DNA from: Sphingorhabdus sp. 109
GTDB taxonomy: Bacteria; Pseudomonadota; Alphaproteobacteria; Sphingomonadales; Sphingomonadaceae
DNA: 64,000 nt
Assembly (NCBI RefSeq): GCF_902506555.1
Contig: NZ_LR732707.1
Coordinates: 1,300,803 to 1,364,802 of the forward strand
Direction of reading: 5' to 3'
This document shows positions 1-64,000 of this stretch, one piece after another (position 1 is the first letter of the stretch; each line of letters begins with the position of its first letter). A program made the position numbers and the translations under genes. The notes beneath the pieces are model-generated. The model had not been told where the DNA came from. It did not search any database and saw nothing but the letters and a program-made list of their open reading frames with translations.

Positions 1-152
1 GGCGAATGATATGCACCAATCGCCGCTCGGCGGAAAAAGCAGTTTGTGCCGGAATAGAGATTTTGGACCGCAGCATTTTCGCCGTTGTCCGGTTGCAAAC
101 CACCGATAAATCCGTCCTCGCCAGAGCCTGATAAAATTTCAACACCAGGCAT
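1..152 (-). CDS. Possible partial ORF running off the left edge
   Basis: On the minus strand a frame opens with ATG at 152 and stays open for 50 codons to the window edge. It begins MPGVEILSGSGEDGF, then has a Gly/Asn-rich stretch and ends with an aromatic/arginine patch (NCFFRRAAIG). It lies 11 bases beyond the stop of the GFA gene, on the same strand, so it could be the next gene of an operon. There is no convincing Shine-Dalgarno sequence close to the ATG, and the frame is also open upstream of it. I do not recognise the family, and it may be a chance frame. Confidence 0.28.
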   Translation of the reverse strand, partial: MPGVEILSGSGEDGFIGGLQPDNGENAAVQNLYSGTNCFFRRAAIGAYHS

Positions 153-163
153 GCTGTCTCTGA

Positions 164-568
164 TCAGCCAGGATTTCCTTCGATCTGGGGAATTTTCGGG
201 TCAATCTCGACCCAGGCTTGCTTGCTGCTGGTCCAGAAATGCACTTGCGGATCAAGAACGCTGCTATCGTCCAGCGTTCCTGCCTTGATGAAAGTAATAC
301 CCGGCTGGTTCGGTAGCGACGTCTTCACCGGCGACCCGCAGGTGCCGCAGAAATGGCGATGGACCACATTACCGCTGTCGGCCTGATCATCATAGGTCGT
401 GAGAACACCCTCGATCACGATCTGCTCGTCCGCAACGGCGAAGAGAACCGAATAGGAACTGCCTGCCTGTCGCTGGCAGTTCTTACAATGACATACGCCG
501 CACATCTGCAGATCGCCCTCGATTGTGTAGCTCACCGCACCGCATAGGCACTGGCCTGTCATTGTCAT
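164..568 (-). CDS. GFA (glutathione-dependent formaldehyde-activating enzyme-like) zinc protein
   Basis: 134 residues, typical for a stand-alone GFA/CENP-V-fold protein. The N-terminal GQCLCGAVSY motif, the central CHCKNCQR motif and the CGTCGSPV motif supply the cysteines that bind two zinc ions in this fold. Family members bind glutathione or small adducts, but most paralogs, including this one, have no proven substrate and should not be assumed to be formaldehyde-activating enzymes. It ends PKIPQIEGNPG. A KAS III-like gene lies 15 bp upstream on the same strand, so the two may be co-transcribed. A second GFA protein is at 20989-21432. Confidence 0.85.
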   Translation of the reverse strand: MTMTGQCLCGAVSYTIEGDLQMCGVCHCKNCQRQAGSSYSVLFAVADEQIVIEGVLTTYDDQADSGNVVHRHFCGTCGSPVKTSLPNQPGITFIKAGTLDDSSVLDPQVHFWTSSKQAWVEIDPKIPQIEGNPG

Positions 569-583
569 CTCAATTCTCCCTGA

Positions 584-1717
584 TCACGCAACCTTGCGCA
601 CGAAAACCGTGCCGGCCGAATAGCCTGCTCCGAAAGAACAGATCAGCCCCATATCCCCGTCGCCCAGATCTTCGCTATGTTTGTGAAATGCGATGATAGA
701 ACCTGCGGATGACGTGTTCGCGTATGTGTCGAGAACAGTCGGGCTTTCGTCATCGCTCGCTTCATGCCCCAGCACCCGCTGGGCAATCAGCCGGTTCATC
801 CCGGCATTGGCCTGATGCAGCCAGAGACGGCGCAATGTTCCAGCCTCGATACCGAGCCGTTTCGTCTGTTCATTGATCATATTGGCGACCATGGGCACCA
901 CTTCCTTGAAAACCTTTCGCCCCTCCTGAACGAACAGCTTATCCTTGTTGTCGCGGGTTTCCGGATGGGTACGGTTGAGAAACCCGAAATTATTGCGGAT
1001 ATTGTTGGAAAACTGGGTCTTGAGCTTCGTTCCGACGATTTCCCAATGCTGGGCCGGCGCAATATCCTTGGCTTCGACAAGGATCGCCGTGGCCACGTCA
1101 CCAAAGATGAAATGGCTGTCGCGGTCGCGCCAGTTGAGATGGCCGGAGCAAATCTCCGGATTGATAACCAGCACCGATCGGGCGCTGCCCGAGCGGATAT
1201 AGTCTGCTGCGGTCTGGATGCCGAAGGTCGCGGAGGAACAGGCGACATTCATATCGAAACCGAAACCGTCCTCCATGCCGAGAGCATCCTGAATTTCGAC
1301 AGCAATCGCCGGATAGGCGCGCTGAAGGTTCGAACATGCGCATAGCACCGCGTCGACATCTTCCGGTTTGCGCCCTGCCCGTTTCAGCGCCTGCAGCGCG
1401 GCTTTGACACCTATTTCGGCCAAGATGGATATGTCGCTGTCGGGTCTCTCCGGCAAGCGGGGGCACATGACTTCGGGATCAAGAATAGGGTCCTTGGACA
1501 GTACAAAACGCGACTTGATCCCCGACGCCTTCTCGATGAATTCAACCGAGCTGTGCTGCAGTTCTTCCGCATCCCCTGCTGCGATAGCGTTGGCATTTTC
1601 ACGATTTGTCAGATCAACATAGGCGTTGAAACTGGCCACCAGCTCCTCGTTGCTTATGCTGTTCTCCGGCGTGAACAGGCCGGTTGTGGAAATGACGGGA
1701 ATATTGCTGTCGGTCAT
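584..1717 (-). CDS. Beta-ketoacyl-ACP synthase III-like enzyme (FabH family)
   Basis: 377 residues with thiolase fold. The Cys-His-Asn triad of KAS III enzymes is visible: Cys160 in VACSSATFG, His301 in WLHQANAG and Asn334 in YANTSSAG. The C-terminal [13 protein letters not shown] is also typical. These enzymes join an acyl-CoA or acyl thioester to malonyl-ACP. Length is somewhat greater than housekeeping FabH (about 320), with an extra N-terminal segment around residues 30-95, which suggests a specialised paralog rather than the primary fatty-acid initiator. The ATG at 1717 is preferred over an upstream start at 1813 because AAAGGAAC lies about 12 nt before it and the family homology begins there. 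The larger frame would overlap the divergent ung gene's leader. Confidence 0.85.
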
Positions 1718-1850
1718 GGGAAGAACTTGTTCCTTTTGCGCTCGCGCCTTCTGGTGGCGTCTGAAAGGTGACGGTAATCTCCCCGAACGAAACTGGCAAG
1801 CCGGGTCGATCATGCCTTGCCTATCAATTCGGGCTTGCTATCAACCGGAT

Positions 1851-2555
1851 ATGAACGACCGTGTCCAATTGAACGATAGCTGGAAAGAGCCGCTCGCCAA
1901 AGAATTTGCTAGTGAATATATGGCCGGTTTAAGGGAATTTTTGCTGCAGGAAAAAGCGGCCGGCAAACAGATTTACCCGAAAGGCGAGGAATATTTTCGC
2001 GCCCTTGACCTCACCCCGCTCGACAAGGTCCGGGTCGTGATATTGGGCCAGGATCCCTACCATGGTCCGGGACAGGCCCACGGCCTGTGCTTCAGCGTAC
2101 AACCGGGTGTCCGCCCGCCGCCATCGCTGGTCAATATCTACAAGGAGCTGGAAAGCGATCTCGGCCTGCCCCGTCCAGCCCATGGTTTTCTCGAACATTG
2201 GGCCGAGCAGGGCGTGCTGCTGCTCAACAGCGTCCTCACGGTCGAAATGGCCAATGCCGCTTCCCATCGCGGCAAGGGTTGGGAGATATTTACCGATGCC
2301 ATCGTCCGTCTGATCGCGGCAAAGCCGGAACCGGTCGTGTTTCTGCTATGGGGAAGCTATGCCCAGAAAAAGGCCGCTTTCGTGCAGAGCGTAGAACAGG
2401 GCGGAAGGCATCTCGTACTCAAAGCCCCTCACCCCTCGCCGCTATCCGCCTATAACGGTTTCTTCGGCTGCAAGCATTTCAGCAAAACCAACGCGTTTCT
2501 GGAACAAAACGGCGTAGCACCGATTGACTGGAGCCTGCCCGACGTCGGCGTCTAG
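1851..2555 (+). CDS. ung: Uracil-DNA glycosylase, family 1
   Basis: 234 residues, the usual length for UDG. It removes uracil from DNA as the first step of base excision repair in the cytoplasm. The water-activating motif GQDPYHG is at residues 66-72 (Asp68), and the substrate-binding HPSPLSA loop is near the C terminus (His194). The LLLNSVLTV strand is also typical. The start at 1851 (MNDRVQLND) gives the normal N terminus; an in-frame ATG at 1812 would add 13 residues. It is divergent from the KAS III-like gene and convergent with the following hydrolase, with 24 bp between the two stops. Confidence 0.97.
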
Positions 2556-2579
2556 CCCAGCTACGACACGATTTGGATT

Positions 2580-3545
2580 TTATTCCGGTTCAACCGCCGC
2601 TCCGTCCAGACTCTGTATCCAGACATCAATATCCCGTGCCACCTGCTCCGGCGTTTCTTCCATAGGCAGATGGCCGGCGTCGGCATAGGTAATCAGCTTG
2701 CTGTCCGGGATAGCGGCTTCAAATGCGCGGGCATGAGACACGGGAATGACCCGGTCCTGTTCCCCCCAGAGTAGCAACACCGGCATTTCCAGAGTACCGA
2801 TCTCGTCCCATTTTTCCGGCTGGCGCGGAGTCTTGCCCCGATCCACTGCCGCTTTGCGATTGCCGGGAAAGCGAAGCAATTCCCAATAGCGGTCTACCTG
2901 TTCTTCCGTCAGCCGCTCGGGCCGGGCAAAATTTTCTGCAAGCGAGGATTTAACCAGAAAGCGCGGCGTAATTTCCGGCAGCAAGATTTGCCCGATGGAT
3001 GACCGGGCCAGTCTCGCACCGAGATAGGGTTTGACCTTTTCTGTGACCTGCGCGCCTGAAGCGTCGATCAGAACCAGCCCTGAAATACGCTCCGGCACCG
3101 ACAGACCGGCACGCCAAGTCAGCCAGCCACCCATGCTGTTGCCTACCCAATAGGCCCTGTCGACACCGACAGTATCAAGCACCCGGACCGCCGCCGCGAT
3201 ATTGGTGTCGGCATCATAGGCACCGGTCGGATGAGGGCCGGTCAGGCCATGGCCGTACAGATCCAGCGAAATGAGGCGATATTTGTCGCCCAGCAGAACC
3301 ACCATCGGCTCCCATGTCTGGAGCAGGCTGTTCGACCCGTGGATCAGCAGCAGCGCGGGGCCATCCTTGTTGCCTTCATCGCGATAGTGGATTTTTGCGC
3401 CTTGGCCATCTTCAACAAAACGCGAGGCTTCATTGCCATATTTGGCGATCATCTCGGTGCGGCCGGTGTCCGGCGTCCGAAAAACGAAGAAAGCCGCACC
3501 CAGCACGACCAGCAACAGCAGAATGATGCGGATCATCTTTTTCAT
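2580..3545 (-). CDS. Membrane-anchored or exported alpha/beta hydrolase
   Basis: 321 residues. The N terminus is a signal anchor (residues 4-22, IRIILLLLVVLGAAFFVF). The alpha/beta-hydrolase fold follows: oxyanion motif LIHGSN (68-72), nucleophile elbow GNSMGG with Ser137, acid Asp264 in GEQDRVIP and His292 in AGHLPMEE. The cap region lies at about 165-245. Substrate cannot be told from sequence; relatives include lipases, haloalkane dehalogenase-like enzymes and meta-cleavage product hydrolases. It lies downstream of rluE on the same strand, but a strong terminator at 3580-3619 separates them, so it probably has its own promoter. Confidence 0.85.
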   Translation of the reverse strand: MKKMIRIILLLLVVLGAAFFVFRTPDTGRTEMIAKYGNEASRFVEDGQGAKIHYRDEGNKDGPALLLIHGSNSLLQTWEPMVVLLGDKYRLISLDLYGHGLTGPHPTGAYDADTNIAAAVRVLDTVGVDRAYWVGNSMGGWLTWRAGLSVPERISGLVLIDASGAQVTEKVKPYLGARLARSSIGQILLPEITPRFLVKSSLAENFARPERLTEEQVDRYWELLRFPGNRKAAVDRGKTPRQPEKWDEIGTLEMPVLLLWGEQDRVIPVSHARAFEAAIPDSKLITYADAGHLPMEETPEQVARDIDVWIQSLDGAAVEPE

Positions 3546-3579
3546 TATTTTGGCCCTCTCCCGATAGGCTGTTCTATCG

Positions 3580-3619
3580 AAAAAGCGGGCCGGCGCAAAT
3601 GGCCTATTCGCCGGCCCGC
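3580..3619 (-). terminator. Rho-independent terminator of rluE
   Basis: A perfect 11-bp inverted repeat (GCGGGCCGGCG at 3585-3595 and its complement at 3609-3619), with a 13-nt loop, is followed on the minus strand by TTTTT. The upstream arm overlaps the last codons of rluE, and the stop codon lies in the loop. Confidence 0.8.
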
Positions 3620-4149
3620 CATTCGCCGGGCTGCAATCCCTCTAGCGTCCATTCTCCGATTCTCCACCGCACCAGCCGCAGCGTGGGATGGCCGACAGCA
3701 GCCGTCATCCGGCGCACTTGCCGGTTCCGGCCTTCGCTTATGGTGAGTTTGAGCCAGCAATCGGGCACATTCTTGCGCACACGGATCGGCGGGTCTCTCG
3801 GCCAAAGATCGGGATCGGAGATGCGTTCCACAACGGCCGGTCTGGTCAGACCGTCCTTCAATTCGACACCGTTCCGCACTTTGTCGAGGCTCTCTTCCGC
3901 AGCCTCTCCCTCAACCTGGACAAGATAAGTTTTCGGCAACTTGTATTTGGGGTCCGATATCCGCGCCTGCAGTTTGCCATCGTCGGTGAGGATCATCAGC
4001 CCTTCGCTATCCCGATCCAGCCGGCCAGCCGGATAGACGCCGGGTACATCGATGAAATTCGACAGCGTCGGACGTTTGGTTGCGCTGCCGCGATCGGTGA
4101 ATTGCGGCAATACACCGAAGGGTTTGTTGAAAAGGATCAATTTTGCCAT
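3604..4149 (-). CDS. rluE: 23S rRNA pseudouridine synthase, RsuA/RluE type
   Basis: 181 residues with no S4 domain. This compact form matches RluE, which isomerises one uridine in 23S rRNA helix 89 (U2457 in E. coli). The catalytic-Asp motif [11 protein letters not shown] is at 42-52 (Asp45). The N-terminal [11 protein letters not shown] and the [11 protein letters not shown] segment are family hallmarks. Arg/Thr-rich [18 protein letters not shown] near residue 145 is the conserved RsuA-family C-terminal motif. The terminator hairpin is fused to the 3' end of the gene. RluB/RluF are the alternatives, but these normally carry an S4 domain. Confidence 0.88.
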
Positions 4150-4273
4150 GATCTTCCTTTGGCAGTGGCGAGCGGAATGGGCAACGGAACATCAGCAGCG
4201 CCGATAAAGTAATGTGCCTGCCTGATGTGGATGACCGGTATCACTACCGGTCCGGCTCGAAATTGTGTAGCGC

Positions 4274-5428
4274 ATGCCAATGCAATTGAACAATTTCGAT
4301 ACCGCCGCTTTCCTGCGCGATTACTGGCAGAAACGTCCGCTCCTGATCAGAAATCCCTGGCGCTCTTGGCACAATCCGCTGACTCCGGATGAACTGGCCG
4401 GTCTTGCGTGCGAGGATCATGTGGAATCGCGCCTGATCACCCAGTCGAGCGACGACTGGAACGCCGAACATGGCCCCCTGCCGGAGGCGCGCTTTGGTGA
4501 ACTGGGCAGGACGCCATGGACCTTGCTCGTTCAGGCGGTTGACCACCATGTCCCAGACGTTGCCGCCCTGATCGCACCATTCCGTTTCATCCCCAATTGG
4601 CGGATCGATGATGTGATGGTCAGCTATGCCAGCGATGGCGGCGGGGCCGGACCGCATTTCGACCATTATGATGTGTTCCTAGTCCAGGGACTCGGCCAGC
4701 GCCGGTGGCAGATTGGCGGCATGTGCGACGATCAAACCGCTTTGCGCCAGCACGAGGATTTACTGCTTCTGGCCAATTTCGAAGCCGTGGAAGAATGGGT
4801 TCTAAACCCCGGCGACATGCTCTACATCCCGCCTGGCATCGCCCATAATGGCATTGCGGTCGGGACGGACTGCATGACCTATAGCATCGGCTTCCGTTCA
4901 CCGTCGCGCAAGGAACTGATCGGCCATTGGTGCGACGACCTGCTTCCAGGACTGGGTGATGATGACCGCTATCGCGATCCCGACATGACATTACAGGACA
5001 ATCCCGGCGAGATACCCGCCATGGCCCTCGACCGGCTGCATGCCATGATCATGGAGAAACTGGCGGATCGCGCGGAATTCGCGCGCTGGTTCGGCGAATA
5101 TAGCAGCACGCCGAGGTATCCGGAAACCAATTGGTCTCCCGAGCAACCGATTGAGGCAGAGCATCTGCGGCACCTGCTAAAAAGCGATCAAATGCTATTC
5201 CGCAATCCCGCCAGCCGATTTTCCTTTGTTCGGGAAGACGATCGCAGCCTGTTGCTGTTTGTCGACGGGGAGTGCTTCCCGTGCGAGGATGAAGCAGCAT
5301 CGTTCGCGGAAATACTGTGCGCACAAGACAAATTTGTCATTGATCCTGAGTGGAGAACATCCGACGCTGCGATAAAATTGCTCGCCAAGCTCTATAATCG
5401 GGGCAGCCTGTCCTTCGACTGGGGATAA
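4274..5428 (+). CDS. roxA: Ribosomal protein uL16 arginine hydroxylase (JmjC/cupin, RoxA/YcfD-like)
   Basis: 384 residues. The JmjC-type 2-oxoglutarate/Fe(II) site is complete: His128 and Asp130 in GPHFDHYD and His191 in PPGIAHNG. The N terminus (FLRDYWQKRPLLIRN) and the segment FNPGD-like VLNPGDMLYIPPG match the YcfD family. YcfD hydroxylates an arginine of ribosomal protein uL16. The C-terminal part (from about 230) forms the dimerisation and winged-helix regions in this family, and the length is typical. The gene stands alone and ends in a bidirectional terminator shared with the cold-shock gene. An in-frame ATG at 4280 is an alternative start. Confidence 0.88.
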   Translation: MPMQLNNFDTAAFLRDYWQKRPLLIRNPWRSWHNPLTPDELAGLACEDHVESRLITQSSDDWNAEHGPLPEARFGELGRTPWTLLVQAVDHHVPDVAALIAPFRFIPNWRIDDVMVSYASDGGGAGPHFDHYDVFLVQGLGQRRWQIGGMCDDQTALRQHEDLLLLANFEAVEEWVLNPGDMLYIPPGIAHNGIAVGTDCMTYSIGFRSPSRKELIGHWCDDLLPGLGDDDRYRDPDMTLQDNPGEIPAMALDRLHAMIMEKLADRAEFARWFGEYSSTPRYPETNWSPEQPIEAEHLRHLLKSDQMLFRNPASRFSFVREDDRSLLLFVDGECFPCEDEAASFAEILCAQDKFVIDPEWRTSDAAIKLLAKLYNRGSLSFDWG

Positions 5429-5448
5429 TATGGTATCGGAATCAGGAT

Positions 5449-5487
5449 AAAAAAAGGGCGGCAGTGCCAAGCACTACCGCCCTTTTT
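5449..5487. terminator. Bidirectional terminator between roxA and the cold-shock gene
   Basis: The inverted repeat GGGCGGCAGTGC / GCACTACCGCCC with a three-base loop is flanked by an A-run on the left and a T-run on the right. It can therefore end transcripts from both convergent genes. Confidence 0.88.
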
Positions 5488-5505
5488 CAAAATTCGGTAT
5501 TGGGC

Positions 5506-5712
5506 TTAAGCTTGCTGCAAGTTCACAGCGGCTTTCTTGCCGTTATTTCCGGTTTCGACATCATAGGTCAAACGCTGTTCTTTTTCGAGCGTCTGCATTC
5601 CGGCAGCCTGAACTGCGGTAATGTGTACGAAGCTGTCATCGCCACCATCTTCAGGAGCAATGAAACCATAGCCCTTGTCGGTGTTGAAAAATTTTACGGT
5701 GCCTGTAGGCAT
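5506..5712 (-). CDS. Cold-shock domain protein
   Basis: 68 residues, a single cold-shock domain. RNP1 (KGYGFI, 13-18) and RNP2 (SFVHI, 27-31) are intact. Such proteins bind single-stranded RNA/DNA and act as RNA chaperones. The start at 5712 (MPTGTVKFF) is preferred because AGGAAT lies 9 nt upstream; an in-frame upstream ATG would add MNRNKT. It converges on roxA. The long AT-rich leader upstream (to about 5930) resembles the long untranslated regions of cold-shock mRNAs, but no cold box was identified. Confidence 0.95.
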   Translation of the reverse strand: MPTGTVKFFNTDKGYGFIAPEDGGDDSFVHITAVQAAGMQTLEKEQRLTYDVETGNNGKKAAVNLQQA

Positions 5713-5950
5713 AGTCTTATTCCTATTCATAACTTAATTATGTCCGATTTTGCAAAATGCAGAACCGAACGGGATTGGCCAACTTCGAGAAATGGGAAAA
5801 AGAGTATGCAACCTTAGGGGTAGCGAGACCTAGATTTCGTCGTAACGCGATTTATTAGCTATTCGCTCTATAGCAACCAATTCCTCAATAAGCAAACATA
5901 TCAATTTCCAAGGTTTCACGGGTCACCGAAATTGTGTAGCAATAGCGCCG
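5713..5950. other. Intergenic region between divergent cold-shock and lipoprotein genes
   Basis: 238 bp with no gene. It is AT-rich and should hold both promoters. On the minus strand it would form the 5' leader of the cold-shock mRNA, including the short near-palindrome GCATTTTGCAAAATC next to the gene. No confident -10/-35 pair was found. Confidence 0.4.
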
Positions 5951-6592
5951 ATGAAAAAATCTATATTGACTCGTTCGGCAGCGCTTTTCTTCTGTATCCC
6001 GCTTGTTGCGTGCGATTCATCGCCTCCTCCGGTGCCGGAACCGTCCCCGCAAGACCAGTTTTTCGAGCGACTAAGCCTCCTCTGCGGCAAAGCCTATGCG
6101 GGAACTTTGGTGTCGGATCAGGATGCAGACGCCGATATGGCGGGCAAACCAATGATCATGCACGCGGCATCCTGCGACCTGAACGAGATCCAGATTCCCT
6201 TCCACATTGCAGAAGGGCCTGACAGGTGGAACCGGTCGCGGACATGGTTCATCTCGCGCACCGATGACGGCCTCCGGCTCAAGCACCGGCACCGGCATGA
6301 GGATGGCAGTCTCGACAGCGTCACCAACTATGGTGGCGACACCACCGGTCAAGGATCTGCGGACCGTCAGGAATTCCCGGTAGACGCAGAATCAATCACA
6401 TCCTTCAAAGCCAATGGTCTGGAACAGTCGGTCACCAACATCTGGGCCGTCGAGGTCAGCGAACCCGGCCAGGGTGATGCCCGGTTCGCCTACGAATTGC
6501 GGCGGCCGCAATCTGCAGACGGACGATATTTCCGCGTCGAGTTCGACCTGTCCAGACCCGTCGCCGTTCCTCCCCCGCCCTGGGGCGGATGA
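5951..6592 (+). CDS. Uncharacterised lipoprotein
   Basis: 213 residues. The signal peptide ends in the lipobox LVAC (Cys21), so the protein is predicted to be a lipid-anchored envelope protein. The mature part starts with a Pro/Ser-rich linker, then has about 180 residues with two cysteines (LLCGKAY and AASCDLN) that could form a disulfide. I do not recognise the fold. It is the first gene of a tight three-gene run: the ion-channel-like gene begins 4 nt after its stop. A shared role with that channel is an inference from position only. Confidence 0.7.
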   Translation: MKKSILTRSAALFFCIPLVACDSSPPPVPEPSPQDQFFERLSLLCGKAYAGTLVSDQDADADMAGKPMIMHAASCDLNEIQIPFHIAEGPDRWNRSRTWFISRTDDGLRLKHRHRHEDGSLDSVTNYGGDTTGQGSADRQEFPVDAESITSFKANGLEQSVTNIWAVEVSEPGQGDARFAYELRRPQSADGRYFRVEFDLSRPVAVPPPPWGG

Positions 6593-6596
6593 ACCG

Positions 6597-7022
6597 ATGT
6601 TGGCAGAACTAGCCGTCGGTGGTTTCATGGTTCTCCTGACCGTTCTCATCCATGGTATGGGTATATTCGGCCTTGGTCGTTTTCTGCGGATTGAAGCGCG
6701 CGAAGAGTCGGCGGAGCATATCCACCCGATGTCGCCGCACGGAATTGTCGTGACGCTTGCCCTGGTATTCGGCCTGTTCGTACTCCACGGCATAGAAATC
6801 TGGGCCTATGCAATCGTCTACCGGCTTGTCGATGCCATAGCGACGTTTGAACAGGCGGTATATTTTTCCACAATCACCTATTCCACCACCGGCTACAATA
6901 GCGATGCCCTTGACACAAAATGGCAGATGATTGCCGCGATTGAAGGGTTGAACGGCTTTATCCTGCTGGGCTGGTCAACCGCATTTTTTGTCACTGTTGT
7001 CGCCCGTATGGGACGTCGCTAG
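6597..7022 (+). CDS. Two-helix ion-channel family membrane protein with atypical filter
   Basis: 141 residues. Hydrophobic segments lie at about 5-28, 50-80 and 117-137, and a re-entrant pore-loop-like stretch (residues 88-101) is followed by EGLNGFILLGWSTAFF, the second pore helix of small bacterial potassium-channel-like proteins. The position of the selectivity filter reads TTGYN (97-101) instead of TVGYG/TLGYG, so potassium selectivity is uncertain. The start ATG at 6597 lies 4 nt after the lipoprotein stop. The stop overlaps the GTG start of the DoxX gene by one base (TAGTG), which indicates translational coupling. Confidence 0.75.
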   Translation: MLAELAVGGFMVLLTVLIHGMGIFGLGRFLRIEAREESAEHIHPMSPHGIVVTLALVFGLFVLHGIEIWAYAIVYRLVDAIATFEQAVYFSTITYSTTGYNSDALDTKWQMIAAIEGLNGFILLGWSTAFFVTVVARMGRR

Positions 7023-7459
7023 TGCAACGCGCCCAACACAAGGAAAGTCTCGCCAGACGGTTTTTCCGAGGGTTGCTTGCGCTTATCTATCTCGTTGCAG
7101 GAATAGCCCACATCCGCTCTCCGGGCGGATTTCTGGCAATAACGCCGGACTGGGTGCCATTTGCAGAACAGGTCATTCTGTTGACCGGCGTTGCCGAGAT
7201 TGCCGGCGCAATCGGCCTGCTAATCCCGCCCGGCACGATACCCAGGCTTCGCTATGCTGCCGGCATTGGCCTCGCGCTTTACGCGCTCTTCGTCTTTCCT
7301 GCTAATATCAACCACGCTGTCAACAATATCCCCATCGGCGGCCAAACAGCGAGCTGGCTCTATCACGCACCCCGTCTGGCCTTTCAGCCTGTCATTATCT
7401 GGTGGGCTCTGATTGCAGGCGGAGTCACCGACTGGCCTTTTCGACGACAAAATTCGTAA
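7022..7459 (+). CDS. DoxX-family membrane protein
   Basis: 145 residues with about four transmembrane helices. The first helix reads LLALIYLVAGIAHI; the segment NHAVNNIPIGG and the C-terminal WWALIAGG helix are typical of short DoxX-like proteins. Substrate and function are unknown; members are linked to redox and respiratory stress. It starts with GTG that overlaps the stop of the preceding channel-like gene, so it is the third gene of that operon. A small hairpin immediately after the stop may end the transcript. Confidence 0.8.
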   Translation: MQRAQHKESLARRFFRGLLALIYLVAGIAHIRSPGGFLAITPDWVPFAEQVILLTGVAEIAGAIGLLIPPGTIPRLRYAAGIGLALYALFVFPANINHAVNNIPIGGQTASWLYHAPRLAFQPVIIWWALIAGGVTDWPFRRQNS

Positions 7460-7484
7460 ACCTGCCCCTTGGCAGGTATTTATG
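7460..7484 (+). terminator. Weak hairpin after the DoxX gene
   Basis: ACCTGCC-CCTT-GGCAGGT forms a 7-bp stem directly after the DoxX stop and is followed by ATTTATGAT. The T-run is interrupted, so termination may be partial. Confidence 0.4.
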
Positions 7485-7525
7485 ATATGATGCTTTTCGC
7501 TATTTTGACAACGGCAAAGGAGCAG

Positions 7526-7681
7526 ATGATGGAAAAGCACGGCGATCAGATCGAAGTGACCGAGCGCGAGGCGGGCAACAAACCGCGGGCGCCACACAAT
7601 GTCAGAATCGTGCTCGCCGCATCGCTGCTGCTTGCGGTCATTGTGATGTCCATGGCGTGGATCATTCCGGCACTGAGCTAG
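7526..7681 (+). CDS. Small single-span membrane protein
   Basis: 51 residues from the ATG at 7526 (a second ATG follows immediately). AAAGGAG lies a few bases upstream, a good ribosome-binding site. The N-terminal half is charged (EKHGDQIEVTEREAG), and residues about 26-46 form one transmembrane helix (LAASLLLAVIVMSMAWII). I do not recognise the family. It could form an operon with the DoxX gene or be transcribed alone. The strong Shine-Dalgarno sequence and coherent topology are the evidence that it is real. Confidence 0.6.
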   Translation: MMEKHGDQIEVTEREAGNKPRAPHNVRIVLAASLLLAVIVMSMAWIIPALS

Positions 7682-7927
7682 CTCGCTCCGTATAAACATT
7701 CAGCAATAACGGGAACGGGGCCGCCAGTGTTCCCTCCTTCGAGCTCTGCGAAAACCAGTCGATAAAACAAAGGAACATCGGCTGGCTGAAGCGGTCGCTA
7801 ATGAACCAGAACTTCAGCTATCGAAACAATATTTTGTGCGGTTCTGCTCTTTCTGGCTAGCACCCTGTCATAGAGGCTTTTATTAAGTCTTTTATTTTCC
7901 CGCGCGCTCCTTTGATCGGACCTGTTG

Positions 7928-9721
7928 ATGCTTGCTGTTCTCGCGCCTCATTCTCCTGCCCTCGTCGCCCTGATCCTGTTTCTGTTGTTGATCGCCTTTG
8001 CGACCGAAATCCGCCCGCCGGAGGTCACCGCCATCGGAGCAGCCGGCCTTCTGCTCGTGCTCGGCCTGATCTCGACCGACGACATATTGGTGGCGATGAG
8101 CAACCCTGCCCCGCTGACCATCGCCGCGATGTTCATCATTTCCGGAGCACTGGTCAGGACCGGAACGCTGGAGGCTTTTGCGCTCAGGGTGACTGGTCTT
8201 GCCAAAGCGTCCCCAGTGCTTGCGACCGGATTGCTCCTGGTCGCAATTGCCATCTTGTCAGGTTTTACCAACAATACACCGCTGGTCATGATGATGATTC
8301 CGATCGGAATAACCCTGGCGAAAGAACTCGGTGACCGTCCCTCCAAAATATTGATGCCGATATCTTTCGCCGCCATTCTGGGCGGTACCTGCACCCTGAT
8401 CGGCACCTCGACCAACATTCTGGTCGATGGTGTCGCCCAGAAAAACGGCATGACCGGTTTTTCGATCTTCGAGATCGCACCAGCAGGAATCATCATCGCC
8501 ATCGTTGGCGTCACCTATCTCGCATTGACCCGGCGGTTTCTGCCGGATCGAGATACGATGTCCTCTCTGCTGGATGAGAACGAAAGCAAACGCTATACAA
8601 TGTCGATCTTCATCGGGGTAACGTCACCCTATCTGGGCCAGATTGCGAGCGATATCGATCTCTTCCGCAGCGGCGAACGGCGACTGGTCGACGTCATCCG
8701 CAACGATGCGCCGGTCCGGACAGCGCTTTCGGAATATATGCTCCGGCAAGGCGATGTTCTGGTACTGAACACCCATGAAACAGACGTGATGACCATTCGT
8801 GAACGCGGTAAATTGCCACTGATCAATAGCGATGACCCGTACCGTTTCGTACCGATGTCCTCGCACCGGTCGATGATGGCAGAAATATTATTGCTCCCCG
8901 GCGCACATCTGATCGGCCAGACGCTGAAGGAGGCAGCCCTGTCGCAACGCTATGGAGTCCAGCCCATCGCCATGCATCGCAGAGGCAGCAAGCTACCCGA
9001 ACAATATGACAGCACCAAATTGCAGGTCGGCGACACTCTCTTGCTGGAGGGTGCGAAGACAAATATTCGCCGGTTGGTCCAGGGCGAAAATCTGATGAAT
9101 GTCAGCGAACCCAAAACACGCGGATATCGTCGTCACAAGGCGCCGATCGCCATCGCCGTCATTCTTGCAGCGGTATTTGCCGCCGCGCTCGACATCATGC
9201 CGATTGCCGGCCTGGCAGTGCTTGGCATGGCCGCTGTGCTGGTCACCCGCTGTATCGAACCGGACGAAGCATTTGCTTCGGTCGACTGGCGAATCATCGG
9301 CCTGATTGTCGCCATGCTGGCGATTGGCACGGCCCTTGAAAACGCCGGCCTGGTCGAGATGCTGGTCCAAGCAGCAACGCCTTGGCTTTCCGGATTCCCG
9401 CCAGTCTACGCGTTGGCGGCCATCTACCTGCTCAGCTTGCTGTTGACCGAACTGGTCACCAATAATGCGGTCGCCGTCGTTGTTACCCCAATTGCTATCC
9501 AGCTCGCCATTTCCCTGGGCGTCGATCCCCGCCCCTTCGTTGTCGCTGTGATGTTCGCCGCCAGTGCCAGCTTTCTCACTCCGATCGGCTATCAGACCAA
9601 TACGCTCGTCTACAGCGCCGGCGGTTATCGTTTCCTCGATTTTGCCCGCTACGGCCTGCCGTTGACACTGGTCATCGCGGTCACCTCGATCACAATCATC
9701 CCGCTCATCTGGCCATTGTAA
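7928..9721 (+). CDS. SLC13/DASS-type permease with two RCK_C (TrkA-C) domains
   Basis: About 597 residues. Multiple transmembrane helices flank a cytoplasmic insert at about 205-385. That insert has two TrkA-C/RCK_C-like repeats, seen in the paired segments ending RQGDVLVL and QVGDTLLLEG. The two transmembrane halves carry the repeated substrate-site motifs NNTPLVMMMIP and NNAVAVVVTPIA, and TSTNI precedes a re-entrant loop. Members move anions (sulfate, dicarboxylates, citrate), but the substrate cannot be named. ATG at 7928 is preferred over TTG at 7925. The gene is monocistronic, with 246 bp of unassigned DNA upstream. Confidence 0.85.
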   Translation: MLAVLAPHSPALVALILFLLLIAFATEIRPPEVTAIGAAGLLLVLGLISTDDILVAMSNPAPLTIAAMFIISGALVRTGTLEAFALRVTGLAKASPVLATGLLLVAIAILSGFTNNTPLVMMMIPIGITLAKELGDRPSKILMPISFAAILGGTCTLIGTSTNILVDGVAQKNGMTGFSIFEIAPAGIIIAIVGVTYLALTRRFLPDRDTMSSLLDENESKRYTMSIFIGVTSPYLGQIASDIDLFRSGERRLVDVIRNDAPVRTALSEYMLRQGDVLVLNTHETDVMTIRERGKLPLINSDDPYRFVPMSSHRSMMAEILLLPGAHLIGQTLKEAALSQRYGVQPIAMHRRGSKLPEQYDSTKLQVGDTLLLEGAKTNIRRLVQGENLMNVSEPKTRGYRRHKAPIAIAVILAAVFAAALDIMPIAGLAVLGMAAVLVTRCIEPDEAFASVDWRIIGLIVAMLAIGTALENAGLVEMLVQAATPWLSGFPPVYALAAIYLLSLLLTELVTNNAVAVVVTPIAIQLAISLGVDPRPFVVAVMFAASASFLTPIGYQTNTLVYSAGGYRFLDFARYGLPLTLVIAVTSITIIPLIWPL

Positions 9722-9824
9722 CAAGACAGGCACCCGGAAAATCCGGCGGGAAAAGCTTGTCGAGCGCAGGTCCAAAGTTCGTCAAAGTTCAGGCCAAGAA
9801 CACTGTTTCGCGCGATTGATGCAT

Positions 9825-10604
9825 TCAATCCCTGTCGCCAGTTTCATCATTCCTATCAGAGACTTGAAGCTTACTTGCGGTAAGCCTTGTTAACTGATGG
9901 TCACGGATCGCCGCATCTTCTTCGCCAGTCCCGTCCTGACGCTGCCAATGGGGCAGTTCGCCGTCCATGATATCGGCAATCTCCAGCGCGTCGTCGAGCG
10001 CTTCGGACGAGAGCAATTTTTCCGGTGCGGCCGGCGGTTCGGGACCAAGGAGCTTCAGCGCCTCGGCCACCGGCGGCTGCGCGGGGACGGTTGCCGCCCC
10101 CTCTCCGGCGGCGCGGCCATCGCGGTTGCCGTGGCGATAGCGGTCCGGCGCGTGGGCGCGGATCAGGAACATTAACAGTCGGTCGTTATATTTGCGCTTG
10201 GTGTAAAGATGTCGGCCCTCCTTATCGACTATCACATCATCGACGCCGTTGATCGCCCGGTCAAAGGCAATATCGATCAACCGCCGGGATGCCGCCGCCA
10301 GCGCCGCGTCCCAGGCCGCCGCAAAACCCTCAGCCCCCGGTGCCCGTCGCAGCGTATAAGCGGCCCTGTCCGACATCCCGACACTGCGCGCCGCCTCCGC
10401 CACCACCCCACAATCCGCCAGCGCCCCGATAAAGGCGCGCTGTTTTTCGGGCGTCCAGCCATCCTTGCGGCGCTTGCGGAGCACCGGCACCCAGTCATAG
10501 GCGGCGGGGTCGTGGCCGTGGGCGTCCAATTGGGGGGCGTCCAACTGGGATGCGTCGGGAGTAGTGGTAGTGGGTGTGGTTTGGGGGGAGGGCTTCTCTG
10601 TCAT
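9825..10604 (-). CDS. HTH-containing conserved protein of unknown function
   Basis: 259 residues. The N terminus is Thr/Pro-rich with a short repeat (SQLDA, PQLDA). Residues about 48-85 form a helix-turn-helix resembling small terminase/resolvase folds (TPEKQRAFIGALADCG, then AARSVGMSDRAAYTLRR). A basic/aromatic patch (RYRHGNRDG) follows, and the C terminus is acidic and probably disordered. Proteins of this shape are frequent single genes in sphingomonad chromosomes, and no phage genes lie nearby, so I do not call it a terminase. A DNA-binding role is inferred from the HTH only. Confidence 0.65.
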   Translation of the reverse strand: MTEKPSPQTTPTTTTPDASQLDAPQLDAHGHDPAAYDWVPVLRKRRKDGWTPEKQRAFIGALADCGVVAEAARSVGMSDRAAYTLRRAPGAEGFAAAWDAALAAASRRLIDIAFDRAINGVDDVIVDKEGRHLYTKRKYNDRLLMFLIRAHAPDRYRHGNRDGRAAGEGAATVPAQPPVAEALKLLGPEPPAAPEKLLSSEALDDALEIADIMDGELPHWQRQDGTGEEDAAIRDHQLTRLTASKLQVSDRNDETGDRD

Positions 10605-10794
10605 GGGCAGAGCTTAACCTATTTGGTTGGTTGTAGGAAAGAGTTTGTGCGTTTGGGAATTATTCGTGACGAGCTTTGGGGCTTACTATTTGCGGTCTTG
10701 ATCTTTCTGGCGGGAGTTGGGCCGATAGCCAAATGTCCGGCTTTGAGCCTGTAAGACAAAAATCCGCCATTGAATCAAGCGGTGCGATCAGTGA

Positions 10795-12384
10795 CTACCT
10801 CCTTGACCTTTTCTGACGCTTGCGGTTCTTCCAATCCATTCGCAGTCCCAAAATAGCCATGAAGACGATCAACGCGATCACAAAACCGCCGATTACCGCA
10901 TTCAGTCCCAACCGCCCTATCGGGAACAGGAAGTTCCACTTGTGGACCATGCTGAAGACGAGCCGTTCGGGTTTCTCCCAGTCAGCCACGCGATCAACGA
11001 GCACGCCGGATGCGGTGTCGACAAACAATGTCGCGTTGACGGGTTCGGCATAGTCAATGCGCCAGACCGGCAAGCGCTTGTTCCGGAAATCATATTCATC
11101 ACTGAACCGAGTGACCAGTTCCATGCTGGTGACGGCGCCATCGCGTGCCCCGGAAAAACGGCGGGCAATCGATAGCGCGATATCAGGGTCACCCTCTGGA
11201 GTAACTTCGCCGGTTGCTGCGTCTATATAGATCGCAGAAGCATCGGGCTTGATACCGGTGAACCGTGCTTCGCGAATTTCGGCATCGGTCGTGGGTGTAG
11301 GGTGCCCCGGTTCGGTAGAAGCAAAGCTGACATTTAAACTGTGACCGTGCTCTCCATGATCATGGTCGCCGCCGCCCATTGTGCTTCTGGTAGATGCCAG
11401 GCCGATACGATACAGAGCTTGCCGGTCTGCGCCTTCCACGAGCGAAACCGAAGCAATGTCGCGATCTGCACTCAAGGCAGCCCAATCCCGCTCGACTGGC
11501 CATGCGCCTCTCGCAACATTGACCGGTTGACCCATGAGCAGCTGACTGCCAGGCGGCACCAGCGCCGATTGCACCAGATGATAGATACCGCTCGCCGAAA
11601 ACATGATGAGCGGAAGCGCGAGTATGTAACTCATGGCACGGTGCCAACCTTTGCTACCGGGAATATGTTTCTTTCGACGTACGGTTAGCAGCATCACAAT
11701 TCCTGTCAGCGCGAGCGCAAACAGACTCCCCACCATCAGCGCGATCACGAAGACGCGCAGCCAGTCCATACCCTCCGGCACCCATTCCCAGGTGTGCAAG
11801 GCACGGAAGGCGGTCTGTAGTGCCTTCTTGGTACTATTGTTGACCGCCGCAAGACTTGATGTCTCGGTATGGACATAGGTGGTTAGCTGATCGTCGCCTT
11901 CAAACTCGATCTTCCAGACCGGCAGCAGGCGATTGACCCAGGGATAGTCTGCATCGAATTTAGTCTGGAGCGTTGCCGAGATGATCGCTCGGTCGGTCGC
12001 AAGGTAGTGACGCGCGAGGAACTCTGCCTGCTGGCGATCGCCATCGGCTAACTCAATCCCGTCGGATGGCTGGAAGTAGCGTCGTGGCGCCAGCGGTTCT
12101 TCGGTGACCTGCCACAGCGCAGTGCCATCCGCTGCCGGAACAGTTTTAACCGCGACAGCTTCAGTGATTCCGTTTGCCGCCAACGTTTCGGTAATCGGCC
12201 GTGCTTGGGTCAGTTCGATAGCCGCCGCAGGTGGCATGAACTGTCCCTGTTGAGGCCCAAACAGAACCATCGCGATATGTGTGAGGCCCGAAAGACCCCA
12301 TGCAAGCAGGCTAAATCCGCCGATCAGCGCCAGCCAGCGATGTTTCGAATTGGACCAGCGCGCGCTCTTGTTTTTGAATGACAT
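10795..12384 (-). CDS. PepSY-domain membrane protein, partner of the TonB receptor
   Basis: 529 residues from ATG at 12384, which has GGAGCGGAAAAA just upstream. There are four transmembrane helices: one N-terminal (LIGGFSLLAWGLSGLTH), two central and one C-terminal (VIGGFVIALIVFMAILGL). Large periplasmic PepSY segments lie between them. A His/Asp-rich stretch (GGGDHDHGEHGHS) at about residue 370 could bind metal. PepSY-TM proteins encoded with TonB-dependent receptors act in siderophore or metal uptake, often as reductases or assembly factors. The start is 13 nt past the receptor stop, so the two are co-transcribed. An internal RKKHIPGSKGWHR follows the third helix. Confidence 0.85.
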   Translation of the reverse strand: MSFKNKSARWSNSKHRWLALIGGFSLLAWGLSGLTHIAMVLFGPQQGQFMPPAAAIELTQARPITETLAANGITEAVAVKTVPAADGTALWQVTEEPLAPRRYFQPSDGIELADGDRQQAEFLARHYLATDRAIISATLQTKFDADYPWVNRLLPVWKIEFEGDDQLTTYVHTETSSLAAVNNSTKKALQTAFRALHTWEWVPEGMDWLRVFVIALMVGSLFALALTGIVMLLTVRRKKHIPGSKGWHRAMSYILALPLIMFSASGIYHLVQSALVPPGSQLLMGQPVNVARGAWPVERDWAALSADRDIASVSLVEGADRQALYRIGLASTRSTMGGGDHDHGEHGHSLNVSFASTEPGHPTPTTDAEIREARFTGIKPDASAIYIDAATGEVTPEGDPDIALSIARRFSGARDGAVTSMELVTRFSDEYDFRNKRLPVWRIDYAEPVNATLFVDTASGVLVDRVADWEKPERLVFSMVHKWNFLFPIGRLGLNAVIGGFVIALIVFMAILGLRMDWKNRKRQKRSRR

Positions 12385-12397
12385 TTTTTCCGCTCCT

Positions 12398-14551
12398 TCA
12401 AAACCGTACCCGGATGCCGCCAAAAAAAGCGCGCCCCTGACCCGGTGTATAGATTGCCGAGTTCGAGATTGACTGGTCAGCAACCGTGGTCAGGTTCGAG
12501 ATAAAGACCCTGTCGAAAAGATTCTCGACCGAGCCGAACATCTCGAAATCCTTGAAAACTGTAAAACCAGCGGTCAATTGGACGGTCTCGTAGCCGGGAG
12601 CTCGCTGGGTGTTGGCATAGTCTGCCCAGGGTCCATCGGGAATGAAACGCAGGGTGGTCGAGAGATACCACTTGTCGATCTGATCGAACCGCGCTTCGGC
12701 AATTAACGTGTGCTGGGGGACTCCGGCTAGTTGATTGTCGCCATAGATCGGATCGTCATCGAAAACGAAATCGCTGAACGTGTATGCTACGGAAAGTCGG
12801 AGCGATTGGCCGCGCGTCTCGAGATATTTGCGCGCCGGCCTCACATCGATGCCGAATTCAAGCCCTTGATGAATGGTCCGGTCCCCATTCCCAGTCACAG
12901 TGACAAAGCCGCTGGCGGCCGGAACCGTAAAATCGAGGAATTCATTCTCAAGCTCGGCGCGATAGGCCGCAACATCCCAGGAAAAGATACCAGATTGACC
13001 GCGTGTGCCTATCTCGAAAACGGTTGCACGCTGCTCTTCGAGTGGCGCGAACGGGAACGCGCCGCCTGCCGTCAAGTCCGAGAGGCTCGGCGGCTCGAAA
13101 CTGCGGTTGATGTTGCCAAACACCTGAATATTCTCGGACAGATCGAGCAGCAAGCCTATACGGGGGTTGAACTGGTCGAACTCCCCGCGTCCGGTCACCG
13201 TGTTGAGGATCGCTTCGACATCTCGCATGGCGCGCGCATATTGTCCGCCTGCGATTACCGTTACCGCGTCAGTAAGACCAAGATCGAGTTGCGCGTAAGT
13301 CATCAACAATGATGAATCCTGGTCGGAGCGAGAAGTCAGGACACCGCGTTCGCCCGAAAGATTTTCGAAGACCTGAGCGTCATTGCTGCCAAATGCATAG
13401 GTTGCACCGATCTGCCAGCGGCTTTGCGGGGCCAAAAACGGCAGATCACCCTTCAGTCGTATTGATCCACCTATCTCGTCCTCGCCTTGTACGATAACTC
13501 CCGCAAAACGGGTGATTGCGTGGTCTAGCGAGCGGCGCGAATACCATGCGCCGAGTTCTAGTTCCGCTCCGCCTAGATCGATCACCGTAAGGTTGGAGAT
13601 GCGAACAACATTCAGGTTGCGATCCCAGTCATCAGCCACAGGACCAGAATCGAGAACCGTTACTGGACCTCCCGGAAAAAATGGCCCGATCGTCACGGGG
13701 CGCCCGGCCGCGCGCGGATCGGCGAGCGCGTCTTCGAGCGTGAGCGATCCTGCCAACTCGAAATTGTCAGACAGGGCAGTGACATAAAAGCGTGTCTCGA
13801 TGTTGTCGGCGATTTGCCAACCCAAATTGCCATGGCCATAGATGCTTTTCACATTGCTATGTTCGCGATAGCCGTTACTGGCAAGACCGGTCACACCGAT
13901 CCAGTAATCGGTCTCCGCACCCTTGCCGGCGATCGAAGCGTTGGCTCTAAAAGTTCCGAAGCTGCCACTCTCGGCTCGCAAGGAAACCGGCGCACGTGCA
14001 GTCCGTCCGGTCGGGCTTGAGACATTGACTGCTCCGCCGAGTTGCATCGATCCGTATCGCAGGCCGTTAGCTCCTTTGAAGACTTCTATATAATGTACGG
14101 TGAGCGGGTCGATCTCTTGAAATTCGGTATTGCCAGCCGCACGACTGATTGGCACGCCATCGCGCAAAACCATCAATCCGCGCCGCTCAAAGCTCGAGTT
14201 AAGACCAGATCCACGAATCGAGATTCGGCTTTCCCGCTGGGCGCTAGTGTCGGCGAAGACACCAGGTGTAAGCTCAAGCGTATCGCCGATGCTCTGGGCG
14301 AAGATATCGACAAAACCTTCATCCTCGACCAAACCGATCGCGCCGGGAACGCGTTGAAGTTCGGCACGCGCGTCTTCAATTGATGGCGAGGTAAGAGTGC
14401 CATCGCGGCTGCCGGTAACGATGATCTCTTCTTGGCGCTGGCCAATGCCTTGCGCGAACGCCGGGTTCGCTGCTGCACTAGCATATAACGCGAATAAGCT
14501 TGTTCTGAGCAGCCGACGGCGCTTGGATGCAAAACTGGGCTGGGGTGACAT
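12398..14551 (-). CDS. TonB-dependent outer-membrane receptor
   Basis: 717 residues. The signal peptide (to about residue 34, AFAQ) is followed by a TonB-box-like EEIIVTGSR. The plug domain carries SRISIRGSGLNSSF, RDGVPI and YIEVFKGANGLRYGSMQLGGAVNV. The beta-barrel runs to the C-terminal GGIRVRF with terminal Phe, as expected for BAM insertion. It imports a scarce ligand using TonB energy. The plug resembles ferric-siderophore receptors, while the DUF2946 gene upstream hints at copper, so the ligand is open. The ATG has AGGAATATTATC upstream. Operon with the PepSY gene. Confidence 0.9.
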   Translation of the reverse strand: MSPQPSFASKRRRLLRTSLFALYASAAANPAFAQGIGQRQEEIIVTGSRDGTLTSPSIEDARAELQRVPGAIGLVEDEGFVDIFAQSIGDTLELTPGVFADTSAQRESRISIRGSGLNSSFERRGLMVLRDGVPISRAAGNTEFQEIDPLTVHYIEVFKGANGLRYGSMQLGGAVNVSSPTGRTARAPVSLRAESGSFGTFRANASIAGKGAETDYWIGVTGLASNGYREHSNVKSIYGHGNLGWQIADNIETRFYVTALSDNFELAGSLTLEDALADPRAAGRPVTIGPFFPGGPVTVLDSGPVADDWDRNLNVVRISNLTVIDLGGAELELGAWYSRRSLDHAITRFAGVIVQGEDEIGGSIRLKGDLPFLAPQSRWQIGATYAFGSNDAQVFENLSGERGVLTSRSDQDSSLLMTYAQLDLGLTDAVTVIAGGQYARAMRDVEAILNTVTGRGEFDQFNPRIGLLLDLSENIQVFGNINRSFEPPSLSDLTAGGAFPFAPLEEQRATVFEIGTRGQSGIFSWDVAAYRAELENEFLDFTVPAASGFVTVTGNGDRTIHQGLEFGIDVRPARKYLETRGQSLRLSVAYTFSDFVFDDDPIYGDNQLAGVPQHTLIAEARFDQIDKWYLSTTLRFIPDGPWADYANTQRAPGYETVQLTAGFTVFKDFEMFGSVENLFDRVFISNLTTVADQSISNSAIYTPGQGRAFFGGIRVRF

Positions 14552-14756
14552 GATAATATTCCTGTGTTCTGGAAATCAGCCCATCTGTCGCGCGAACTTA
14601 CCGAGCGAGACTTCCGGGCTTTCGTAGCATTCGATGCTGGACTAAAGTTCGCCGTCGCGGTCATCAGACAGACAGCAGCGGTTTGGTCGATCGCTAGCCG
14701 CTCGGCGGACCCTACCGCCAGGGCGATCGGTCGAGGCGACAAATCAGATCAGATTG

Positions 14757-15161
14757 TCAGGCTACTGCCGGTGGGCCGCGCAGCGGCGGACGAAGATAGA
14801 AGAATTGCAGATTCGACTGGCGCTGCAACGGCGCGAGGCCGAGGACCAGAATGAATGCAAAAGCCATCATCAGGAGGATTTCATCAGCACCGCCCGTTGC
14901 GACCTTGGCCAGTCCGGAGAAAGCGCAATGCTCCCCTTTGTTCGCGCTGTTGGAATGTTCGCTTTCCTTGCCGGGGATGACCAATTGCAAGGTCTTACCG
15001 TCGCCACTGCCATCGGAGCAGAACGTTATCGTCAGCAACCGGTCATTGGAATCGGAGATCATGAAACCAGACGGAACAACGGCCTTAATGCAGAACGCCA
15101 GCAAAAGCAGCGCTAGTGCAACATGGCGGTGATCCCGAATCAAGGCTCGCAAACAAGTCAT
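14757..15161 (-). CDS. DUF2946-family membrane/periplasmic protein
   Basis: 134 residues. An N-terminal hydrophobic segment (VALALLLLAFCIKAVVPSG) is followed by a periplasmic part with FCSDG and GEHCAFSG, whose Cys and His residues could bind metal. A second hydrophobic segment (LLMMAFAFILVLG) follows, and the C-terminal RPPLRGPPA tail is characteristic of the family. DUF2946 proteins often occur beside copper-linked TonB receptors. It lies 205 bp upstream of the receptor on the same strand; that gap holds no gene, so the two may be separately or jointly transcribed. Confidence 0.75.
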   Translation of the reverse strand: MTCLRALIRDHRHVALALLLLAFCIKAVVPSGFMISDSNDRLLTITFCSDGSGDGKTLQLVIPGKESEHSNSANKGEHCAFSGLAKVATGGADEILLMMAFAFILVLGLAPLQRQSNLQFFYLRPPLRGPPAVA

Positions 15162-15495
15162 CTACACCGCTCTCTAAAGTTGAACAGAAACATTGTCAGC
15201 AGTCATTTGAGGCCAGCTTACCACCGTCCGCTGCCGGTCGCCGGGCGCCGTCAACCGATTGACTGAGATTGGGGCGCTTAACGGTCAGCCAGCCAGCCTC
15301 GATAAAAGAGCAGAGCCACTGTAATTTTATTTACATGTTAACACCAAATATGCCGTCTGCCCCGACAATCACACACGAAAATTGACAAATAGCACTCGCT
15401 ATAACCCCGAAACTCCGCCAAACACTCTTCCAGAAGCTGAAAATCTTTTGACAGCCCATCTTATTTCAACCCCTCCCCAGTGAAGGAAGAGCAAC
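15162..15495. other. Intergenic region upstream of isocitrate lyase
   Basis: 334 bp with no open gene on either strand. It is AT-rich between about 15315 and 15410 and should hold the divergent promoters of aceA and the DUF2946 gene. TTGACA (15382) and TATAAC (15400) occur, but the 12-bp spacing is too short for a normal sigma-70 promoter. No riboswitch or repeat is seen. Confidence 0.5.
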
Positions 15496-17088
15496 ATGTC
15501 CTATCAAGATCTCAAGAACAACGCCGACAGCCTGATCAACAGCCAGAATGGTACATGGAGCGGCATCGACGCCGAGTCCGTTGCCCGCATGCAGTTGCAG
15601 AACCGGTTCAAGACCGGCCTCGACATCGCCAAATATACCGCCGCTATCATGCGCGAGGATATGGCCGCTTATGACGCCGACAGCTCCAAATATACCCAGT
15701 CGCTGGGTTGCTGGCACGGATTTATCGCGCAGCAGAAGATGATTTCGATCAAGAAGCATTTCGGCGATACCAAACGCCGCTATCTCTATCTGTCCGGCTG
15801 GATGGTTGCCGCACTGCGCAGCGAATTCGGCCCCCTGCCCGACCAGTCGATGCACGAAAAGACTTCGGTCCCTGCGCTGATCGAAGAGCTTTACACCTTC
15901 TTGCGTCAGGCCGACTCCCGTGAGCTGAACCTGTTGTTCCGCGATATTGATGCGGCGCGCGAAGCCGGCGATGCAGCGGCCGAGAAAGCGGCCATGGACA
16001 AGGTCGAGAATTTCCAGACCCATGTCGTTCCGATCATCGCCGATATCGACGCCGGTTTCGGTAATGCCGAGGCAACCTACCTGCTCGCCAAGAAGATGAT
16101 CGAAGCGGGTGCCTGCGCCCTGCAGATCGAAAACCAGGTTTCCGACGAAAAGCAGTGCGGCCATCAGGATGGCAAGGTTACCGTGCCGCACGAGGATTTT
16201 CTCGCGAAGATCCGCGCCTGCCGCTATGCTTTCCTCGAACTGGGCGTCACCGACGGCATCATCGTCACCCGCACCGACTCGCTCGGCGCCGGTCTGACCA
16301 AGCAGATCGCGGTGTCCAACGAACCGGGCGATCTCGGCGACCAGTATAACAGCTTCCTCGATTGCGAGGAAATTGACCCGGCCACCGCGAAGAACGGCGA
16401 CGTCATCATCAACCGCGATGGCAAGATGCTCCGTCCGAAGCGCCTCCCTTCCAACCTGTTCCAGTTCCGTCCCGGCACCGGCGAGGACCGTTGCGTTCTC
16501 GACAGCATCACCTCACTGCAAAATGGCGCCGATTTGCTGTGGATCGAAACCGAAAAGCCTCATGTCGAGCAGATTGCCGGCATGATGGACCGGGTCCGCG
16601 AAGTCGTTCCGAACGCGAAGCTGGTCTACAACAACTCGCCTTCGTTCAACTGGACGCTGAACTTCCGTCAGCAGGTTTATGACGCGATGGCCGCAGAAGG
16701 TCTCGACGTGTCCGAATATAATCGCGACGATCTGATGGATGCGAAATATGATGACACCGAACTGGGCGAAGCGGCTGACAAGCGCATCCGCACCTTCCAG
16801 GCCGATGGGTCGAAACGCGCGGGTATCTTCCATCACCTGATCACCCTGCCGACCTATCACACCGCAGCCCTGTCGACCGACAATCTGGCCAAGGAATATT
16901 TCGGCGACGCCGGCATGCTGGGCTACGTTCTCGGCGTCCAGCGCAAGGAAATCCGCGAAGGCATCGCTTGTGTGAAGCACCAGAACATGTCCGGCAGCGA
17001 TATTGGCGATGACCACAAGGAATATTTCGCCGGTGAAGCCGCTCTGAAAGCTGGCGGTGCGCAAAACACAATGAACCAGTTCGGATAA
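15496..17088 (+). CDS. aceA: Isocitrate lyase, long form
   Basis: 530 residues, matching the long ICL subfamily of Pseudomonas-type organisms rather than the 430-residue E. coli enzyme. It splits isocitrate into glyoxylate and succinate in the glyoxylate shunt, allowing growth on acetate or fatty acids. The active-site Cys221 lies in KQCGH, and IADIDAGFGN (181-190) supplies metal-binding acids. The C-terminal KHQNMSGSDIGDDH is typical of this subfamily. GAAGGAAGAG precedes the ATG. The gene is monocistronic; malate synthase is not in the window. It ends at a hairpin terminator. Confidence 0.96.
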   Translation: MSYQDLKNNADSLINSQNGTWSGIDAESVARMQLQNRFKTGLDIAKYTAAIMREDMAAYDADSSKYTQSLGCWHGFIAQQKMISIKKHFGDTKRRYLYLSGWMVAALRSEFGPLPDQSMHEKTSVPALIEELYTFLRQADSRELNLLFRDIDAAREAGDAAAEKAAMDKVENFQTHVVPIIADIDAGFGNAEATYLLAKKMIEAGACALQIENQVSDEKQCGHQDGKVTVPHEDFLAKIRACRYAFLELGVTDGIIVTRTDSLGAGLTKQIAVSNEPGDLGDQYNSFLDCEEIDPATAKNGDVIINRDGKMLRPKRLPSNLFQFRPGTGEDRCVLDSITSLQNGADLLWIETEKPHVEQIAGMMDRVREVVPNAKLVYNNSPSFNWTLNFRQQVYDAMAAEGLDVSEYNRDDLMDAKYDDTELGEAADKRIRTFQADGSKRAGIFHHLITLPTYHTAALSTDNLAKEYFGDAGMLGYVLGVQRKEIREGIACVKHQNMSGSDIGDDHKEYFAGEAALKAGGAQNTMNQFG

Positions 17089-17097
17089 TTCAGACGG

Positions 17098-17133
17098 GTC
17101 GGGTGCCCCATCCCCTTTCGGGGCATCCGACCA
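17098..17133 (+). terminator. Hairpin after aceA
   Basis: GTCGGGTGCCCC pairs with GGGGCATCCGAC (one G-U) around a short loop. The T-run after it is poor. A second inverted repeat, AGTTTTCCT-GGGG-AGGAAAAACT (17138-17161), follows and may assist. Confidence 0.6.
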
Positions 17134-17287
17134 AACCAGTTTTCCTGGGGAGGAAAAACTATCCGTCGGCAGCAATGCCGGCGGATTTTTTCTGTGTGGA
17201 CAAATGCCCCGAACGCCATCAGGATCGATCATCTCCGGTTAAGCCTGGTCCGCTTAGCCTGGGTTCGGTCTGGCAAATGGGGGCAGC

Positions 17288-18745
17288 ATGACATTACGGA
17301 AATCCGGTTCGATTCTGGCCTTGGCAGCGTTGCTCGCTTCATGCGGCGGCGGTAGCGGAGGCAGCAGCAACAATGTCAGCCTGCCATCCGGCGGTGGGGG
17401 CGGCGCAACCCCGACGCCGACCGGAACGACCTGCTCGTTGCAAAGCCGCCAGAACTGGGCCTTCGACCTGCTCGACGAATGGTATCTCTTCCCCGAGACC
17501 CTGCCCGCCAGCCTCAGCCCCGCGCCTTATGCATCGGTGCAGGACTATATCGATGCGCTCACCGCCACCGCGCGCGGTCAGGGGCGGGATCGCTATTTCA
17601 CCTATATTACCTCGATCGCCGAGGAGAACGCCTTCCTGAACTCCGGCGCGACCGCAGGCTTTGGCATCCGGCTGAGCTATGACAGCAATGCCTCGCGGGT
17701 CTATATTCTCGACGCCTATGAAGGCGCGCCCGCGCTTGCAGCCGGTATCGACCGCGGCGCGGAACTGCTCGCGATCGGAACCAGCAGCAGCAATCTCCAG
17801 ACCGTCACCGCGCTCTTCGCCCAGGGTGGCGCCAGCGCGATCAGCGAGGCGCTCGGTCCCTCGACAGCGGGGACCAGCCGCGTGCTGCGCTTCCGCAACG
17901 CAGCAGGTGTCGAGACCACCACCACGGTGAGCAAAGCCGATTATGCGATCCAGCCCATCTCTCCGCGCTATGGCGTGCAGATCATCGACAATGGCGGCAC
18001 GCAGACCGGCTATGTCAACCTGCGCACATTCATCGACAGCGCCGAGCCGCAATTGCGCGATGCGTTCCAGCAGTTCCGCAACGCCGGTGTGACCGAGCTG
18101 GTCATCGACCTGCGCTACAATGGCGGCGGACTGGTCCGCACCGCCGAGCTGTTCGCCGATCTGCTCGGCCGCGACCGCTTCACCAACCAGGTCCAGGGCG
18201 TGACCCGTTTCCGCGCCAGCAAGGCGGCGAACAACGAGACCCGCAATTTCCAGCCCCAGGCCCAGTCGATCGCCCCGACCCGCATCGCCTTCATCACCAC
18301 CGGCGGCTCGGCCTCGGCCAGCGAGCTGGTGATCAACGCGATGATCCCCTATCTCGACGCCGACATGGCGCTGGTCGGCAGCAATACCTATGGCAAGCCG
18401 GTCGGCCAGATCGGGCTGGACCGGAGTGCCTGCGACGACCGGTTGCGGATCGTTGCCTTTGCCACCGAGAATGCCGACGGCAATGCCAATTATTTCGACG
18501 GTCTCGCCGGTTCGCTGACCAACAGTTGCCAGGCGGCCGATGATGTCAGCCTGCCGCTGGGCGATCCAGGCGAAGCCTCTACCGCCCGCGCTCTCGGCTT
18601 CCTGTCCGGCGCCGCCTGCACGCCGATCAGCAGCGCGGGATCCGGTACGATTGCCGGACAGCGCGAAGCCCTGTCCCTGCCCCGCCAGTTGCTGATGCCG
18701 GCGCGACCAACCCCGGCCCAGCGCGAGGTTCCGGGTTCCTTCTGA
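17288..18745 (+). CDS. Lipoprotein S41-family peptidase (C-terminal processing protease type)
   Basis: 485 residues. The lipobox LLASC puts the lipidated Cys at 19, and a Gly/Ser/Thr/Pro-rich linker follows to about residue 48. A PDZ-like region spans about 120-215 and the S41 core about 235-430. The nucleophile lies in GGSASASELV (340-349), and the general base is Lys370 in NTYGKPVGQ. The conserved VIDLRYNGGG is at 272-281. It is predicted to be an envelope-anchored serine protease with an unknown target. The globin gene starts one base after the stop, so this is the head of a three-gene operon. Confidence 0.88.
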   Translation: MTLRKSGSILALAALLASCGGGSGGSSNNVSLPSGGGGGATPTPTGTTCSLQSRQNWAFDLLDEWYLFPETLPASLSPAPYASVQDYIDALTATARGQGRDRYFTYITSIAEENAFLNSGATAGFGIRLSYDSNASRVYILDAYEGAPALAAGIDRGAELLAIGTSSSNLQTVTALFAQGGASAISEALGPSTAGTSRVLRFRNAAGVETTTTVSKADYAIQPISPRYGVQIIDNGGTQTGYVNLRTFIDSAEPQLRDAFQQFRNAGVTELVIDLRYNGGGLVRTAELFADLLGRDRFTNQVQGVTRFRASKAANNETRNFQPQAQSIAPTRIAFITTGGSASASELVINAMIPYLDADMALVGSNTYGKPVGQIGLDRSACDDRLRIVAFATENADGNANYFDGLAGSLTNSCQAADDVSLPLGDPGEASTARALGFLSGAACTPISSAGSGTIAGQREALSLPRQLLMPARPTPAQREVPGSF

Positions 18746-18746
18746 G

Positions 18747-19184
18747 ATGACCGCGCACCAGACCGACCATGCCGTGATGGAGGACAGTCTCGAGGCGCTG
18801 GGCGACCGTTATGACGGCATCGCCGCCGAACTGTTCGACCGGTTCATCGCCGATCATCCGCATTACGCTCCGGTCTTCCTCAACCCCGAAGCGGCGCGCG
18901 AGCGGATGACCCGGGAGACTCTCGAGGCGATGCTCGGGCTGGCGGCGGACGAATGGTGGGTCGACCATGCGGTCACCAATTTCATCGACCTGCATCACAA
19001 TTATGCCGACTTCACCCCGCACGACTATGCCGCCTGGTTTGCGCTGGTGATCGAGACAATGGCCAGGCGCGCCGGTGCCGACTGGCCCGCCGGCGCGAGC
19101 GCCGCGTGGCAACGGCAGGCCGACGGACTGGTCGCCAGGGTTGCGACCGTCGCGCGCAACGCCGAAGTGCCGGTGCGGCCATGA
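18747..19184 (+). CDS. Single-domain globin
   Basis: 145 residues, all alpha-helical. The segment NFIDLHHNYADFTPHDY aligns with the F-helix/FG region of bacterial globins (His followed by ..Y and P.HY), so one of the adjacent His residues is the likely proximal haem ligand. Distal residues are less clear. It may bind O2 or NO or act as a sensor, but no output domain is attached. It starts 1 nt after the S41 stop, and its own stop overlaps the ATG of the DUF985 gene (ATGA), indicating translational coupling. Confidence 0.7.
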   Translation: MTAHQTDHAVMEDSLEALGDRYDGIAAELFDRFIADHPHYAPVFLNPEAARERMTRETLEAMLGLAADEWWVDHAVTNFIDLHHNYADFTPHDYAAWFALVIETMARRAGADWPAGASAAWQRQADGLVARVATVARNAEVPVRP

Positions 19185-19609
19185 GCGAGGCGCGGACCAT
19201 CATCGAACAGCTCGGCCTGCAACCGCATCCCGAGGGCGGCTGGTATCGCGAGACCTGGCGCGCGCCGGCGGCGGATGGCGAGCGGGCGAGTGCAACCGCG
19301 ATCTATTTCCTGCTTGAAGAGGGCCAGGGATCGCACTGGCACCGGGTCGATGCCACCGAAGTCTGGCTTTGGCACGCGGGCAGCCCGCTTGCGCTGGGCA
19401 TAGCGGAACAGGATAGCGGGCCAGTGTCGACGATCCGCCTTGGTCCCGATATCATCGCCGGACACAGGCCCCAGCATCGCATCCCGACCGGCTATTGGCA
19501 GGCCGCGCAGGCCGATCAGGGCTGGGCGCTGGTTAGCTGCATCGTCTCGCCGGGCTTTGAATTTTCCGGCTTCGAACTGGCTCCGGAAGACTGGTCGCCC
19601 GGCGGCTGA
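19181..19609 (+). CDS. DUF985 cupin protein
   Basis: 142 residues. The opening PHPEGGWYRETWR, the central GSHWHRVDATEVW and the C-terminal CIVSPGFEFSGFEL are hallmarks of the DUF985 (cupin_5) family. The family has a single beta-barrel that may bind a metal or sugar; no enzymatic function is established here. It overlaps the globin gene by 4 bp and is the last gene of the S41-globin-DUF985 operon. It converges on the GNAT gene. Confidence 0.88.
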   Translation: MSEARTIIEQLGLQPHPEGGWYRETWRAPAADGERASATAIYFLLEEGQGSHWHRVDATEVWLWHAGSPLALGIAEQDSGPVSTIRLGPDIIAGHRPQHRIPTGYWQAAQADQGWALVSCIVSPGFEFSGFELAPEDWSPGG

Positions 19610-19637
19610 GCATCGCGGAGCATGGCGCCCCGCCCTC

Positions 19638-20144
19638 TCAGGATGGCCCGTAGAATAGCGGATGGAAGGCGACCACCGCCTCGGGAACCGCCACCCGCAG
19701 GGGCAATATCTGGTAATAAGCGGCGGGTTCGCCTTCGGGGCACAGATCGGAAAATATCCGAAAGCCGAAACGGCTGTAATAGGCGGGATCGCCGGTCAGC
19801 ACGCAGCCCGCGGCATCGCACTCGCGCAGCTTGGCGATGCCCGCCTCGATCAGCCGGCTGCCGATATGCTGCCCCTGCAAGTCCGGCTCCACCGCGACCG
19901 GCCCCAAACTATACCAGCCGGGCGACCCGTCGGCGGCAAAAGCCTCGGTAAAGGTCACCTGCCCCACGACGACCCCGTCCCGCTCCGCCACCAGCGAAAT
20001 TGCCAGCGCGCCAGCGTCGCGAAACCGGTCGATCAGATCCTGCTCATTGCCACCGGCATAGTCCATCGGCGCAAAGGCGCGCCGGGTAATATCGTGGATC
20101 GCTTCCCGATCGGCGGGCTTTTCCGGTCGAATGACCAGGCTCAT
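19638..20144 (-). CDS. GNAT-family N-acetyltransferase (YhbS-like)
   Basis: 168 residues. Acetyl-CoA binding motif A is seen as LGPVAVEPDLQGQHIGSRLI (residues about 82-101), followed by GDPAYYSRFGF, which is the signature of YhbS-type acetyltransferases. The N-terminal IRPEKPADREAIHDI is also typical. The acceptor is unknown. The start at 20144 overlaps the stop of the upstream DUF1772 gene (ATGA), so the two are translationally coupled. Confidence 0.88.
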   Translation of the reverse strand: MSLVIRPEKPADREAIHDITRRAFAPMDYAGGNEQDLIDRFRDAGALAISLVAERDGVVVGQVTFTEAFAADGSPGWYSLGPVAVEPDLQGQHIGSRLIEAGIAKLRECDAAGCVLTGDPAYYSRFGFRIFSDLCPEGEPAAYYQILPLRVAVPEAVVAFHPLFYGPS

Positions 20145-20623
20145 CGCGCGGCAATCGCGCCGATCAGCAGGGCCAGCGAGACGGTGCAGCTCACCGTCCG
20201 GACATGGTTCCACGGCAGCCAGCGCTGCATATAGCGGCGCCACACCGCCTCGGCGTCCGGCCCCGCTGCGTCGGTCGTCTCGAGCGCATTGTTGAGCGGG
20301 ACATTGGCCGCCGCGGTCACCACCAGCATGCCGATGACATAGAGCGCCCCGCCCACCACCATCGGCCCGGCGCCCGGCGTGCCCCACTGCATCACCCCGA
20401 AGACCACGAGCAACAGGCAGGCGAGACTGCTGGCGAAAAACAGCGGCAGGAACAGCGACCGCACTATGATCCGGTTGATCGCCTGCATCGCCACCATGCC
20501 GGTCGCCCGCCCCGTCGCGTCGAGCGACTGCATGACAAAGGCGGAAAAGGCAAAATAGACCCCCGCCATGATCCCGACCGACAGCGCGGCGAACCAGAGC
20601 GTTGCGGTGATCACGTCTTCCAT
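20141..20623 (-). CDS. DUF1772 (anthrone oxygenase-like) membrane protein
   Basis: 160 residues with four predicted transmembrane helices (about 5-30, 55-80, 86-108, 140-158). The conserved NVPLNNAL motif of DUF1772 follows helix 3, and W...W..N-type residues (RWLPWNHVRT) precede helix 4. Fungal relatives act as anthrone oxygenases; bacterial members are uncharacterised. GAGGAG lies about 8 nt before the ATG. It is followed directly by the GNAT gene. Confidence 0.85.
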   Translation of the reverse strand: MEDVITATLWFAALSVGIMAGVYFAFSAFVMQSLDATGRATGMVAMQAINRIIVRSLFLPLFFASSLACLLLVVFGVMQWGTPGAGPMVVGGALYVIGMLVVTAAANVPLNNALETTDAAGPDAEAVWRRYMQRWLPWNHVRTVSCTVSLALLIGAIAAR

Positions 20624-20753
20624 CGGATATTCTCCTCGTCTGTTGCGCGGGGGACCGGTCCGTCTTGCGGCGAAATAAAGCCCGAGTCACGTTTTTCCCG
20701 CCACGCCGCTCCGCGAACTTCACACAGACGCGGGTTTTTTCGGTTGTGCGCGT

Positions 20754-20852
20754 CGTCATCCTGAACTTATTTCAGGACCCCGCAAGGCAAGCGCGCAATC
20801 GGTGGAGGTCCTGAGCCGAAGGCCACCGCAGGTAAACAAGTTCAGGATGACG
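20754..20852. repeat. Palindromic repeat element (REP-like), copy 1
   Basis: Perfect 15-bp inverted repeat: CGTCATCCTGAACTT at 20754-20768 and its complement at 20838-20852, with an inner partly paired 69-bp region. The same GTCATCCTGAAC motif recurs near 23.8 kb. This repeat type is intergenic in many sphingomonads. Confidence 0.75.
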
Positions 20853-20988
20853 AGTGCTCCGCCCCCACCCCCACAAAGCCGATTGCATTCCCCTCCCTGC
20901 TGCGCGACACTCCTCTGAATAGCCCCGTGCAAAAGCAGCCCGCTTTATGATATCTTCCTCTCCACCCACCACAACAGGAGGCCCCATC

Positions 20989-21432
20989 ATGACCACCCCC
21001 CAACCGACCCACCGCCAGGGCCATTGCCTCTGCGGTGCCATCACCATCACCGCGACACAGGCGGCCAGCCATGTCGATGCCTGTCATTGCCGGATGTGCC
21101 GGCGCTGGGGTGGCGGGCCGTTTGTCGAGATTGATTGCGGGACGGATGTGGCGATCGGCGGGGCGGAGCGGATGACCGTCTACAGCTCGTCGGAATGGGC
21201 GGAGCGGGCCTTTTGCGGGGATTGCGGGTCGCATCTCTTCTATCGCCTGAAGGGCTCGGGCGAACATATGGTCTGCGCCGGTCTGTTCGACGACGCGACC
21301 GACAAGGCCGACATCAGCTTGCGGCGGCAGGTGTTTATTGACGAGAAGCCGTCTTATTACAGCTTTGCCGGGGACAGCGAGACGCTGACCGGGGCGGAGC
21401 TGTTCGCGATGATCGAGGCGGAGGGGGAATAG
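20989..21432 (+). CDS. GFA-family zinc protein
   Basis: 147 residues. Cysteine motifs GHCLCGAI, CHCRMCRRWGG and CGDCGSHLFY provide the two zinc sites of the GFA fold. The HxxCxxCRRWGG-type motif places it in the common uncharacterised GFA subgroup, different from the protein at 164-568, which has CHCKNCQR. The ATG at 20989 has a perfect AGGAGG about 8 nt upstream and is preferred over an in-frame ATG at 20947. It stands alone between repeat elements. Confidence 0.88.
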   Translation: MTTPQPTHRQGHCLCGAITITATQAASHVDACHCRMCRRWGGGPFVEIDCGTDVAIGGAERMTVYSSSEWAERAFCGDCGSHLFYRLKGSGEHMVCAGLFDDATDKADISLRRQVFIDEKPSYYSFAGDSETLTGAELFAMIEAEGE

Positions 21433-21463
21433 ACAAGGCGCGGCGCGCGCAAACTGTCCTTCG

Positions 21464-21491
21464 ACAAGCGCAGGACGAACGGTTTGCTCCG
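21464..21491. repeat. Short REP-like palindrome
   Basis: GTCCTTCGACAAGCGCAGGAC is an imperfect palindrome of the form widely repeated between sphingomonad genes. It lies between two convergent genes and could also act as a transcript end. Confidence 0.5.
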
Positions 21492-21508
21492 CTTCGCTGC
21501 GCCCCTCA

Positions 21509-22375
21509 TCATTCCGTGCCCCGCCCCAGCATCCGTTCCGCCCGGACCAGCGCGCGCTGCGCGTAGCTTTTCAGACGATTGCCGCCCGGATAGCCGCGCG
21601 GCGAGGACGGGCTGAGGCCGAGCTTGCGCAGACGGCTGTTGAAGCGGCAGGCGTCGGCGTGGTGGAAGCTCCATTCGCTGCGCCAGGTCAGCGACAGCGA
21701 GATCGAGACTTCGTCATCGACCTTGACCCAGTGCGGCCCGAGGATCGGCACATAAATGGCCTCGCCGGGTGTGACCCGGATCGGCTGGCCGCGATCCGCC
21801 CATTCCTCGCGCCATGACAGGTTACGCGGGCCGCCATTGAAATATTGCTCGAAAAACGGATCCGGGATCATCTCGGTATCGCCGGCGGGGAAGAAGGTCA
21901 TCGTTTTGCTGCCGCGCGCCTGGAACAGGATATTATAGTCGGGGTCGAAATGCAGCGGCGTCACCGCGCCCGGCGAGGAAATGAAGATAAACCCCTCGAG
22001 CCGCATCATTTTTCCGGTGCGCGGTTCGACCACCGGTTCGATCGTCGCCAGCACGTCCCGCATCAGCTGCGCATAGGCGGGGTCCTGGTCGATGGTCTTG
22101 AGCAGCACCCAGGAGCCGGCGCTCTCGATCTGCGCGATCGTCTGGTGGACGTCGAGGCCGGTATAGGGCGTCTCGTCATTGCGGATGCCCAGCGGCAGGT
22201 CGGTGGCGGCGTTAAACTCGATCGATTCCGGGCGCAGCCGGCGAGCCAGCGCCGCCAGCGCGTCCAGCTGCAGCAGCGGATGGTCGGCGATCCGGTGCTG
22301 CAAATGGCGCGGAGCCAGCGGATAGGCGGTGGCAAGCGCGGCGATAGTCTCGGGCGTGAAAGGCTGGCTGTGCAA
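21509..22375 (-). CDS. Cupin-like (JmjC-type) oxygenase
   Basis: 288 residues. The Fe(II) motif HFD lies in TPLHFDPDYN (about residues 138-147), and a distal His in GPHWVKV about 80 residues later completes the facial triad, after the PGEAIYVPILGPHW segment typical of cupin_8 proteins. It is probably a 2-oxoglutarate-dependent hydroxylase; the substrate (protein or small molecule) is unknown. The best start is TTG at 22375 with AGGA about 8 nt upstream, as no in-frame ATG is available near the N terminus. Confidence 0.8.
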   Translation of the reverse strand: MHSQPFTPETIAALATAYPLAPRHLQHRIADHPLLQLDALAALARRLRPESIEFNAATDLPLGIRNDETPYTGLDVHQTIAQIESAGSWVLLKTIDQDPAYAQLMRDVLATIEPVVEPRTGKMMRLEGFIFISSPGAVTPLHFDPDYNILFQARGSKTMTFFPAGDTEMIPDPFFEQYFNGGPRNLSWREEWADRGQPIRVTPGEAIYVPILGPHWVKVDDEVSISLSLTWRSEWSFHHADACRFNSRLRKLGLSPSSPRGYPGGNRLKSYAQRALVRAERMLGRGTE

Positions 22376-22625
22376 TATATGATCCTGCTGCTCGTCTGGC
22401 CTGTGGCGATAGTGGCTGCTGGTTAAGATAATCCAAATCTTCGGCGGTCCCGCGCCGCGTTTTCCCCGGAATATGCCGCCGGAGCGCCCAGCCGTTTTTT
22501 ACGAGCGCCAGTCCGAATTTGCGGCGGGAACGATCCGCCGCCTCGTGCATAGATAGACTGTGCAGGCCGCAACGCCTGCCTCCCCCACCGGCCGGACAAC
22601 CGGCCACAACAGAAGGATGATGACG

Positions 22626-22796
22626 ATGGGCGAACTGGTAGACAAGGTAAAAGGCAATGTGAACGAAGCCGTTGGCAAGGCCAAACAGAAAAGCAATGAC
22701 CCGGAAACCCGTGCCGAAGGCGCGGCTCAGGAAACCAAGGGCAAGGCCCAGCAAGTCAAGGGCTCTGTCAAGGGCGCTCTGGGCGACAAGGTCTAG
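22626..22796 (+). CDS. CsbD-family stress protein
   Basis: 56 residues. The repeated amphipathic pattern (DKVKGNVNEAVGKAK, ETKGKAQQVKGSVKG) is diagnostic of CsbD, a small general-stress protein whose molecular role is unknown. Several ATGs are in frame (22617, 22620, 22626). The last is favoured because AGAAGGA lies about 8 nt upstream and it gives the common MGELVDKVKG start. A strong terminator follows. Confidence 0.9.
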   Translation: MGELVDKVKGNVNEAVGKAKQKSNDPETRAEGAAQETKGKAQQVKGSVKGALGDKV

Positions 22797-22862
22797 ATCC
22801 GATCCCTCCCTGAACCGGCGCTGCTCGCTCTCCCACTCCCTCCCATGCAGCAGTGCCACCCG

Positions 22863-22892
22863 GAAAAGCCGTCCCTCGCGGGGCGGCTTTTC
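22863..22892 (+). terminator. Rho-independent terminator of the csbD-like gene
   Basis: GAAAAGCCG and CGGCTTTTC pair around a short G+C-rich loop, and the T-run is part of the 3' arm. Confidence 0.85.
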
Positions 22893-23169
22893 TGTGTGGT
22901 GGTAAGCTGGTGGAAACGCGGCGCTAGACAAAGATTGAATGCTATGGACTGGTTGGCGGGGCATAAGATGAACGCGAGCTAAGGGCGTTGGTGGAGAAGC
23001 TGGTGCTCAGTCTCAAGCACTAGCGACATCAATGGCGTGGAGTTCAAGGAAGCGCTAATCGATATCATAGCACTATCGCATGTTACCGAGAAATTTCCAC
23101 ATCACAGTTAGCGGTCACTCGACATCTTCCACCCCAACCCATCCTCTAAAAAGGAAGGGCTTTAGTGGA
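22893..23169. other. Intergenic region with no recognised gene
   Basis: 277 bp between the CsbD terminator and the exported RidA gene. No frame with a start, ribosome-binding site and plausible composition was found on either strand. It could be decayed coding sequence, but nothing in it can be identified. Confidence 0.4.
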
Positions 23170-23622
23170 TCACTCCCCCCGCTGCGCCACGACCTTGATC
23201 TCGACCACGCCGTCCGCTTCGTAGAGCGCGCTGATGCCGATTGCGGTCCAGGTGGGGAACGGGGCTTTGACATAAAGATTCTTCACTTCGACCATTTCGT
23301 TGATCGAGCTTTGCAGGTCGGTGTGATAGCTGGTCAGGTCGACGACATCATCCCAGCCGACTCCGGCCCGTTCCAGCGTCCGGCCAATCCGGTTGAAGGC
23401 GCGGGTGAAGGCGGGTTGGAGGTCGCTTTCGCCGGGCTCTGGCGTGACGATCACGCCGGACAGATAGACCTTGTCGCCGGCGATCACCGCGTCGGCATAG
23501 CCAACCGCTGACTGGAAGGCGAGACTCTCCGCATCTTCCGGCATGAAGACGTCTTTGACGTCCTTCGCCTGTAGCGGTGCGGCCATGGCCAGCAGTGGCA
23601 GGACCATCAGAAATTTGCGCAT
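23170..23622 (-). CDS. Exported RidA/YjgF-family protein
   Basis: 150 residues. An N-terminal signal peptide (FLMVLPLLAMAAPLQA, cleavage near residue 19) precedes a single YjgF/RidA domain. The C-terminal PTWTAIGISALYEADGVVEIKVVA matches the conserved RidA strand, but the arginine that binds the imine/carboxylate in true RidA (usually R in A.R..V) is not in its usual place (TWTAIGI), so deaminase activity is doubtful. GGGGGGAAAC precedes the ATG. Periplasmic location distinguishes it from cytosolic RidA. Confidence 0.82.
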   Translation of the reverse strand: MRKFLMVLPLLAMAAPLQAKDVKDVFMPEDAESLAFQSAVGYADAVIAGDKVYLSGVIVTPEPGESDLQPAFTRAFNRIGRTLERAGVGWDDVVDLTSYHTDLQSSINEMVEVKNLYVKAPFPTWTAIGISALYEADGVVEIKVVAQRGE

Positions 23623-23740
23623 ATTGTTTCCCCCCTTTGATTGTACCGACTCGCTAGCGAAAAAGGCCAGCCGTTGCAGGGGGGTTATACTGCGCTCTTC
23701 GGCTGGCTGTCGTCAAGCGGTGGGGTGCGGGAGTGCGAAC

Positions 23741-23874
23741 CGTCCTGCTGAGCTCGTGTCAGCATGCATCGTGCCCCTGTCACAGGCCTGCGCAACAGGA
23801 GAAATGGATCCTGAAACGAGTTCAGGATGACGACGGGGATATGTCAAGATGACGGGGGACAGGTCAGGATGACG
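23741..23874. repeat. Palindromic repeat element, degenerate copy plus tandem motifs
   Basis: The right arm GATCCTGAAACGAGTTCAGG (ending TGACG at 23832) faces a diverged left arm at 23741-23768. TCAGGATGACG-like motifs then repeat at 23822, 23844 and 23864, spaced 22 and 20 bp. Same family as the copy at 20754. Confidence 0.6.
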
Positions 23875-23897
23875 GGCAGTTTTATGGCGCGCCCAAG

Positions 23898-26702
<2,805 letters not shown>

Positions 26703-26763
26703 CGCGTCTCTCCTTCTGTCCTGAGGGAGAAAGAGCGTATCCGGGATGCCCAAATAACCGCTC

Positions 26764-26862
26764 CCTCCCTACGCCGGTAAGCCCGCACGAGCGGGGCCGG
26801 ATCAGGTTCTGCGGGTCGGGCGACGTTACGCGCCCCTCTCAGTCAAACGACTCCCCGGGGAA
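26764..26862 (-). promoter_or_regulatory. TPP riboswitch (thi box)
   Basis: Read on the minus strand, the leader contains CTGAGAG, then GAACCTGATCCGG, then TTACCGGCGTAGGGAGGG, in the order and spacing of the TPP aptamer. It is followed by about 60 nt to the ATG at 26702. That stretch can pair TCTCC with the GGAGA of the ribosome-binding site, so translational control is plausible. It should repress the operon when thiamine pyrophosphate is abundant. Confidence 0.93.
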
Positions 26863-26878
26863 TGGACCCAGTTTAGGC

Positions 26879-26884
26879 AGTATA
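26879..26884 (-). promoter_or_regulatory. Candidate -10 element for the thiC operon
   Basis: TATACT on the minus strand lies about 17-20 nt before the first conserved aptamer base, the right distance for a start just upstream of the riboswitch. No good -35 match was found at 16-18 bp. Confidence 0.35.
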
Positions 26885-27009
26885 ATCGCGTCTGTCGAGA
26901 GCCACTGTCACTTTGGCAAGACAGGAAAATGATGATCGAATTACATTGACCGAATCCTGAATATTCTATCCAATAACCGATCAATACTATAATTTTTTCA
27001 GGGAGCAGG

Positions 27010-27636
27010 ATGGTGATCGACTTTTGGCTGGCAGACGAAAACATCGTTTTCGCAGCAGCCCTGGTTCTGATGGTCGCGCTTGGTATCTTGCAACTGATCG
27101 GCTTTGGCGGGTTCGACAGCGACTTCGACATGGATGCCGATGTCGATGGCACCGGGGTCGCGGGCGGACTGCTCTCGTTCCTTGGATGGGGACGATTGCC
27201 GTTCATGATCCTGCTGGTGCTGTTCCTGATGCTTTTCGGTCTGACCGGATATGCCGGGCAACAGTTCATCCAGTCCCTCACCGGCGGCCTGTTGCCGCCG
27301 CTTCTGGCCGGGCTCGGCGCGCTGCTTGTGGCGCTGCCACTGACCGGCCTGCTGTCTAGACCTCTGGCCAGGATCATTCCCGGGGACGAGACGTCCGCGG
27401 TATCAATCGATGATCTTACCGGACGCCGCGCCATCATCGACATCGGCACCGCAAAGCCCGGCTATCCGGCCCGCGCCAAGGTCAGGGACCGCCACGGTCA
27501 CGGCCATGTGCTGATGGTGGAACCGGACAATGAGGATGGAATATTCCTCGCCGGGGAAGAAATACTGCTGGTGCGGCGCGAGGGCGATATTTTCAAAGCC
27601 GTAGCCGTGGGTACCCATTGGCTGAACGAAAATTGA
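27010..27636 (+). CDS. yqiJ: YqiJ-like membrane protein with C-terminal OB fold (NfeD-related)
   Basis: 208 residues. An N-terminal helix (VFAAALVLMVALGILQLIG) and two further helices (about 60-85 and 92-118) precede a soluble C-terminal OB-like domain (about 130-208), with an Asp-rich loop (DSDFDMDADVDG) after helix 1. This is the YqiJ arrangement, which pairs with flotillin-like YqiK. GGGAGCAGG precedes the ATG. The flotillin gene starts 90 bp downstream, and the two probably assemble membrane microdomains. Confidence 0.85.
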   Translation: MVIDFWLADENIVFAAALVLMVALGILQLIGFGGFDSDFDMDADVDGTGVAGGLLSFLGWGRLPFMILLVLFLMLFGLTGYAGQQFIQSLTGGLLPPLLAGLGALLVALPLTGLLSRPLARIIPGDETSAVSIDDLTGRRAIIDIGTAKPGYPARAKVRDRHGHGHVLMVEPDNEDGIFLAGEEILLVRREGDIFKAVAVGTHWLNEN

Positions 27637-27726
27637 CAGACCGGACGGCATCCAGCCGGGCCGGACAGCAGATGAAGAAGACGCCATGCCGGATCAACGA
27701 GCATCGTCGAAAGAAAGAGAGAATAT

Positions 27727-29523
27727 ATGCTTGAAAATGTAAGCCAGATCGCAATTTATGCTGGCACTCCCTTGGTCGGTTTGCTCATCTTTGCGCTGAT
27801 CCTCACCCGCCTGTACAAGCGCGCGTCGAAGGAAATCGCTTTCGTCCGGACCGGTTTCGGCGGCGAGAAAGTGGTAATGAACGGCGGCGCCATGGTGTTC
27901 CCGGTCTTCCATGAAACCATGCCGGTGAACATGAACACCGTGCGGCTGGCGGTCGAGCGCAACAATGTCGACGCGCTGATCACGCTGGATCGCCTGCGGA
28001 TCGATGTGAAGGCGGAGTTTTACGTACGCGTCCGTCAGGATGCCCAGTCGCTGGCAATGGCGGCCCAGACTCTCGGCCTGCGGACGATGCAGCCGGAGAT
28101 GCTGAAGGACCTGGTCGAGGGCAAGTTCGTCGACGCGCTTCGTTCGGTTGCTGCGGGCATGACGATGAACGAATTGCACGAACAGCGCGCCGATTTCGTT
28201 CAAAAGGTGCAACAGGCCTCGTCTAGCGATCTGGCGATGAACGGCCTGGAACTGGAATCGGTATCGCTCACCGGGCTGGACCAGACCAGCATCGAACATT
28301 TCAACGCCAATAACGCCTTTGACGCCGAGGGTCTGACCAAGCTGACCGAGCAGATCGAACTGCGTAAGAAAGCGCGCAACGATATCGAGCAGGATACCCG
28401 CGTGCAGATCGAGACGAAGAATCTCCAGGCCGACCAGCGCTCTTTCGAAATCAGCCGGGACAATGAATTTGCCCGGCTCGAGCAGGAGCGCGAGGTCGAG
28501 GTTCGCCGGGCCATCCAGGCATCGGAGGTGGCCAAGGAACAGGCTGGTCGCGATCGCGACGCCAAGGACGCGCAGATCAAGGCGAAACAGCAGGTCGACA
28601 GCAGCCAGATTGAGGCCGACCGGGCTGTCGAAGAGGCGCGGATCGCCCAGACCCAGGCGATCGAAATCGCCCGTCAGGAGCAGCAGATCGCGATCCAGAA
28701 CAAGTCGCGCGAGGAAAGCCAGGCCAAGGCGGAAGCCGACGCGGCCCGCGCCAAGGCCGTCGCCGCCGAGGAACAGGTCACCAGCGCACGGGAAACCGAA
28801 ATCGCCGACCGCGACAAGCGCATCGAACTGATCGAGGCGTCGAAACAGGCCGAGCGTCAGGCCATTGGCGTAAAGGTCCAGGCCGAAGCGGAAAAGGAAG
28901 CCGCCGGGAACCGGGCCGCCGCCATGCGCCTCGATGCCGAAGGCGAAGCAGAAGCAGAGAAGCTTCGCGCCGAAGCGGCGCGGGTGCGTTTCGAGGTCGA
29001 AGCTGCCGGTCAACGCGCGATCAACGAAGCGGCGAACATATTGTCCTCCGACCAGATCTCGCTGCAGACCAAAATGGCCTTGCTCAAGGTTTTGCCAGAA
29101 GTCATCCGGGAATCGGCCAAGCCAATGGAGGCGATCGATTCGATCAAAATCGTCCAGCTCGACGGGATCAACCAGACTGGCAGCGGCGGCAATGGTGTCG
29201 CCAGCAAGGGCGGAGCCGGCAATGGAAGCAGCGGCAATCTGGCAACCGATGCGGTTTCTGCCGCCCTCTCCTATCGCGCCCAAGCGCCGGTCATTGATGG
29301 CCTGATGAAGGAACTGGGCCTGGACGGATCCTCGCTGGAAAATCTGGTATCGGGGGCGACCAAGGTCACGCAGGAATCCGCTGCTGAGGCTCCAGCCAAA
29401 ACCGCGCTGGAGGAGAAACCGGCCAAAGCGGCGCTCCGCTCGGACAAAAAGGATGACGGCCCGGCCGCAGCCAAGGCAGCGGCTCCGGAAAGCGATCCTG
29501 GAGAAAAACCGGAGGCGGACTGA
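27727..29523 (+). CDS. yqiK: Flotillin-like SPFH protein (YqiK type)
   Basis: 598 residues. A short N-terminal membrane segment (IYAGTPLVGLLIFALILTRLY) is followed by the SPFH/PHB domain (about 30-200) and a long alpha-helical coiled coil with Glu/Ala/Arg/Lys-rich repeats (about 210-430). The C-terminal region begins with a Gly/Ser-rich linker (about 485-500) and ends in a low-complexity Ala/Lys/Glu tail. Flotillins oligomerise on the inner membrane and organise microdomains. AAAGAGAG lies upstream of the ATG. Pairing with yqiJ is the classical context. Confidence 0.92.
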   Translation: MLENVSQIAIYAGTPLVGLLIFALILTRLYKRASKEIAFVRTGFGGEKVVMNGGAMVFPVFHETMPVNMNTVRLAVERNNVDALITLDRLRIDVKAEFYVRVRQDAQSLAMAAQTLGLRTMQPEMLKDLVEGKFVDALRSVAAGMTMNELHEQRADFVQKVQQASSSDLAMNGLELESVSLTGLDQTSIEHFNANNAFDAEGLTKLTEQIELRKKARNDIEQDTRVQIETKNLQADQRSFEISRDNEFARLEQEREVEVRRAIQASEVAKEQAGRDRDAKDAQIKAKQQVDSSQIEADRAVEEARIAQTQAIEIARQEQQIAIQNKSREESQAKAEADAARAKAVAAEEQVTSARETEIADRDKRIELIEASKQAERQAIGVKVQAEAEKEAAGNRAAAMRLDAEGEAEAEKLRAEAARVRFEVEAAGQRAINEAANILSSDQISLQTKMALLKVLPEVIRESAKPMEAIDSIKIVQLDGINQTGSGGNGVASKGGAGNGSSGNLATDAVSAALSYRAQAPVIDGLMKELGLDGSSLENLVSGATKVTQESAAEAPAKTALEEKPAKAALRSDKKDDGPAAAKAAAPESDPGEKPEAD

Positions 29524-29562
29524 ACAGGCGGCCCGTCAACGGCCGCCCCATTCACGGGTCTG

Positions 29563-30429
29563 CTAGAAAGTATATCCCACGCCGATGGCGCCGAAAAACT
29601 GGTTGGCGCTGCCGCGGATCGAGGTCACCGGAGACCGTTTCGGGTCGCCGAGCATGCGGGAATAGCCGCCGAGAAAAATCATGCTGAAACCGCCGTTGGT
29701 GACGTCGCCGTCCAGATCAACCGCGGTCAGCATCGTCGCGCCGACATTTTTCCAGCCGCTGTCTGCGGAGAAGGTCGGCAGGCCACTGGCCGCCGAGCCG
29801 GTCGGGGATATGCTGAAATAATAGTCGGCATAATCATCGTCGACATATTCCGCGTTGATCGAAAAGCTGGTGGCGATGCCGCGGCTGAGCGGCGTGAAAT
29901 AGGTCAGACTGGGGAAGACGACCATGCCGTCATGCGCGCCCGCGACATCCCAGCGCACATCAACCTGCGCCGTCAGCGAGTCATAGGGATTGAGCAAGCG
30001 ATTGACCTGAACGCCGGCAAACGGTCCGACCTCGACCGCGAAGTCGAGCTTGCCGAGCGATTTGACCACCTCGTCCTCGATGGAATTGTGCCGGTCAAAC
30101 CGCGCCCGGACCACCGGACCGAAAATGAAATCGACTTTTGCGCCATCGCGATCGGGGATGAAGTCTAGGGCTACGCCCGGTCCCCGCGGCTGAAAATCCA
30201 CGCCTCCGAAACTGCCCAGCACCACCGGCAGAGGCGATACGGTATAGTCGTCGGATCCTTCATAGCTAGACCCCACCGCCACGCCGATTCCGGCGGTCAG
30301 ATAGTCACCGTCAAAAACCGTTTCCCCGGCCGGCATCGGTGCCGGCTCCTCCTGTGCGAAAAGCGGAGAAGACAAGCCGAGCCCAAGGGAGAGTGCGACG
30401 GCATGGCGGAAGATTTTCGATTGTTTCAA
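29563..30429 (-). CDS. MipA/OmpV-family outer-membrane protein
   Basis: 288 residues. The signal peptide (LSLGLGLSSPLFAQ) is followed by a beta-barrel that ends GVGYTF with terminal Phe. The segments GIGVAVGSSYEGSDDY and AVDLDGDVTNGG are typical of the family. MipA in E. coli scaffolds peptidoglycan enzymes; OmpV relatives may act as porins. The start is most likely TTG at 30429 with AGGGAAACAG upstream. It converges on the flotillin gene; a GGCGGCC/GGCCGCC hairpin (29527-29547) lies between the stops. Confidence 0.88.
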   Translation of the reverse strand: MKQSKIFRHAVALSLGLGLSSPLFAQEEPAPMPAGETVFDGDYLTAGIGVAVGSSYEGSDDYTVSPLPVVLGSFGGVDFQPRGPGVALDFIPDRDGAKVDFIFGPVVRARFDRHNSIEDEVVKSLGKLDFAVEVGPFAGVQVNRLLNPYDSLTAQVDVRWDVAGAHDGMVVFPSLTYFTPLSRGIATSFSINAEYVDDDYADYYFSISPTGSAASGLPTFSADSGWKNVGATMLTAVDLDGDVTNGGFSMIFLGGYSRMLGDPKRSPVTSIRGSANQFFGAIGVGYTF

Positions 30430-30525
30430 GACTGTTTCCCTGTTGGTTGCGCGCTGGTTTAACGCGCGGACCGCCGAACGGTTCCATCCCGCTATAAAGC
30501 CCGAAACCAGAAAGGCATAGCTTTG

Positions 30526-31236
30526 CTAGGCCGGTTGTCTCTCTGCCATCATCGCCAACAGTCCCAAAAATTGTTCCGGCAGATCATCGAGTGCGAGCTC
30601 CTCCCAGAATCCGCTGGCTTCCGACAATTTCTCGAATAAAACACAAAGCTCCGGATCAAGCCAGCTTCCGGTCCGGTTCCGGACCTCGGCCAGCGCGGCT
30701 TCCCTCCCATGGGCGCTGTACACATCATCAACAGTCTGCGCCAGAAGGGCAATGCGGGCAGCGATGTGGATATCACGACCGCCAAGTCCAAGCGGCAGAC
30801 CACCGCTGTCCCAATGTTCACCGACATGCGCGAGGGCGATGGCCACATCTTCTGAACTGTCCGGCTGCCGGGCGAGATCGGATCCGTACACGCGACGATG
30901 CGCCCTGCTTCCCGGCCTGTTCCCGCCGCCATGTTCGGCATTCGGAACCTGCGGCGGCTCCCGTCTGTGGACGGGCGCACCGACGCCGGCCACACCCGTC
31001 CAGTAATCGTCAAGTTCCTTCAACAGCACTGCGCAACAGACATCACGCAGATTATCACCCTTCATCCCCCTGGCCATTGCTATCTGGATGCCTATCCAGC
31101 AGGAGCGAATACTTGGTCCGGCGGACTGTCCCTCGCTGAGATCCAGCGCCAAGAAAAAGGCGTCGACAATCTCCGGCAGGCGGGCCTGTTGCGTCCCATC
31201 TTTCTGGTTGAATAGCATATGGCGGGATTGATACAT
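30526..31236 (-). CDS. Degenerate HD-GYP-like protein
   Basis: 236 residues. The C-terminal half (EHWDSGGLPLGLGGRDI, then HIAARIALLAQTVDDVY and GSWLDPELCVLF) clearly matches the second half of HD-GYP-type domains. The first half lacks the HD pair: where catalytic HD and following His residues are expected there is KELDDYWTGVAG, then a Pro/Arg/Gly-rich stretch. It is therefore unlikely to hydrolyse cyclic di-GMP and may be a sensor or scaffold, or a decaying gene. The ATG at 31236 has AGGAG about 8 nt upstream. Confidence 0.65.
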   Translation of the reverse strand: MYQSRHMLFNQKDGTQQARLPEIVDAFFLALDLSEGQSAGPSIRSCWIGIQIAMARGMKGDNLRDVCCAVLLKELDDYWTGVAGVGAPVHRREPPQVPNAEHGGGNRPGSRAHRRVYGSDLARQPDSSEDVAIALAHVGEHWDSGGLPLGLGGRDIHIAARIALLAQTVDDVYSAHGREAALAEVRNRTGSWLDPELCVLFEKLSEASGFWEELALDDLPEQFLGLLAMMAERQPA

Positions 31237-31306
31237 TATACGCGGCTCCTGATCGGTCTCAGGAGAATGCCGCGAGAGTCCTAGGTAACGGTTAATTTCG
31301 ATCCGA

Positions 31307-31816
31307 TTAAAGGATATATTTCATCTGCACCGCATAATGGGCATCATCGCTGCCGATCGTGAACTGCGCGGACTTGAATTTCGGTGGCCCCATGCCGATC
31401 CTAGGGTTGCGGGAAAAGCCGAAACCTTCGCGCGGCAGAAACAGCCGCAGGTCCATTTTCCCATTGGCGTTCTCATCATGAACCAGCGCCACGGCATAAG
31501 TTCCCGGCTTCACGTCGGCGATCTGGATGGTCTGGGCCTTGACCGCGGATATCTTGAGTTTGCGGGCCTGCTTATCCTTGCTGCAATCCGGGAAAAATTT
31601 CGGATTTGCGCTCAGACATACCAGCACATTGCCCTTGTCGGAACGAAGCCCGGTGATCGCCAGATCGATCGAGGCCGAGATGCCTGGTACCGGACCAGCC
31701 GGTGCTTCACTTGCGGACGCGGTCGTTCCGAGCATAAGCGCCGAAACGGCCCCCAATATCGGCAAGCCCGATATCCGTGCCGCAAACCTTGTCCCAAAAG
31801 CGAAAGTACAACCCAT
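31307..31816 (-). CDS. Secreted DUF2141 protein
   Basis: 169 residues from ATG 31816, where GAGGGA precedes the start; an ATG at 31849 lacks a ribosome site. The signal peptide spans about 14-36 (LPILGAVSALMLGTTASA). The DUF2141 domain follows, with GNVLVCLSANPKFFPDCS, the GTYAVALVHDENANGKMD strand and GFGFSRNPRIGMGPP, all diagnostic. Function is unknown; members are extracellular or periplasmic. The first 110 bp overlap the end of the upstream sterol-desaturase-type gene in another frame. It lies at the edge of the carotenoid cluster and is probably co-transcribed with that gene. Confidence 0.85.
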   Translation of the reverse strand: MGCTFAFGTRFAARISGLPILGAVSALMLGTTASASEAPAGPVPGISASIDLAITGLRSDKGNVLVCLSANPKFFPDCSKDKQARKLKISAVKAQTIQIADVKPGTYAVALVHDENANGKMDLRLFLPREGFGFSRNPRIGMGPPKFKSAQFTIGSDDAHYAVQMKYIL

Positions 31817-32471
31817 AATTCCCTCGATATGCTTCGTGATGTTTCTCATGATGGGTCGCGGTGATCAGCCACTGGCCCAATTGCCCGCGAACCATCCAGC
31901 GGGGAAACATTTCCCATCCCATATGATTGGATACGCCCATAACCGTCATGGTCAACAATACCAAACCCAAAACGCCGACATGAATCGGGATCGCGATCAC
32001 CAGAGCCGGAATGACAATCGCCCCGCTGATCGCTTCGACCGGGTGAAAGCTCATCGCGGCCCAGGCGGTCGGCGGCCGGCTGTCGTGGTGGACGGCGTGG
32101 GCGATCCGGAACCATTTCGGCCGGTGAAACAACCGGTGGGTCCAGTAAAACCAGGTGTCATGCAAAAAAAGATAGAGAAAAAAGGAAAGCGGCAAATACC
32201 ACAAGGGGTACATATTAAGGTCGGTATAAATTCGGGTCCAGCCGGCATTTTGCCAGCCCCATGCAACGACACCCGCAGGCACGCCATAAATGGCGGCAGA
32301 CAGCAGTGACCAGCGAATTTCCCGGCCGATTTGCGGTCTCAGTGTTTCATATTGGCCAGGATGCACCCGCCCGGTCAGCCAGGCAAAAAAGCCGCTGCTG
32401 AGCAGATAGCGGCCACCGACGATGATCGTCATGGCAACGGCTGATAGCAGCACGGGAAGCGCATAGTTCAT
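31707..32471 (-). CDS. crtG: Sterol desaturase/fatty-acid hydroxylase family protein, probable carotenoid 2,2'-beta-hydroxylase
   Basis: 254 residues from ATG 32471. The di-iron His motifs of the family are present: HDTWFYWTH (104-112), H116, AHAVHH (to 128-129) and HHEKHH (207-212). Four to five transmembrane helices flank them. Its place divergent from crtYIB and its resemblance to CrtG of Brevundimonas-type clusters favour C-2 hydroxylation of beta-ionone rings, which with CrtZ gives nostoxanthin-type pigments. CrtZ itself is shorter (about 160-175) and differs in motif pattern, so it is not this gene. The 3' end overlaps the DUF2141 gene by 110 bp. Confidence 0.68.
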   Translation of the reverse strand: MNYALPVLLSAVAMTIIVGGRYLLSSGFFAWLTGRVHPGQYETLRPQIGREIRWSLLSAAIYGVPAGVVAWGWQNAGWTRIYTDLNMYPLWYLPLSFFLYLFLHDTWFYWTHRLFHRPKWFRIAHAVHHDSRPPTAWAAMSFHPVEAISGAIVIPALVIAIPIHVGVLGLVLLTMTVMGVSNHMGWEMFPRWMVRGQLGQWLITATHHEKHHEAYRGNYGLYFRFWDKVCGTDIGLADIGGRFGAYARNDRVRK

Positions 32472-32581
32472 GACACCGGAATATGGCGCGCACCGGCCGG
32501 GAGCAAGCGATAATAGATTATCATCACTACCGGCTTTCAGACAGGCTTTCCCCTGCTTCCCCCATCGGCTAAGGCACGGTA

Positions 32582-33754
32582 ATGCCGAAGAAAGCGCCCT
32601 CCTCCCTGCAATATGATCTGGCGATTGCCGGCGGTGGACTGGCGGGCGGACTGATTGCGCTTGCTCTGACAAAATTGCGGCCGGAACTGCATATCACCTT
32701 GGTCGAGGCGGAGAACCAGTTCGGCGGCAACCATATCTGGTCCTTTTTCGAAAGTGACATCGAGCCGGAGCACCGCTGGCTGCTCGATCCGCTGATCTCT
32801 CGCCAATGGGACGGTTATGACGTCCATTTCCCGAAATATAGCCGCCGACTGAACAACGGCTATTTTTCGATCGAATCCGTCAAACTCGACGCCGAATTGC
32901 GAAAGCGATTACCACCAGAGGCATTGCTCAGCGGGCAACGGGCCGAGAGCGTGGAAAGCAGCCGGGTTCAGCTGGCAGATGGTACAGAAATCACCGCAAA
33001 GGCGGTGCTGGATGTGCGCGGTGGCGGGGATATGTCAGCGCTGGAAACCGGTTGGCAGAAATTCTGCGGCCAGATGCTGAAACTGCGCCGGCCGCACGGA
33101 CTGGAACGTCCTGTGATCATGGATGCGACAGTCGAGCAAATTGACGGCTACCGGTTCGTCTACTGCCTGCCTTTCAGCGAGACCGAGATTTTTGTCGAGG
33201 ACACTTATTATGCCGACATGCCCGATCTCGACAGCGCGACTTCCCACGGCCGGATTGCCGACTATGCGGCGCAGCGGGGATGGGAAATCGAAGCGGTGCT
33301 CAGCGAGGAGAAGGGTCAGCTTCCCGTCATTTACGGCGGCGATTTCGATGCTTTCTGGCAGGCCAACGGGGCGCTCGACGCGCGCGCCGGGGCGCGGGCG
33401 GCGCTGATCCAGCCGATCACCAGCTATTCGCTTCCGATGGCGGTACGGACCGCGATGCTGATTGCCGAAACGCCCGAGATCGACCAGCAGAAGCTGGATG
33501 AAATGCTGCGCAATCTTGCCCAAAAACATTGGAAGGACGGCAAATTCTACCGGCTGCTCTGCGCTTTCCTGTTCCTCGGCGCCGATCCGGCAAAACGTTA
33601 CAAGACTCTGCAACATACCTATGCCAAGGACGAGTCATTGCTTGCCCGTTTCTATTCCGGTAAATCCACCCGAATGGACAAGCTCAGCCTGCTGACCGGC
33701 AAACCACCGATCCCCGTGTCCCGCGCCATCCCGCTTTTGTTGAAATATAGATGA
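32582..33754 (+). CDS. crtY: Lycopene beta-cyclase
   Basis: 390 residues. It cyclises both ends of lycopene to beta-carotene. The N-terminal Rossmann motif AGGGLAGGLIAL binds the flavin/NAD cofactor. EAENQFGGNHIWSFF, the CLPFSETEIFVEDTYY region and SYSLPMAVRTA are typical of bacterial CrtY. It is first in a crtY-crtI-crtB operon; crtI starts 13 bp after the stop. It is divergent from crtG, with a 110-bp shared promoter region. Confidence 0.95.
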   Translation: MPKKAPSSLQYDLAIAGGGLAGGLIALALTKLRPELHITLVEAENQFGGNHIWSFFESDIEPEHRWLLDPLISRQWDGYDVHFPKYSRRLNNGYFSIESVKLDAELRKRLPPEALLSGQRAESVESSRVQLADGTEITAKAVLDVRGGGDMSALETGWQKFCGQMLKLRRPHGLERPVIMDATVEQIDGYRFVYCLPFSETEIFVEDTYYADMPDLDSATSHGRIADYAAQRGWEIEAVLSEEKGQLPVIYGGDFDAFWQANGALDARAGARAALIQPITSYSLPMAVRTAMLIAETPEIDQQKLDEMLRNLAQKHWKDGKFYRLLCAFLFLGADPAKRYKTLQHTYAKDESLLARFYSGKSTRMDKLSLLTGKPPIPVSRAIPLLLKYR

Positions 33755-33767
33755 GTATGATTGTCCG

Positions 33768-35279
33768 ATGAGTGATTTCGCCAAATCGCAGAATGAACTG
33801 TTCAAGAAAGCCGCCGTTATCGGCTCCGGTTTCGGCGGCCTGGCGCTTGCCATCCGGCTGCAGTCGGCCGGTATCCAGACGACCATATTGGAAGGTCGCG
33901 ACAAGCCGGGCGGGCGCGCTTATTATTGGGAAAAGGAAGGCTTTATCTTTGACGGCGGACCGACCGTCATCACCGATCCCGACTGTCTTTCCCAGCTATG
34001 GGATCTGACTGGACATGACATGGCGAAGGATATCGAACTGATGCCGGTATCGCCATTCTACCGTCTCAACTGGCCCGACGGCACGAATTTCGACTATGTC
34101 AACGATCCGGAGGAGCTCTACGCCAATATCGCGGCGATCGAACCCGACGATGTCGAAGGGTATAAGAAATTCCTCGAATATAGCGGCGGGCTCTACGAAG
34201 AAGGCTATGTCAAGCTGGGCACCAAGGCGTTTCTCGATTTCAAGTCGATGATCAAGGCGGCCCCTGCACTGATGAAATATCAGGCCTATCGTTCGGTCTA
34301 TGCCAAGGTTTCCGGCTTTGTCAAAAACGAAAAACTGCGGGAATTCCTCTCGTTCCAGACCCTGCTCGTCGGCGGCAATCCGATGAAGACCAGCGCGATA
34401 TATGGCCTCATCCACAAGCTGGAACGGCTAGGAGGAGTCTGGTTCGCCAAGGGCGGGACCAACATGCTGGTTGCCGCAATGGTCAAGCATTTTGAACGGA
34501 TCGGCGGGGTGATCCGGCTTGATGATCCGGTGACCAGCATTGATACGATCGGTGATCGCGTGTCCGGTATCACCTGCAAATCGGGCTGGAGCGAACGCTT
34601 TGATGCAGTCGCCTCCAATGCCGACGTCATGCACAGCTATCGCGATCTGCTGACGCACAAGCATCGCAGCGCGACCGTCACCGGCAAGCTGAAACGAAAG
34701 ACTTATTCACCCTCCCTGTTCGTCGTCCATTTCGGCATGAAGGGCAGCTGGCCGGGCATTCCGCACCATATGATCCTGTTTGGCCCCCGCTATAAAGGGC
34801 TGCTCGAGGATATTTACGACAATGGGGTGCTGCCCAGCGACTTTTCGCTTTATCTCCACCATCCGACGGTCACCGACCCGGAAATGGCCCCCGAAGGGCA
34901 TAGCACATTTTACGTGCTGGCGCCGGTCCCGCATCAGGGCAAGCTGCCGATCGACTGGGAGGAAATGGGCCCGATCTACGAGAAGCGCATTCTCGATGAA
35001 ATCGGCCACCGCCTGATCCCCGATATCCACGACCGGATCGTCACAAGTTTTCATTACACCCCGCAGGATTTCGGCAGTGATCTCAACGCCCATCTCGGCA
35101 GCGCGTTCAGCCTGGAGCCGCTGCTCACCCAGAGCGCCTGGTTCCGGATGCACAATCGCGACGATATCATCAACAACCTCTATTTCGTGGGCGCCGGCAC
35201 CCATCCCGGAGCGGGGATCCCCGGCGTGGTGGGCAGCGCCAAGGCAACCGCGGAACTGATGCTGGAAGATCTCGGATAG
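33768..35279 (+). CDS. crtI: Phytoene desaturase
   Basis: 503 residues, usual for bacterial CrtI, which turns phytoene into lycopene in four steps. The N-terminal FAD motif GSGFGGLALAIRL is followed by GRDKPGGRAYYWEKEGFIFD. The C-terminal NLYFVGAGTHPGAGIPGV is the carotenoid-desaturase signature, completed by GSAKATAEL. It lies between crtY and crtB with only 5 bp before crtB, so the three genes are clearly an operon. The enzyme acts at the membrane. Confidence 0.97.
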   Translation: MSDFAKSQNELFKKAAVIGSGFGGLALAIRLQSAGIQTTILEGRDKPGGRAYYWEKEGFIFDGGPTVITDPDCLSQLWDLTGHDMAKDIELMPVSPFYRLNWPDGTNFDYVNDPEELYANIAAIEPDDVEGYKKFLEYSGGLYEEGYVKLGTKAFLDFKSMIKAAPALMKYQAYRSVYAKVSGFVKNEKLREFLSFQTLLVGGNPMKTSAIYGLIHKLERLGGVWFAKGGTNMLVAAMVKHFERIGGVIRLDDPVTSIDTIGDRVSGITCKSGWSERFDAVASNADVMHSYRDLLTHKHRSATVTGKLKRKTYSPSLFVVHFGMKGSWPGIPHHMILFGPRYKGLLEDIYDNGVLPSDFSLYLHHPTVTDPEMAPEGHSTFYVLAPVPHQGKLPIDWEEMGPIYEKRILDEIGHRLIPDIHDRIVTSFHYTPQDFGSDLNAHLGSAFSLEPLLTQSAWFRMHNRDDIINNLYFVGAGTHPGAGIPGVVGSAKATAELMLEDLG

Positions 35280-35284
35280 CCACG

Positions 35285-36220
35285 ATGAACCGCAAGAATC
35301 TTGTCCTCCACGCCAGAAACAGTATCGAACGCGGATCAAAATCCTTTGCCCGGGCCTCGAAGCTCTTTTCGAAACAGACCCGCGAACGAGCGTGGTTGCT
35401 CTATCACTGGTGCCGCGCCTGCGACGATCTGGCCGATGGCCAGGATCATGGCCACGGCATGTCGACCGTAGCGCATCCGGGAAAAACCATCGCCGCGATG
35501 CGGATGATGACGGCACGTGCGCATGGCGGCGAGCAAACCGGCAATCCGCCTTTCGACGCGTTTGGTGTGGTCGCGCAGGAATGTCATATTCCCAAATATC
35601 TTGCCGATGACATGATCGACGGCTTCGCGCTGGATGCACGAGACTGGCGGCCGGAAACGGAAGAAGACTTATATCAATATTGCTATCATGTCGCCGGTAC
35701 GGTCGGATGCATGATGGCACTGGTGATGGGCGTCTCGTCACGGGACCAGGAGATACTCGATCGCGCCTGCGATCTGGGCCTTGCTTTTCAGCTTGCCAAT
35801 ATTGCGCGCGACGTGGCCGAAGATGCGCAGGCGGGCCGGTGCTATTTGCCGCAAAAATGGCTTGCGGAATCCGGGGTAGATCCGGACCATTTGCTGCAGC
35901 CCGAGAACAGGGATGCACTGGTGCTGCTGGTCAACCGGATCTGCGATCTGGCGGGCGACTATGAAGCCTCTGCGCGGGTTGGTGCAGCCAGCCTGCCCTT
36001 CCGGTCGCGCTGGGCGGTGCTGGCCGCGACGGGCATCTATGGCGATATCGCCAGAGCGATCAGAAAAAGCGGCGGCGCTTCGCTCGAGCGCCGGATATAT
36101 ACAAGCAAGGGCAAGAAACTGGGCTCGATATTAAAAGCCCTTGGCCAGGCCCTTTTCAGTGCACCGCAACGGGACCGTCAGGGTCTGTGGACGAGAGCGC
36201 GTACCACCCGGCTGGCTTAG
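35285..36220 (+). CDS. crtB: Phytoene synthase
   Basis: 311 residues. It condenses two geranylgeranyl diphosphates to phytoene. The first Asp-rich motif CDDLAD (46-51) and the second, NIARDVAED (172-180) with the following GRCYLP, are intact, as is the YCYHVAGTVG segment (132-141). Last gene of the crtYIB operon. Its stop codon overlaps the stop of the opposing inositol-phosphatase gene by 3-4 bp. Confidence 0.97.
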   Translation: MNRKNLVLHARNSIERGSKSFARASKLFSKQTRERAWLLYHWCRACDDLADGQDHGHGMSTVAHPGKTIAAMRMMTARAHGGEQTGNPPFDAFGVVAQECHIPKYLADDMIDGFALDARDWRPETEEDLYQYCYHVAGTVGCMMALVMGVSSRDQEILDRACDLGLAFQLANIARDVAEDAQAGRCYLPQKWLAESGVDPDHLLQPENRDALVLLVNRICDLAGDYEASARVGAASLPFRSRWAVLAATGIYGDIARAIRKSGGASLERRIYTSKGKKLGSILKALGQALFSAPQRDRQGLWTRARTTRLA

Positions 36221-37017
36221 CGGCTGGCACCATTTTCGCTGACATATTTGCCGATCCGCTGCACCGCTTCCTGATAAAGATTCTGCGAACAGCACAAGAC
36301 GCCGAGCGCCTTGCCGTGGGTGCCGTTATAGACCAGCGGCTCGCCCAGCGCATCGGTGACGCTGGCCCCTGCTTCGGTGGCGATGACATGGGCGGCGGCG
36401 ATATCCCACTCATGGCCCCAGCGCGTCGAAGCAACGACGTCGGCCCGGTCATCTGCGACCATCGCCATGCGCAGCGCGATGCTGTTCGGCTTTGGCACAA
36501 TGGTGAACTTCATGTCCGGCGGCAGGCTCTCGGCGGGGATGCGGCAACCGTCATATTGGGACCGCAAGCTGGCGACCAGCTTTCGGCCATTGACCTCGGT
36601 ATGGCTGCCGGCCCTGGCGACCCAGGTTTCCCGCATCGCCGGCGCATCGAGCACTCCGAATATCGGCGCATCGTTCTGGACGAGGGCAATTGATACGCAC
36701 CAGCCGGTCTTGCCCGCGACATAATCCTTGGTCCCGTCAATCGGATCGACCACCCAGGTCAATTCATCACCGGCCCCGCTATGGTCGATATGGGTTTCCT
36801 CGGAAAGCCAACCGGCGGATGGCACCAGCTTTTCCAGCTCTGCGCGCAGGAAGCTGTCAACCGCGAGATCGGCATCGCTAACAATCTGACCGGGGGATTT
36901 CTCCCAGATATTGGCTTCTTTCTTGCCCAGCGCCCACTGCCGCATGGCAAGCGCCCCGCCTTCCCTGGCGATCGCGATAACCCGGTCAAAATCTATGTCA
37001 GCCAATTGTGTCTCCAT
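36217..37017 (-). CDS. Inositol monophosphatase-superfamily enzyme, CysQ-like
   Basis: 266 residues from ATG 37017 (a GTG at 37035 would add six). The Mg2+ site motif WVVDPIDGTKDYV and the second motif WGHEWDIAAAHVIATEAGA are complete; GWLSEETHID supplies the first metal Glu. The superfamily removes phosphate from inositol phosphates, 3'-phosphoadenosine 5'-phosphate or fructose-1,6-bisphosphate. A short CysQ/SuhB-type length and the sequence style favour a PAP phosphatase, but I cannot decide. The stop overlaps that of crtB. It lies downstream of pmbA on the same strand, 73 bp away. Confidence 0.85.
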   Translation of the reverse strand: METQLADIDFDRVIAIAREGGALAMRQWALGKKEANIWEKSPGQIVSDADLAVDSFLRAELEKLVPSAGWLSEETHIDHSGAGDELTWVVDPIDGTKDYVAGKTGWCVSIALVQNDAPIFGVLDAPAMRETWVARAGSHTEVNGRKLVASLRSQYDGCRIPAESLPPDMKFTIVPKPNSIALRMAMVADDRADVVASTRWGHEWDIAAAHVIATEAGASVTDALGEPLVYNGTHGKALGVLCCSQNLYQEAVQRIGKYVSENGASR

Positions 37018-37090
37018 CGGGTGCAAGCTTGTCACCAGCCTATCCGGTGCGATAGGCCTGATCCGGGCGTCACGGTACTAGCGCATTTGC

Positions 37091-38437
37091 TCAGCCGCCG
37101 GCCACCGTCATGCTGTCCGTCCGCAAGGTCGGTACATTGGCGGCATAGCGATATGCCAGATCATCCGCCGCTACCAGGCTCTTGAACATGTCCTTCAGAT
37201 TGCCGGCAATGGTAATTTCCGACACAGGCGGACCGATCTCGCCGTCGCTGATCAGGAAGCCGCCGGCGCCGCGACTATAATCGCCGGTGACCGGATTGAC
37301 GCCCATGCCGATCAGTTCGGTGATATAGACACCGTGCTTGATATCCTTGATCAATTCCGCCTTGCTGACCGAGCCATTGCCCATATGCAGATTGGTGACA
37401 CTCACACCCGGTGCGCCGCCGACCCCGCGCGAGGCATGGCCGGTGGGTTGCAGTCCAAGCTGGCGCGCCGACGCGCTTTCCATGATCCACTGGGTCAGCC
37501 GGCCACTGTCGATCAGCCTGGTTTTCGCAGTCGGCAATCCCTCGCCGTCAAAGGCCTTGGAGCGGAGACCGCGCTTGCGATGCGGACAGTCGATGATCGA
37601 CACGGAACTGTCAAACACCTGGCTATCGAGCGCATCGAGCAGGAAACTGGTTTTGCGCGCGATGGCGCTTCCCGAAATAGCACCGATGAAATGACCGAGC
37701 AAGCTGTTGCCGACGCGGGGATCGTAAACCACCGGCATCGCCCCCGATTTGAAGCTGACCGGATTCAGTCTTGAAACGGCGCGTTCTCCGGCTTCCCTGC
37801 CAATATCCTCGGCCGGGTCGAGATCTTCGAGAAAACGCACGCTGTCATAGGCGTAATCGCGTTCCATGCCATCGCCTTCGCCGGCAATAACGCTGGCGGA
37901 GAGACTATAGCCGCTGGTTGAATAGGCACCGGAAAAGCCATGGCTGGTGGCCAGCGCAACAATGCTTCGGCCGGCGCTGGCGCCGCCGCCTTCGCTGTTG
38001 GTGACACCCTTTACGGCACGAGCGGCATCCTCCGCTTTCAGCGCCAGTTCGCGCAGAAATTCGGGATCGGGATCCTGCCCGTCATCGCCCTCGATCGCAT
38101 GGGGTTCGGTTTTCAGCAGCAATTCTTCGGGTGCGAGACCGGCATATTGATCTTCCGGAGCCTCCCTCGCCATGTCGAGCGCACGGCCGACCAGATCGGA
38201 CAGGGTCTGCGGATCCATGTCGGAGGAGGATACCGTCGCCGACCGCTTGCCGACAAACACCCTGAGACCGATTTCCTCGCCTTCGGACCTTTCGACATCT
38301 TCCAGATTGCCGAGACGCATCTGCACCTGCGTTGCGGCATCGCATACATAGATGGCATCCGCCGCATCGGCGCCGGCTTTTTTGGCTTGGGAGATCAGGG
38401 CGTCGGCGCGATCCTGCGCTTCTGTAGGTTTTAGCAT
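37091..38437 (-). CDS. pmbA: TldD/PmbA-family metalloprotease subunit
   Basis: 448 residues, the usual PmbA (TldE) size. The TldD-TldE complex degrades or matures small peptides such as microcins and antitoxins in the cytosol. PmbA is the subunit without the zinc motif, and no HEXXXH is seen here. Diagnostic segments are DVERSEGEEIGLRVFVGKR, RLNPVSFKSG, YDPRVGNSLLGH and GHASRGVGGAPG. TldD is not in the window. It is followed by the IMPase gene on the same strand. Confidence 0.93.
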   Translation of the reverse strand: MLKPTEAQDRADALISQAKKAGADAADAIYVCDAATQVQMRLGNLEDVERSEGEEIGLRVFVGKRSATVSSSDMDPQTLSDLVGRALDMAREAPEDQYAGLAPEELLLKTEPHAIEGDDGQDPDPEFLRELALKAEDAARAVKGVTNSEGGGASAGRSIVALATSHGFSGAYSTSGYSLSASVIAGEGDGMERDYAYDSVRFLEDLDPAEDIGREAGERAVSRLNPVSFKSGAMPVVYDPRVGNSLLGHFIGAISGSAIARKTSFLLDALDSQVFDSSVSIIDCPHRKRGLRSKAFDGEGLPTAKTRLIDSGRLTQWIMESASARQLGLQPTGHASRGVGGAPGVSVTNLHMGNGSVSKAELIKDIKHGVYITELIGMGVNPVTGDYSRGAGGFLISDGEIGPPVSEITIAGNLKDMFKSLVAADDLAYRYAANVPTLRTDSMTVAGG

Positions 38438-38524
38438 AAGCTGGACATAGGTATGGCGTCCAGCAAGGTCAACGATCTGGTCGCGAATGCGAAAGAAAGG
38501 AAGCCGGTTTTGGAATGCCGGTTT

Positions 38525-38917
38525 CTAGAATAGCGTCCCGGCGGCCTTGATCAGGGCGCAAAAGACAAATGGCAGACCGAGAGTCAATGACCACAGAAGC
38601 AACTGGTCCATCCGGAACTTGGCTGCGATGCTTTGATGGGACAGACCGCTGCTGCTCATGGTCTGCCAGCGTTTTTCAAAATTGCGGCAAAAGGGAATGA
38701 TAATGGCAACGAGTACGATCAGTCCGAAATAGGGGGCGATCGAAACGCCCTGGGTTTCGATCATACCAAGTACGAAATAGATTTGCATCATCGTATAGAC
38801 AAGCAACGCCGCAGCGCAATTGTTGCTCATTTTCTTGTCCCAGCGGACGACATCCGGATTTCCGTGATGGTGCCCCGGATGCTTGCTTGCCGAATTTCGA
38901 GACGCTGCTGCGACCAT
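38525..38917 (-). CDS. Small membrane protein of unknown function
   Basis: 130 residues from ATG 38917, which has GAGGGGA about 6 nt upstream; an in-frame ATG at 39016 would extend it but lacks a ribosome site. The N-terminal third is polar and has a His-rich patch (KHPGHHHGN). Three hydrophobic segments follow (about 32-50, 56-73 and 104-127). I do not recognise the family. It lies 87 bp upstream of pmbA on the same strand and is divergent from the flavin oxidoreductase gene. Confidence 0.6.
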   Translation of the reverse strand: MVAAASRNSASKHPGHHHGNPDVVRWDKKMSNNCAAALLVYTMMQIYFVLGMIETQGVSIAPYFGLIVLVAIIIPFCRNFEKRWQTMSSSGLSHQSIAAKFRMDQLLLWSLTLGLPFVFCALIKAAGTLF

Positions 38918-39145
38918 TTCTATTCCCCTCAGAATAACATCTCCGATGATTGCCGGACGTTTTCCCCGTGCAACATCCTGTTCCCCATGCAAATTTCTGA
39001 TATTACTATAACCCAATTATCAGAAAAGCCAAATAGTCCGTTTTTCCGGCATTATATGTCGGAAAATTACGCTTCTGCTTGCCATAAATTACGACTTCGG
39101 ACAGAATCAGTTTTTAAAAGCAATGCAAATTTTGGGAGCCCTGCC

Positions 39146-40438
39146 ATGACCGTTTCACTTTCCGACCCGCTGACACTTCCCTGTGGCGCCGCCCTGCCCA
39201 ACAGGATCGCCAAGGCCGCGATGACCGAAGGCATGGCCACGCCGGACGGGGCGCCGACAAGGACACTGGAGCGGTTGTACGGATTATGGTCCGACGGTGG
39301 CGCGGGCATGTTGCTCAGCGGCAATATCCAGATTGACCGCGACCATCTGGAACGGCCGGGGAATGTTGTCATCGACCGGCCGGCGGATGACGCCATGATG
39401 GCAGCGCTCGCCAGCTGGGCCCAGGCGGCAACGCGCAACGGCAATCATTTCTGGGCACAGATCAGCCACGCCGGGAGACAAACACAAAGCAATGTCAACC
39501 AACATCCCAAGGCGCCATCGGCGGTCAAGCTCGGCCTGCCCGGAGGCCAGTTCGGCGAACCGGTAGCGCTGACCATCGACGAGATTGAAGATCTCGTCGC
39601 CCGCTTCGCCCAGGCTGCCAAAACCTGTCAGACAGCCGGCTTTACCGGCGCGCAGATCCACGCCGCCCACGGTTACCTGCTGAGCAGCTTTCTCAGCCCG
39701 CGATCCAACCAGCGCACTGACAACTATGGCGGCAGCCTTGAAAACCGGGCGCGTTTTCTGCTCGCGGTCGTGGCGAGGACCCGCGCAGCCGTCGGTCCCG
39801 AATTCCCGATTTCGGTCAAGCTGAACAGCGCCGATTTCCAGAAGGGCGGGTTCAACTTCGAGGACAGCCTGCAGGTCGTCCGCTGGCTGGAGGACGCCAG
39901 TGTCGATCTGGTGGAAATCTCCGGTGGCACTTATGAACAGCCGGCGCTGATGGGGTCTGACGGAATCGAGGAAAAAGAGGAGCAGAATCTCGCACCGTCG
40001 ACCAAGGCTCGCGAGGCCTATTTTGTCGATTTCGCCAAGGCAATGCAGGATGCGGTCAAGGTGCCGCTGATGGTGACCGGCGGGTTCCGGACCCGGAAAG
40101 CGATGGAATCCGCGCTTGCCGACGGTGCTGCCGACCTGATCGGACTGGGCCGCCCGATGTGCGTGATAACCGATGCGCCGAAGCAATTGCTGGAAGGATT
40201 GGAAGCATTGCCACGGTTCGAGGACAGGCTTCACCTGCTTCCCGACTGGCTGGGCTTTCTGATGCGTTTCCAGACGGTCAAGGCCGTTGCCAGTTTCGCG
40301 GTCATTTTCTGGTTCTATGAACAGCTCGAAAATCTGGGAAAAAGCGGCAAAACCGACGCAAAACTTGGCGTTTTCAAGGCATTTCTGGCGGTAGAGAAAC
40401 GAAACAAGCGCATTTTGGCCATGCGCAGCCCGGACTGA
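39146..40438 (+). CDS. Old Yellow Enzyme-family NADH:flavin oxidoreductase
   Basis: 430 residues from ATG 39146, preceded by GGGAG; an open frame extends upstream but lacks homology. The TIM-barrel FMN motifs are clear: AQISHAGRQ (active-site His), IHAAHGYLLSSFLSP, NQRTDNYGGSLENRARF and TGGFRTRKAM, followed by GLGRPM. It reduces activated C=C bonds (enones, nitro-alkenes) with NAD(P)H. A C-terminal extension with a hydrophobic patch (AVASFAVIFWFYE) is longer than in classical OYEs. It converges on the lipoxygenase gene, with only 51 bp between the stops; OYEs such as plant OPR reduce oxylipin enones. Confidence 0.9.
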   Translation: MTVSLSDPLTLPCGAALPNRIAKAAMTEGMATPDGAPTRTLERLYGLWSDGGAGMLLSGNIQIDRDHLERPGNVVIDRPADDAMMAALASWAQAATRNGNHFWAQISHAGRQTQSNVNQHPKAPSAVKLGLPGGQFGEPVALTIDEIEDLVARFAQAAKTCQTAGFTGAQIHAAHGYLLSSFLSPRSNQRTDNYGGSLENRARFLLAVVARTRAAVGPEFPISVKLNSADFQKGGFNFEDSLQVVRWLEDASVDLVEISGGTYEQPALMGSDGIEEKEEQNLAPSTKAREAYFVDFAKAMQDAVKVPLMVTGGFRTRKAMESALADGAADLIGLGRPMCVITDAPKQLLEGLEALPRFEDRLHLLPDWLGFLMRFQTVKAVASFAVIFWFYEQLENLGKSGKTDAKLGVFKAFLAVEKRNKRILAMRSPD

Positions 40439-40489
40439 TCCGGGACTGCGCCAGGCTTCTGGAGATTGACCCCGCCAAGGCCCCGCACC

Positions 40490-42469
40490 CTAGATATTGG
40501 TGCTCGTGGGAATCTGGCTCGGTTGCAGATAGACATAGGGATGCATCCGGCGCTGGTTGCGCGCGACGATCCGCGACTCCACCGCGCGTAGCCCGGCCTG
40601 GAAACGTGCCAGTGGCCCTTCATCACCGGTGATCGCCGGATCCTGGAACCATGGCTTGTAGGGAAAACGGTTGGTGCGATAATCGCCGAGCGGTCGGTAA
40701 TAGACCGAACCCAGCAGTTCCAGCGATGACAATTGCAGCAATCCCAGAGACATGGGCGGCATATATTCGAGCCATTCTTCCTTGTTGTGATTCTGCTGCT
40801 CGGTCGGCGCGGCGGTCCAGCCGGCGCCGGTCACCGCTGGCGCAAAGGTCATCAGCGTGCGCTGCGGGAAATTGACCGCGGCATGCTGGGCGCTGGCGGT
40901 GAAGATGATCATCGTGCAAACGTCGATCAGCTGGGCCCGGGAGGTGATCGGCCGGAAACCGACGATATGGCCCTCCGAAGCGATGGAAGAGGCCCAAAGA
41001 GCCAGTTCGCTGTCAGCGGTCACCGCCTCGTCATCGCTGTAATAGATGTTGATATATTGCGAGGCCCAGTCGTGGATAGCATCCCAGACCAGCAAGGCAT
41101 CATCGCGATAGGGATAGTCCGGCAGGATCGCCGGATCCGCGACCTTGCGCGCAGCAAAATCGACCGGCGTCATCTTCCGGTAGAAGTCAAAAGACAGGCG
41201 CGCCTGGACGGCGGCCAACTGGCTGGACTCGATCGTCCCGCCGAAGAAATCGTCGATCGGACCGCCCTTGTTGATCAATGTTTCGACCGCCAGATTGTTG
41301 ATGAACAATGTGCCTTCGAAATGCGGCACCAGCAACGACCAGAGCGGATGCACTTCGGCGAGATTGCGGCGGGTCGCCACGGCAATCGCCTCGCTCACCA
41401 GATGGGTGCCGGCCAGATGGACGAACAGTTCGTGATAGTTGCAGTCGGCGACCTGGACGACAAATTTCGCCATTTCCCAGCCCCATTTTTCCGACGCGGC
41501 ATCCGAGGGTGTCATCACCGGATACTGGCTGTTGTCCTGACCGCACTGGATCGCGACCGCCTTCAGCGACGATCCGCCCGGCGGCACGGCAAACAGCGCC
41601 ATCGGCCGGTAGACATATTTTGCGTGACCTTTCCAGACCCCGGCAACAAGCACTTCCAGATCGGTGTAATCGCAGAGAAAAACCCGTCCTTCGGCAAGCG
41701 CCTTGCTCAGGCTGTCATCCCCCATGACCGCCGCATATTGAGCGGCTGTTACCGGGAAATTGTCGGGCATCCGGTCGATCCCCTGCAGCAGCATCGGATT
41801 GGGGCCGGCAACCCGCAAGCGGGCAAATTGGTCGTCATCCTGGAATGTATAGGCGATACCGGGGACCGGCAGCGTCTGGTACAGATCGCGATAGGCCTCG
41901 ATCGAACGGCTATGCGCGACCTCTTCGGCCTTCAGCACATCGATAATCACGGTGAGAATGTCGCGCAGGGCGCTGTCATGCGATTTCAGTTCCTCGATGT
42001 CCGCGCCCTGTTCCGCTTCCTCGATGCTGCTTTCGAGGCCCGGACCAGCTTTGGCCACGCGGTGTTTTTCACGCAGGGCTTCTACCTTCGACCTGATCTC
42101 GCCGGCATCGGCCAGCGCGTCGTCAATGACTGTCTTCGCCGCGTCGTCGAGACCGGAATAGATCGGTTTCAGCAGCACCGCCTTGACGTTCTCGAGTATG
42201 GCGATGCTGACTTCGAGCACCTTGAACCACCATTCGATCGACGGCTGGTCGTCGGGCGGAACATGCGTGGCCAGGGGCACGCCAGGCAGGCTGGCGATAT
42301 CGGTCGTCCACTGATATTGCGTCGATGTCGCATTGATCTGTGCCCGGCGCTGCGCGCGCTGCTCCGGCGTGTCATTCTGTGGCAGGCTGGGATCGCTTGG
42401 GCCGCGTTTGACCGGCCCTCCCGAGACAGTGTGACTGGCGATAATCGAGCTGGCATTTTCAAAGGACAT
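40490..42469 (-). CDS. Bacterial lipoxygenase
   Basis: 659 residues. Lipoxygenases insert O2 into polyunsaturated fatty acids at a non-haem iron. All five ligand positions are present: His351 and His356 in VHLAGTHLVSEAI, His529 and Asn533 in AQHAAVNFPQ, and the C-terminal Ile659. The region from 351 to about 409 aligns without gaps to the mammalian 15-LOX core. The Coffa-site residue is Ala394 (in FINNLAVE), which normally predicts S-hydroperoxides. There is no PLAT domain; residues about 85-200 are helical. There is no clear signal peptide. GGGGGAGG precedes the ATG. Divergent from a GGDEF gene. Confidence 0.93.
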   Translation of the reverse strand: MSFENASSIIASHTVSGGPVKRGPSDPSLPQNDTPEQRAQRRAQINATSTQYQWTTDIASLPGVPLATHVPPDDQPSIEWWFKVLEVSIAILENVKAVLLKPIYSGLDDAAKTVIDDALADAGEIRSKVEALREKHRVAKAGPGLESSIEEAEQGADIEELKSHDSALRDILTVIIDVLKAEEVAHSRSIEAYRDLYQTLPVPGIAYTFQDDDQFARLRVAGPNPMLLQGIDRMPDNFPVTAAQYAAVMGDDSLSKALAEGRVFLCDYTDLEVLVAGVWKGHAKYVYRPMALFAVPPGGSSLKAVAIQCGQDNSQYPVMTPSDAASEKWGWEMAKFVVQVADCNYHELFVHLAGTHLVSEAIAVATRRNLAEVHPLWSLLVPHFEGTLFINNLAVETLINKGGPIDDFFGGTIESSQLAAVQARLSFDFYRKMTPVDFAARKVADPAILPDYPYRDDALLVWDAIHDWASQYINIYYSDDEAVTADSELALWASSIASEGHIVGFRPITSRAQLIDVCTMIIFTASAQHAAVNFPQRTLMTFAPAVTGAGWTAAPTEQQNHNKEEWLEYMPPMSLGLLQLSSLELLGSVYYRPLGDYRTNRFPYKPWFQDPAITGDEGPLARFQAGLRAVESRIVARNQRRMHPYVYLQPSQIPTSTNI

Positions 42470-42635
42470 GATGACCTCCCCCGTTGGATTTGAGACCGGC
42501 TCATGCTAAATATTTCTGGTTAATTTGCCGTAAACAGGCATTTTACATTTCCCCTGCAGACCCTTCAAAAGCTGGGGTTCAGCACAATTTACCAGGCTTA
42601 ACGCGACGTTTACATTTAGACGCTAGCAACGCTGC

Positions 42636-43796
42636 ATGCAGTCATTCATCCGACAGTTTTTAAAACGTCTTATACCGCCGGTCCCGGAAGCTGTCCGGGA
42701 CGAGTTCGCGATATTGAGCGCGACCAGGCTGCAGAATCAGTCACGGGCCCTTTTTCTCGCCATGTTCCTGACCATTCCCTTCGTGCTCTACGCCTCCAGC
42801 GTCGGCGCCGAACCGTGGATTCGCTACGGCATGCCGCTCGCCATGGGCAGTTGCTGCCTGATCGGCTATATCTCGCTGATCAAGGACCGCAACGCTTCGG
42901 GCAGCCCGGACCAGGCCCGGCAATTCATTGCCGAAGCAACGTTTTTTTCCGCCACCATATGCGGTCTCGTCAGCATCTGGTGCGTGCTCAGCTATGTCCA
43001 CGCACCGGAGAATATGAAGCTTTTCTATCCCTTCACCCTCGCCATGGGCTCGCTGACGACCATTTACACGCTGGCGACGATCAGGCTCGCGGCAATTCTC
43101 AACATCATCATAGGGATCATGCCGATCACGATCATCCTGCTGCTGTCGGGTGATCCCCTCGACTGGTCGGCCGCCGCCAGCCTGATCATGGTGACGACAT
43201 TTCTATACCGGCTGATCACCCAGCAGAATGACCAGTTCATCCATATGCTGGTCCTGCAGAATGACATGAGCGAACTGGCGCATACCGATCCGCTGACCGG
43301 CCTGTTCAACCGCCGGGTTCTCGCCGAAAAGCTTGCTCGCCAGATCGACGGGGGTGATCACGAACGGCCATTTTCGGTTGCCCTGCTGGATCTAGACGGG
43401 TTCAAGCCGGTCAATGACCAGTTCGGCCATCCGGTCGGCGATCAATTGCTGGTCGAAGTCGCGCGGCGTCTCCGCCAGACCTGCGGCGACAACGGCATCG
43501 TTGCACGCATGGGCGGCGATGAATTTGCCATTCTGCTGTCACCGGAATCGGCCATTACCGACACGGCCTGCGCAGACCATTTGCTGGCCGCGCTGGTTCC
43601 CCCTTGCGTCGTTCAGGATCATGTTATCCGCGTACGGGCAAGTATCGGCATTGCCACCTGGCCGGTCGACGGCAAAAGCGCGAACAGCCTGCTCGAAGCC
43701 GCTGACAAACAGCTTTATGCCGTGAAAGACTATAGCGCCAAAGCGCAGCATTTCGTGGCAAAGAAAGCCAAAAAACTCCGCACCACTACCGGATAA
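42636..43796 (+). CDS. Membrane diguanylate cyclase (GGDEF)
   Basis: 386 residues. Five or six transmembrane helices (about 40-200) form an uncharacterised sensor region, and residues about 215-380 form a GGDEF domain. DPLTGLFNRR, LLDLDGFKPVND and RMGGDEFAILL are intact, so cyclic di-GMP synthesis is expected. The I-site position nine to six residues before GGDEF reads GDNG rather than RxxD, so product inhibition is probably absent. No ribosome-binding site is obvious. It is divergent from the lipoxygenase gene; 166 bp separate them. Confidence 0.92.
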   Translation: MQSFIRQFLKRLIPPVPEAVRDEFAILSATRLQNQSRALFLAMFLTIPFVLYASSVGAEPWIRYGMPLAMGSCCLIGYISLIKDRNASGSPDQARQFIAEATFFSATICGLVSIWCVLSYVHAPENMKLFYPFTLAMGSLTTIYTLATIRLAAILNIIIGIMPITIILLLSGDPLDWSAAASLIMVTTFLYRLITQQNDQFIHMLVLQNDMSELAHTDPLTGLFNRRVLAEKLARQIDGGDHERPFSVALLDLDGFKPVNDQFGHPVGDQLLVEVARRLRQTCGDNGIVARMGGDEFAILLSPESAITDTACADHLLAALVPPCVVQDHVIRVRASIGIATWPVDGKSANSLLEAADKQLYAVKDYSAKAQHFVAKKAKKLRTTTG

Positions 43797-43817
43797 TCCC
43801 GGCCCGGCGCCGCGGCC

Positions 43818-45503
43818 CTAGTCCAGCTCTTCGGCTCGCAGCGTCTTGCGGTCCAGCTTGCCGATCATCGTCTTGGGCAGGCTGTCACGGACCACCACGC
43901 CGACGACGCGCTCATGCTTGCCCAGCTGCGGGTTGAGCCAGTCTTTCAGTTCTTCGCCGGTCACCGTGCTGCCCGGCTCCAGCGAGACATAGGCTTTCGG
44001 GCTCTCTCCGCGATAGTCGTCGGGGACGCCGATTACCAGCGCTTCCCTGACCGCCTCATGCTTGTACAGCACTTCCTCGACCTGGCTCGGAAACACCTTG
44101 AAACCCCCAACCGCGATCATGTCCTTCAGCCGGTCGACAATCTTTATATAGCCGTCTTCGTCAATCGTCGCGACATCACCGGTGCGCAGAAATCCGTCGA
44201 CAAAGACCTTCTCGTCTTCATCGGGCAGATTCCAGTAGCCCTGCATCACCTGCGGTCCGGAGAAAATCAATTCGCCCGGCTCGCCATCCGGTGCGGCCTT
44301 TGTCGGGTCGGCCTTGTCGACCAGCTTGACCAATGTGCCGGGGACCGGCTGGCCGATCGTGCCGGGCTTGTTGAGCCCTTCGTAGGGATTGGCGCTGACC
44401 ACGCCGCAGCTTTCGGTCAGGCCATAGCCTTCGACCAGTTTCGCGCCGGTTTTGGCCTCGAATTTGGTCTTCAGTTCCATCGGCAAAGGCGCGCCACCGG
44501 AAACACAGACCTTGAGCGACGAGAAATCGGTCTTGTCGATGTCCGGATGGTCGAGCAGCGCCTGATACATGGTCGGCACGCCCGGCATGGCGGTTATCTT
44601 GTTCCGGCCGATGGCCTTCAATGTCTGCTTCGCGTCGAAGCGCGGCAGCATCACGATTTCGCCGCCCCGCTGGACCGTGCGGTTGAGCACGGCGCTGTTG
44701 GCGAAAACATGGAAAAACGGAAGCACCCCCATCAGCCGGTCGGATTGGTCAATATAGGGATCGATATTGTTGATCTGCCGCGCGTTGGCAGTGAGATTCT
44801 GATGGCTGCACATCGCGCCCTTGGGCGTACCGGTGGTGCCGCCGGTATATTGCAGCAGGGCGATATCCCGTTCCGGACGGATATTGGGCGCCTTGTAAAC
44901 GCCATCATTATCGATCAGGTCGGAAAAAGTGGTGATCCGCTCATCTTCGGGTTGCGGACTGCTCTCCTTGCGGCGAAACAGCGAGTAGAACAGCGACTTT
45001 CCCGCCGGCAGCGCCCCGGCGATGCTGCCGACCACCAGCCGTTCGAGGCTTGACTGTTCCAGCACCTTGTAAGCGGTCGGGAACAGCGCGGTAGCCGATA
45101 GCGTGAACAGAATTTTTGTTCCGCTATCCTCTACCTGATGATTGAGTTCTTCCACCGTATAGAGCGGCGAGAAGTTGACGACCGTCGCGCCGATTGCCAT
45201 CGCACCGTAATAGGCACTCACATAATGCGGCACATTGGGCAGGAACAGGCCGATCCGGTCGCCCTTGCCAATCCCCATGTCCTGCAGCCCCTTGGCCACG
45301 CGGACCACGCCGGCCGCAACTTCGCTATAGCTATATTTGCGGCCCATAAAATCAAGCAGATTGGCCTCCCCGCGCCGGCCGGCAGAGCGGAAAAACATGC
45401 CGGGCATCGACAGGGGCGAGTAAAACTGATCCCAGGGCGTGGGATGATTATAATGCGATTTCCAGATCGGTGGCTGGTCGGAATTGCTGTCTGTCATTGA
45501 CAT
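43818..45503 (-). CDS. Long-chain fatty acyl-CoA ligase (FadD-like)
   Basis: 561 residues. The AMP-binding P-loop YTGGTTGTPKGAMCSH, the A5 motif EGYGLTESCG and the A8 motif DGFLRTGDVATIDEDGY are complete. The C-terminal Lys of KTMIGKLDRK is the adenylation lysine. It activates fatty (or similar carboxylic) acids to CoA thioesters for beta-oxidation or lipid synthesis. The N-terminal IWKSHY plus HPTPWDQFYSPLSM is a sphingomonad-style opening. It converges on the GGDEF gene and is divergent from the MFS transporter gene with 91 bp between them. ATG at 45497 is an alternative start. Confidence 0.92.
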   Translation of the reverse strand: MSMTDSNSDQPPIWKSHYNHPTPWDQFYSPLSMPGMFFRSAGRRGEANLLDFMGRKYSYSEVAAGVVRVAKGLQDMGIGKGDRIGLFLPNVPHYVSAYYGAMAIGATVVNFSPLYTVEELNHQVEDSGTKILFTLSATALFPTAYKVLEQSSLERLVVGSIAGALPAGKSLFYSLFRRKESSPQPEDERITTFSDLIDNDGVYKAPNIRPERDIALLQYTGGTTGTPKGAMCSHQNLTANARQINNIDPYIDQSDRLMGVLPFFHVFANSAVLNRTVQRGGEIVMLPRFDAKQTLKAIGRNKITAMPGVPTMYQALLDHPDIDKTDFSSLKVCVSGGAPLPMELKTKFEAKTGAKLVEGYGLTESCGVVSANPYEGLNKPGTIGQPVPGTLVKLVDKADPTKAAPDGEPGELIFSGPQVMQGYWNLPDEDEKVFVDGFLRTGDVATIDEDGYIKIVDRLKDMIAVGGFKVFPSQVEEVLYKHEAVREALVIGVPDDYRGESPKAYVSLEPGSTVTGEELKDWLNPQLGKHERVVGVVVRDSLPKTMIGKLDRKTLRAEELD

Positions 45504-45594
45504 TCATGTAAGTGATACCGGCTGGTCTGACAATGGAAATTGCGCCGCTAAATGGCTCCCTTTTCGGCGGCTTCGGGTGTAGAGGGCAAAGCCC

Positions 45595-46881
45595 ATGAAC
45601 GAATCCGCTCCCCAACCTGCCGCCGGCCGATCATCTCTGGTCTTCGTGTTTCTCGTTGTGCTCATCGACATGCTGGGCTTTGGCATCATCATGCCGGTCC
45701 TGCCGAAGCTGATCACCAGCATCACCGGCGACACGATATCCGATGCGGCCGTCTATGCCGGCTGGCTCGCCTTTGCCTATGCGGCGATGCAATTTGTCTT
45801 TGGTCCGGTGATCGGCAATCTGTCCGACCGTTTCGGCCGGCGTCCGGTGTTGCTCGGCGCGCTGGGCGGCTATGCCATCGCCTATTTGCTGATGGGATTT
45901 GCCGCCTCGATAATATGGCTCTTCGCCGCGCGGATCATCGCCGGCATCATGGGCGCCAGTTTCAGCACCGCCTATGCCTATATTGCCGACATCTCCCCGC
46001 CCGAAAAACGGGCGCAGAATTTTGGCCTGATCGGCGCAGCCTTCGGACTAGGTTTCATTATCGGACCGGCGCTCGGCGGCCTATTGGGTGAATATGGCGC
46101 CCGCCTGCCCTTTTTCGCAGCCAGCGCGCTCGCTGCGCTCAATCTGCTGTTCGGCTATTTCTTGCTCAAGGAAAGCCTGCCGGCCGAAAAACGGCGGCCT
46201 TTCAAGCTGGCCCGCGCCAATGCGCTGGTCGCGCTGAAAGGCCTGAGCGGCCAGAACAGGATTGTTCTGTGGTATGCATCTGCACTGACCATCTGGATGA
46301 CAGCCCATGTCGTCTACCCGATCATATTTGCCTTTTATGCGATCGAAGCCTTTGGCTGGAGCGAGTGGACCGTGGGCATGGCGCTGGCCTGTGTCGGCGT
46401 CGGTGCCGCCATCGTCCAGGGCCTGCTGATCCGCGTCCTGATCCCGCGGATCGGCGAACGCAATGCGGTCATTCTCGGCGCGATATCCATGGCCGCCAGT
46501 TCGATATTCTATGTCGTGGCCGGTCCCGAGCAGGGCTGGCTGATCTTCATCGCGATACCGGTCGGATCACTGCAGGGATTGTTCCAGCCGTCGATCAACG
46601 GGCTGATGAGCAACGCCGTGTCGGACGAGACGCAAGGCGAATTGCAGGGCGCGGTCGCCAGTCTGCAAAGCACCGCCTCGGTGATCGGACCGCCACTGTT
46701 TGCTGGCGTGTTCGCCGCTTTCACCGTGGCTGGATCTCTCTATTATCTGCCCGGAGCCCCCTTCGGTCTGGCCGGGATTGTTTCTCTCGTCGCGCTGGGC
46801 GTTTTCCTGCGTGGCTATGCAATGCACTGCTCCAGCGACGAGGTCGAGCCACCGGTCGACGCCAGGTCGATCACCAGCTAG
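45595..46881 (+). CDS. MFS transporter of the Tet/TCR multidrug group
   Basis: 428 residues with 12 predicted helices. Motif A between helices 2 and 3 reads GNLSDRFGRRPVLL. The motif-C-like GLIGAAFGLGFIIGPALGG in helix 5 is typical of drug/H+ antiporters, and the N-terminal DMLGFGIIMPVLP matches Tet-type efflux pumps. It exports a drug or toxic compound by proton antiport; the substrate is not predictable, and tetracycline resistance should not be assumed. It converges on the MBL hydrolase gene with a 4-bp overlap. Confidence 0.88.
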   Translation: MNESAPQPAAGRSSLVFVFLVVLIDMLGFGIIMPVLPKLITSITGDTISDAAVYAGWLAFAYAAMQFVFGPVIGNLSDRFGRRPVLLGALGGYAIAYLLMGFAASIIWLFAARIIAGIMGASFSTAYAYIADISPPEKRAQNFGLIGAAFGLGFIIGPALGGLLGEYGARLPFFAASALAALNLLFGYFLLKESLPAEKRRPFKLARANALVALKGLSGQNRIVLWYASALTIWMTAHVVYPIIFAFYAIEAFGWSEWTVGMALACVGVGAAIVQGLLIRVLIPRIGERNAVILGAISMAASSIFYVVAGPEQGWLIFIAIPVGSLQGLFQPSINGLMSNAVSDETQGELQGAVASLQSTASVIGPPLFAGVFAAFTVAGSLYYLPGAPFGLAGIVSLVALGVFLRGYAMHCSSDEVEPPVDARSITS

Positions 46882-47996
46882 GCAGCGCTATACCAGGCGG
46901 TGCCATCCTTCATTTCCAGACGGGCGCGGCCGGTATATTCGAGATGCCGGAGCGTCGCCATTGCCTCGCCGCTGGCCATGCCGATGACGTCCGGAGTGAT
47001 CGGGCGGCGGAACAGATAGGGAAAGCTGTCGACCACGCGCTTGGGGCTTTCGCGCAGCCCCTGTTCCAGATCATCGAGCGCTTCATTATGCCGCTCGGCC
47101 AGCGCATCGAGCCGTTGATGCGCACCGAGAAACGGACGGCCATGGGCGGGCAGAATGAGCAAATCATTGTCCAGTTCCGCGCGGAACCGGTCGATACTGG
47201 CCAGCCATTCGCCCAGCGGGTCGCTGGTCGGTTCGCTGAGCATGGTCGAGATATTGGACGTGATCCGCGGCAAAATCTGGTCGCCGGAAATCATCACCTT
47301 GGCGCTGTCGTCGATCAGGCAGGCATGTTCGGGGGTGTGGCCGTTGCCGATCATTACCCGCCATTCATGATCGCCGGTTTTGAGCCTAGTGCCCTCTTCC
47401 ATGCGGATATGGCCGATTGGCAGGTCGGACACGGCGCGGGCGAAACGGCCCCAGCCTTTTTTGGCGAAATCGTCGATCAGAGGCTGTTCCCAGCCGCAAA
47501 ATTGCCACTCGTCGAGTGCCTCCTGCGGCACGCCATCGCGCTTGTCGGCCAGCAGCATGCGGGTCAGCAGCCACTCGGTGCGATTCATGTGCAAGGGCGC
47601 CTTGAACCGATTGGCCAGCCAGCCGGCGCAGCCGACATGGTCGGGATGATAATGGGTTACGATGATCTTGGTGGCGCTCTGCCCGTGCAGCGCGCCCTCG
47701 TCGAACAGATGTTTCCAGGCGTCGATCACCTGCGGCATGAACAGTCCGGTATCGGCTATCGCAAAGCCGGTGCTGCCATCAGCATGCCGGTCGGCGAGCA
47801 CCCAGTTGTTGATATGGCCAAGCGGCCCGGGCACCGGCGTCCGGGTCCAGCCGATGCCGGGCATCAGTTCAAAATATTCGCCGAATTTCGGTTCATAGTC
47901 GCCGAGCGGATAGGTCAGTCCATCCGATTCAATCGGATCAAAGCCGTGATCGGCGAGCATGGCGTCATAGGCAGGCGGTTTTCGGGGTGCATCCAT
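46878..47996 (-). CDS. Metallo-beta-lactamase-fold hydrolase
   Basis: 372 residues. The HxHxDH motif appears as THYHPDHVGCAG, a later metal His occurs in GNGHTPEHACL, and the bridging Asp lies in SGDQILP. The C-terminal region (about 270-372) is a winged-helix-like extension (SFPYLFRRPITPDVIGMAS), as in the broad MBL family with hydrolase activity on thioesters, lactones or glyoxal adducts. Substrate is unknown. The stop overlaps the stop of the MFS gene. It lies about 175 bp beyond the end of trcR, downstream of it on the same strand, with a terminator between them. Confidence 0.87.
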   Translation of the reverse strand: MDAPRKPPAYDAMLADHGFDPIESDGLTYPLGDYEPKFGEYFELMPGIGWTRTPVPGPLGHINNWVLADRHADGSTGFAIADTGLFMPQVIDAWKHLFDEGALHGQSATKIIVTHYHPDHVGCAGWLANRFKAPLHMNRTEWLLTRMLLADKRDGVPQEALDEWQFCGWEQPLIDDFAKKGWGRFARAVSDLPIGHIRMEEGTRLKTGDHEWRVMIGNGHTPEHACLIDDSAKVMISGDQILPRITSNISTMLSEPTSDPLGEWLASIDRFRAELDNDLLILPAHGRPFLGAHQRLDALAERHNEALDDLEQGLRESPKRVVDSFPYLFRRPITPDVIGMASGEAMATLRHLEYTGRARLEMKDGTAWYSAA

Positions 47997-48103
47997 GGAT
48001 TGATCATAGACCTATCGTCCGGACAAGCGCAAGGCAGTTTAACCGGTTAGTTAAACCCTGTTTTTGATAGGACAAAAACCCGCAATGCGTTCTGCGCAAA
48101 CGG

Positions 48104-48133
48104 AAAAAGCCGGCGCTTCTGCACCGACTCTTT
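48104..48133 (-). terminator. Terminator of trcR
   Basis: On the minus strand AAGAGTCGGTGC-AGAA-GCGCCGGCTTTTT forms a stem with two G-U pairs and ends in a T-run. Confidence 0.7.
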
Positions 48134-48172
48134 CAATATTCCTGTATTGCGGCGCGAAGCCAGACCTGTTGC

Positions 48173-48880
48173 TCAGCGGTCCTTGAACAGCGTTTCTGCA
48201 GTATGTTCGACCGGTGCGGCTTCTTCCTCGCCCTCGCCCGCCAGCGCGGCTTCGGCATCGCGGACCGCCTGCGCCCGTTCTTCCTGCAGTTCGGCAATCA
48301 GCGCTTCCTTGTCACCGCCCAATTTGGCGTCATCGGCGATATCCGGTTCGATACCGGCCTTTTTGGCGGCCTTGGCAACCACGGCATCGAGCTCTCGCTG
48401 CGAGCAGAGGCCCAGGGTCACCGGATCTTTGGGCGAGATATTGGCGATATTCCAATGCTCGCGATCGCGGATTGCGCTGATCGTGGTCCGGGTTGTGCCG
48501 ATCAGCTTGCCGACCTGCGCATCGGAAATTTCCGGATGATTGCGCAGCAGCCAGGCAATCCCGTCGGGCTTGTCCTGACGCTTGGAAACCGGCGTATAGC
48601 GGGGTCCCTTGGTGCGGCGTACCTGCTCCGGACCTTTCTGGATAACCATGCGGTAATCCGGGTCTTTCTCTGCTTTCTCGATTTCCTCGTGGGTCAGTTC
48701 GTGCGCCTGCACCGGATCGCGTCCGGTATATTTGGAGCTGGCGAGATCATCCGCCATCGCGTTGACTTCGAGAATATGAATACCGCAAAATTCGGCGATC
48801 TGGTCAAAGCTGAGCGCCGTATTGTCCACAAGCCAGCTGGCGGTTGCATGCGGCATAAGAGGGGTTGCTTGTTCGGCCAT
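48173..48880 (-). CDS. trcR: Cell-cycle transcriptional regulator TrcR (DUF1013)
   Basis: 235 residues. DUF1013 occupies about 1-170, with the opening ASWLVDNTALSFDQIAEFCG HTH and the second HTH segment PEISDAQVGKLIGTTRTTI. The C-terminal tail is acidic (EEEAAP) and probably disordered. TrcR is an RNA-polymerase-associated regulator conserved in alphaproteobacteria. GAAGGATG precedes the ATG. It sits between terminators on both sides, so it is likely monocistronic. Confidence 0.9.
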   Translation of the reverse strand: MAEQATPLMPHATASWLVDNTALSFDQIAEFCGIHILEVNAMADDLASSKYTGRDPVQAHELTHEEIEKAEKDPDYRMVIQKGPEQVRRTKGPRYTPVSKRQDKPDGIAWLLRNHPEISDAQVGKLIGTTRTTISAIRDREHWNIANISPKDPVTLGLCSQRELDAVVAKAAKKAGIEPDIADDAKLGGDKEALIAELQEERAQAVRDAEAALAGEGEEEAAPVEHTAETLFKDR

Positions 48881-48924
48881 GATGGCATCCTTCTGATAAC
48901 TGGCGTTTTTGTGCCAGCGATACT

Positions 48925-48961
48925 ATAAAAATAAAGGGCCGCCCCCTTGCGGAGACGGCCT
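48925..48961 (-). terminator. Terminator of the glycosyltransferase operon
   Basis: On the minus strand GGCCGTCTCCGCAAGGGGGCGGCC forms a hairpin, followed by CTTTATTTTTATAG. It ends the LpxH-like/glycosyltransferase unit. Confidence 0.75.
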
Positions 48962-49009
48962 GTTGGGAGCCTATGTAGGTTATCCGGAGGGAGTCGGCAA
49001 GATATTTGG

Positions 49010-50074
49010 CTAAACCCGCGCAAATATTGCCTTTGCGAGGATCCTGCGGGACATGTGGCAATCGACGCGCTGGTCCTGCGATACCAGCCCGCTGACAAAC
49101 TGGCTGGCGCTTGCATCCCAGCTATATCGGGCGCCAAGGGCAATACAATCGACGGGATCCAGAGCCAGGGCATTCCGGATAGCCAGATTCAGGTCATCGT
49201 GCATGACGCCGCTTTCCGGCGTCAGGATATCGACCGGGCCGGTTACCGGAAAGGCCGCAACCGGCGTGCCGCTGGCCAGCGCCTCGATGATCACCAGACC
49301 GAAGGTGTCGGTCTTGCTGGGGAAGACAAAAACATCCGCGCCGGCATAATAGCCAGCCAGTTCCTGACCGGATTTTCTGCCGGCAAAATGCACCCCGGGA
49401 TAGCGCGCCTGCAGTCCTTCCAGCGCCGGCCCATCGCCGACCACAACCTTTGTGCCCGGCTCACTGCTGTCGAGAAAAGCTTCGATATTCTTCTCGATTG
49501 CCACCCGCCCGACATAGAGCTGGATCGGCCGCACGAGATGTTCATATTCCGGCGGCCGAGCCGCGTCGGGGTGAAAATTTGCGAGGTCGACGCCGCGGCT
49601 CCAATGATGGACATGGGACAGACTTTCGCGCTTCAGCTGGTCACGGACGCTCTGGGTCGAAACCATGATTGCTTCCGCCGCCCGGTGGAACCAGCGGATA
49701 TAGGGCCAGAAAAGACGCGGTGACAACTTCGTGCGTCGTGCGATATACTCCGGGAACTGTGTATGATAAGCCGTTGTAAAAGGATGATTGTTGCGGCGAC
49801 ACCAGCGCCGGGCCTGGATGCATAGCGGGCCTTCGGTGGCGAGATGGACAGCATCCGCGCCAAAATCCGCTATGCGCCTGCCAATGGTTCGGGCCCGGGC
49901 AAAGGCCAGCCGGATTTCCGGATAGCTGGGCGCGGCAACAGACCGGTACTGATCGGGCGAAATCACCAATATCTCATGCCCTCTGGCCCGCAACAATGTG
50001 ACCACCATATCGAGGGTTCGAACGACGCCATTGACCTGCGGATGCCACGCATCGGTCACCAGCGCGATTTTCAT
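49010..50074 (-). CDS. Glycosyltransferase, GT4 family
   Basis: 354 residues with GT-B fold. The N-terminal VTDAWHPQVNGVVRTL motif, YVGRVAIEKN in the linker, and the nucleotide-sugar-binding FVFPSKTDTFGLVIIEALASG (E-x7-E type) are typical of GT4 mannosyl/glucosyl-transferases. The acceptor is probably a lipid or polysaccharide. The ATG overlaps the TGA of the upstream LpxH-like gene (ATGA), so the two genes are coupled; together they suggest envelope glycolipid synthesis. A terminator follows. Confidence 0.9.
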   Translation of the reverse strand: MKIALVTDAWHPQVNGVVRTLDMVVTLLRARGHEILVISPDQYRSVAAPSYPEIRLAFARARTIGRRIADFGADAVHLATEGPLCIQARRWCRRNNHPFTTAYHTQFPEYIARRTKLSPRLFWPYIRWFHRAAEAIMVSTQSVRDQLKRESLSHVHHWSRGVDLANFHPDAARPPEYEHLVRPIQLYVGRVAIEKNIEAFLDSSEPGTKVVVGDGPALEGLQARYPGVHFAGRKSGQELAGYYAGADVFVFPSKTDTFGLVIIEALASGTPVAAFPVTGPVDILTPESGVMHDDLNLAIRNALALDPVDCIALGARYSWDASASQFVSGLVSQDQRVDCHMSRRILAKAIFARV

Positions 50075-50988
50075 GCCGCCTGGTCCATGCCATTGCCGTC
50101 GACCGACACCAGCCTGGCCGGTCGCTCCTCGCGCCCCTTGCGTGCGTTGACTTCATCGGCCCAATGCAGGATTTGCATCGTGCCGTCGTCGCATTCGACC
50201 AGCGCCGTGCATCCTTCGACCCAGTCGCCGTCATTATAATATTCGACGCCCTTGATCACACGGTGCTCGGCGGTATGAATATGGCCGCAGACAACGCCGT
50301 CGACGCCGCGACTTTCCGCAGCCTTGGCCACGGTTTCCTCATAACGCCCGATAAATTCAACCGCGTTCTTGACCCGGTGCTTGGCCATTTTGGAAAGCGA
50401 CCAGTAAGGCAGGTCAAACCAGTTGCGGACCTTGTTGACCAGCCAGTTGACCCGCATCAGCGACACATAGGCAGCGTCGCCGATAACAGCGAGCCAGCGA
50501 TGCGCGAGCATCACCGTATCGAATTCGTCGCCGTGCAGGACCAGCAGGCGCCGCCCGTCAGCCGTCTCGTGGATCGCCGACCGCCGGATTTCGACACCGC
50601 CGAAATTCAGCCCGGTGAACTGGCGAAACATCTCGTCGTGATTGCCGGGAATATAGACGATGCGGGTCCCCCGCCGCGCCCGTTTCAATATCCGCCAGAT
50701 GATATCATTGTGACCGTCCGGCCAGAAAAACTTCTTCTTCAGCCGCCAGCCGTCGATGATATCCCCGACCAGATAGAGGGTGTCGCTGTCGACATGGTCG
50801 AGAAAATCGATCAACAGATCCGCGTTGCAGCCGCGGGTGCCGAGATGGATATCGGATATCCAGATCGTCCGGTAACGGGTCCGTTCGCTTGCCGACACGC
50901 TGGGTTTGCGTTTGAGCCGCGCCTCGTAGCGATCGACATCGAGCAGCGGAACATCAGCTTTGTTGAAGGGGGGAAAATATTTGGCCAT
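50071..50988 (-). CDS. UDP-2,3-diacylglucosamine diphosphatase-like metallophosphoesterase (LpxH family)
   Basis: 305 residues from ATG 50988, which has GGGAG just upstream (an in-frame ATG at 51000 lacks one). The metallophosphoesterase signature is complete: SDIHLG, VGDIIDGW, PGNHDE, HGDEFD and CGHIHTAE. This architecture belongs to the LpxH-like group (often annotated UDP-2,3-diacylglucosamine pyrophosphatase), though the length exceeds E. coli LpxH (240) because of the helical insert with RVNWLVNKVRNWF. It is coupled to a GT4 glycosyltransferase, so a glycolipid pathway other than lipid A is possible. Confidence 0.85.
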   Translation of the reverse strand: MAKYFPPFNKADVPLLDVDRYEARLKRKPSVSASERTRYRTIWISDIHLGTRGCNADLLIDFLDHVDSDTLYLVGDIIDGWRLKKKFFWPDGHNDIIWRILKRARRGTRIVYIPGNHDEMFRQFTGLNFGGVEIRRSAIHETADGRRLLVLHGDEFDTVMLAHRWLAVIGDAAYVSLMRVNWLVNKVRNWFDLPYWSLSKMAKHRVKNAVEFIGRYEETVAKAAESRGVDGVVCGHIHTAEHRVIKGVEYYNDGDWVEGCTALVECDDGTMQILHWADEVNARKGREERPARLVSVDGNGMDQAA

Positions 50989-51082
50989 AAAAACTCCCAT
51001 GGAGACTATCCCATGGCCCCGCCCCTAGCAGTCGTATATTACAGCAAAGTCCCGAATTTATGAAGCTTTGGTGACGGAAAAG

Positions 51083-51508
51083 TCAGGCTTCGAGATATAA
51101 TCGCACCTGGGTCTGGAGATGCGGAACAGCCTGATCGGTCGCCAGAAATTCGGCGACCGGCATAGTGGTCCAGCCCTGCCCCTCGTCGCCGAATTTAATG
51201 TCGTCCAGTATCTCCCGCGACAGGCGGCAGACGAAGAAGAGAGCCTGATGACCCGAGCCGCGCCAGTTCGGATAGGATTGAACCGGCTCGAAGCGGGCGA
51301 CCGCGATGCTTATGCCGAATTCTTCCCATGTCTCACGCGCGACGCATTCCGCACCGCTCTCGCCATTTTCGCGTCCGCCACCGGGCAGATCGAGCATATC
51401 GGGAAAGGGAATATCCGGCCGGTTGTCGCGGCGATAGACCAGGATATGATCATCGATGAACAGGGCGACCTTGGCGCCATGAAAGTCAGGCTCGCCGGTC
51501 ATCCCCAT
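51083..51508 (-). CDS. Nudix hydrolase
   Basis: 141 residues. The Nudix box is complete: GGRENGESGAECVARETWEE then FGI (residues about 46-68). It hydrolyses a nucleoside diphosphate linked to another group; the short open N terminus and the DDHILVYRRDNRPDIPFPD stretch match the uncharacterised Nudix group common in alphaproteobacteria. GGGATGAT precedes the start; MTGEPDF at 51502 is an alternative. It lies 19 bp after the quinone oxidoreductase stop on the same strand, so they may be co-transcribed. Confidence 0.9.
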   Translation of the reverse strand: MGMTGEPDFHGAKVALFIDDHILVYRRDNRPDIPFPDMLDLPGGGRENGESGAECVARETWEEFGISIAVARFEPVQSYPNWRGSGHQALFFVCRLSREILDDIKFGDEGQGWTTMPVAEFLATDQAVPHLQTQVRLYLEA

Positions 51509-51527
51509 ATCATCCCGATTGCTGCTT

Positions 51528-52538
51528 CTATTCGACCTTCAGGACGATCTTGCCGATATGGTCACCCGCTTCCATATGGGCGTGCGCCCTGGCGGCATCG
51601 GCCAGCGGGAAACATTCGTCCATCACCGGTTTCAGCTTGCCCGCCTCGACATCCGGCCAGACATAGCGATAGATTTCGTCCGCCATCAGCGCCTTGCGCT
51701 CGGCCGACTGTGGTCGCAGCGTCGAACCGGTCAGGGTCAGCCGTTTCATCATGACGTGCGCCATGTTTATGGTTGCCTGCAACCCGCCCTGCACCGCGAT
51801 GGTCACATGACGGCCGTCTTCCTTCAGACATTGCAGATTGCGCGCGACATAATCGCCGGCCACCATGTCGAGCACGATTTCGACGCCCTGCCCGTCGGTG
51901 ATTTTCTTGATTTCCTCGACAAAATCCTGGCTCTTGTAATTGATCGCATGATCGGCGCCGATCTGCTTGGCGGCGGTGCATTTCTGGTCGCTGCCACAGG
52001 TCACGATCATCTTGAGACCGAACAGCTTGCCAAGCTTGATCGCCATTGTGCCGATGCCGCTGGTGCCGCCGTGGACCAGCACGGTTTCGTCTTCACGCGC
52101 GAAGCCGCGGTTGAACAGATTGCCCCATACGGTGAACAGGGTCTCCGGCAGCGCGGCTGCCTCTTCCATGGTCAGGCTGTCGGGTACCTCGAGACATTGT
52201 CCCACCGGGGCAACGCAATATTCGGCATAGCCGCCACCATTGGTCAGAGCGCAAATCCTGCGGCCGATCCATTCCGGCCCGACACCCTCACCCATCGCAA
52301 CAACGGTTCCGGACACTTCCAGTCCGGGCAGCGGCGAAGCACCGGGCGGTACCGGATAAAAGCCCATGCGTTGAACCACATCGGGCCGGTTTACGCCTGC
52401 GGCCGCGACCCGGATCAGCACCTCGTCCGGCTTGGGTTCAGGGACTTCAACGGTCACCGGTTTCAGGACTTCCGGTCCGCCATGCTCGCTGATTGCGATA
52501 GCGGTCATCTCTTTTTGCAACAGTTCAGATACAGGCAT
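51528..52538 (-). CDS. NAD(P)H quinone oxidoreductase, zinc-independent MDR family
   Basis: 336 residues from ATG 52538 with GGGGGAC six nt upstream. The frame is open upstream but has no homology there. The MDR signature is seen as VAAAGVNRPDVVQRMG and the Rossmann motif as VHGGTSGIGTMAI. The segment GSDQKCTAAKQIGADHAINYK is typical of the PIG3/QOR-like family. The enzyme reduces quinones or enones with NADPH. It is divergent from the DUF1192 gene and precedes the Nudix gene. Confidence 0.92.
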   Translation of the reverse strand: MPVSELLQKEMTAIAISEHGGPEVLKPVTVEVPEPKPDEVLIRVAAAGVNRPDVVQRMGFYPVPPGASPLPGLEVSGTVVAMGEGVGPEWIGRRICALTNGGGYAEYCVAPVGQCLEVPDSLTMEEAAALPETLFTVWGNLFNRGFAREDETVLVHGGTSGIGTMAIKLGKLFGLKMIVTCGSDQKCTAAKQIGADHAINYKSQDFVEEIKKITDGQGVEIVLDMVAGDYVARNLQCLKEDGRHVTIAVQGGLQATINMAHVMMKRLTLTGSTLRPQSAERKALMADEIYRYVWPDVEAGKLKPVMDECFPLADAARAHAHMEAGDHIGKIVLKVE

Positions 52539-52638
52539 TGATTGTCCCCCAGGAAATTTGCGAGCTCCCTTAATCCCGGCCCTTATTGACAGCAAAGCAC
52601 GGGCGGTCAACATTGCGATGCAGGAGGTTTGTCGATTC

Positions 52639-52836
52639 ATGGATGATAACGAGGATTTACCCCGCAACGCCAACGACCCCGTGGCCTTATTGGTCAAACA
52701 GGATCTCGATCCGTTGTCGGTGGACGAACTGGACCAGCGGATTTCGCTTTTGAAATCGGAAATAAGCCGTTGCGAAGCCAAGAAAAGCTTCGCGGTAAGC
52801 CATCGCGCGAGCGCGGAAAATCTGTTCAAAAAGTGA
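52639..52836 (+). CDS. DUF1192 protein
   Basis: 65 residues. LDPLSVDELDQRISLLKSEI with the C-terminal KKSFAVSHRASAENLFKK is the DUF1192 signature; the protein is probably a small helical coiled coil. AGGAGG precedes the ATG at 52639. Function is unknown, but it is conserved in alphaproteobacteria. It lies 268 bp upstream of clpA on the same strand. It may overlap the promoter of the divergent quinone oxidoreductase gene. Confidence 0.9.
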   Translation: MDDNEDLPRNANDPVALLVKQDLDPLSVDELDQRISLLKSEISRCEAKKSFAVSHRASAENLFKK

Positions 52837-52952
52837 TAAAGGCTGGCTTTCGCTAAAGCATTTGTTAACCTTGTTTAATAATAGTCGGGTTCAGACGTTT
52901 CATTTTGGACCGTATAGGAGAAGCGGGACGAAAAACTGGCAGCTTTGGCCGG

Positions 52953-53105
52953 ATGGATGCAGATCACAAGCCCGGCGCCCTTGATCTTTGGGGCGCGGCG
53001 CACGATCTAGAAAGCAAGTCATTGGTTAAAGCCCGGAACCGGATGAACCGCATCTGTTCCGGCAAGCGGGACGCTCAAGACGTCCCAAATTTGGAGTATT
53101 ATTAA
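52953..53105 (+). CDS. Doubtful small ORF before clpA
   Basis: An ATG at 52953 opens 50 codons (MDADHKPGALDLWGAAHDLE...) ending TAA at 53105, whose last base is the A of the clpA ATG. The TAATG junction would allow translational coupling. No clear ribosome-binding site precedes this ATG; the reading frame could also begin at TTG 52905. It may be a leader peptide or only chance. Confidence 0.25.
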   Translation: MDADHKPGALDLWGAAHDLESKSLVKARNRMNRICSGKRDAQDVPNLEYY

Positions 53106-55423
53106 TGCCATCATTCGCGGAATCGCTCGAGAAAACCCTGCATCAGGCGCTGAAAAATGCCGCCGATCGCAACCATGAATATGCGACTCTCGAGCATCTT
53201 CTTCTCGCACTGGTTGACGATGGCGATGCTTCCCAGGTCATGAACGCCTGCGGCGTCGATCTGGGTGAACTGGAAGACGCCGTCATTCTCTATCTCGACA
53301 GCGAACTGGATTCGCTGAAAGTGGAAAAAGCAATCGACCCATCCCCGACATCCGGATTCCAGCGGGTCGTGCAGCGGGCGATTCTCCATGTCCAGTCGTC
53401 CGGCAAGGATGAAGTCACGGGCGCCAATGTGCTGGTCGCGCTTTTTTCCGAGCGGGAAAGCTATGCCGTCTATTTTCTGCAGCAGCAGGATATGAGCCGC
53501 CTCGATGCGGTCAGCTTCATTAGCCACGGTGTCGGCAAGGGAGGCAACACGCCCGAGCCGGCCGAATTGTCCGGCATGGAGAACGAAGAGGATAAAAAGG
53601 ACAAGAACAAGAAAGAGACAGCGCTCGACCAGTTTACGGTTAACCTGAACGCCAAGGCCGAAGACGGCCGGATTGATCCGCTGATCGGGCGGCAGGCAGA
53701 GGTCGATCGCACGGTGCAGATCCTGTGCCGGCGTTCGAAGAACAACCCGCTCTATGTCGGCGAGCCCGGGGTTGGCAAAACCGCCATCGCCGAAGGACTG
53801 GCCCTGCGTATTGTCGAAGAAAATGTCCCCGACGTCCTGAAACCGGCGGTCATCTACTCGCTCGACATGGGCGCGCTGCTGGCCGGAACCCGCTATCGCG
53901 GCGATTTCGAGGAACGGCTGAAGCAGGTCGTGTCGGAACTGGAAAAAATGCCGGATGCGATTCTGTTCATCGACGAAATTCACACGGTGATCGGTGCCGG
54001 TGCCACCAGCGGCGGCGCGATGGATGCGTCCAACCTGCTGAAACCGGCACTGTCCGGCGGCGTCATCCGCTGCATCGGGTCGACCACCTACAAGGAATTC
54101 CGCAACCATTTCGAAAAGGACCGCGCCCTGCTGCGGCGTTTCCAGAAAATCGACATCAACGAACCGTCGGTCGAGGATACGATCAAGATTCTCGCCGGCC
54201 TGCGCGGTGCCTTTGAAGAGCATCACAAGGTTCGTTACGCACCGGACGCGCTGAAATCGGCGGTGGAACTGTCGACCCGCTATATCAACGACCGGAAGCT
54301 GCCGGACAAGGCGATCGACGTGATTGACGAGGTTGGCGCGATGCAGATGCTGTTGCCACCTTCGCGTCGCAAGAAGATGATCACCACCAAGGATATCGAG
54401 GCCGTGATCGCAACGATGGCGCGCATCCCGCCGAAATCCGTGTCGAAAGACGACAAGCAGACGCTCGAGAATCTCGAACGGAACCTCAAGCGAGTGGTCT
54501 TTGGCCAGGATGCTGCAATCAGCAAGCTGTCCAGCGCGATCAAATTGTCCCGTGCGGGGCTGCGCGAACCGGACAAGCCGATCGGCAACTATCTGTTCAG
54601 CGGCCCGACCGGCGTCGGCAAGACCGAAGTCGCCCGGCAATTGTCATCGATCATGGGCATTCCGCTCAAGCGTTTCGACATGTCGGAATATATGGAACGC
54701 CACAGCGTTTCCCGCCTGATCGGCGCGCCTCCGGGCTATGTCGGCTATGACCAGGGCGGCCTGCTGACCGATGCGATCGACCAGAATCCGCATTGCGTGC
54801 TGCTGCTCGACGAAATCGAGAAAGCGCATCCGGACTTGTTCAACATCCTGCTGCAGGTGATGGATAACGGCAAGCTGACCGATCACCACGGCAAGACCGT
54901 TGATTTCCGCAATGTCGTGCTGATCATGACCACCAACGCCGGCGCGTCCGACATGGCCAAGGAAGGCATCGGCTTTGGTAATATGTCCAAGGAAGATGCC
55001 GGCGACGAGGCGGTGAAGAAAATGTTCACCCCCGAATTCCGCAACCGTCTGGATGCGATCGTGCCCTTTGCCTATCTGCCGCCGGAAGTGGTGTCGCGGG
55101 TTGTCGAGAAATTCATTCTCGAACTCGAACTGCAACTGGCCGACCAGAATGTGCATATCACGCTGGACGAGGATGCCCAGGCATGGCTCACCGAGCGCGG
55201 TTATGACAAGCTCTACGGTGCCCGTCCGATGGGCCGCCTGATCCAGGAAAAGATCAAGCAGCCGCTCGCCGAGGAACTGCTGTTCGGCAAGCTCAAGAAC
55301 GGCGGCGAGGTCAAGGTGCATTTGAAGGACAATGAACTGACATTTGAAGTCACCGCCGCCGCACCCAAGGCGAAGAAGAAGAAAAAGCCGGCGAAGAAAA
55401 CCGCCGACAGCAAGGCGAAGTAA
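53105..55423 (+). CDS. clpA: ATP-dependent Clp protease ATPase subunit ClpA
   Basis: 772 residues. The N domain (1-145) with repeated helices is followed by D1 with GEPGVGKT (219-226) and D2 with GPTGVGKT (about 500-507); Walker B sites read ILFIDEIHT and LLLDEIEKAH. It unfolds substrates and feeds ClpP. The C-terminal tail is Lys/Ala-rich (KKKKKPAKK), as in sphingomonad ClpA. GGAG lies 9-12 nt upstream. The usual partner gene clpS is not adjacent. A strong terminator follows. Confidence 0.96.
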   Translation: MPSFAESLEKTLHQALKNAADRNHEYATLEHLLLALVDDGDASQVMNACGVDLGELEDAVILYLDSELDSLKVEKAIDPSPTSGFQRVVQRAILHVQSSGKDEVTGANVLVALFSERESYAVYFLQQQDMSRLDAVSFISHGVGKGGNTPEPAELSGMENEEDKKDKNKKETALDQFTVNLNAKAEDGRIDPLIGRQAEVDRTVQILCRRSKNNPLYVGEPGVGKTAIAEGLALRIVEENVPDVLKPAVIYSLDMGALLAGTRYRGDFEERLKQVVSELEKMPDAILFIDEIHTVIGAGATSGGAMDASNLLKPALSGGVIRCIGSTTYKEFRNHFEKDRALLRRFQKIDINEPSVEDTIKILAGLRGAFEEHHKVRYAPDALKSAVELSTRYINDRKLPDKAIDVIDEVGAMQMLLPPSRRKKMITTKDIEAVIATMARIPPKSVSKDDKQTLENLERNLKRVVFGQDAAISKLSSAIKLSRAGLREPDKPIGNYLFSGPTGVGKTEVARQLSSIMGIPLKRFDMSEYMERHSVSRLIGAPPGYVGYDQGGLLTDAIDQNPHCVLLLDEIEKAHPDLFNILLQVMDNGKLTDHHGKTVDFRNVVLIMTTNAGASDMAKEGIGFGNMSKEDAGDEAVKKMFTPEFRNRLDAIVPFAYLPPEVVSRVVEKFILELELQLADQNVHITLDEDAQAWLTERGYDKLYGARPMGRLIQEKIKQPLAEELLFGKLKNGGEVKVHLKDNELTFEVTAAAPKAKKKKKPAKKTADSKAK

Positions 55424-55459
55424 TTCGCCCCGAAAGCGGCTGGCAAGCCCCTGAAAACG

Positions 55460-55490
55460 AAAACGGCGCGGTTGATCCCGCGCCGTTTTT
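55460..55490 (+). terminator. Terminator of clpA
   Basis: AAAACGGCGCGG-TTGAT-CCCGCGCCGTTTTT is a G+C-rich hairpin with a T-run. Confidence 0.92.
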
Positions 55491-55588
55491 ACCAGTCATG
55501 ATGCCGCGCCAACCGCTCCGGTGGCAGGAAGGCCATTCCAATCAGTTCCGCATCACGGACCTAAGCGTCCATCCCGCAACGATGCCGA

Positions 55589-58411
55589 TTACTGCTTCGC
55601 CGCCGCATCCTCGGAAAAATGACCCCAGTACCAGCCGGCATATTTGTAGCGGAACCGGGCGGTCTTTTCGTCATTTTCGGCCGCTTCGATCTGCCCCAGC
55701 TTGCGATGTGCGCGCGACCGGAGATGATAAACATAGCCGCGGCGGTCGCTGACCTTGATCGATTTGTCCAGATCATCGATGGCCAGCTGATATTCCCCGC
55801 GCTGGTAATAGACCAGAGCGCGGATGAAATGATAATAGGAACTGCGTTCGGCCAGTTCGATCATATTGGTACAGTCGGCCAGCGCCAGATCGAGAGCGGT
55901 TTTCTCCATCGCCCGCAACAGGCAGCGGTCGGCGAGATAGCCCGCATTATCCGGTTCCTCGTCGACCAGATCATTGATGATCGCCATGGCCTCGTCGAAT
56001 TTGCCTTCGGCCTGCAATATCTCGATATGGATCGAATCAAAGCTGGTTTCGGTGAGGCCGGCATCTTTTGCCCGTTCCAACACCGCATGGGCCTCGTCAT
56101 AATCTCCCAGACGCACATGCAACCTGATCAGATCAAGCAAGGCGTCAAAATAGGCCGGCTTGATCTCGATCGCACTGGAATAGGCGGCAATTGCGGCCGC
56201 CGGATCGGAGCCGAGCTTCAGGTCACCAAGCCATTTATAATTTTCGGCATCGGAGTTGATCGCCAGAGCGCTTTCCACATCGGCAATCGCGTTATCATAT
56301 TCCCCCAATATCTGATGGAAATAGGCGCGATTGATTAGGGCGTCGTCATCGTCCTCCTTGGCATTGGCGACATGCTGATCGAAAGCCGCGCGATGCCCCT
56401 CCACTTGTCCCGACCGCTTGAAATCTTCTACCTCGCGCCACGGTAATACCCGGTCCTCGGGGAGAATGATTTTCACTCCATCCCGGTTGAGGCGCGCCAG
56501 CTTTCGCCGTTCGGTCTCGAACGCTTCCGCCGGCAATTCCCAACGGCCGGTATGATATTCTTCCTCCGAAACAATCTGGTTGCCGTCCTTATATGCCGAG
56601 CGGCTGAACTGGAAACCGGCAATTTCCGAACTGCTTTCCGCCAGACCTTCGAGGGATGCTCCGTTATATCGCTCGGGCAGAATGTAGTTGGTCCGGTACT
56701 GAAAATATATCGGATAGCTCATATTGACCGGCAAGCCGCGCAATTCTTCTTCATCACGGGTTTTCTGGACCTTGAAATTGTCAGACACACTCCACAGTTC
56801 ATGCCGGTGCCTGCCGGTTTTGATATCCCAGTCAAGATAGGACAGCCCCTTGGCCGTCAGATATCCGGTTTCCTCTTCCTCATCAAAGGTGAAGCTGGTT
56901 TCGTAGACAAGCCCGTCGAGCACGTACCCCAGGGCGGTTTCCTCGCGCAGTTCCTTCACCTTCTCTTCCGAAAACTGCGCCATGGCATTTTTCAGTGCTG
57001 TGGCATCGCTGTCGCGAAGTGTGGCCTGGAGTTCGAAGGCGGCCGGAAGATCGGTACCCGCTGTCACGTCATAGGTAACGATGACCGTCTGAAAGGGCCG
57101 GCCCGGGCGGCGAATGGGAATTTCTTCCAGTTCGGCACCATTTCGGACGCTCGGCAAGCCGTAGCGATGGGTCGGAGAGTTGACCATGTCATCGATCCGC
57201 GTACCGCTGCCGGTGCCATCGAGCCAATAATCCGTACCGTCTATTTCCGCCTTCACAATGATATGATCGAAGGCCTGGAACGAAGGCAGTCTTTCCTTGA
57301 CGATATCGCGCTGGCTGGCGCTGACCAGCATCGGCACAGCCTTGATATCGAGCCGGCGCAGGATTGCGAGCAGCAAATAGGTTTTCGCCTTGCAGTCACC
57401 ATAGCGTAGCTTCCAGGTTTCCTCCGGCTGCTGCGGAGTGTAATTGCCAAATCCCATGCCGTTATAAAGGTAGCGGATCTTGTCCTGAACCAGCCGTAGC
57501 GCGAGCGCCGTCCGCTGCTTCTTGTCGCGCGTCTGAGCGGCAATCGCCTGGATTTCCTGATCAAGGGCACCCCCCTTCACGATGCCGTCCTTGCGGGGAT
57601 ATAGGGCCGCATTGACGCGCGAGACATCTTTCCACGATGCAAAGCTGGCCACTTCAAAAAGACTGCGGTCCTTGAACCGCATTGGCGCATCTTTGGGGAT
57701 TTCAACGTCCGGTGCCTTGGAGCGATAATCGACCTCCAGATTCGTCCAGCCCGCCTCGTTCGTGATCACCGGCACGATTTCGGCCTTGGAACCGCGCCAT
57801 TTGACATCCATCTCGACCGGCCAGCGAATCCGCTGGCGAACGAAATCGACCTTGACATCCTCGCTAGCGAAGCCGCCAGCGGCCTGTACCCGCCCGGCAA
57901 GCGCATCATTGGCCGAGGTAACGGTGTAGCTCATCCGGACAATGTCATCCAGTTGCAGATCCTCGACCTGCGAAATGGCAGTGAGCATACCGTTGATCTG
58001 TTGCCGCTCCAGATTTTTTTCCCGGCGGATCACATCGAAAATATTGTCGACTTTCGTAAGGTCGATCACGTCGTCACCGCGGATAATCTGGTATCGGTGA
58101 ACAGTCAGATCGCCCTGGTCCGGATGCCAGCTAGGGCTTAACAGCGACAGCATATTCGCCATGGTTTTGGTAGAATCGATACGCACGGCTACGTCGTGAT
58201 AGGAAGAGACCTTGCCATGTTCCAGTTGCCGCTGGATATCCAGAATTACCAATATGGCTTCGCTCCCGGGATTATCGTCGAGAACACGATTGATATCCGC
58301 GGATTCCACCCATGATCCCGGCTGATCGAACCGGAGGTCGGCAGATGCAGTCGCGGAGGATGCCGACATCAAGTAAAAAGCGCCGACAAGCGCCAGATAA
58401 AATTGCTTCAT
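55589..58411 (-). CDS. DUF3857-transglutaminase-like-TPR exported protein
   Basis: 940 residues from ATG 58411. The signal peptide (LALVGAFYLMSASSATASA) is followed by DUF3857 (about 40-230), a transglutaminase-like domain with its Cys in RYGDCKAKTYLL (about 345-356) and a downstream His (HIIVKAEI), and a C-terminal TPR array (about 700-930, repeats such as ALINRAYFHQILGEYDNAI). It is predicted periplasmic or surface-attached. The transglutaminase fold may act as a protease or peptide-modifying enzyme; the catalytic Asp (YWLDGT) is plausible. Function is unknown. Confidence 0.85.
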   Translation of the reverse strand: MKQFYLALVGAFYLMSASSATASADLRFDQPGSWVESADINRVLDDNPGSEAILVILDIQRQLEHGKVSSYHDVAVRIDSTKTMANMLSLLSPSWHPDQGDLTVHRYQIIRGDDVIDLTKVDNIFDVIRREKNLERQQINGMLTAISQVEDLQLDDIVRMSYTVTSANDALAGRVQAAGGFASEDVKVDFVRQRIRWPVEMDVKWRGSKAEIVPVITNEAGWTNLEVDYRSKAPDVEIPKDAPMRFKDRSLFEVASFASWKDVSRVNAALYPRKDGIVKGGALDQEIQAIAAQTRDKKQRTALALRLVQDKIRYLYNGMGFGNYTPQQPEETWKLRYGDCKAKTYLLLAILRRLDIKAVPMLVSASQRDIVKERLPSFQAFDHIIVKAEIDGTDYWLDGTGSGTRIDDMVNSPTHRYGLPSVRNGAELEEIPIRRPGRPFQTVIVTYDVTAGTDLPAAFELQATLRDSDATALKNAMAQFSEEKVKELREETALGYVLDGLVYETSFTFDEEEETGYLTAKGLSYLDWDIKTGRHRHELWSVSDNFKVQKTRDEEELRGLPVNMSYPIYFQYRTNYILPERYNGASLEGLAESSSEIAGFQFSRSAYKDGNQIVSEEEYHTGRWELPAEAFETERRKLARLNRDGVKIILPEDRVLPWREVEDFKRSGQVEGHRAAFDQHVANAKEDDDDALINRAYFHQILGEYDNAIADVESALAINSDAENYKWLGDLKLGSDPAAAIAAYSSAIEIKPAYFDALLDLIRLHVRLGDYDEAHAVLERAKDAGLTETSFDSIHIEILQAEGKFDEAMAIINDLVDEEPDNAGYLADRCLLRAMEKTALDLALADCTNMIELAERSSYYHFIRALVYYQRGEYQLAIDDLDKSIKVSDRRGYVYHLRSRAHRKLGQIEAAENDEKTARFRYKYAGWYWGHFSEDAAAKQ

Positions 58412-58559
58412 TAGCTGTGTTTTGCCCCTATATTTTCCCCACCTTATTCGGATCACTAGTAATAACAAGTCGTTGTTGGCTAAATCGGGACCATCCGGAT
58501 ATATTCGCCAACAGCGTCGCCGTTACCGGCAGCGCATAGCGGATGCGACAGCCCGGCAT

Positions 58560-58904
58560 TCAACCGCTGCTGTCGATCCGCAGGGAGCGGGTCGCATTGC
58601 TGATCAGGAAATTGGCTTCGTCCGCCCGGATCGCGGCAATCACCTCGGGATCGGAAAGCCTGGCCAGAAACAGATCATAATCCTGCTGCCCCGCAAAATG
58701 GATTTCCGTGATCACATCAAATCCGGGATCGGCTTGCATCGCATCTATCCGGCTTTGCGACCGGTCCAGATAATGGCGCTGATAATGGGCGAACATCGGC
58801 AGCAGCCGCTTGATCAACGGCACATGACGGGTCTCGTAATAGTCCCGAAAATCCGCTTCCGACACCTCCGGTTTTTTCGATATCAGAAAGAAATGCTTGA
58901 TCAT
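58560..58904 (-). CDS. EthD-domain protein
   Basis: 114 residues. The ferredoxin-like EthD fold shows as an opening MIKHFFLISKKPEVS, the segment FRDYYETRHVPLIKRLLP and the final strand near ITEIHFAGQQDY. Such proteins act in degradation gene clusters or as small dimeric enzymes; nothing here points to a substrate. GGGAGACCC precedes the ATG. It is divergent from the glutathione S-transferase gene. Confidence 0.8.
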   Translation of the reverse strand: MIKHFFLISKKPEVSEADFRDYYETRHVPLIKRLLPMFAHYQRHYLDRSQSRIDAMQADPGFDVITEIHFAGQQDYDLFLARLSDPEVIAAIRADEANFLISNATRSLRIDSSG

Positions 58905-58966
58905 TAAGGGTCTCCCGTTCGCTGCTGTCCTCTGTTAATCATCCATCCCAAAGGAGGGAGAAAAAT

Positions 58967-59584
58967 ATGTCCACTATCAGCTTTTACACCAACCCGATGT
59001 CACGCGGCCAGATAGCGCGCTGGGCGCTGCACGAGGCGGGGGCAGATTATGAACAGGTCTTGCTTGATTATGGCACGACGATGAAGGCGGATGACTATCT
59101 CGCCATCAATCCGATGGGCAAGGTTCCGGCGATAGCGCACAACGGCAAGGTGGTGACCGAAGGCCCCGCCATCTGTGCCTATCTTGCAGCGGCCTTCCCG
59201 GAAGCGGGCCTCGCTCCGGGCGTCGACGAGCAGGCGGACTATTTCCGCTGGCTGTTCTTTACCGCCGGCCCCGTCGAAGCGGCGATCACCAACCGCACGC
59301 TAGGTTTTGACGTGCCACCCGACAAGGAGAGGACCGCCGGTTACGGCAATTATGATCGCGTGGTCGACGTTCTGGACAACAAGTTTCAAAGCGATCCCTA
59401 TGTCTGCGGCTCTCGCTTCACCATGGCGGATGTCTATGTCGGCGCGCAGGTTATCTGGGGAACGCAATTCGGCACTTTGCCGACCCGGGAAAGCTTCGTC
59501 GCCTATGCGGCGCGACTGATCGACCGTGACGCCTATAAGGCAGCAAAGGCTATTGATGACGGCCTGATTGCCGAGAACAGCTGA
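58967..59584 (+). CDS. Glutathione S-transferase
   Basis: 205 residues. The thioredoxin-like N domain (1-78) opens ISFYTNPMSRGQIARW and ends MGKVPAIAHNGKVVTEGPAI; the helical C domain (88-200) has the conserved SRFTMADVYVGAQ N-cap box. A residue equivalent to catalytic Ser/Cys lies at Ser13 (PMSRG). It conjugates glutathione to electrophiles. AAAGGAGGGAG precedes the ATG. The gene ends at a bidirectional terminator. Confidence 0.9.
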   Translation: MSTISFYTNPMSRGQIARWALHEAGADYEQVLLDYGTTMKADDYLAINPMGKVPAIAHNGKVVTEGPAICAYLAAAFPEAGLAPGVDEQADYFRWLFFTAGPVEAAITNRTLGFDVPPDKERTAGYGNYDRVVDVLDNKFQSDPYVCGSRFTMADVYVGAQVIWGTQFGTLPTRESFVAYAARLIDRDAYKAAKAIDDGLIAENS

Positions 59585-59603
59585 CCAGCCGTTCAGGGCG
59601 ACG

Positions 59604-59640
59604 AAAAAGGCCAGAGGGGCGTTCCCGTCTGGCCTTTTTT
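59604..59640. terminator. Bidirectional terminator
   Basis: AAAAAGGCCAGA pairs with TCTGGCCTTTTTT around a GGGGCGTTCCCG loop. It can end both the GST gene and the opposing lipoprotein gene. Confidence 0.9.
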
Positions 59641-59660
59641 CTTGCCCGCTCAAGAATGAA

Positions 59661-60398
59661 TCATTCACCGGGAACGGGTTGATCTTCTCCGAGAACGGGC
59701 TGTTCGAGAACCGGTTGCCCCTCTGCCGGCTGCTCAGCAACTGTCGTCGGATCGCCATATTGAACCTGCCACGCGTTGAGGTCGCGTTCATATTCCTCGT
59801 ATGCGAGGTAGAAATCGGTAAACGGCTTTTCCAGTTCCGGCAAAGCCTCTGCCGCAAACAGGTTGAGATCCGCCGACTTGGTCACGATAGCGCGCTGGCT
59901 GATCTGCACGGCCTGGTCGCAGAAGGGACGGCGCAGCGGCGAGAAGGACCAGTAATTATACAGCTGAGTCTGGTGACGGTCATGCTCGGTCTTGTAGCCG
60001 CTGCCTATATCCCGCTGGAACTTCCTGATGATCGCGTTATTCGCGTTGCGCAGCGAGGCGCTGTTATTCTTGATGAACGCATTATAGTCGTCCACCAGAC
60101 GTTCGTAGAGCGGGCCGGTACAGCTCAGCGCCGCGACATTCAAAGCCGCTCGAACATGCCACAAAGTCTCCAGCGGTCCGAGATCGCGATTGATCGTTTC
60201 GCGCAGGCCGTCAGCGCGAAGCGCGGGTATAACCGAAAGATGGCTCGCGCCGAACGGCGGTGTCGGTGCGCGCGGCGTATATTGCGGCTGGACGACCGGA
60301 GCCGGAGCCGGGGGTGGCGGTGCCGGTGTTTGACAGGCCGCGAGCAGAGCCACTCCGCCAGCTACCAAAATAAGACGCAAATCCTTCAAACGCGGCAT
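59661..60398 (-). CDS. Proline-rich uncharacterised lipoprotein
   Basis: 245 residues from ATG 60398 with GGGAGAAAATC upstream. The lipobox LLAAC is followed by a Pro/Ala-rich linker (QTPAPPPPAPAPV). The middle (about 50-205) is mostly helical with two Cys (AALSCTGPL and RRPFCDQAV). The C terminus carries imperfect repeats of QPV/EQP (EGQPVLEQPVLGEDQPV). Membrane-anchored and of unknown function. It could be a spacer-type envelope protein. A terminator lies upstream (60493-60523) and another downstream, so it is monocistronic. Confidence 0.7.
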   Translation of the reverse strand: MPRLKDLRLILVAGGVALLAACQTPAPPPPAPAPVVQPQYTPRAPTPPFGASHLSVIPALRADGLRETINRDLGPLETLWHVRAALNVAALSCTGPLYERLVDDYNAFIKNNSASLRNANNAIIRKFQRDIGSGYKTEHDRHQTQLYNYWSFSPLRRPFCDQAVQISQRAIVTKSADLNLFAAEALPELEKPFTDFYLAYEEYERDLNAWQVQYGDPTTVAEQPAEGQPVLEQPVLGEDQPVPGE

Positions 60399-60492
60399 TG
60401 TGATTTTCTCCCAGAACAACTGCCAATTCCTTATGATTCACGGAAATGAATGTCCAGCATTTGCGCGCAAATCTCGACGAAGCGCCAAAAGA

Positions 60493-60523
60493 AAAAGCCC
60501 GACAGTTTCCTGCCGGGCTCTTT
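60493..60523 (-). terminator. Terminator of the Bax-inhibitor-1 gene
   Basis: On the minus strand AGCCCGGCAG-GAAA-CTGTCGGGCT forms a stem and is followed by TTTTTC. Confidence 0.82.
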
Positions 60524-60555
60524 GTCTATCAATAAATTGCCTGTCGGTACGAGGC

Positions 60556-61290
60556 CTATTCCTGACTGCCCATGAGGTTAAGCAGGAACTGGAACATGTT
60601 GATGAAGTCCAGATAGAGGCTGAGTGCGCTCAGGACCACGGTCTTGCCGACCATGTCGGTGCCTGCGACATAAGCATACATGCTCTTGATCCGCTGCGTG
60701 TCGTAGGCGGTCAGACCTGCGAAGATCAGTACGCCGATCACGCTGATCACCAGCTGCATCATGGTCGACTGCAGGAAGATGTTGATCACCATCGCGACGA
60801 GCAGACCGACAACACCCATGATCAGGAAGCTGCCCCAGCCGGACAGGTCTTTCTTGGTGGTGTAGCCATAGAGGCTCAGGCCGAGGAAGGCCGCTGCCGT
60901 GGCAAAGAATGTCTGGGCGATTGAAGCGCCGGTATAGACCAGAAAGATGGTCGACATCGACAGCCCCATAAGCGTCGCAAACCCCCAGAACATCGCTTGC
61001 AGCGCGGTCGTGGAAAATTTGTTCTGCCCGAGCGTCATCGCAAAGACGATCGCCAGTGGTGAAAGGATAATCAGCCATTTCAGCAGTCCGCCGCCGAACA
61101 TGATATCCTGCGCAAGGCCGGAGCTGGCGAACAGCATCGCGACGATGCCGGTCAGCAACACGCCGCTGGCCATATAATTATAGACTTTGAGCATGTAGCT
61201 GCGCAGGCCGGCATCAAACGCGACCTGCGTCTGTGGAGCGGTGCCCACAGGGGCCTGCCCGAAGGTTGTTCTTGGATCTTGCCAAGCCAT
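60556..61290 (-). CDS. Bax inhibitor-1/YccA family membrane protein
   Basis: 244 residues with seven predicted helices. The N-terminal DAGLRSYMLKVYNYMASG and the C-terminal GLTAYDTQRIKSMY followed by ALSLYLDFINMFQFLLNLMG are diagnostic of bacterial BI-1 proteins, which are pH-dependent calcium leak channels in structural studies. Inner membrane. TGAGGAG precedes the ATG. It lies downstream of the LMW-PTP region on the same strand but 256 bp apart, so an own promoter is likely. Confidence 0.93.
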   Translation of the reverse strand: MAWQDPRTTFGQAPVGTAPQTQVAFDAGLRSYMLKVYNYMASGVLLTGIVAMLFASSGLAQDIMFGGGLLKWLIILSPLAIVFAMTLGQNKFSTTALQAMFWGFATLMGLSMSTIFLVYTGASIAQTFFATAAAFLGLSLYGYTTKKDLSGWGSFLIMGVVGLLVAMVINIFLQSTMMQLVISVIGVLIFAGLTAYDTQRIKSMYAYVAGTDMVGKTVVLSALSLYLDFINMFQFLLNLMGSQE

Positions 61291-61546
61291 AATTGCATAC
61301 TCCTCAAATAAGCGAGCCGGAAAAACGGGCTCTGATTAGCTTCAATATCGGGTAACATCGCATTTTTTTCAAGGGAAACCGCTGCGCCTGGATAAAATAT
61401 TCCCGCCGGAGTCGATAGATACCATCTATGGCCAGATGGTCAATCGAATGAAAACTTCAGCAAACAACAGGACCCTGCCGGATCAGCACCGGTCCGCTGT
61501 GGCCGGCAGTCTTTGCGGGGTTCCCCGCGGCCACAACACAATAGCC

Positions 61547-62011
61547 TCAGCCGGCCTCAAGCCATCTGCGGATATTGCGCGCCGCCTCGGTCACTTCTGC
61601 CCAGGTCTGTTCGAAATCGCGGTCTCCACCATAATAGGGGTCTGCGACATCCTCGCCCGCCCGGCCCTCGACATGGTCGAAGAGCAGCGACAGTTTCGCA
61701 ACCGCCTTCACCGGTTGCAGCGCTTCCAGATCGCGCAGATTCTGGTTGTCCAGCGCGATGATATGATCGAAATCGCGGAAGTCCGATGTCTTGACCTGAC
61801 GCGCGCGCAAATGGCCGATGTCCACGCCATTTTGCGCCGCCACCGCTTGCGCGCGCTCGTCCGGGGGCTGCCCGGCATGCCAGTCGCCGGTGCCGGCGGA
61901 ATCGACGATGATATTCAGCGCGGAATTCATGCACTCCCGCCGCAGGGCCGCTTCGGCCAGCGGCGACCGGCAGATATTGCCAAGACAGACAAACAGGACA
62001 GACGCACTCAT
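61547..62011 (-). CDS. Low-molecular-weight protein-tyrosine phosphatase
   Basis: 154 residues from ATG 62011 (a TTG three codons earlier is weaker). The P-loop CLGNICRS (C9-R15) and the general acid Asp in VADPYYGG are intact. It dephosphorylates tyrosines, or in bacteria protein-arginine or polysaccharide kinases. It is not beside an exopolysaccharide kinase, so its partner is unknown. It follows sodC (40 bp) on the same strand. A nested hairpin (61498-61535, GCGGGG-TT-CCCCGC core) lies after its stop. Confidence 0.92.
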   Translation of the reverse strand: MSASVLFVCLGNICRSPLAEAALRRECMNSALNIIVDSAGTGDWHAGQPPDERAQAVAAQNGVDIGHLRARQVKTSDFRDFDHIIALDNQNLRDLEALQPVKAVAKLSLLFDHVEGRAGEDVADPYYGGDRDFEQTWAEVTEAARNIRRWLEAG

Positions 62012-62051
62012 CAAACTACTCTACAAATTGCAAACAACGAAACGGGCGGGG

Positions 62052-62603
62052 TCAGCGTCCGCCGACAAATACGCCACAAGCCAGCCGGCCACCGCTTTCA
62101 CCGGACGGATCCGTCTTCAGGTCATCCGGACCGGCGTGCACGACAAATGCTGCACCGTCAGCATCGAGCAGCGGATTCTCGCCGTCGCTCAGCGATGCAC
62201 CGGAAATGGTCGCTTCCAGCGCGCCGCTGCCATCCGCACCAATATCCAGATTGAAGAAATCGCCCGCGTGCGCGCCTTGCGGATTGTCGAAGCCATGCTG
62301 TTTGTCGGAGGGATTCCAGTGACCACCGGCCGATTTGAAATCGGGCGCTTCGCATTTGCCGGTCTCGTGAATATGCACGCCATGCGGCCCCGGAGGCAGG
62401 CCCTTTGCCGTAATATTGACGAGCAGACCGTTGTCACCCTGGGCGACAATCACCTCGCCATGAGGCGTCTCGTCCGCTGCCGCCAGCGCCGCGCGCGCGA
62501 CATTGCCGCTGACTTCGCCCGGGGATATGCCATTCTGGCTGCACCCCGCAGCGGATAGCGACAACAGGACCATGGCTGACAAACCGACATTAAGCTGACC
62601 CAC
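62052..62603 (-). CDS. sodC: Periplasmic Cu,Zn superoxide dismutase (lipoprotein)
   Basis: 183 residues from GTG 62603, which has AAGGAG seven nt upstream; ATGs at 62639 and 62630 are poorer because the ribosome site would lie inside the gene. The lipobox SAAGC (Cys21) predicts a lipid anchor. Cu and Zn ligands are in HGVHIHETGKC, GGHWNP and AHAGDF, and the disulfide Cys pair includes RLACGVFV near the C terminus. It removes superoxide in the periplasm. It lies upstream of the LMW-PTP gene; an operon is likely. Confidence 0.95.
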   Translation of the reverse strand: MGQLNVGLSAMVLLSLSAAGCSQNGISPGEVSGNVARAALAAADETPHGEVIVAQGDNGLLVNITAKGLPPGPHGVHIHETGKCEAPDFKSAGGHWNPSDKQHGFDNPQGAHAGDFFNLDIGADGSGALEATISGASLSDGENPLLDADGAAFVVHAGPDDLKTDPSGESGGRLACGVFVGGR

Positions 62604-62720
62604 AAAGCTTCTCCTTGATTTCCATAGCATTGCTTGCATGATAGCAGCCGATCCGCCCGCTTGAAACCATTTGTTCCGGCAATTTCCTTCCGGCATCGCA
62701 CAGGAACCAGATAAACGTCC

Positions 62721-63266
62721 ATGCCCGACCGGCCCATGCTCTACCTGATCGCCCTCGGTTCGAACCAGCGCCACCGGCGATTCGGCGCGCCGCGCGCCGT
62801 GCTGACCGCCGCACTGGAGCGGATGGGCGATGACGGCCTGACAGTCTGCGCCACGTCCTCCACCATCACGTCTCGCCCGGTCGGCCCCTCGCAGCGCAGC
62901 TATGCCAATGCCGCGGCGATCATCAGGACACGGGCGCAGCCGCCCGCTTTGCTGGCACTGCTCAAGCAGATCGAGGCCGGATTCGGCCAGCGCCGCGGCC
63001 AGGCCTGGTCGCGCAGGGTTCTGGACCTCGATATCATAATGTGGGACGGCGGCGCCTTTGCCGGCGCCTCCCCTGCCCTGACAATCCCCCACCCGATGCT
63101 GCGCCAACGCAGCTTCGTGCTCGGGCCAGCCACGGAAATCGCTGCCGATTGGCGCGACCCGCTGACCGGCCTGACCATCGCCCAGCTGGCCGCCCGCAAC
63201 CACCGACCCAAAAAACGTCCGGAAAAAGCGCCAAAGCCGCTTGACCATGAAACAAAGCGCCACTAG
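62721..63266 (+). CDS. folK: 2-amino-4-hydroxy-6-hydroxymethyldihydropteridine diphosphokinase
   Basis: 181 residues. Pyrophosphokinase of folate synthesis: LIALGSNQRH near the N terminus, RRVLDLDIIMWDG (about residues 97-109) with the catalytic Asp pair, and IPHPMLRQRSFVLGP are diagnostic. The C-terminal tail is Lys/Pro-rich. MPDRPM at 62721 is assumed; ATG at 62736 is possible. It is divergent from sodC and is the last protein gene before tRNA-Lys. FolB/FolP are not in the window. Confidence 0.95.
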   Translation: MPDRPMLYLIALGSNQRHRRFGAPRAVLTAALERMGDDGLTVCATSSTITSRPVGPSQRSYANAAAIIRTRAQPPALLALLKQIEAGFGQRRGQAWSRRVLDLDIIMWDGGAFAGASPALTIPHPMLRQRSFVLGPATEIAADWRDPLTGLTIAQLAARNHRPKKRPEKAPKPLDHETKRH

Positions 63267-63311
63267 GGAAGCGCTTCCCGAAGGCATCGTGCACCGCACA
63301 GCCTGTTGAGG

Positions 63312-63387
63312 GGGCCCTTAGCTCAGTCGGTAGAGCAACTGACTTTTAATCAGTAGGTCGCTGGTTCGAACCCAGCAGGGCTCACCA
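63312..63387 (+). tRNA. tRNA-Lys (anticodon UUU)
   Basis: A 76-nt cloverleaf: acceptor GGGCCCT / AGGGCTC (one G-U pair), D arm GCTC-AGTCGGTA-GAGC, anticodon arm ACTGA-CTTTTAA-TCAGT with TTT at the centre, variable AGGTC, T arm GCTGG-TTCGAAC-CCAGC, discriminator A and encoded CCA. Confidence 0.97.
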
Positions 63388-63432
63388 TAATACGTTGAAA
63401 ATAAACGATTTTCTGACAGAATGATATTCGAA

Positions 63433-63471
63433 GTTGCAATATTTGCAACTTGGGTAGCATTTTGGGTAGCA
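63433..63471. repeat. Palindrome and direct repeat just downstream of tRNA-Lys
   Basis: GTTGCAA-TAT-TTGCAAC (63433-63449) is a perfect 7-bp-arm palindrome. TGGGTAGCA is then repeated at 63451 and 63463. Such structures are common beside integrase attachment sites, but no integrase is in view. Confidence 0.5.
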
Positions 63472-63574
63472 AATGGAAGAAATTCCAATATTCAAAGAAC
63501 TGATGATGGACCAGTTCTTTCAAAGGTAGGGAATACAACAGCGTTGATTGCTAAACCAACGAACCATCCAACCC

Positions 63575-63599
63575 AAAACAGTGATACAAAACAGTGATA
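63575..63599. repeat. 12-bp tandem repeat
   Basis: AAAACAGTGATA occurs at 63575-63586 and again at 63588-63599, one base apart, in the AT-rich region after the tRNA. Confidence 0.6.
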
Positions 63600-63631
63600 A
63601 ATGTTAAAACGATTTCTGGTAGCGGTGCCTG

Positions 63632-63817
63632 CTACCATTTCTCGTCGCGAGTAAACTCGACTGCGGTCGCGTCAAGATCTTTCGCCAATTGATTGAACTC
63701 ACGATATGCTCCAAGGCGCTCTAGACCATCAAGTCGCTGATCGCCGGAAAGGCGGTCCATGCGGGTTCGAATTAGCGCCGCCACAATTTTCAATGTTGCT
63801 TGATCTGGCTTGGTCAT
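63632..63817 (-). CDS. Small hypothetical protein
   Basis: 61 residues, mostly helical and charged (MTKPDQATLKIVAALIRTRMDRL... ending FTRDEKW). No family is recognised. Amino-acid composition is protein-like, and the codons are balanced despite the AT-rich flanks, but there is no good ribosome-binding site before the ATG at 63817. It may belong to a mobile or recently acquired segment that begins after tRNA-Lys. Confidence 0.45.
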   Translation of the reverse strand: MTKPDQATLKIVAALIRTRMDRLSGDQRLDGLERLGAYREFNQLAKDLDATAVEFTRDEKW

Positions 63818-64000
63818 AGTTGCGTTGTATCACGATTCAAATTGCGATGCGAACAAGAGCTTTAGGTGTTCAGCGAAACAACACCAGAGGGCAGACGAAT
63901 AAGATGTGTCATGGTAATCTTTTTTTCTGACAAAAATAAACACTGATTGAACAATCCTGACTAAAGATGATCGCGTTATCCTGAGCAGTCGATGCTGGGG
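63818..64000. other. AT-rich end of window without a recognised gene
   Basis: 183 bp. No frame of useful length was found. Base composition is clearly more AT-rich than the chromosome to the left of tRNA-Lys. Confidence 0.4.

Follow-up and report, generated by a model that had tools for sequence, protein, structure and literature searches.

In Sphingorhabdus sp. 109 a lipoxygenase (LOX) gene of the Pseudomonas LoxA branch lies head-to-head with a gene for a membrane-bound GGDEF protein, an arrangement found in all 33 LOX-bearing Sphingomonadaceae genomes examined (13 from the genus and 20 others). The two genes likely form one unit, and the LOX is probably, on our reading, an output of a CtrA- and c-di-GMP-dependent switch to surface-attached life. 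LOXs occur sporadically in a minor fraction of bacteria, and what they do for the cell has been examined chiefly in a single opportunistic pathogen. As far as our search of the open-access literature reached, the conserved pair is an apparently undescribed arrangement, no title or opening of an abstract among those listed describing a LOX-cyclase pair. The partner, a predicted diguanylate cyclase (DGC), is the more informative feature of the locus and was overlooked in a sequence-only reading of the same DNA. The window analysed is a stretch of 64,000 nt (GCF_902506555.1, NZ_LR732707.1, forward strand, 1,300,803-1,364,802), and its relevant features, in window coordinates, are:

40490-42469, minus strand: lipoxygenase (LOX) of the LoxA branch, intact, 659 aa, ATG start, C-terminal Ile
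40493-40495, minus strand: C-terminal iron ligand Ile659, invariant in 54 aligned sequences
40871-40885, minus strand: iron ligands His529 and Asn533 (codons 529-533), invariant in the same 54
41243-41248, minus strand: Sloane positions Phe408 and Phe409 (Phe408 in 15 and Ile408 in 17 of 32 proteins; Phe409 in 32 of 32)
41288-41290, minus strand: Coffa residue Ala394, invariant in the 54
41402-41419, minus strand: iron ligands His351 and His356 (codons 351-356), invariant in the 54 and aligned with those of the P. aeruginosa enzyme
41441-41443, minus strand: Cys343, assigned by alignment to the Borngraber-1 position
42470-42635, no strand: shared intergenic region, 166 bp (86-224 bp across the 33 loci)
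42517-42534, minus strand: CtrA-like box facing LOX, TTTA-N7-TTAACCA, roughly 54 bp ahead of the LOX start codon; the only match in the 64-kb window, with 0 in 100 shuffles
42598-42612, plus strand: cyclase-facing CtrA-like box, TTAA-N7-TTTA, 38 bp before the DGC start; TTAA-N7-TTWA in 20 of 33 loci
42636-43796, plus strand: predicted membrane diguanylate cyclase (DGC) of 386 aa, with hydrophobic helices and a GGDEF domain (PF00990, E 5.6e-41; hydropathy; model match to 8wcn)
43512-43526, plus strand: GGDEF active-site motif of the DGC; GG[DE]EF preserved in all 33 paired cyclases

The sequence-only reading had described the LOX gene as a complete bacterial lipoxygenase, and the same open reading frame of 659 codons, opening with ATG, was recovered here. 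Among the checks proposed by that reading, the profile search matched PF00305 (Lipoxygenase) at E 2.6e-65, with a score of 221.6 bits (cut-off 23.6), and the best-named homologues are annotated as lipoxygenases. The Pfam search returned neither a PLAT domain, as had been anticipated, nor any family besides PF00305; no NCBIfam model gives the protein a name, and in PADLOC neither LOX nor the cyclase matched as a defence gene. Residues 26-659 align with the P. aeruginosa LOX (PA-LOX; 4rpe and 4g32) at E about 1e-163, sharing its C-terminus, and the top Foldseek matches of the LOX model are PA-LOX structures (E 5e-41, identity 42-44%, TM 0.76-0.81). The five iron ligands (three His, Asn and the C-terminal Ile), which had been reported as intact, and Ala394 are invariant in 54 of 54 aligned sequences, that of LOX itself counted, and share columns with the ligands and the Coffa alanine of PA-LOX. 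Structure prediction, another of the proposed checks, bore out the fold and left the metal site less well defined: in the AlphaFold model (pLDDT 75.2, pTM 0.82) residues 533-551 and 655-659 have pLDDT values below 50, so that the case for Asn533 and Ile659 meeting at a single metal site comes from the alignment with solved LOXs, not from the model. The dN/dS of LOX against five congeners is 0.06-0.17, showing that the gene is maintained by purifying selection. By these sequence criteria LOX is complete, belongs to the Pseudomonas LoxA branch of the lipoxygenase family and has its catalytic residues intact. Such a predicted enzyme is nothing unusual within its lineage, near relatives being already annotated and a 9S-LOX being reported from Sphingopyxis.

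PA-LOX, the LoxA protein (4g32, 4rpe and 5ir4), resembles LOX over residues 26-659, at 42-45% identity and with the ligand and Coffa columns common to both. The full-length alignment takes in the N-terminal helical segment found in place of PLAT, a LoxA-type architecture. The Enhygromyxa salina LOX (8x8f) and Cyanothece CspLOX2 (5med) are, like LOX, bacterial and PLAT-less with a C-terminal Ile; their best match is limited to residues 186/189-659, with a weak N-terminal piece and about 40% and 30% identity, respectively. Unlike the secreted PA-LOX, however, LOX lacks a signal peptide, and we therefore speak of the LoxA branch and not of a secreted LoxA. This absence, which the earlier reading had noted, agrees with hydropathy, with the alignment of N-termini and with the frame upstream of the ATG, in which a stop occurs within 36 bp and no further start codon precedes LOX. 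A hydrophobic leader is absent, by eye, from 52 of 53 LOX N-termini of the sphingomonad clade, a set in which P0048 is without its N-terminus and P0081 begins with a longer, mildly hydrophobic stretch, perhaps because its start codon was mis-called. Over 32 proteins, no 12-residue window in the N-terminal 41 residues exceeds a hydropathy of 1.5. Judged from these N-termini, sphingomonad LOXs generally lack a signal peptide; LOX, itself without one, is thus likely cytoplasmic.

An S-specific pocket had been predicted from Ala394, with Phe408 and Phe409 named as determinants of its depth. The alanine at the Coffa site stands, but it does not establish S-specificity: in PMC6612559, Ala-to-Gly and Sloane mutants of Myxococcus fulvus LOX1 have unchanged specificity and the Borngraber-1 mutant is inactive. 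The positions of the pocket triad were transferred by alignment, in part following PMC6612559. An S-configured product is therefore best viewed as a predicted tendency conferred by Ala394. The strongest support for S would be kinship with the Sphingopyxis macrogoltabida enzyme, which is reported to be an arachidonate 9S-lipoxygenase (Kim 2022) and which belongs to the same bacterial group, its orthology with LOX being assumed; Sphingopyxis-named LOX proteins are mostly 57-58% identical to LOX, with one MAG labelled Sphingopyxis at 82%. The proposed role of Phe408 gains from its covariation with residue 343 in the 32 proteins, Cys343 occurring only with Phe408 (15 proteins) and Gly343 only with Ile408 (17 proteins), with zero mixtures; it loses from the unchanged M. 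fulvus LOX1 Sloane mutants. The Cys343/Phe408 pair is found in the genus and in the two nearest loci, in contrast to Gly343/Ile408 elsewhere in the family, and in the wider set of 54 sequences residue 343 is Ile in one protein. PA-LOX differs again, with Glu and Met in place of Cys343 and Phe408, its Met/Phe aligning with Phe408/Phe409. The regiospecificity of LOX is a prediction, and the bulkier Cys343/Phe408 pair could move it off the 9S of Sphingopyxis. As a counterpoint to such a shift, the Sloane mutants of PMC6612559 kept their specificity. The coordinated change between the two pairs provides natural variants for work on regiospecificity.

The best-named relatives of LOX come from Parasphingorhabdus, Sphingorhabdus and Sphingopyxis, where they are labelled ‘arachidonate 15-lipoxygenase’ or ‘lipoxygenase family protein’, and in the species-genome collection LOX is found on nine named contigs, at 66-86% identity. 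At thresholds that were unequal between ranks, LOX was detected in 13 of 32 genus genomes (1e-3), 23 of 397 family genomes (E≤1e-60), 2 of 385 class genomes and 4 of 398 phylum genomes (both E≤1e-30), the genome under study being counted each time. LOX is patchily distributed, and the family, class and phylum counts uphold the earlier statement that such enzymes are uncommon in bacteria. Internal stops are present in one LOX of 33 (G355). A mobile or plasmid origin was considered and set aside: plasmid matches comprise nine records, all remote relatives of less than 60% identity.

In the window the DGC is divergent from LOX across the 166-bp intergenic region, and the spacing of the pair ranges from 86 to 224 bp in all 33 loci. 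Most or all of the window neighbourhood is retained in six named loci out of nine (L003-L008); L002, on a short contig, has four of the window's genes, and at L009 and L010 the DGC alone of the window neighbours remains beside LOX. Within the genus a DGC orthologue (61-100% identity) is present in exactly the 13 of 32 genomes that bear LOX, the remaining matches at 1e-40 being paralogues of 34% identity or less. Of the 19 genomes with neither gene, 15 are at least 97% complete and four are less than 90% complete. The gene for an OYE-family reductase, the convergent neighbour of LOX, occurs in 31 of the 32 genus genomes, among them 18 of the 19 without LOX. In LOX-negative genomes, the locus having been read in 14 of the 19, the crtB-to-OYE block is kept but adjoins neither LOX and the paired DGC nor the genes for the ligase, MFS and MBL proteins. 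In G022 the LOX-DGC pair lies elsewhere in the chromosome (locus L098).

In the family sample all 20 further loci have the DGC head-to-head with LOX, at identities that descend to 47% for LOX and 36% for the DGC; the eight other window neighbours gave zero matches in these 20 non-genus loci. The flanking genes of 22 loci, which from the 13 genus loci include the window and G022, fall into nine groups when at least two shared genes are required and into eight when a single shared gene is enough. Between LOX and DGC, pairwise distances are closely correlated (r=0.957, Mantel 0 of 2000, n=32); L141, a LOX with stops, was left out of this comparison and of the dN/dS, pocket and hydropathy sets. 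These data show that the divergent LOX-DGC linkage is conserved in the family. Among LOX loci outside the family an adjacent cyclase is absent in six of the seven inspected. Five of the nine plasmid records (Rhodococcus twice, Pantoea, Nostoc and Acaryochloris) have no annotated cyclase within 5 kb in gene tables that are incomplete, and G803 has no cyclase match in the 12 kb around LOX. In G1139, from another family, a remote LOX is tail-to-tail with a 1706-aa kinase-AAA-GAF-GGDEF protein, which hints that a LOX-GGDEF link may recur, although chance is possible given the 44 GGDEF matches of that genome. The PA-LOX gene is in an operon with PA1168 and, in the published text available, is not described as head-to-head with a cyclase.

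The partner is predicted, from its GGDEF domain and hydrophobic helices, to be a membrane cyclase that makes c-di-GMP. Its full-length model best matches P. aeruginosa ImcA (8wcn; 367 columns, TM 0.68), yet identity is 23%. No Pfam sensor family was found in its sensor part, a scan of 50 members yielding GGDEF-type matches and one weak 7tm_3. The genome contains 15 GGDEF matches in 3.6 Mb, and chance adjacency at one given place is thus unlikely. In the six genomes searched the paired cyclase was the best and longest match, with paralogues scoring lower. When nine of 23 paralogues, taken from forward frames, were included in the tree, a 97/99 branch set the 33 paired DGCs apart from them. When the full 23 were used, 22 fall outside and the very long-branched L169 joins the paired L128; a single paired-DGC group is present in 30% of the bootstrap trees from this set, for which the program warns of long branches. 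The paired DGCs are largely one lineage, and exactly one origin is possible. The linkage counts are untouched by the weaker 23-paralogue tree.

The cyclase also occurs alone. At 1e-50 the DGC query identified 38 of 397 family genomes, consisting of all 23 that bear LOX and 15 of the 374 LOX-negative ones. A LOX match at 1e-4 was absent from all 15 DGC-only regions (9.5-17 kb), and LOX without the DGC was never seen in the family sample. In the tree of LOX-less DGCs, which drew its paralogues from forward frames and from which G170 (DGC matched in two pieces) was left out, nine of 14 nest in the paired clade and five lie outside it; those inside the clade show that the DGC has a role without LOX. 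G154, G185 and G300 keep the flanks of their LOX-bearing relative L135 with LOX missing, and G431, where LOX is likewise missing, resembles L124 with some rearrangement. LOX appears to have been lost repeatedly with the DGC retained. This one-sided pattern speaks for LOX being a dispensable output rather than for the DGC being a dedicated receptor for LOX products.

The intergenic region carries CtrA-like boxes. An alignment of ten regions showed TTTAC-N6-TTAACCA before LOX, and the CtrA sites quoted in PMC3692519 and PMC6180460, TTAA-N7-TTAAC and TTAACCAT, fit the LOX-facing motif with one mismatch; both boxes have one mismatch each to TTAA-N7-TTAA. The exact 8-mer TTAACCAT is absent from the 64-kb window because the base following TTAACCA differs here. 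On the LOX-facing strand TTAACCA is present in 23 of 33 loci, 10 among the 13 from the genus and 13 among the 20 others (shuffle mean 0.435, maximum 2/33), and TTWA-N7-TTAAC in 14 of 33, against 0.085 in shuffles. Facing the DGC, the 20 loci with TTAA-N7-TTWA (all 13 from the genus and 7 of the 20 others; shuffle mean 0.41, maximum 2) always have it 38-40 bp from the start, and TTAA is found 36-41 bp before the DGC start in 29 of 33. TTAACCA is absent from 10 of the 33 loci and the long DGC-facing form from 13. Nine of the 14 LOX-less DGCs have TTAA 37-40 bp before a possible start. As the motif was picked after viewing ten aligned, mostly genus, loci, and as the shuffles ignore kinship among related loci, the non-genus loci provide the fairer test of these counts. 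CtrA is encoded in the genome (421.7-422.3 bits; curated cut-off 350). In most loci CtrA-like boxes precede both starts, and we regard them as candidate CtrA sites.

From a linkage that is itself observed we infer a mechanism, including the cue, the product and the fate of that product. CtrA would bind the conserved boxes, co-regulating LOX and the DGC, and the DGC would raise c-di-GMP in response to a cue, possibly a lipid or membrane cue, sensed by its membrane helices. The probably cytoplasmic LOX would oxygenate imported polyunsaturated fatty acids (PUFA), such as those of algae or other eukaryotes, and so yield S-hydroperoxides; these would act as signals, or LOX would clear lipids met on the surface. 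The genome itself has five FA_desaturase matches, none of which reached cut-off against NCBIfam (two weak to DesA-family models, two without a match and one weak to other models). The occurrence of the pair in all 33 genomes makes it likely that the oxidised fats LOX would make serve the switch to surface-attached life. As a precedent, publications tie loxA expression in P. aeruginosa to biofilm and c-di-GMP, and PMC8271024 reports lower PA1168-loxA transcription in the presence of a compound that disturbs c-di-GMP signalling.

The conserved pairing and the co-divergence of LOX and DGC can also be read to mean that the DGC is a receptor, its membrane helices reading LOX hydroperoxides or hydroxy fatty acids and converting them into c-di-GMP. 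The helical N-terminal part of the DGC, which is without a known sensor domain, would suit such an oxylipin-sensing module, as would the report in PMC5155153 that oxylipins of the P. aeruginosa diol synthase promote biofilm. It is, nevertheless, unlikely, since the DGC persists without LOX in at least nine genomes, which is unexpected for a dedicated receptor, and LOX has no export signal. The pair might instead be a neutral neighbourhood with a bidirectional promoter, inherited from an ancestor, in which LOX alone functions in PUFA catabolism or peroxide chemistry. All 33 loci are in one family and the DGCs are largely one lineage, and these are therefore not 33 independent events; LOX, moreover, is under purifying selection by itself. 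Inheritance of this kind is quite unlikely, however, given the nine differing groups of flanking genes, the joint absence of LOX and DGC from 19 of 32 genus genomes, the boxes that recur before both start codons, and a family sample that has the DGC without LOX but never the reverse.

Two further readings concern the enzyme rather than its partner. In the window and in L003-L008, LOX, the OYE-family reductase (38990-40438) and an acyl-CoA ligase (43818-45503) adjoin, three enzyme classes that recall the LOX, OPR and OPC-CoA ligase of plants and would together make a jasmonate-like pathway. The OYE gene, however, is present in nearly every genus genome (31 of 32), LOX-negative ones included (18 of 19), and neither it nor the ligase is near LOX in the 20 non-genus loci (the L009 and L010 genomes included) or at L098 of G022. 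OYE and ligase do not follow LOX, and we rejected the cluster, which is highly improbable. A secreted, host-directed enzyme of the LoxA type, as in P. aeruginosa, would be in keeping with the common branch, the full-length architecture and the 42-45% identity, and has almost no likelihood in view of the missing signal peptide, for which the upstream frame leaves no room.

We thus retain the LOX as the probable output of a CtrA- and c-di-GMP-dependent attachment switch. A more specific version, which we put forward tentatively as possible, is a bacterial oxylipin circuit in which the cytoplasmic LOX and the membrane DGC, a CtrA-controlled head-to-head pair across the Sphingomonadaceae, turn contact with eukaryotic PUFA into a c-di-GMP decision. 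If true, this circuit would be, within reach of the literature searched, the first bacterial LOX hard-wired to second-messenger signalling. A LOX acting as an arm of c-di-GMP and CtrA control would fit the published biofilm expression of P. aeruginosa loxA. The fixed partner gene in an environmental lineage leads to a testable hypothesis, namely that bacterial LOX may be an arm of the c-di-GMP and CtrA control of attachment.

A likely lipoxygenase (LOX) pseudogene and an additional LOX-like stretch were evident in relatives of Sphingorhabdus sp. 109. In the family genome G355 the LOX gene (L121/L141), which adjoins its cyclase, contains one TAG and one TAA within the match and is likely a pseudogene. 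This genome also harbours a second cyclase homologue ∼7 kb away. The congener G006 carries, besides its paired LOX, a second LOX-like stretch displaying 39-42% identity (G006:C45:65225-66712; loci L024 and L025).

Outside the family, LOX genes occupy several other settings. Contig G803:C36 (L210), from another family of the same class, contains two tandem LOX genes that share 31-32% identity with the query enzyme, and no cyclase match was found near them in the region examined. In G1139:C58 (L230) a 1706-aa kinase-AAA-GAF-GGDEF protein is encoded tail to tail with a remote LOX. Both Rhodococcus plasmid records examined (L224 and L225) display the gene order acyl-ACP thioesterase, LOX and YncE-family gene.

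Two further features were identified in the window:

45595-46881, forward strand, MFS transporter similar to Tet(A)-type efflux models, scoring under the curated cut-offs of the Tet(A)-type models shown
26749-26867, reverse strand, TPP riboswitch, scoring above the Rfam gathering score

With respect to base composition, G+C is 0.61-0.67 across 16000-22000, compared with ∼0.58 in most other bins, and one 2-kb bin (28001-30000) displays a strong AT skew (0.249).

Cyclase homologues from LOX-negative genomes (L200, L201, L204 and L205) are located outside the paired clade, the tree group of cyclases that stand beside LOX in Sphingomonadaceae. Each is divergent to a neighbouring ORF whose start resembles that of a glutamyl-tRNA synthetase family protein; these cyclases and their neighbours perhaps represent a further conserved divergent pair.
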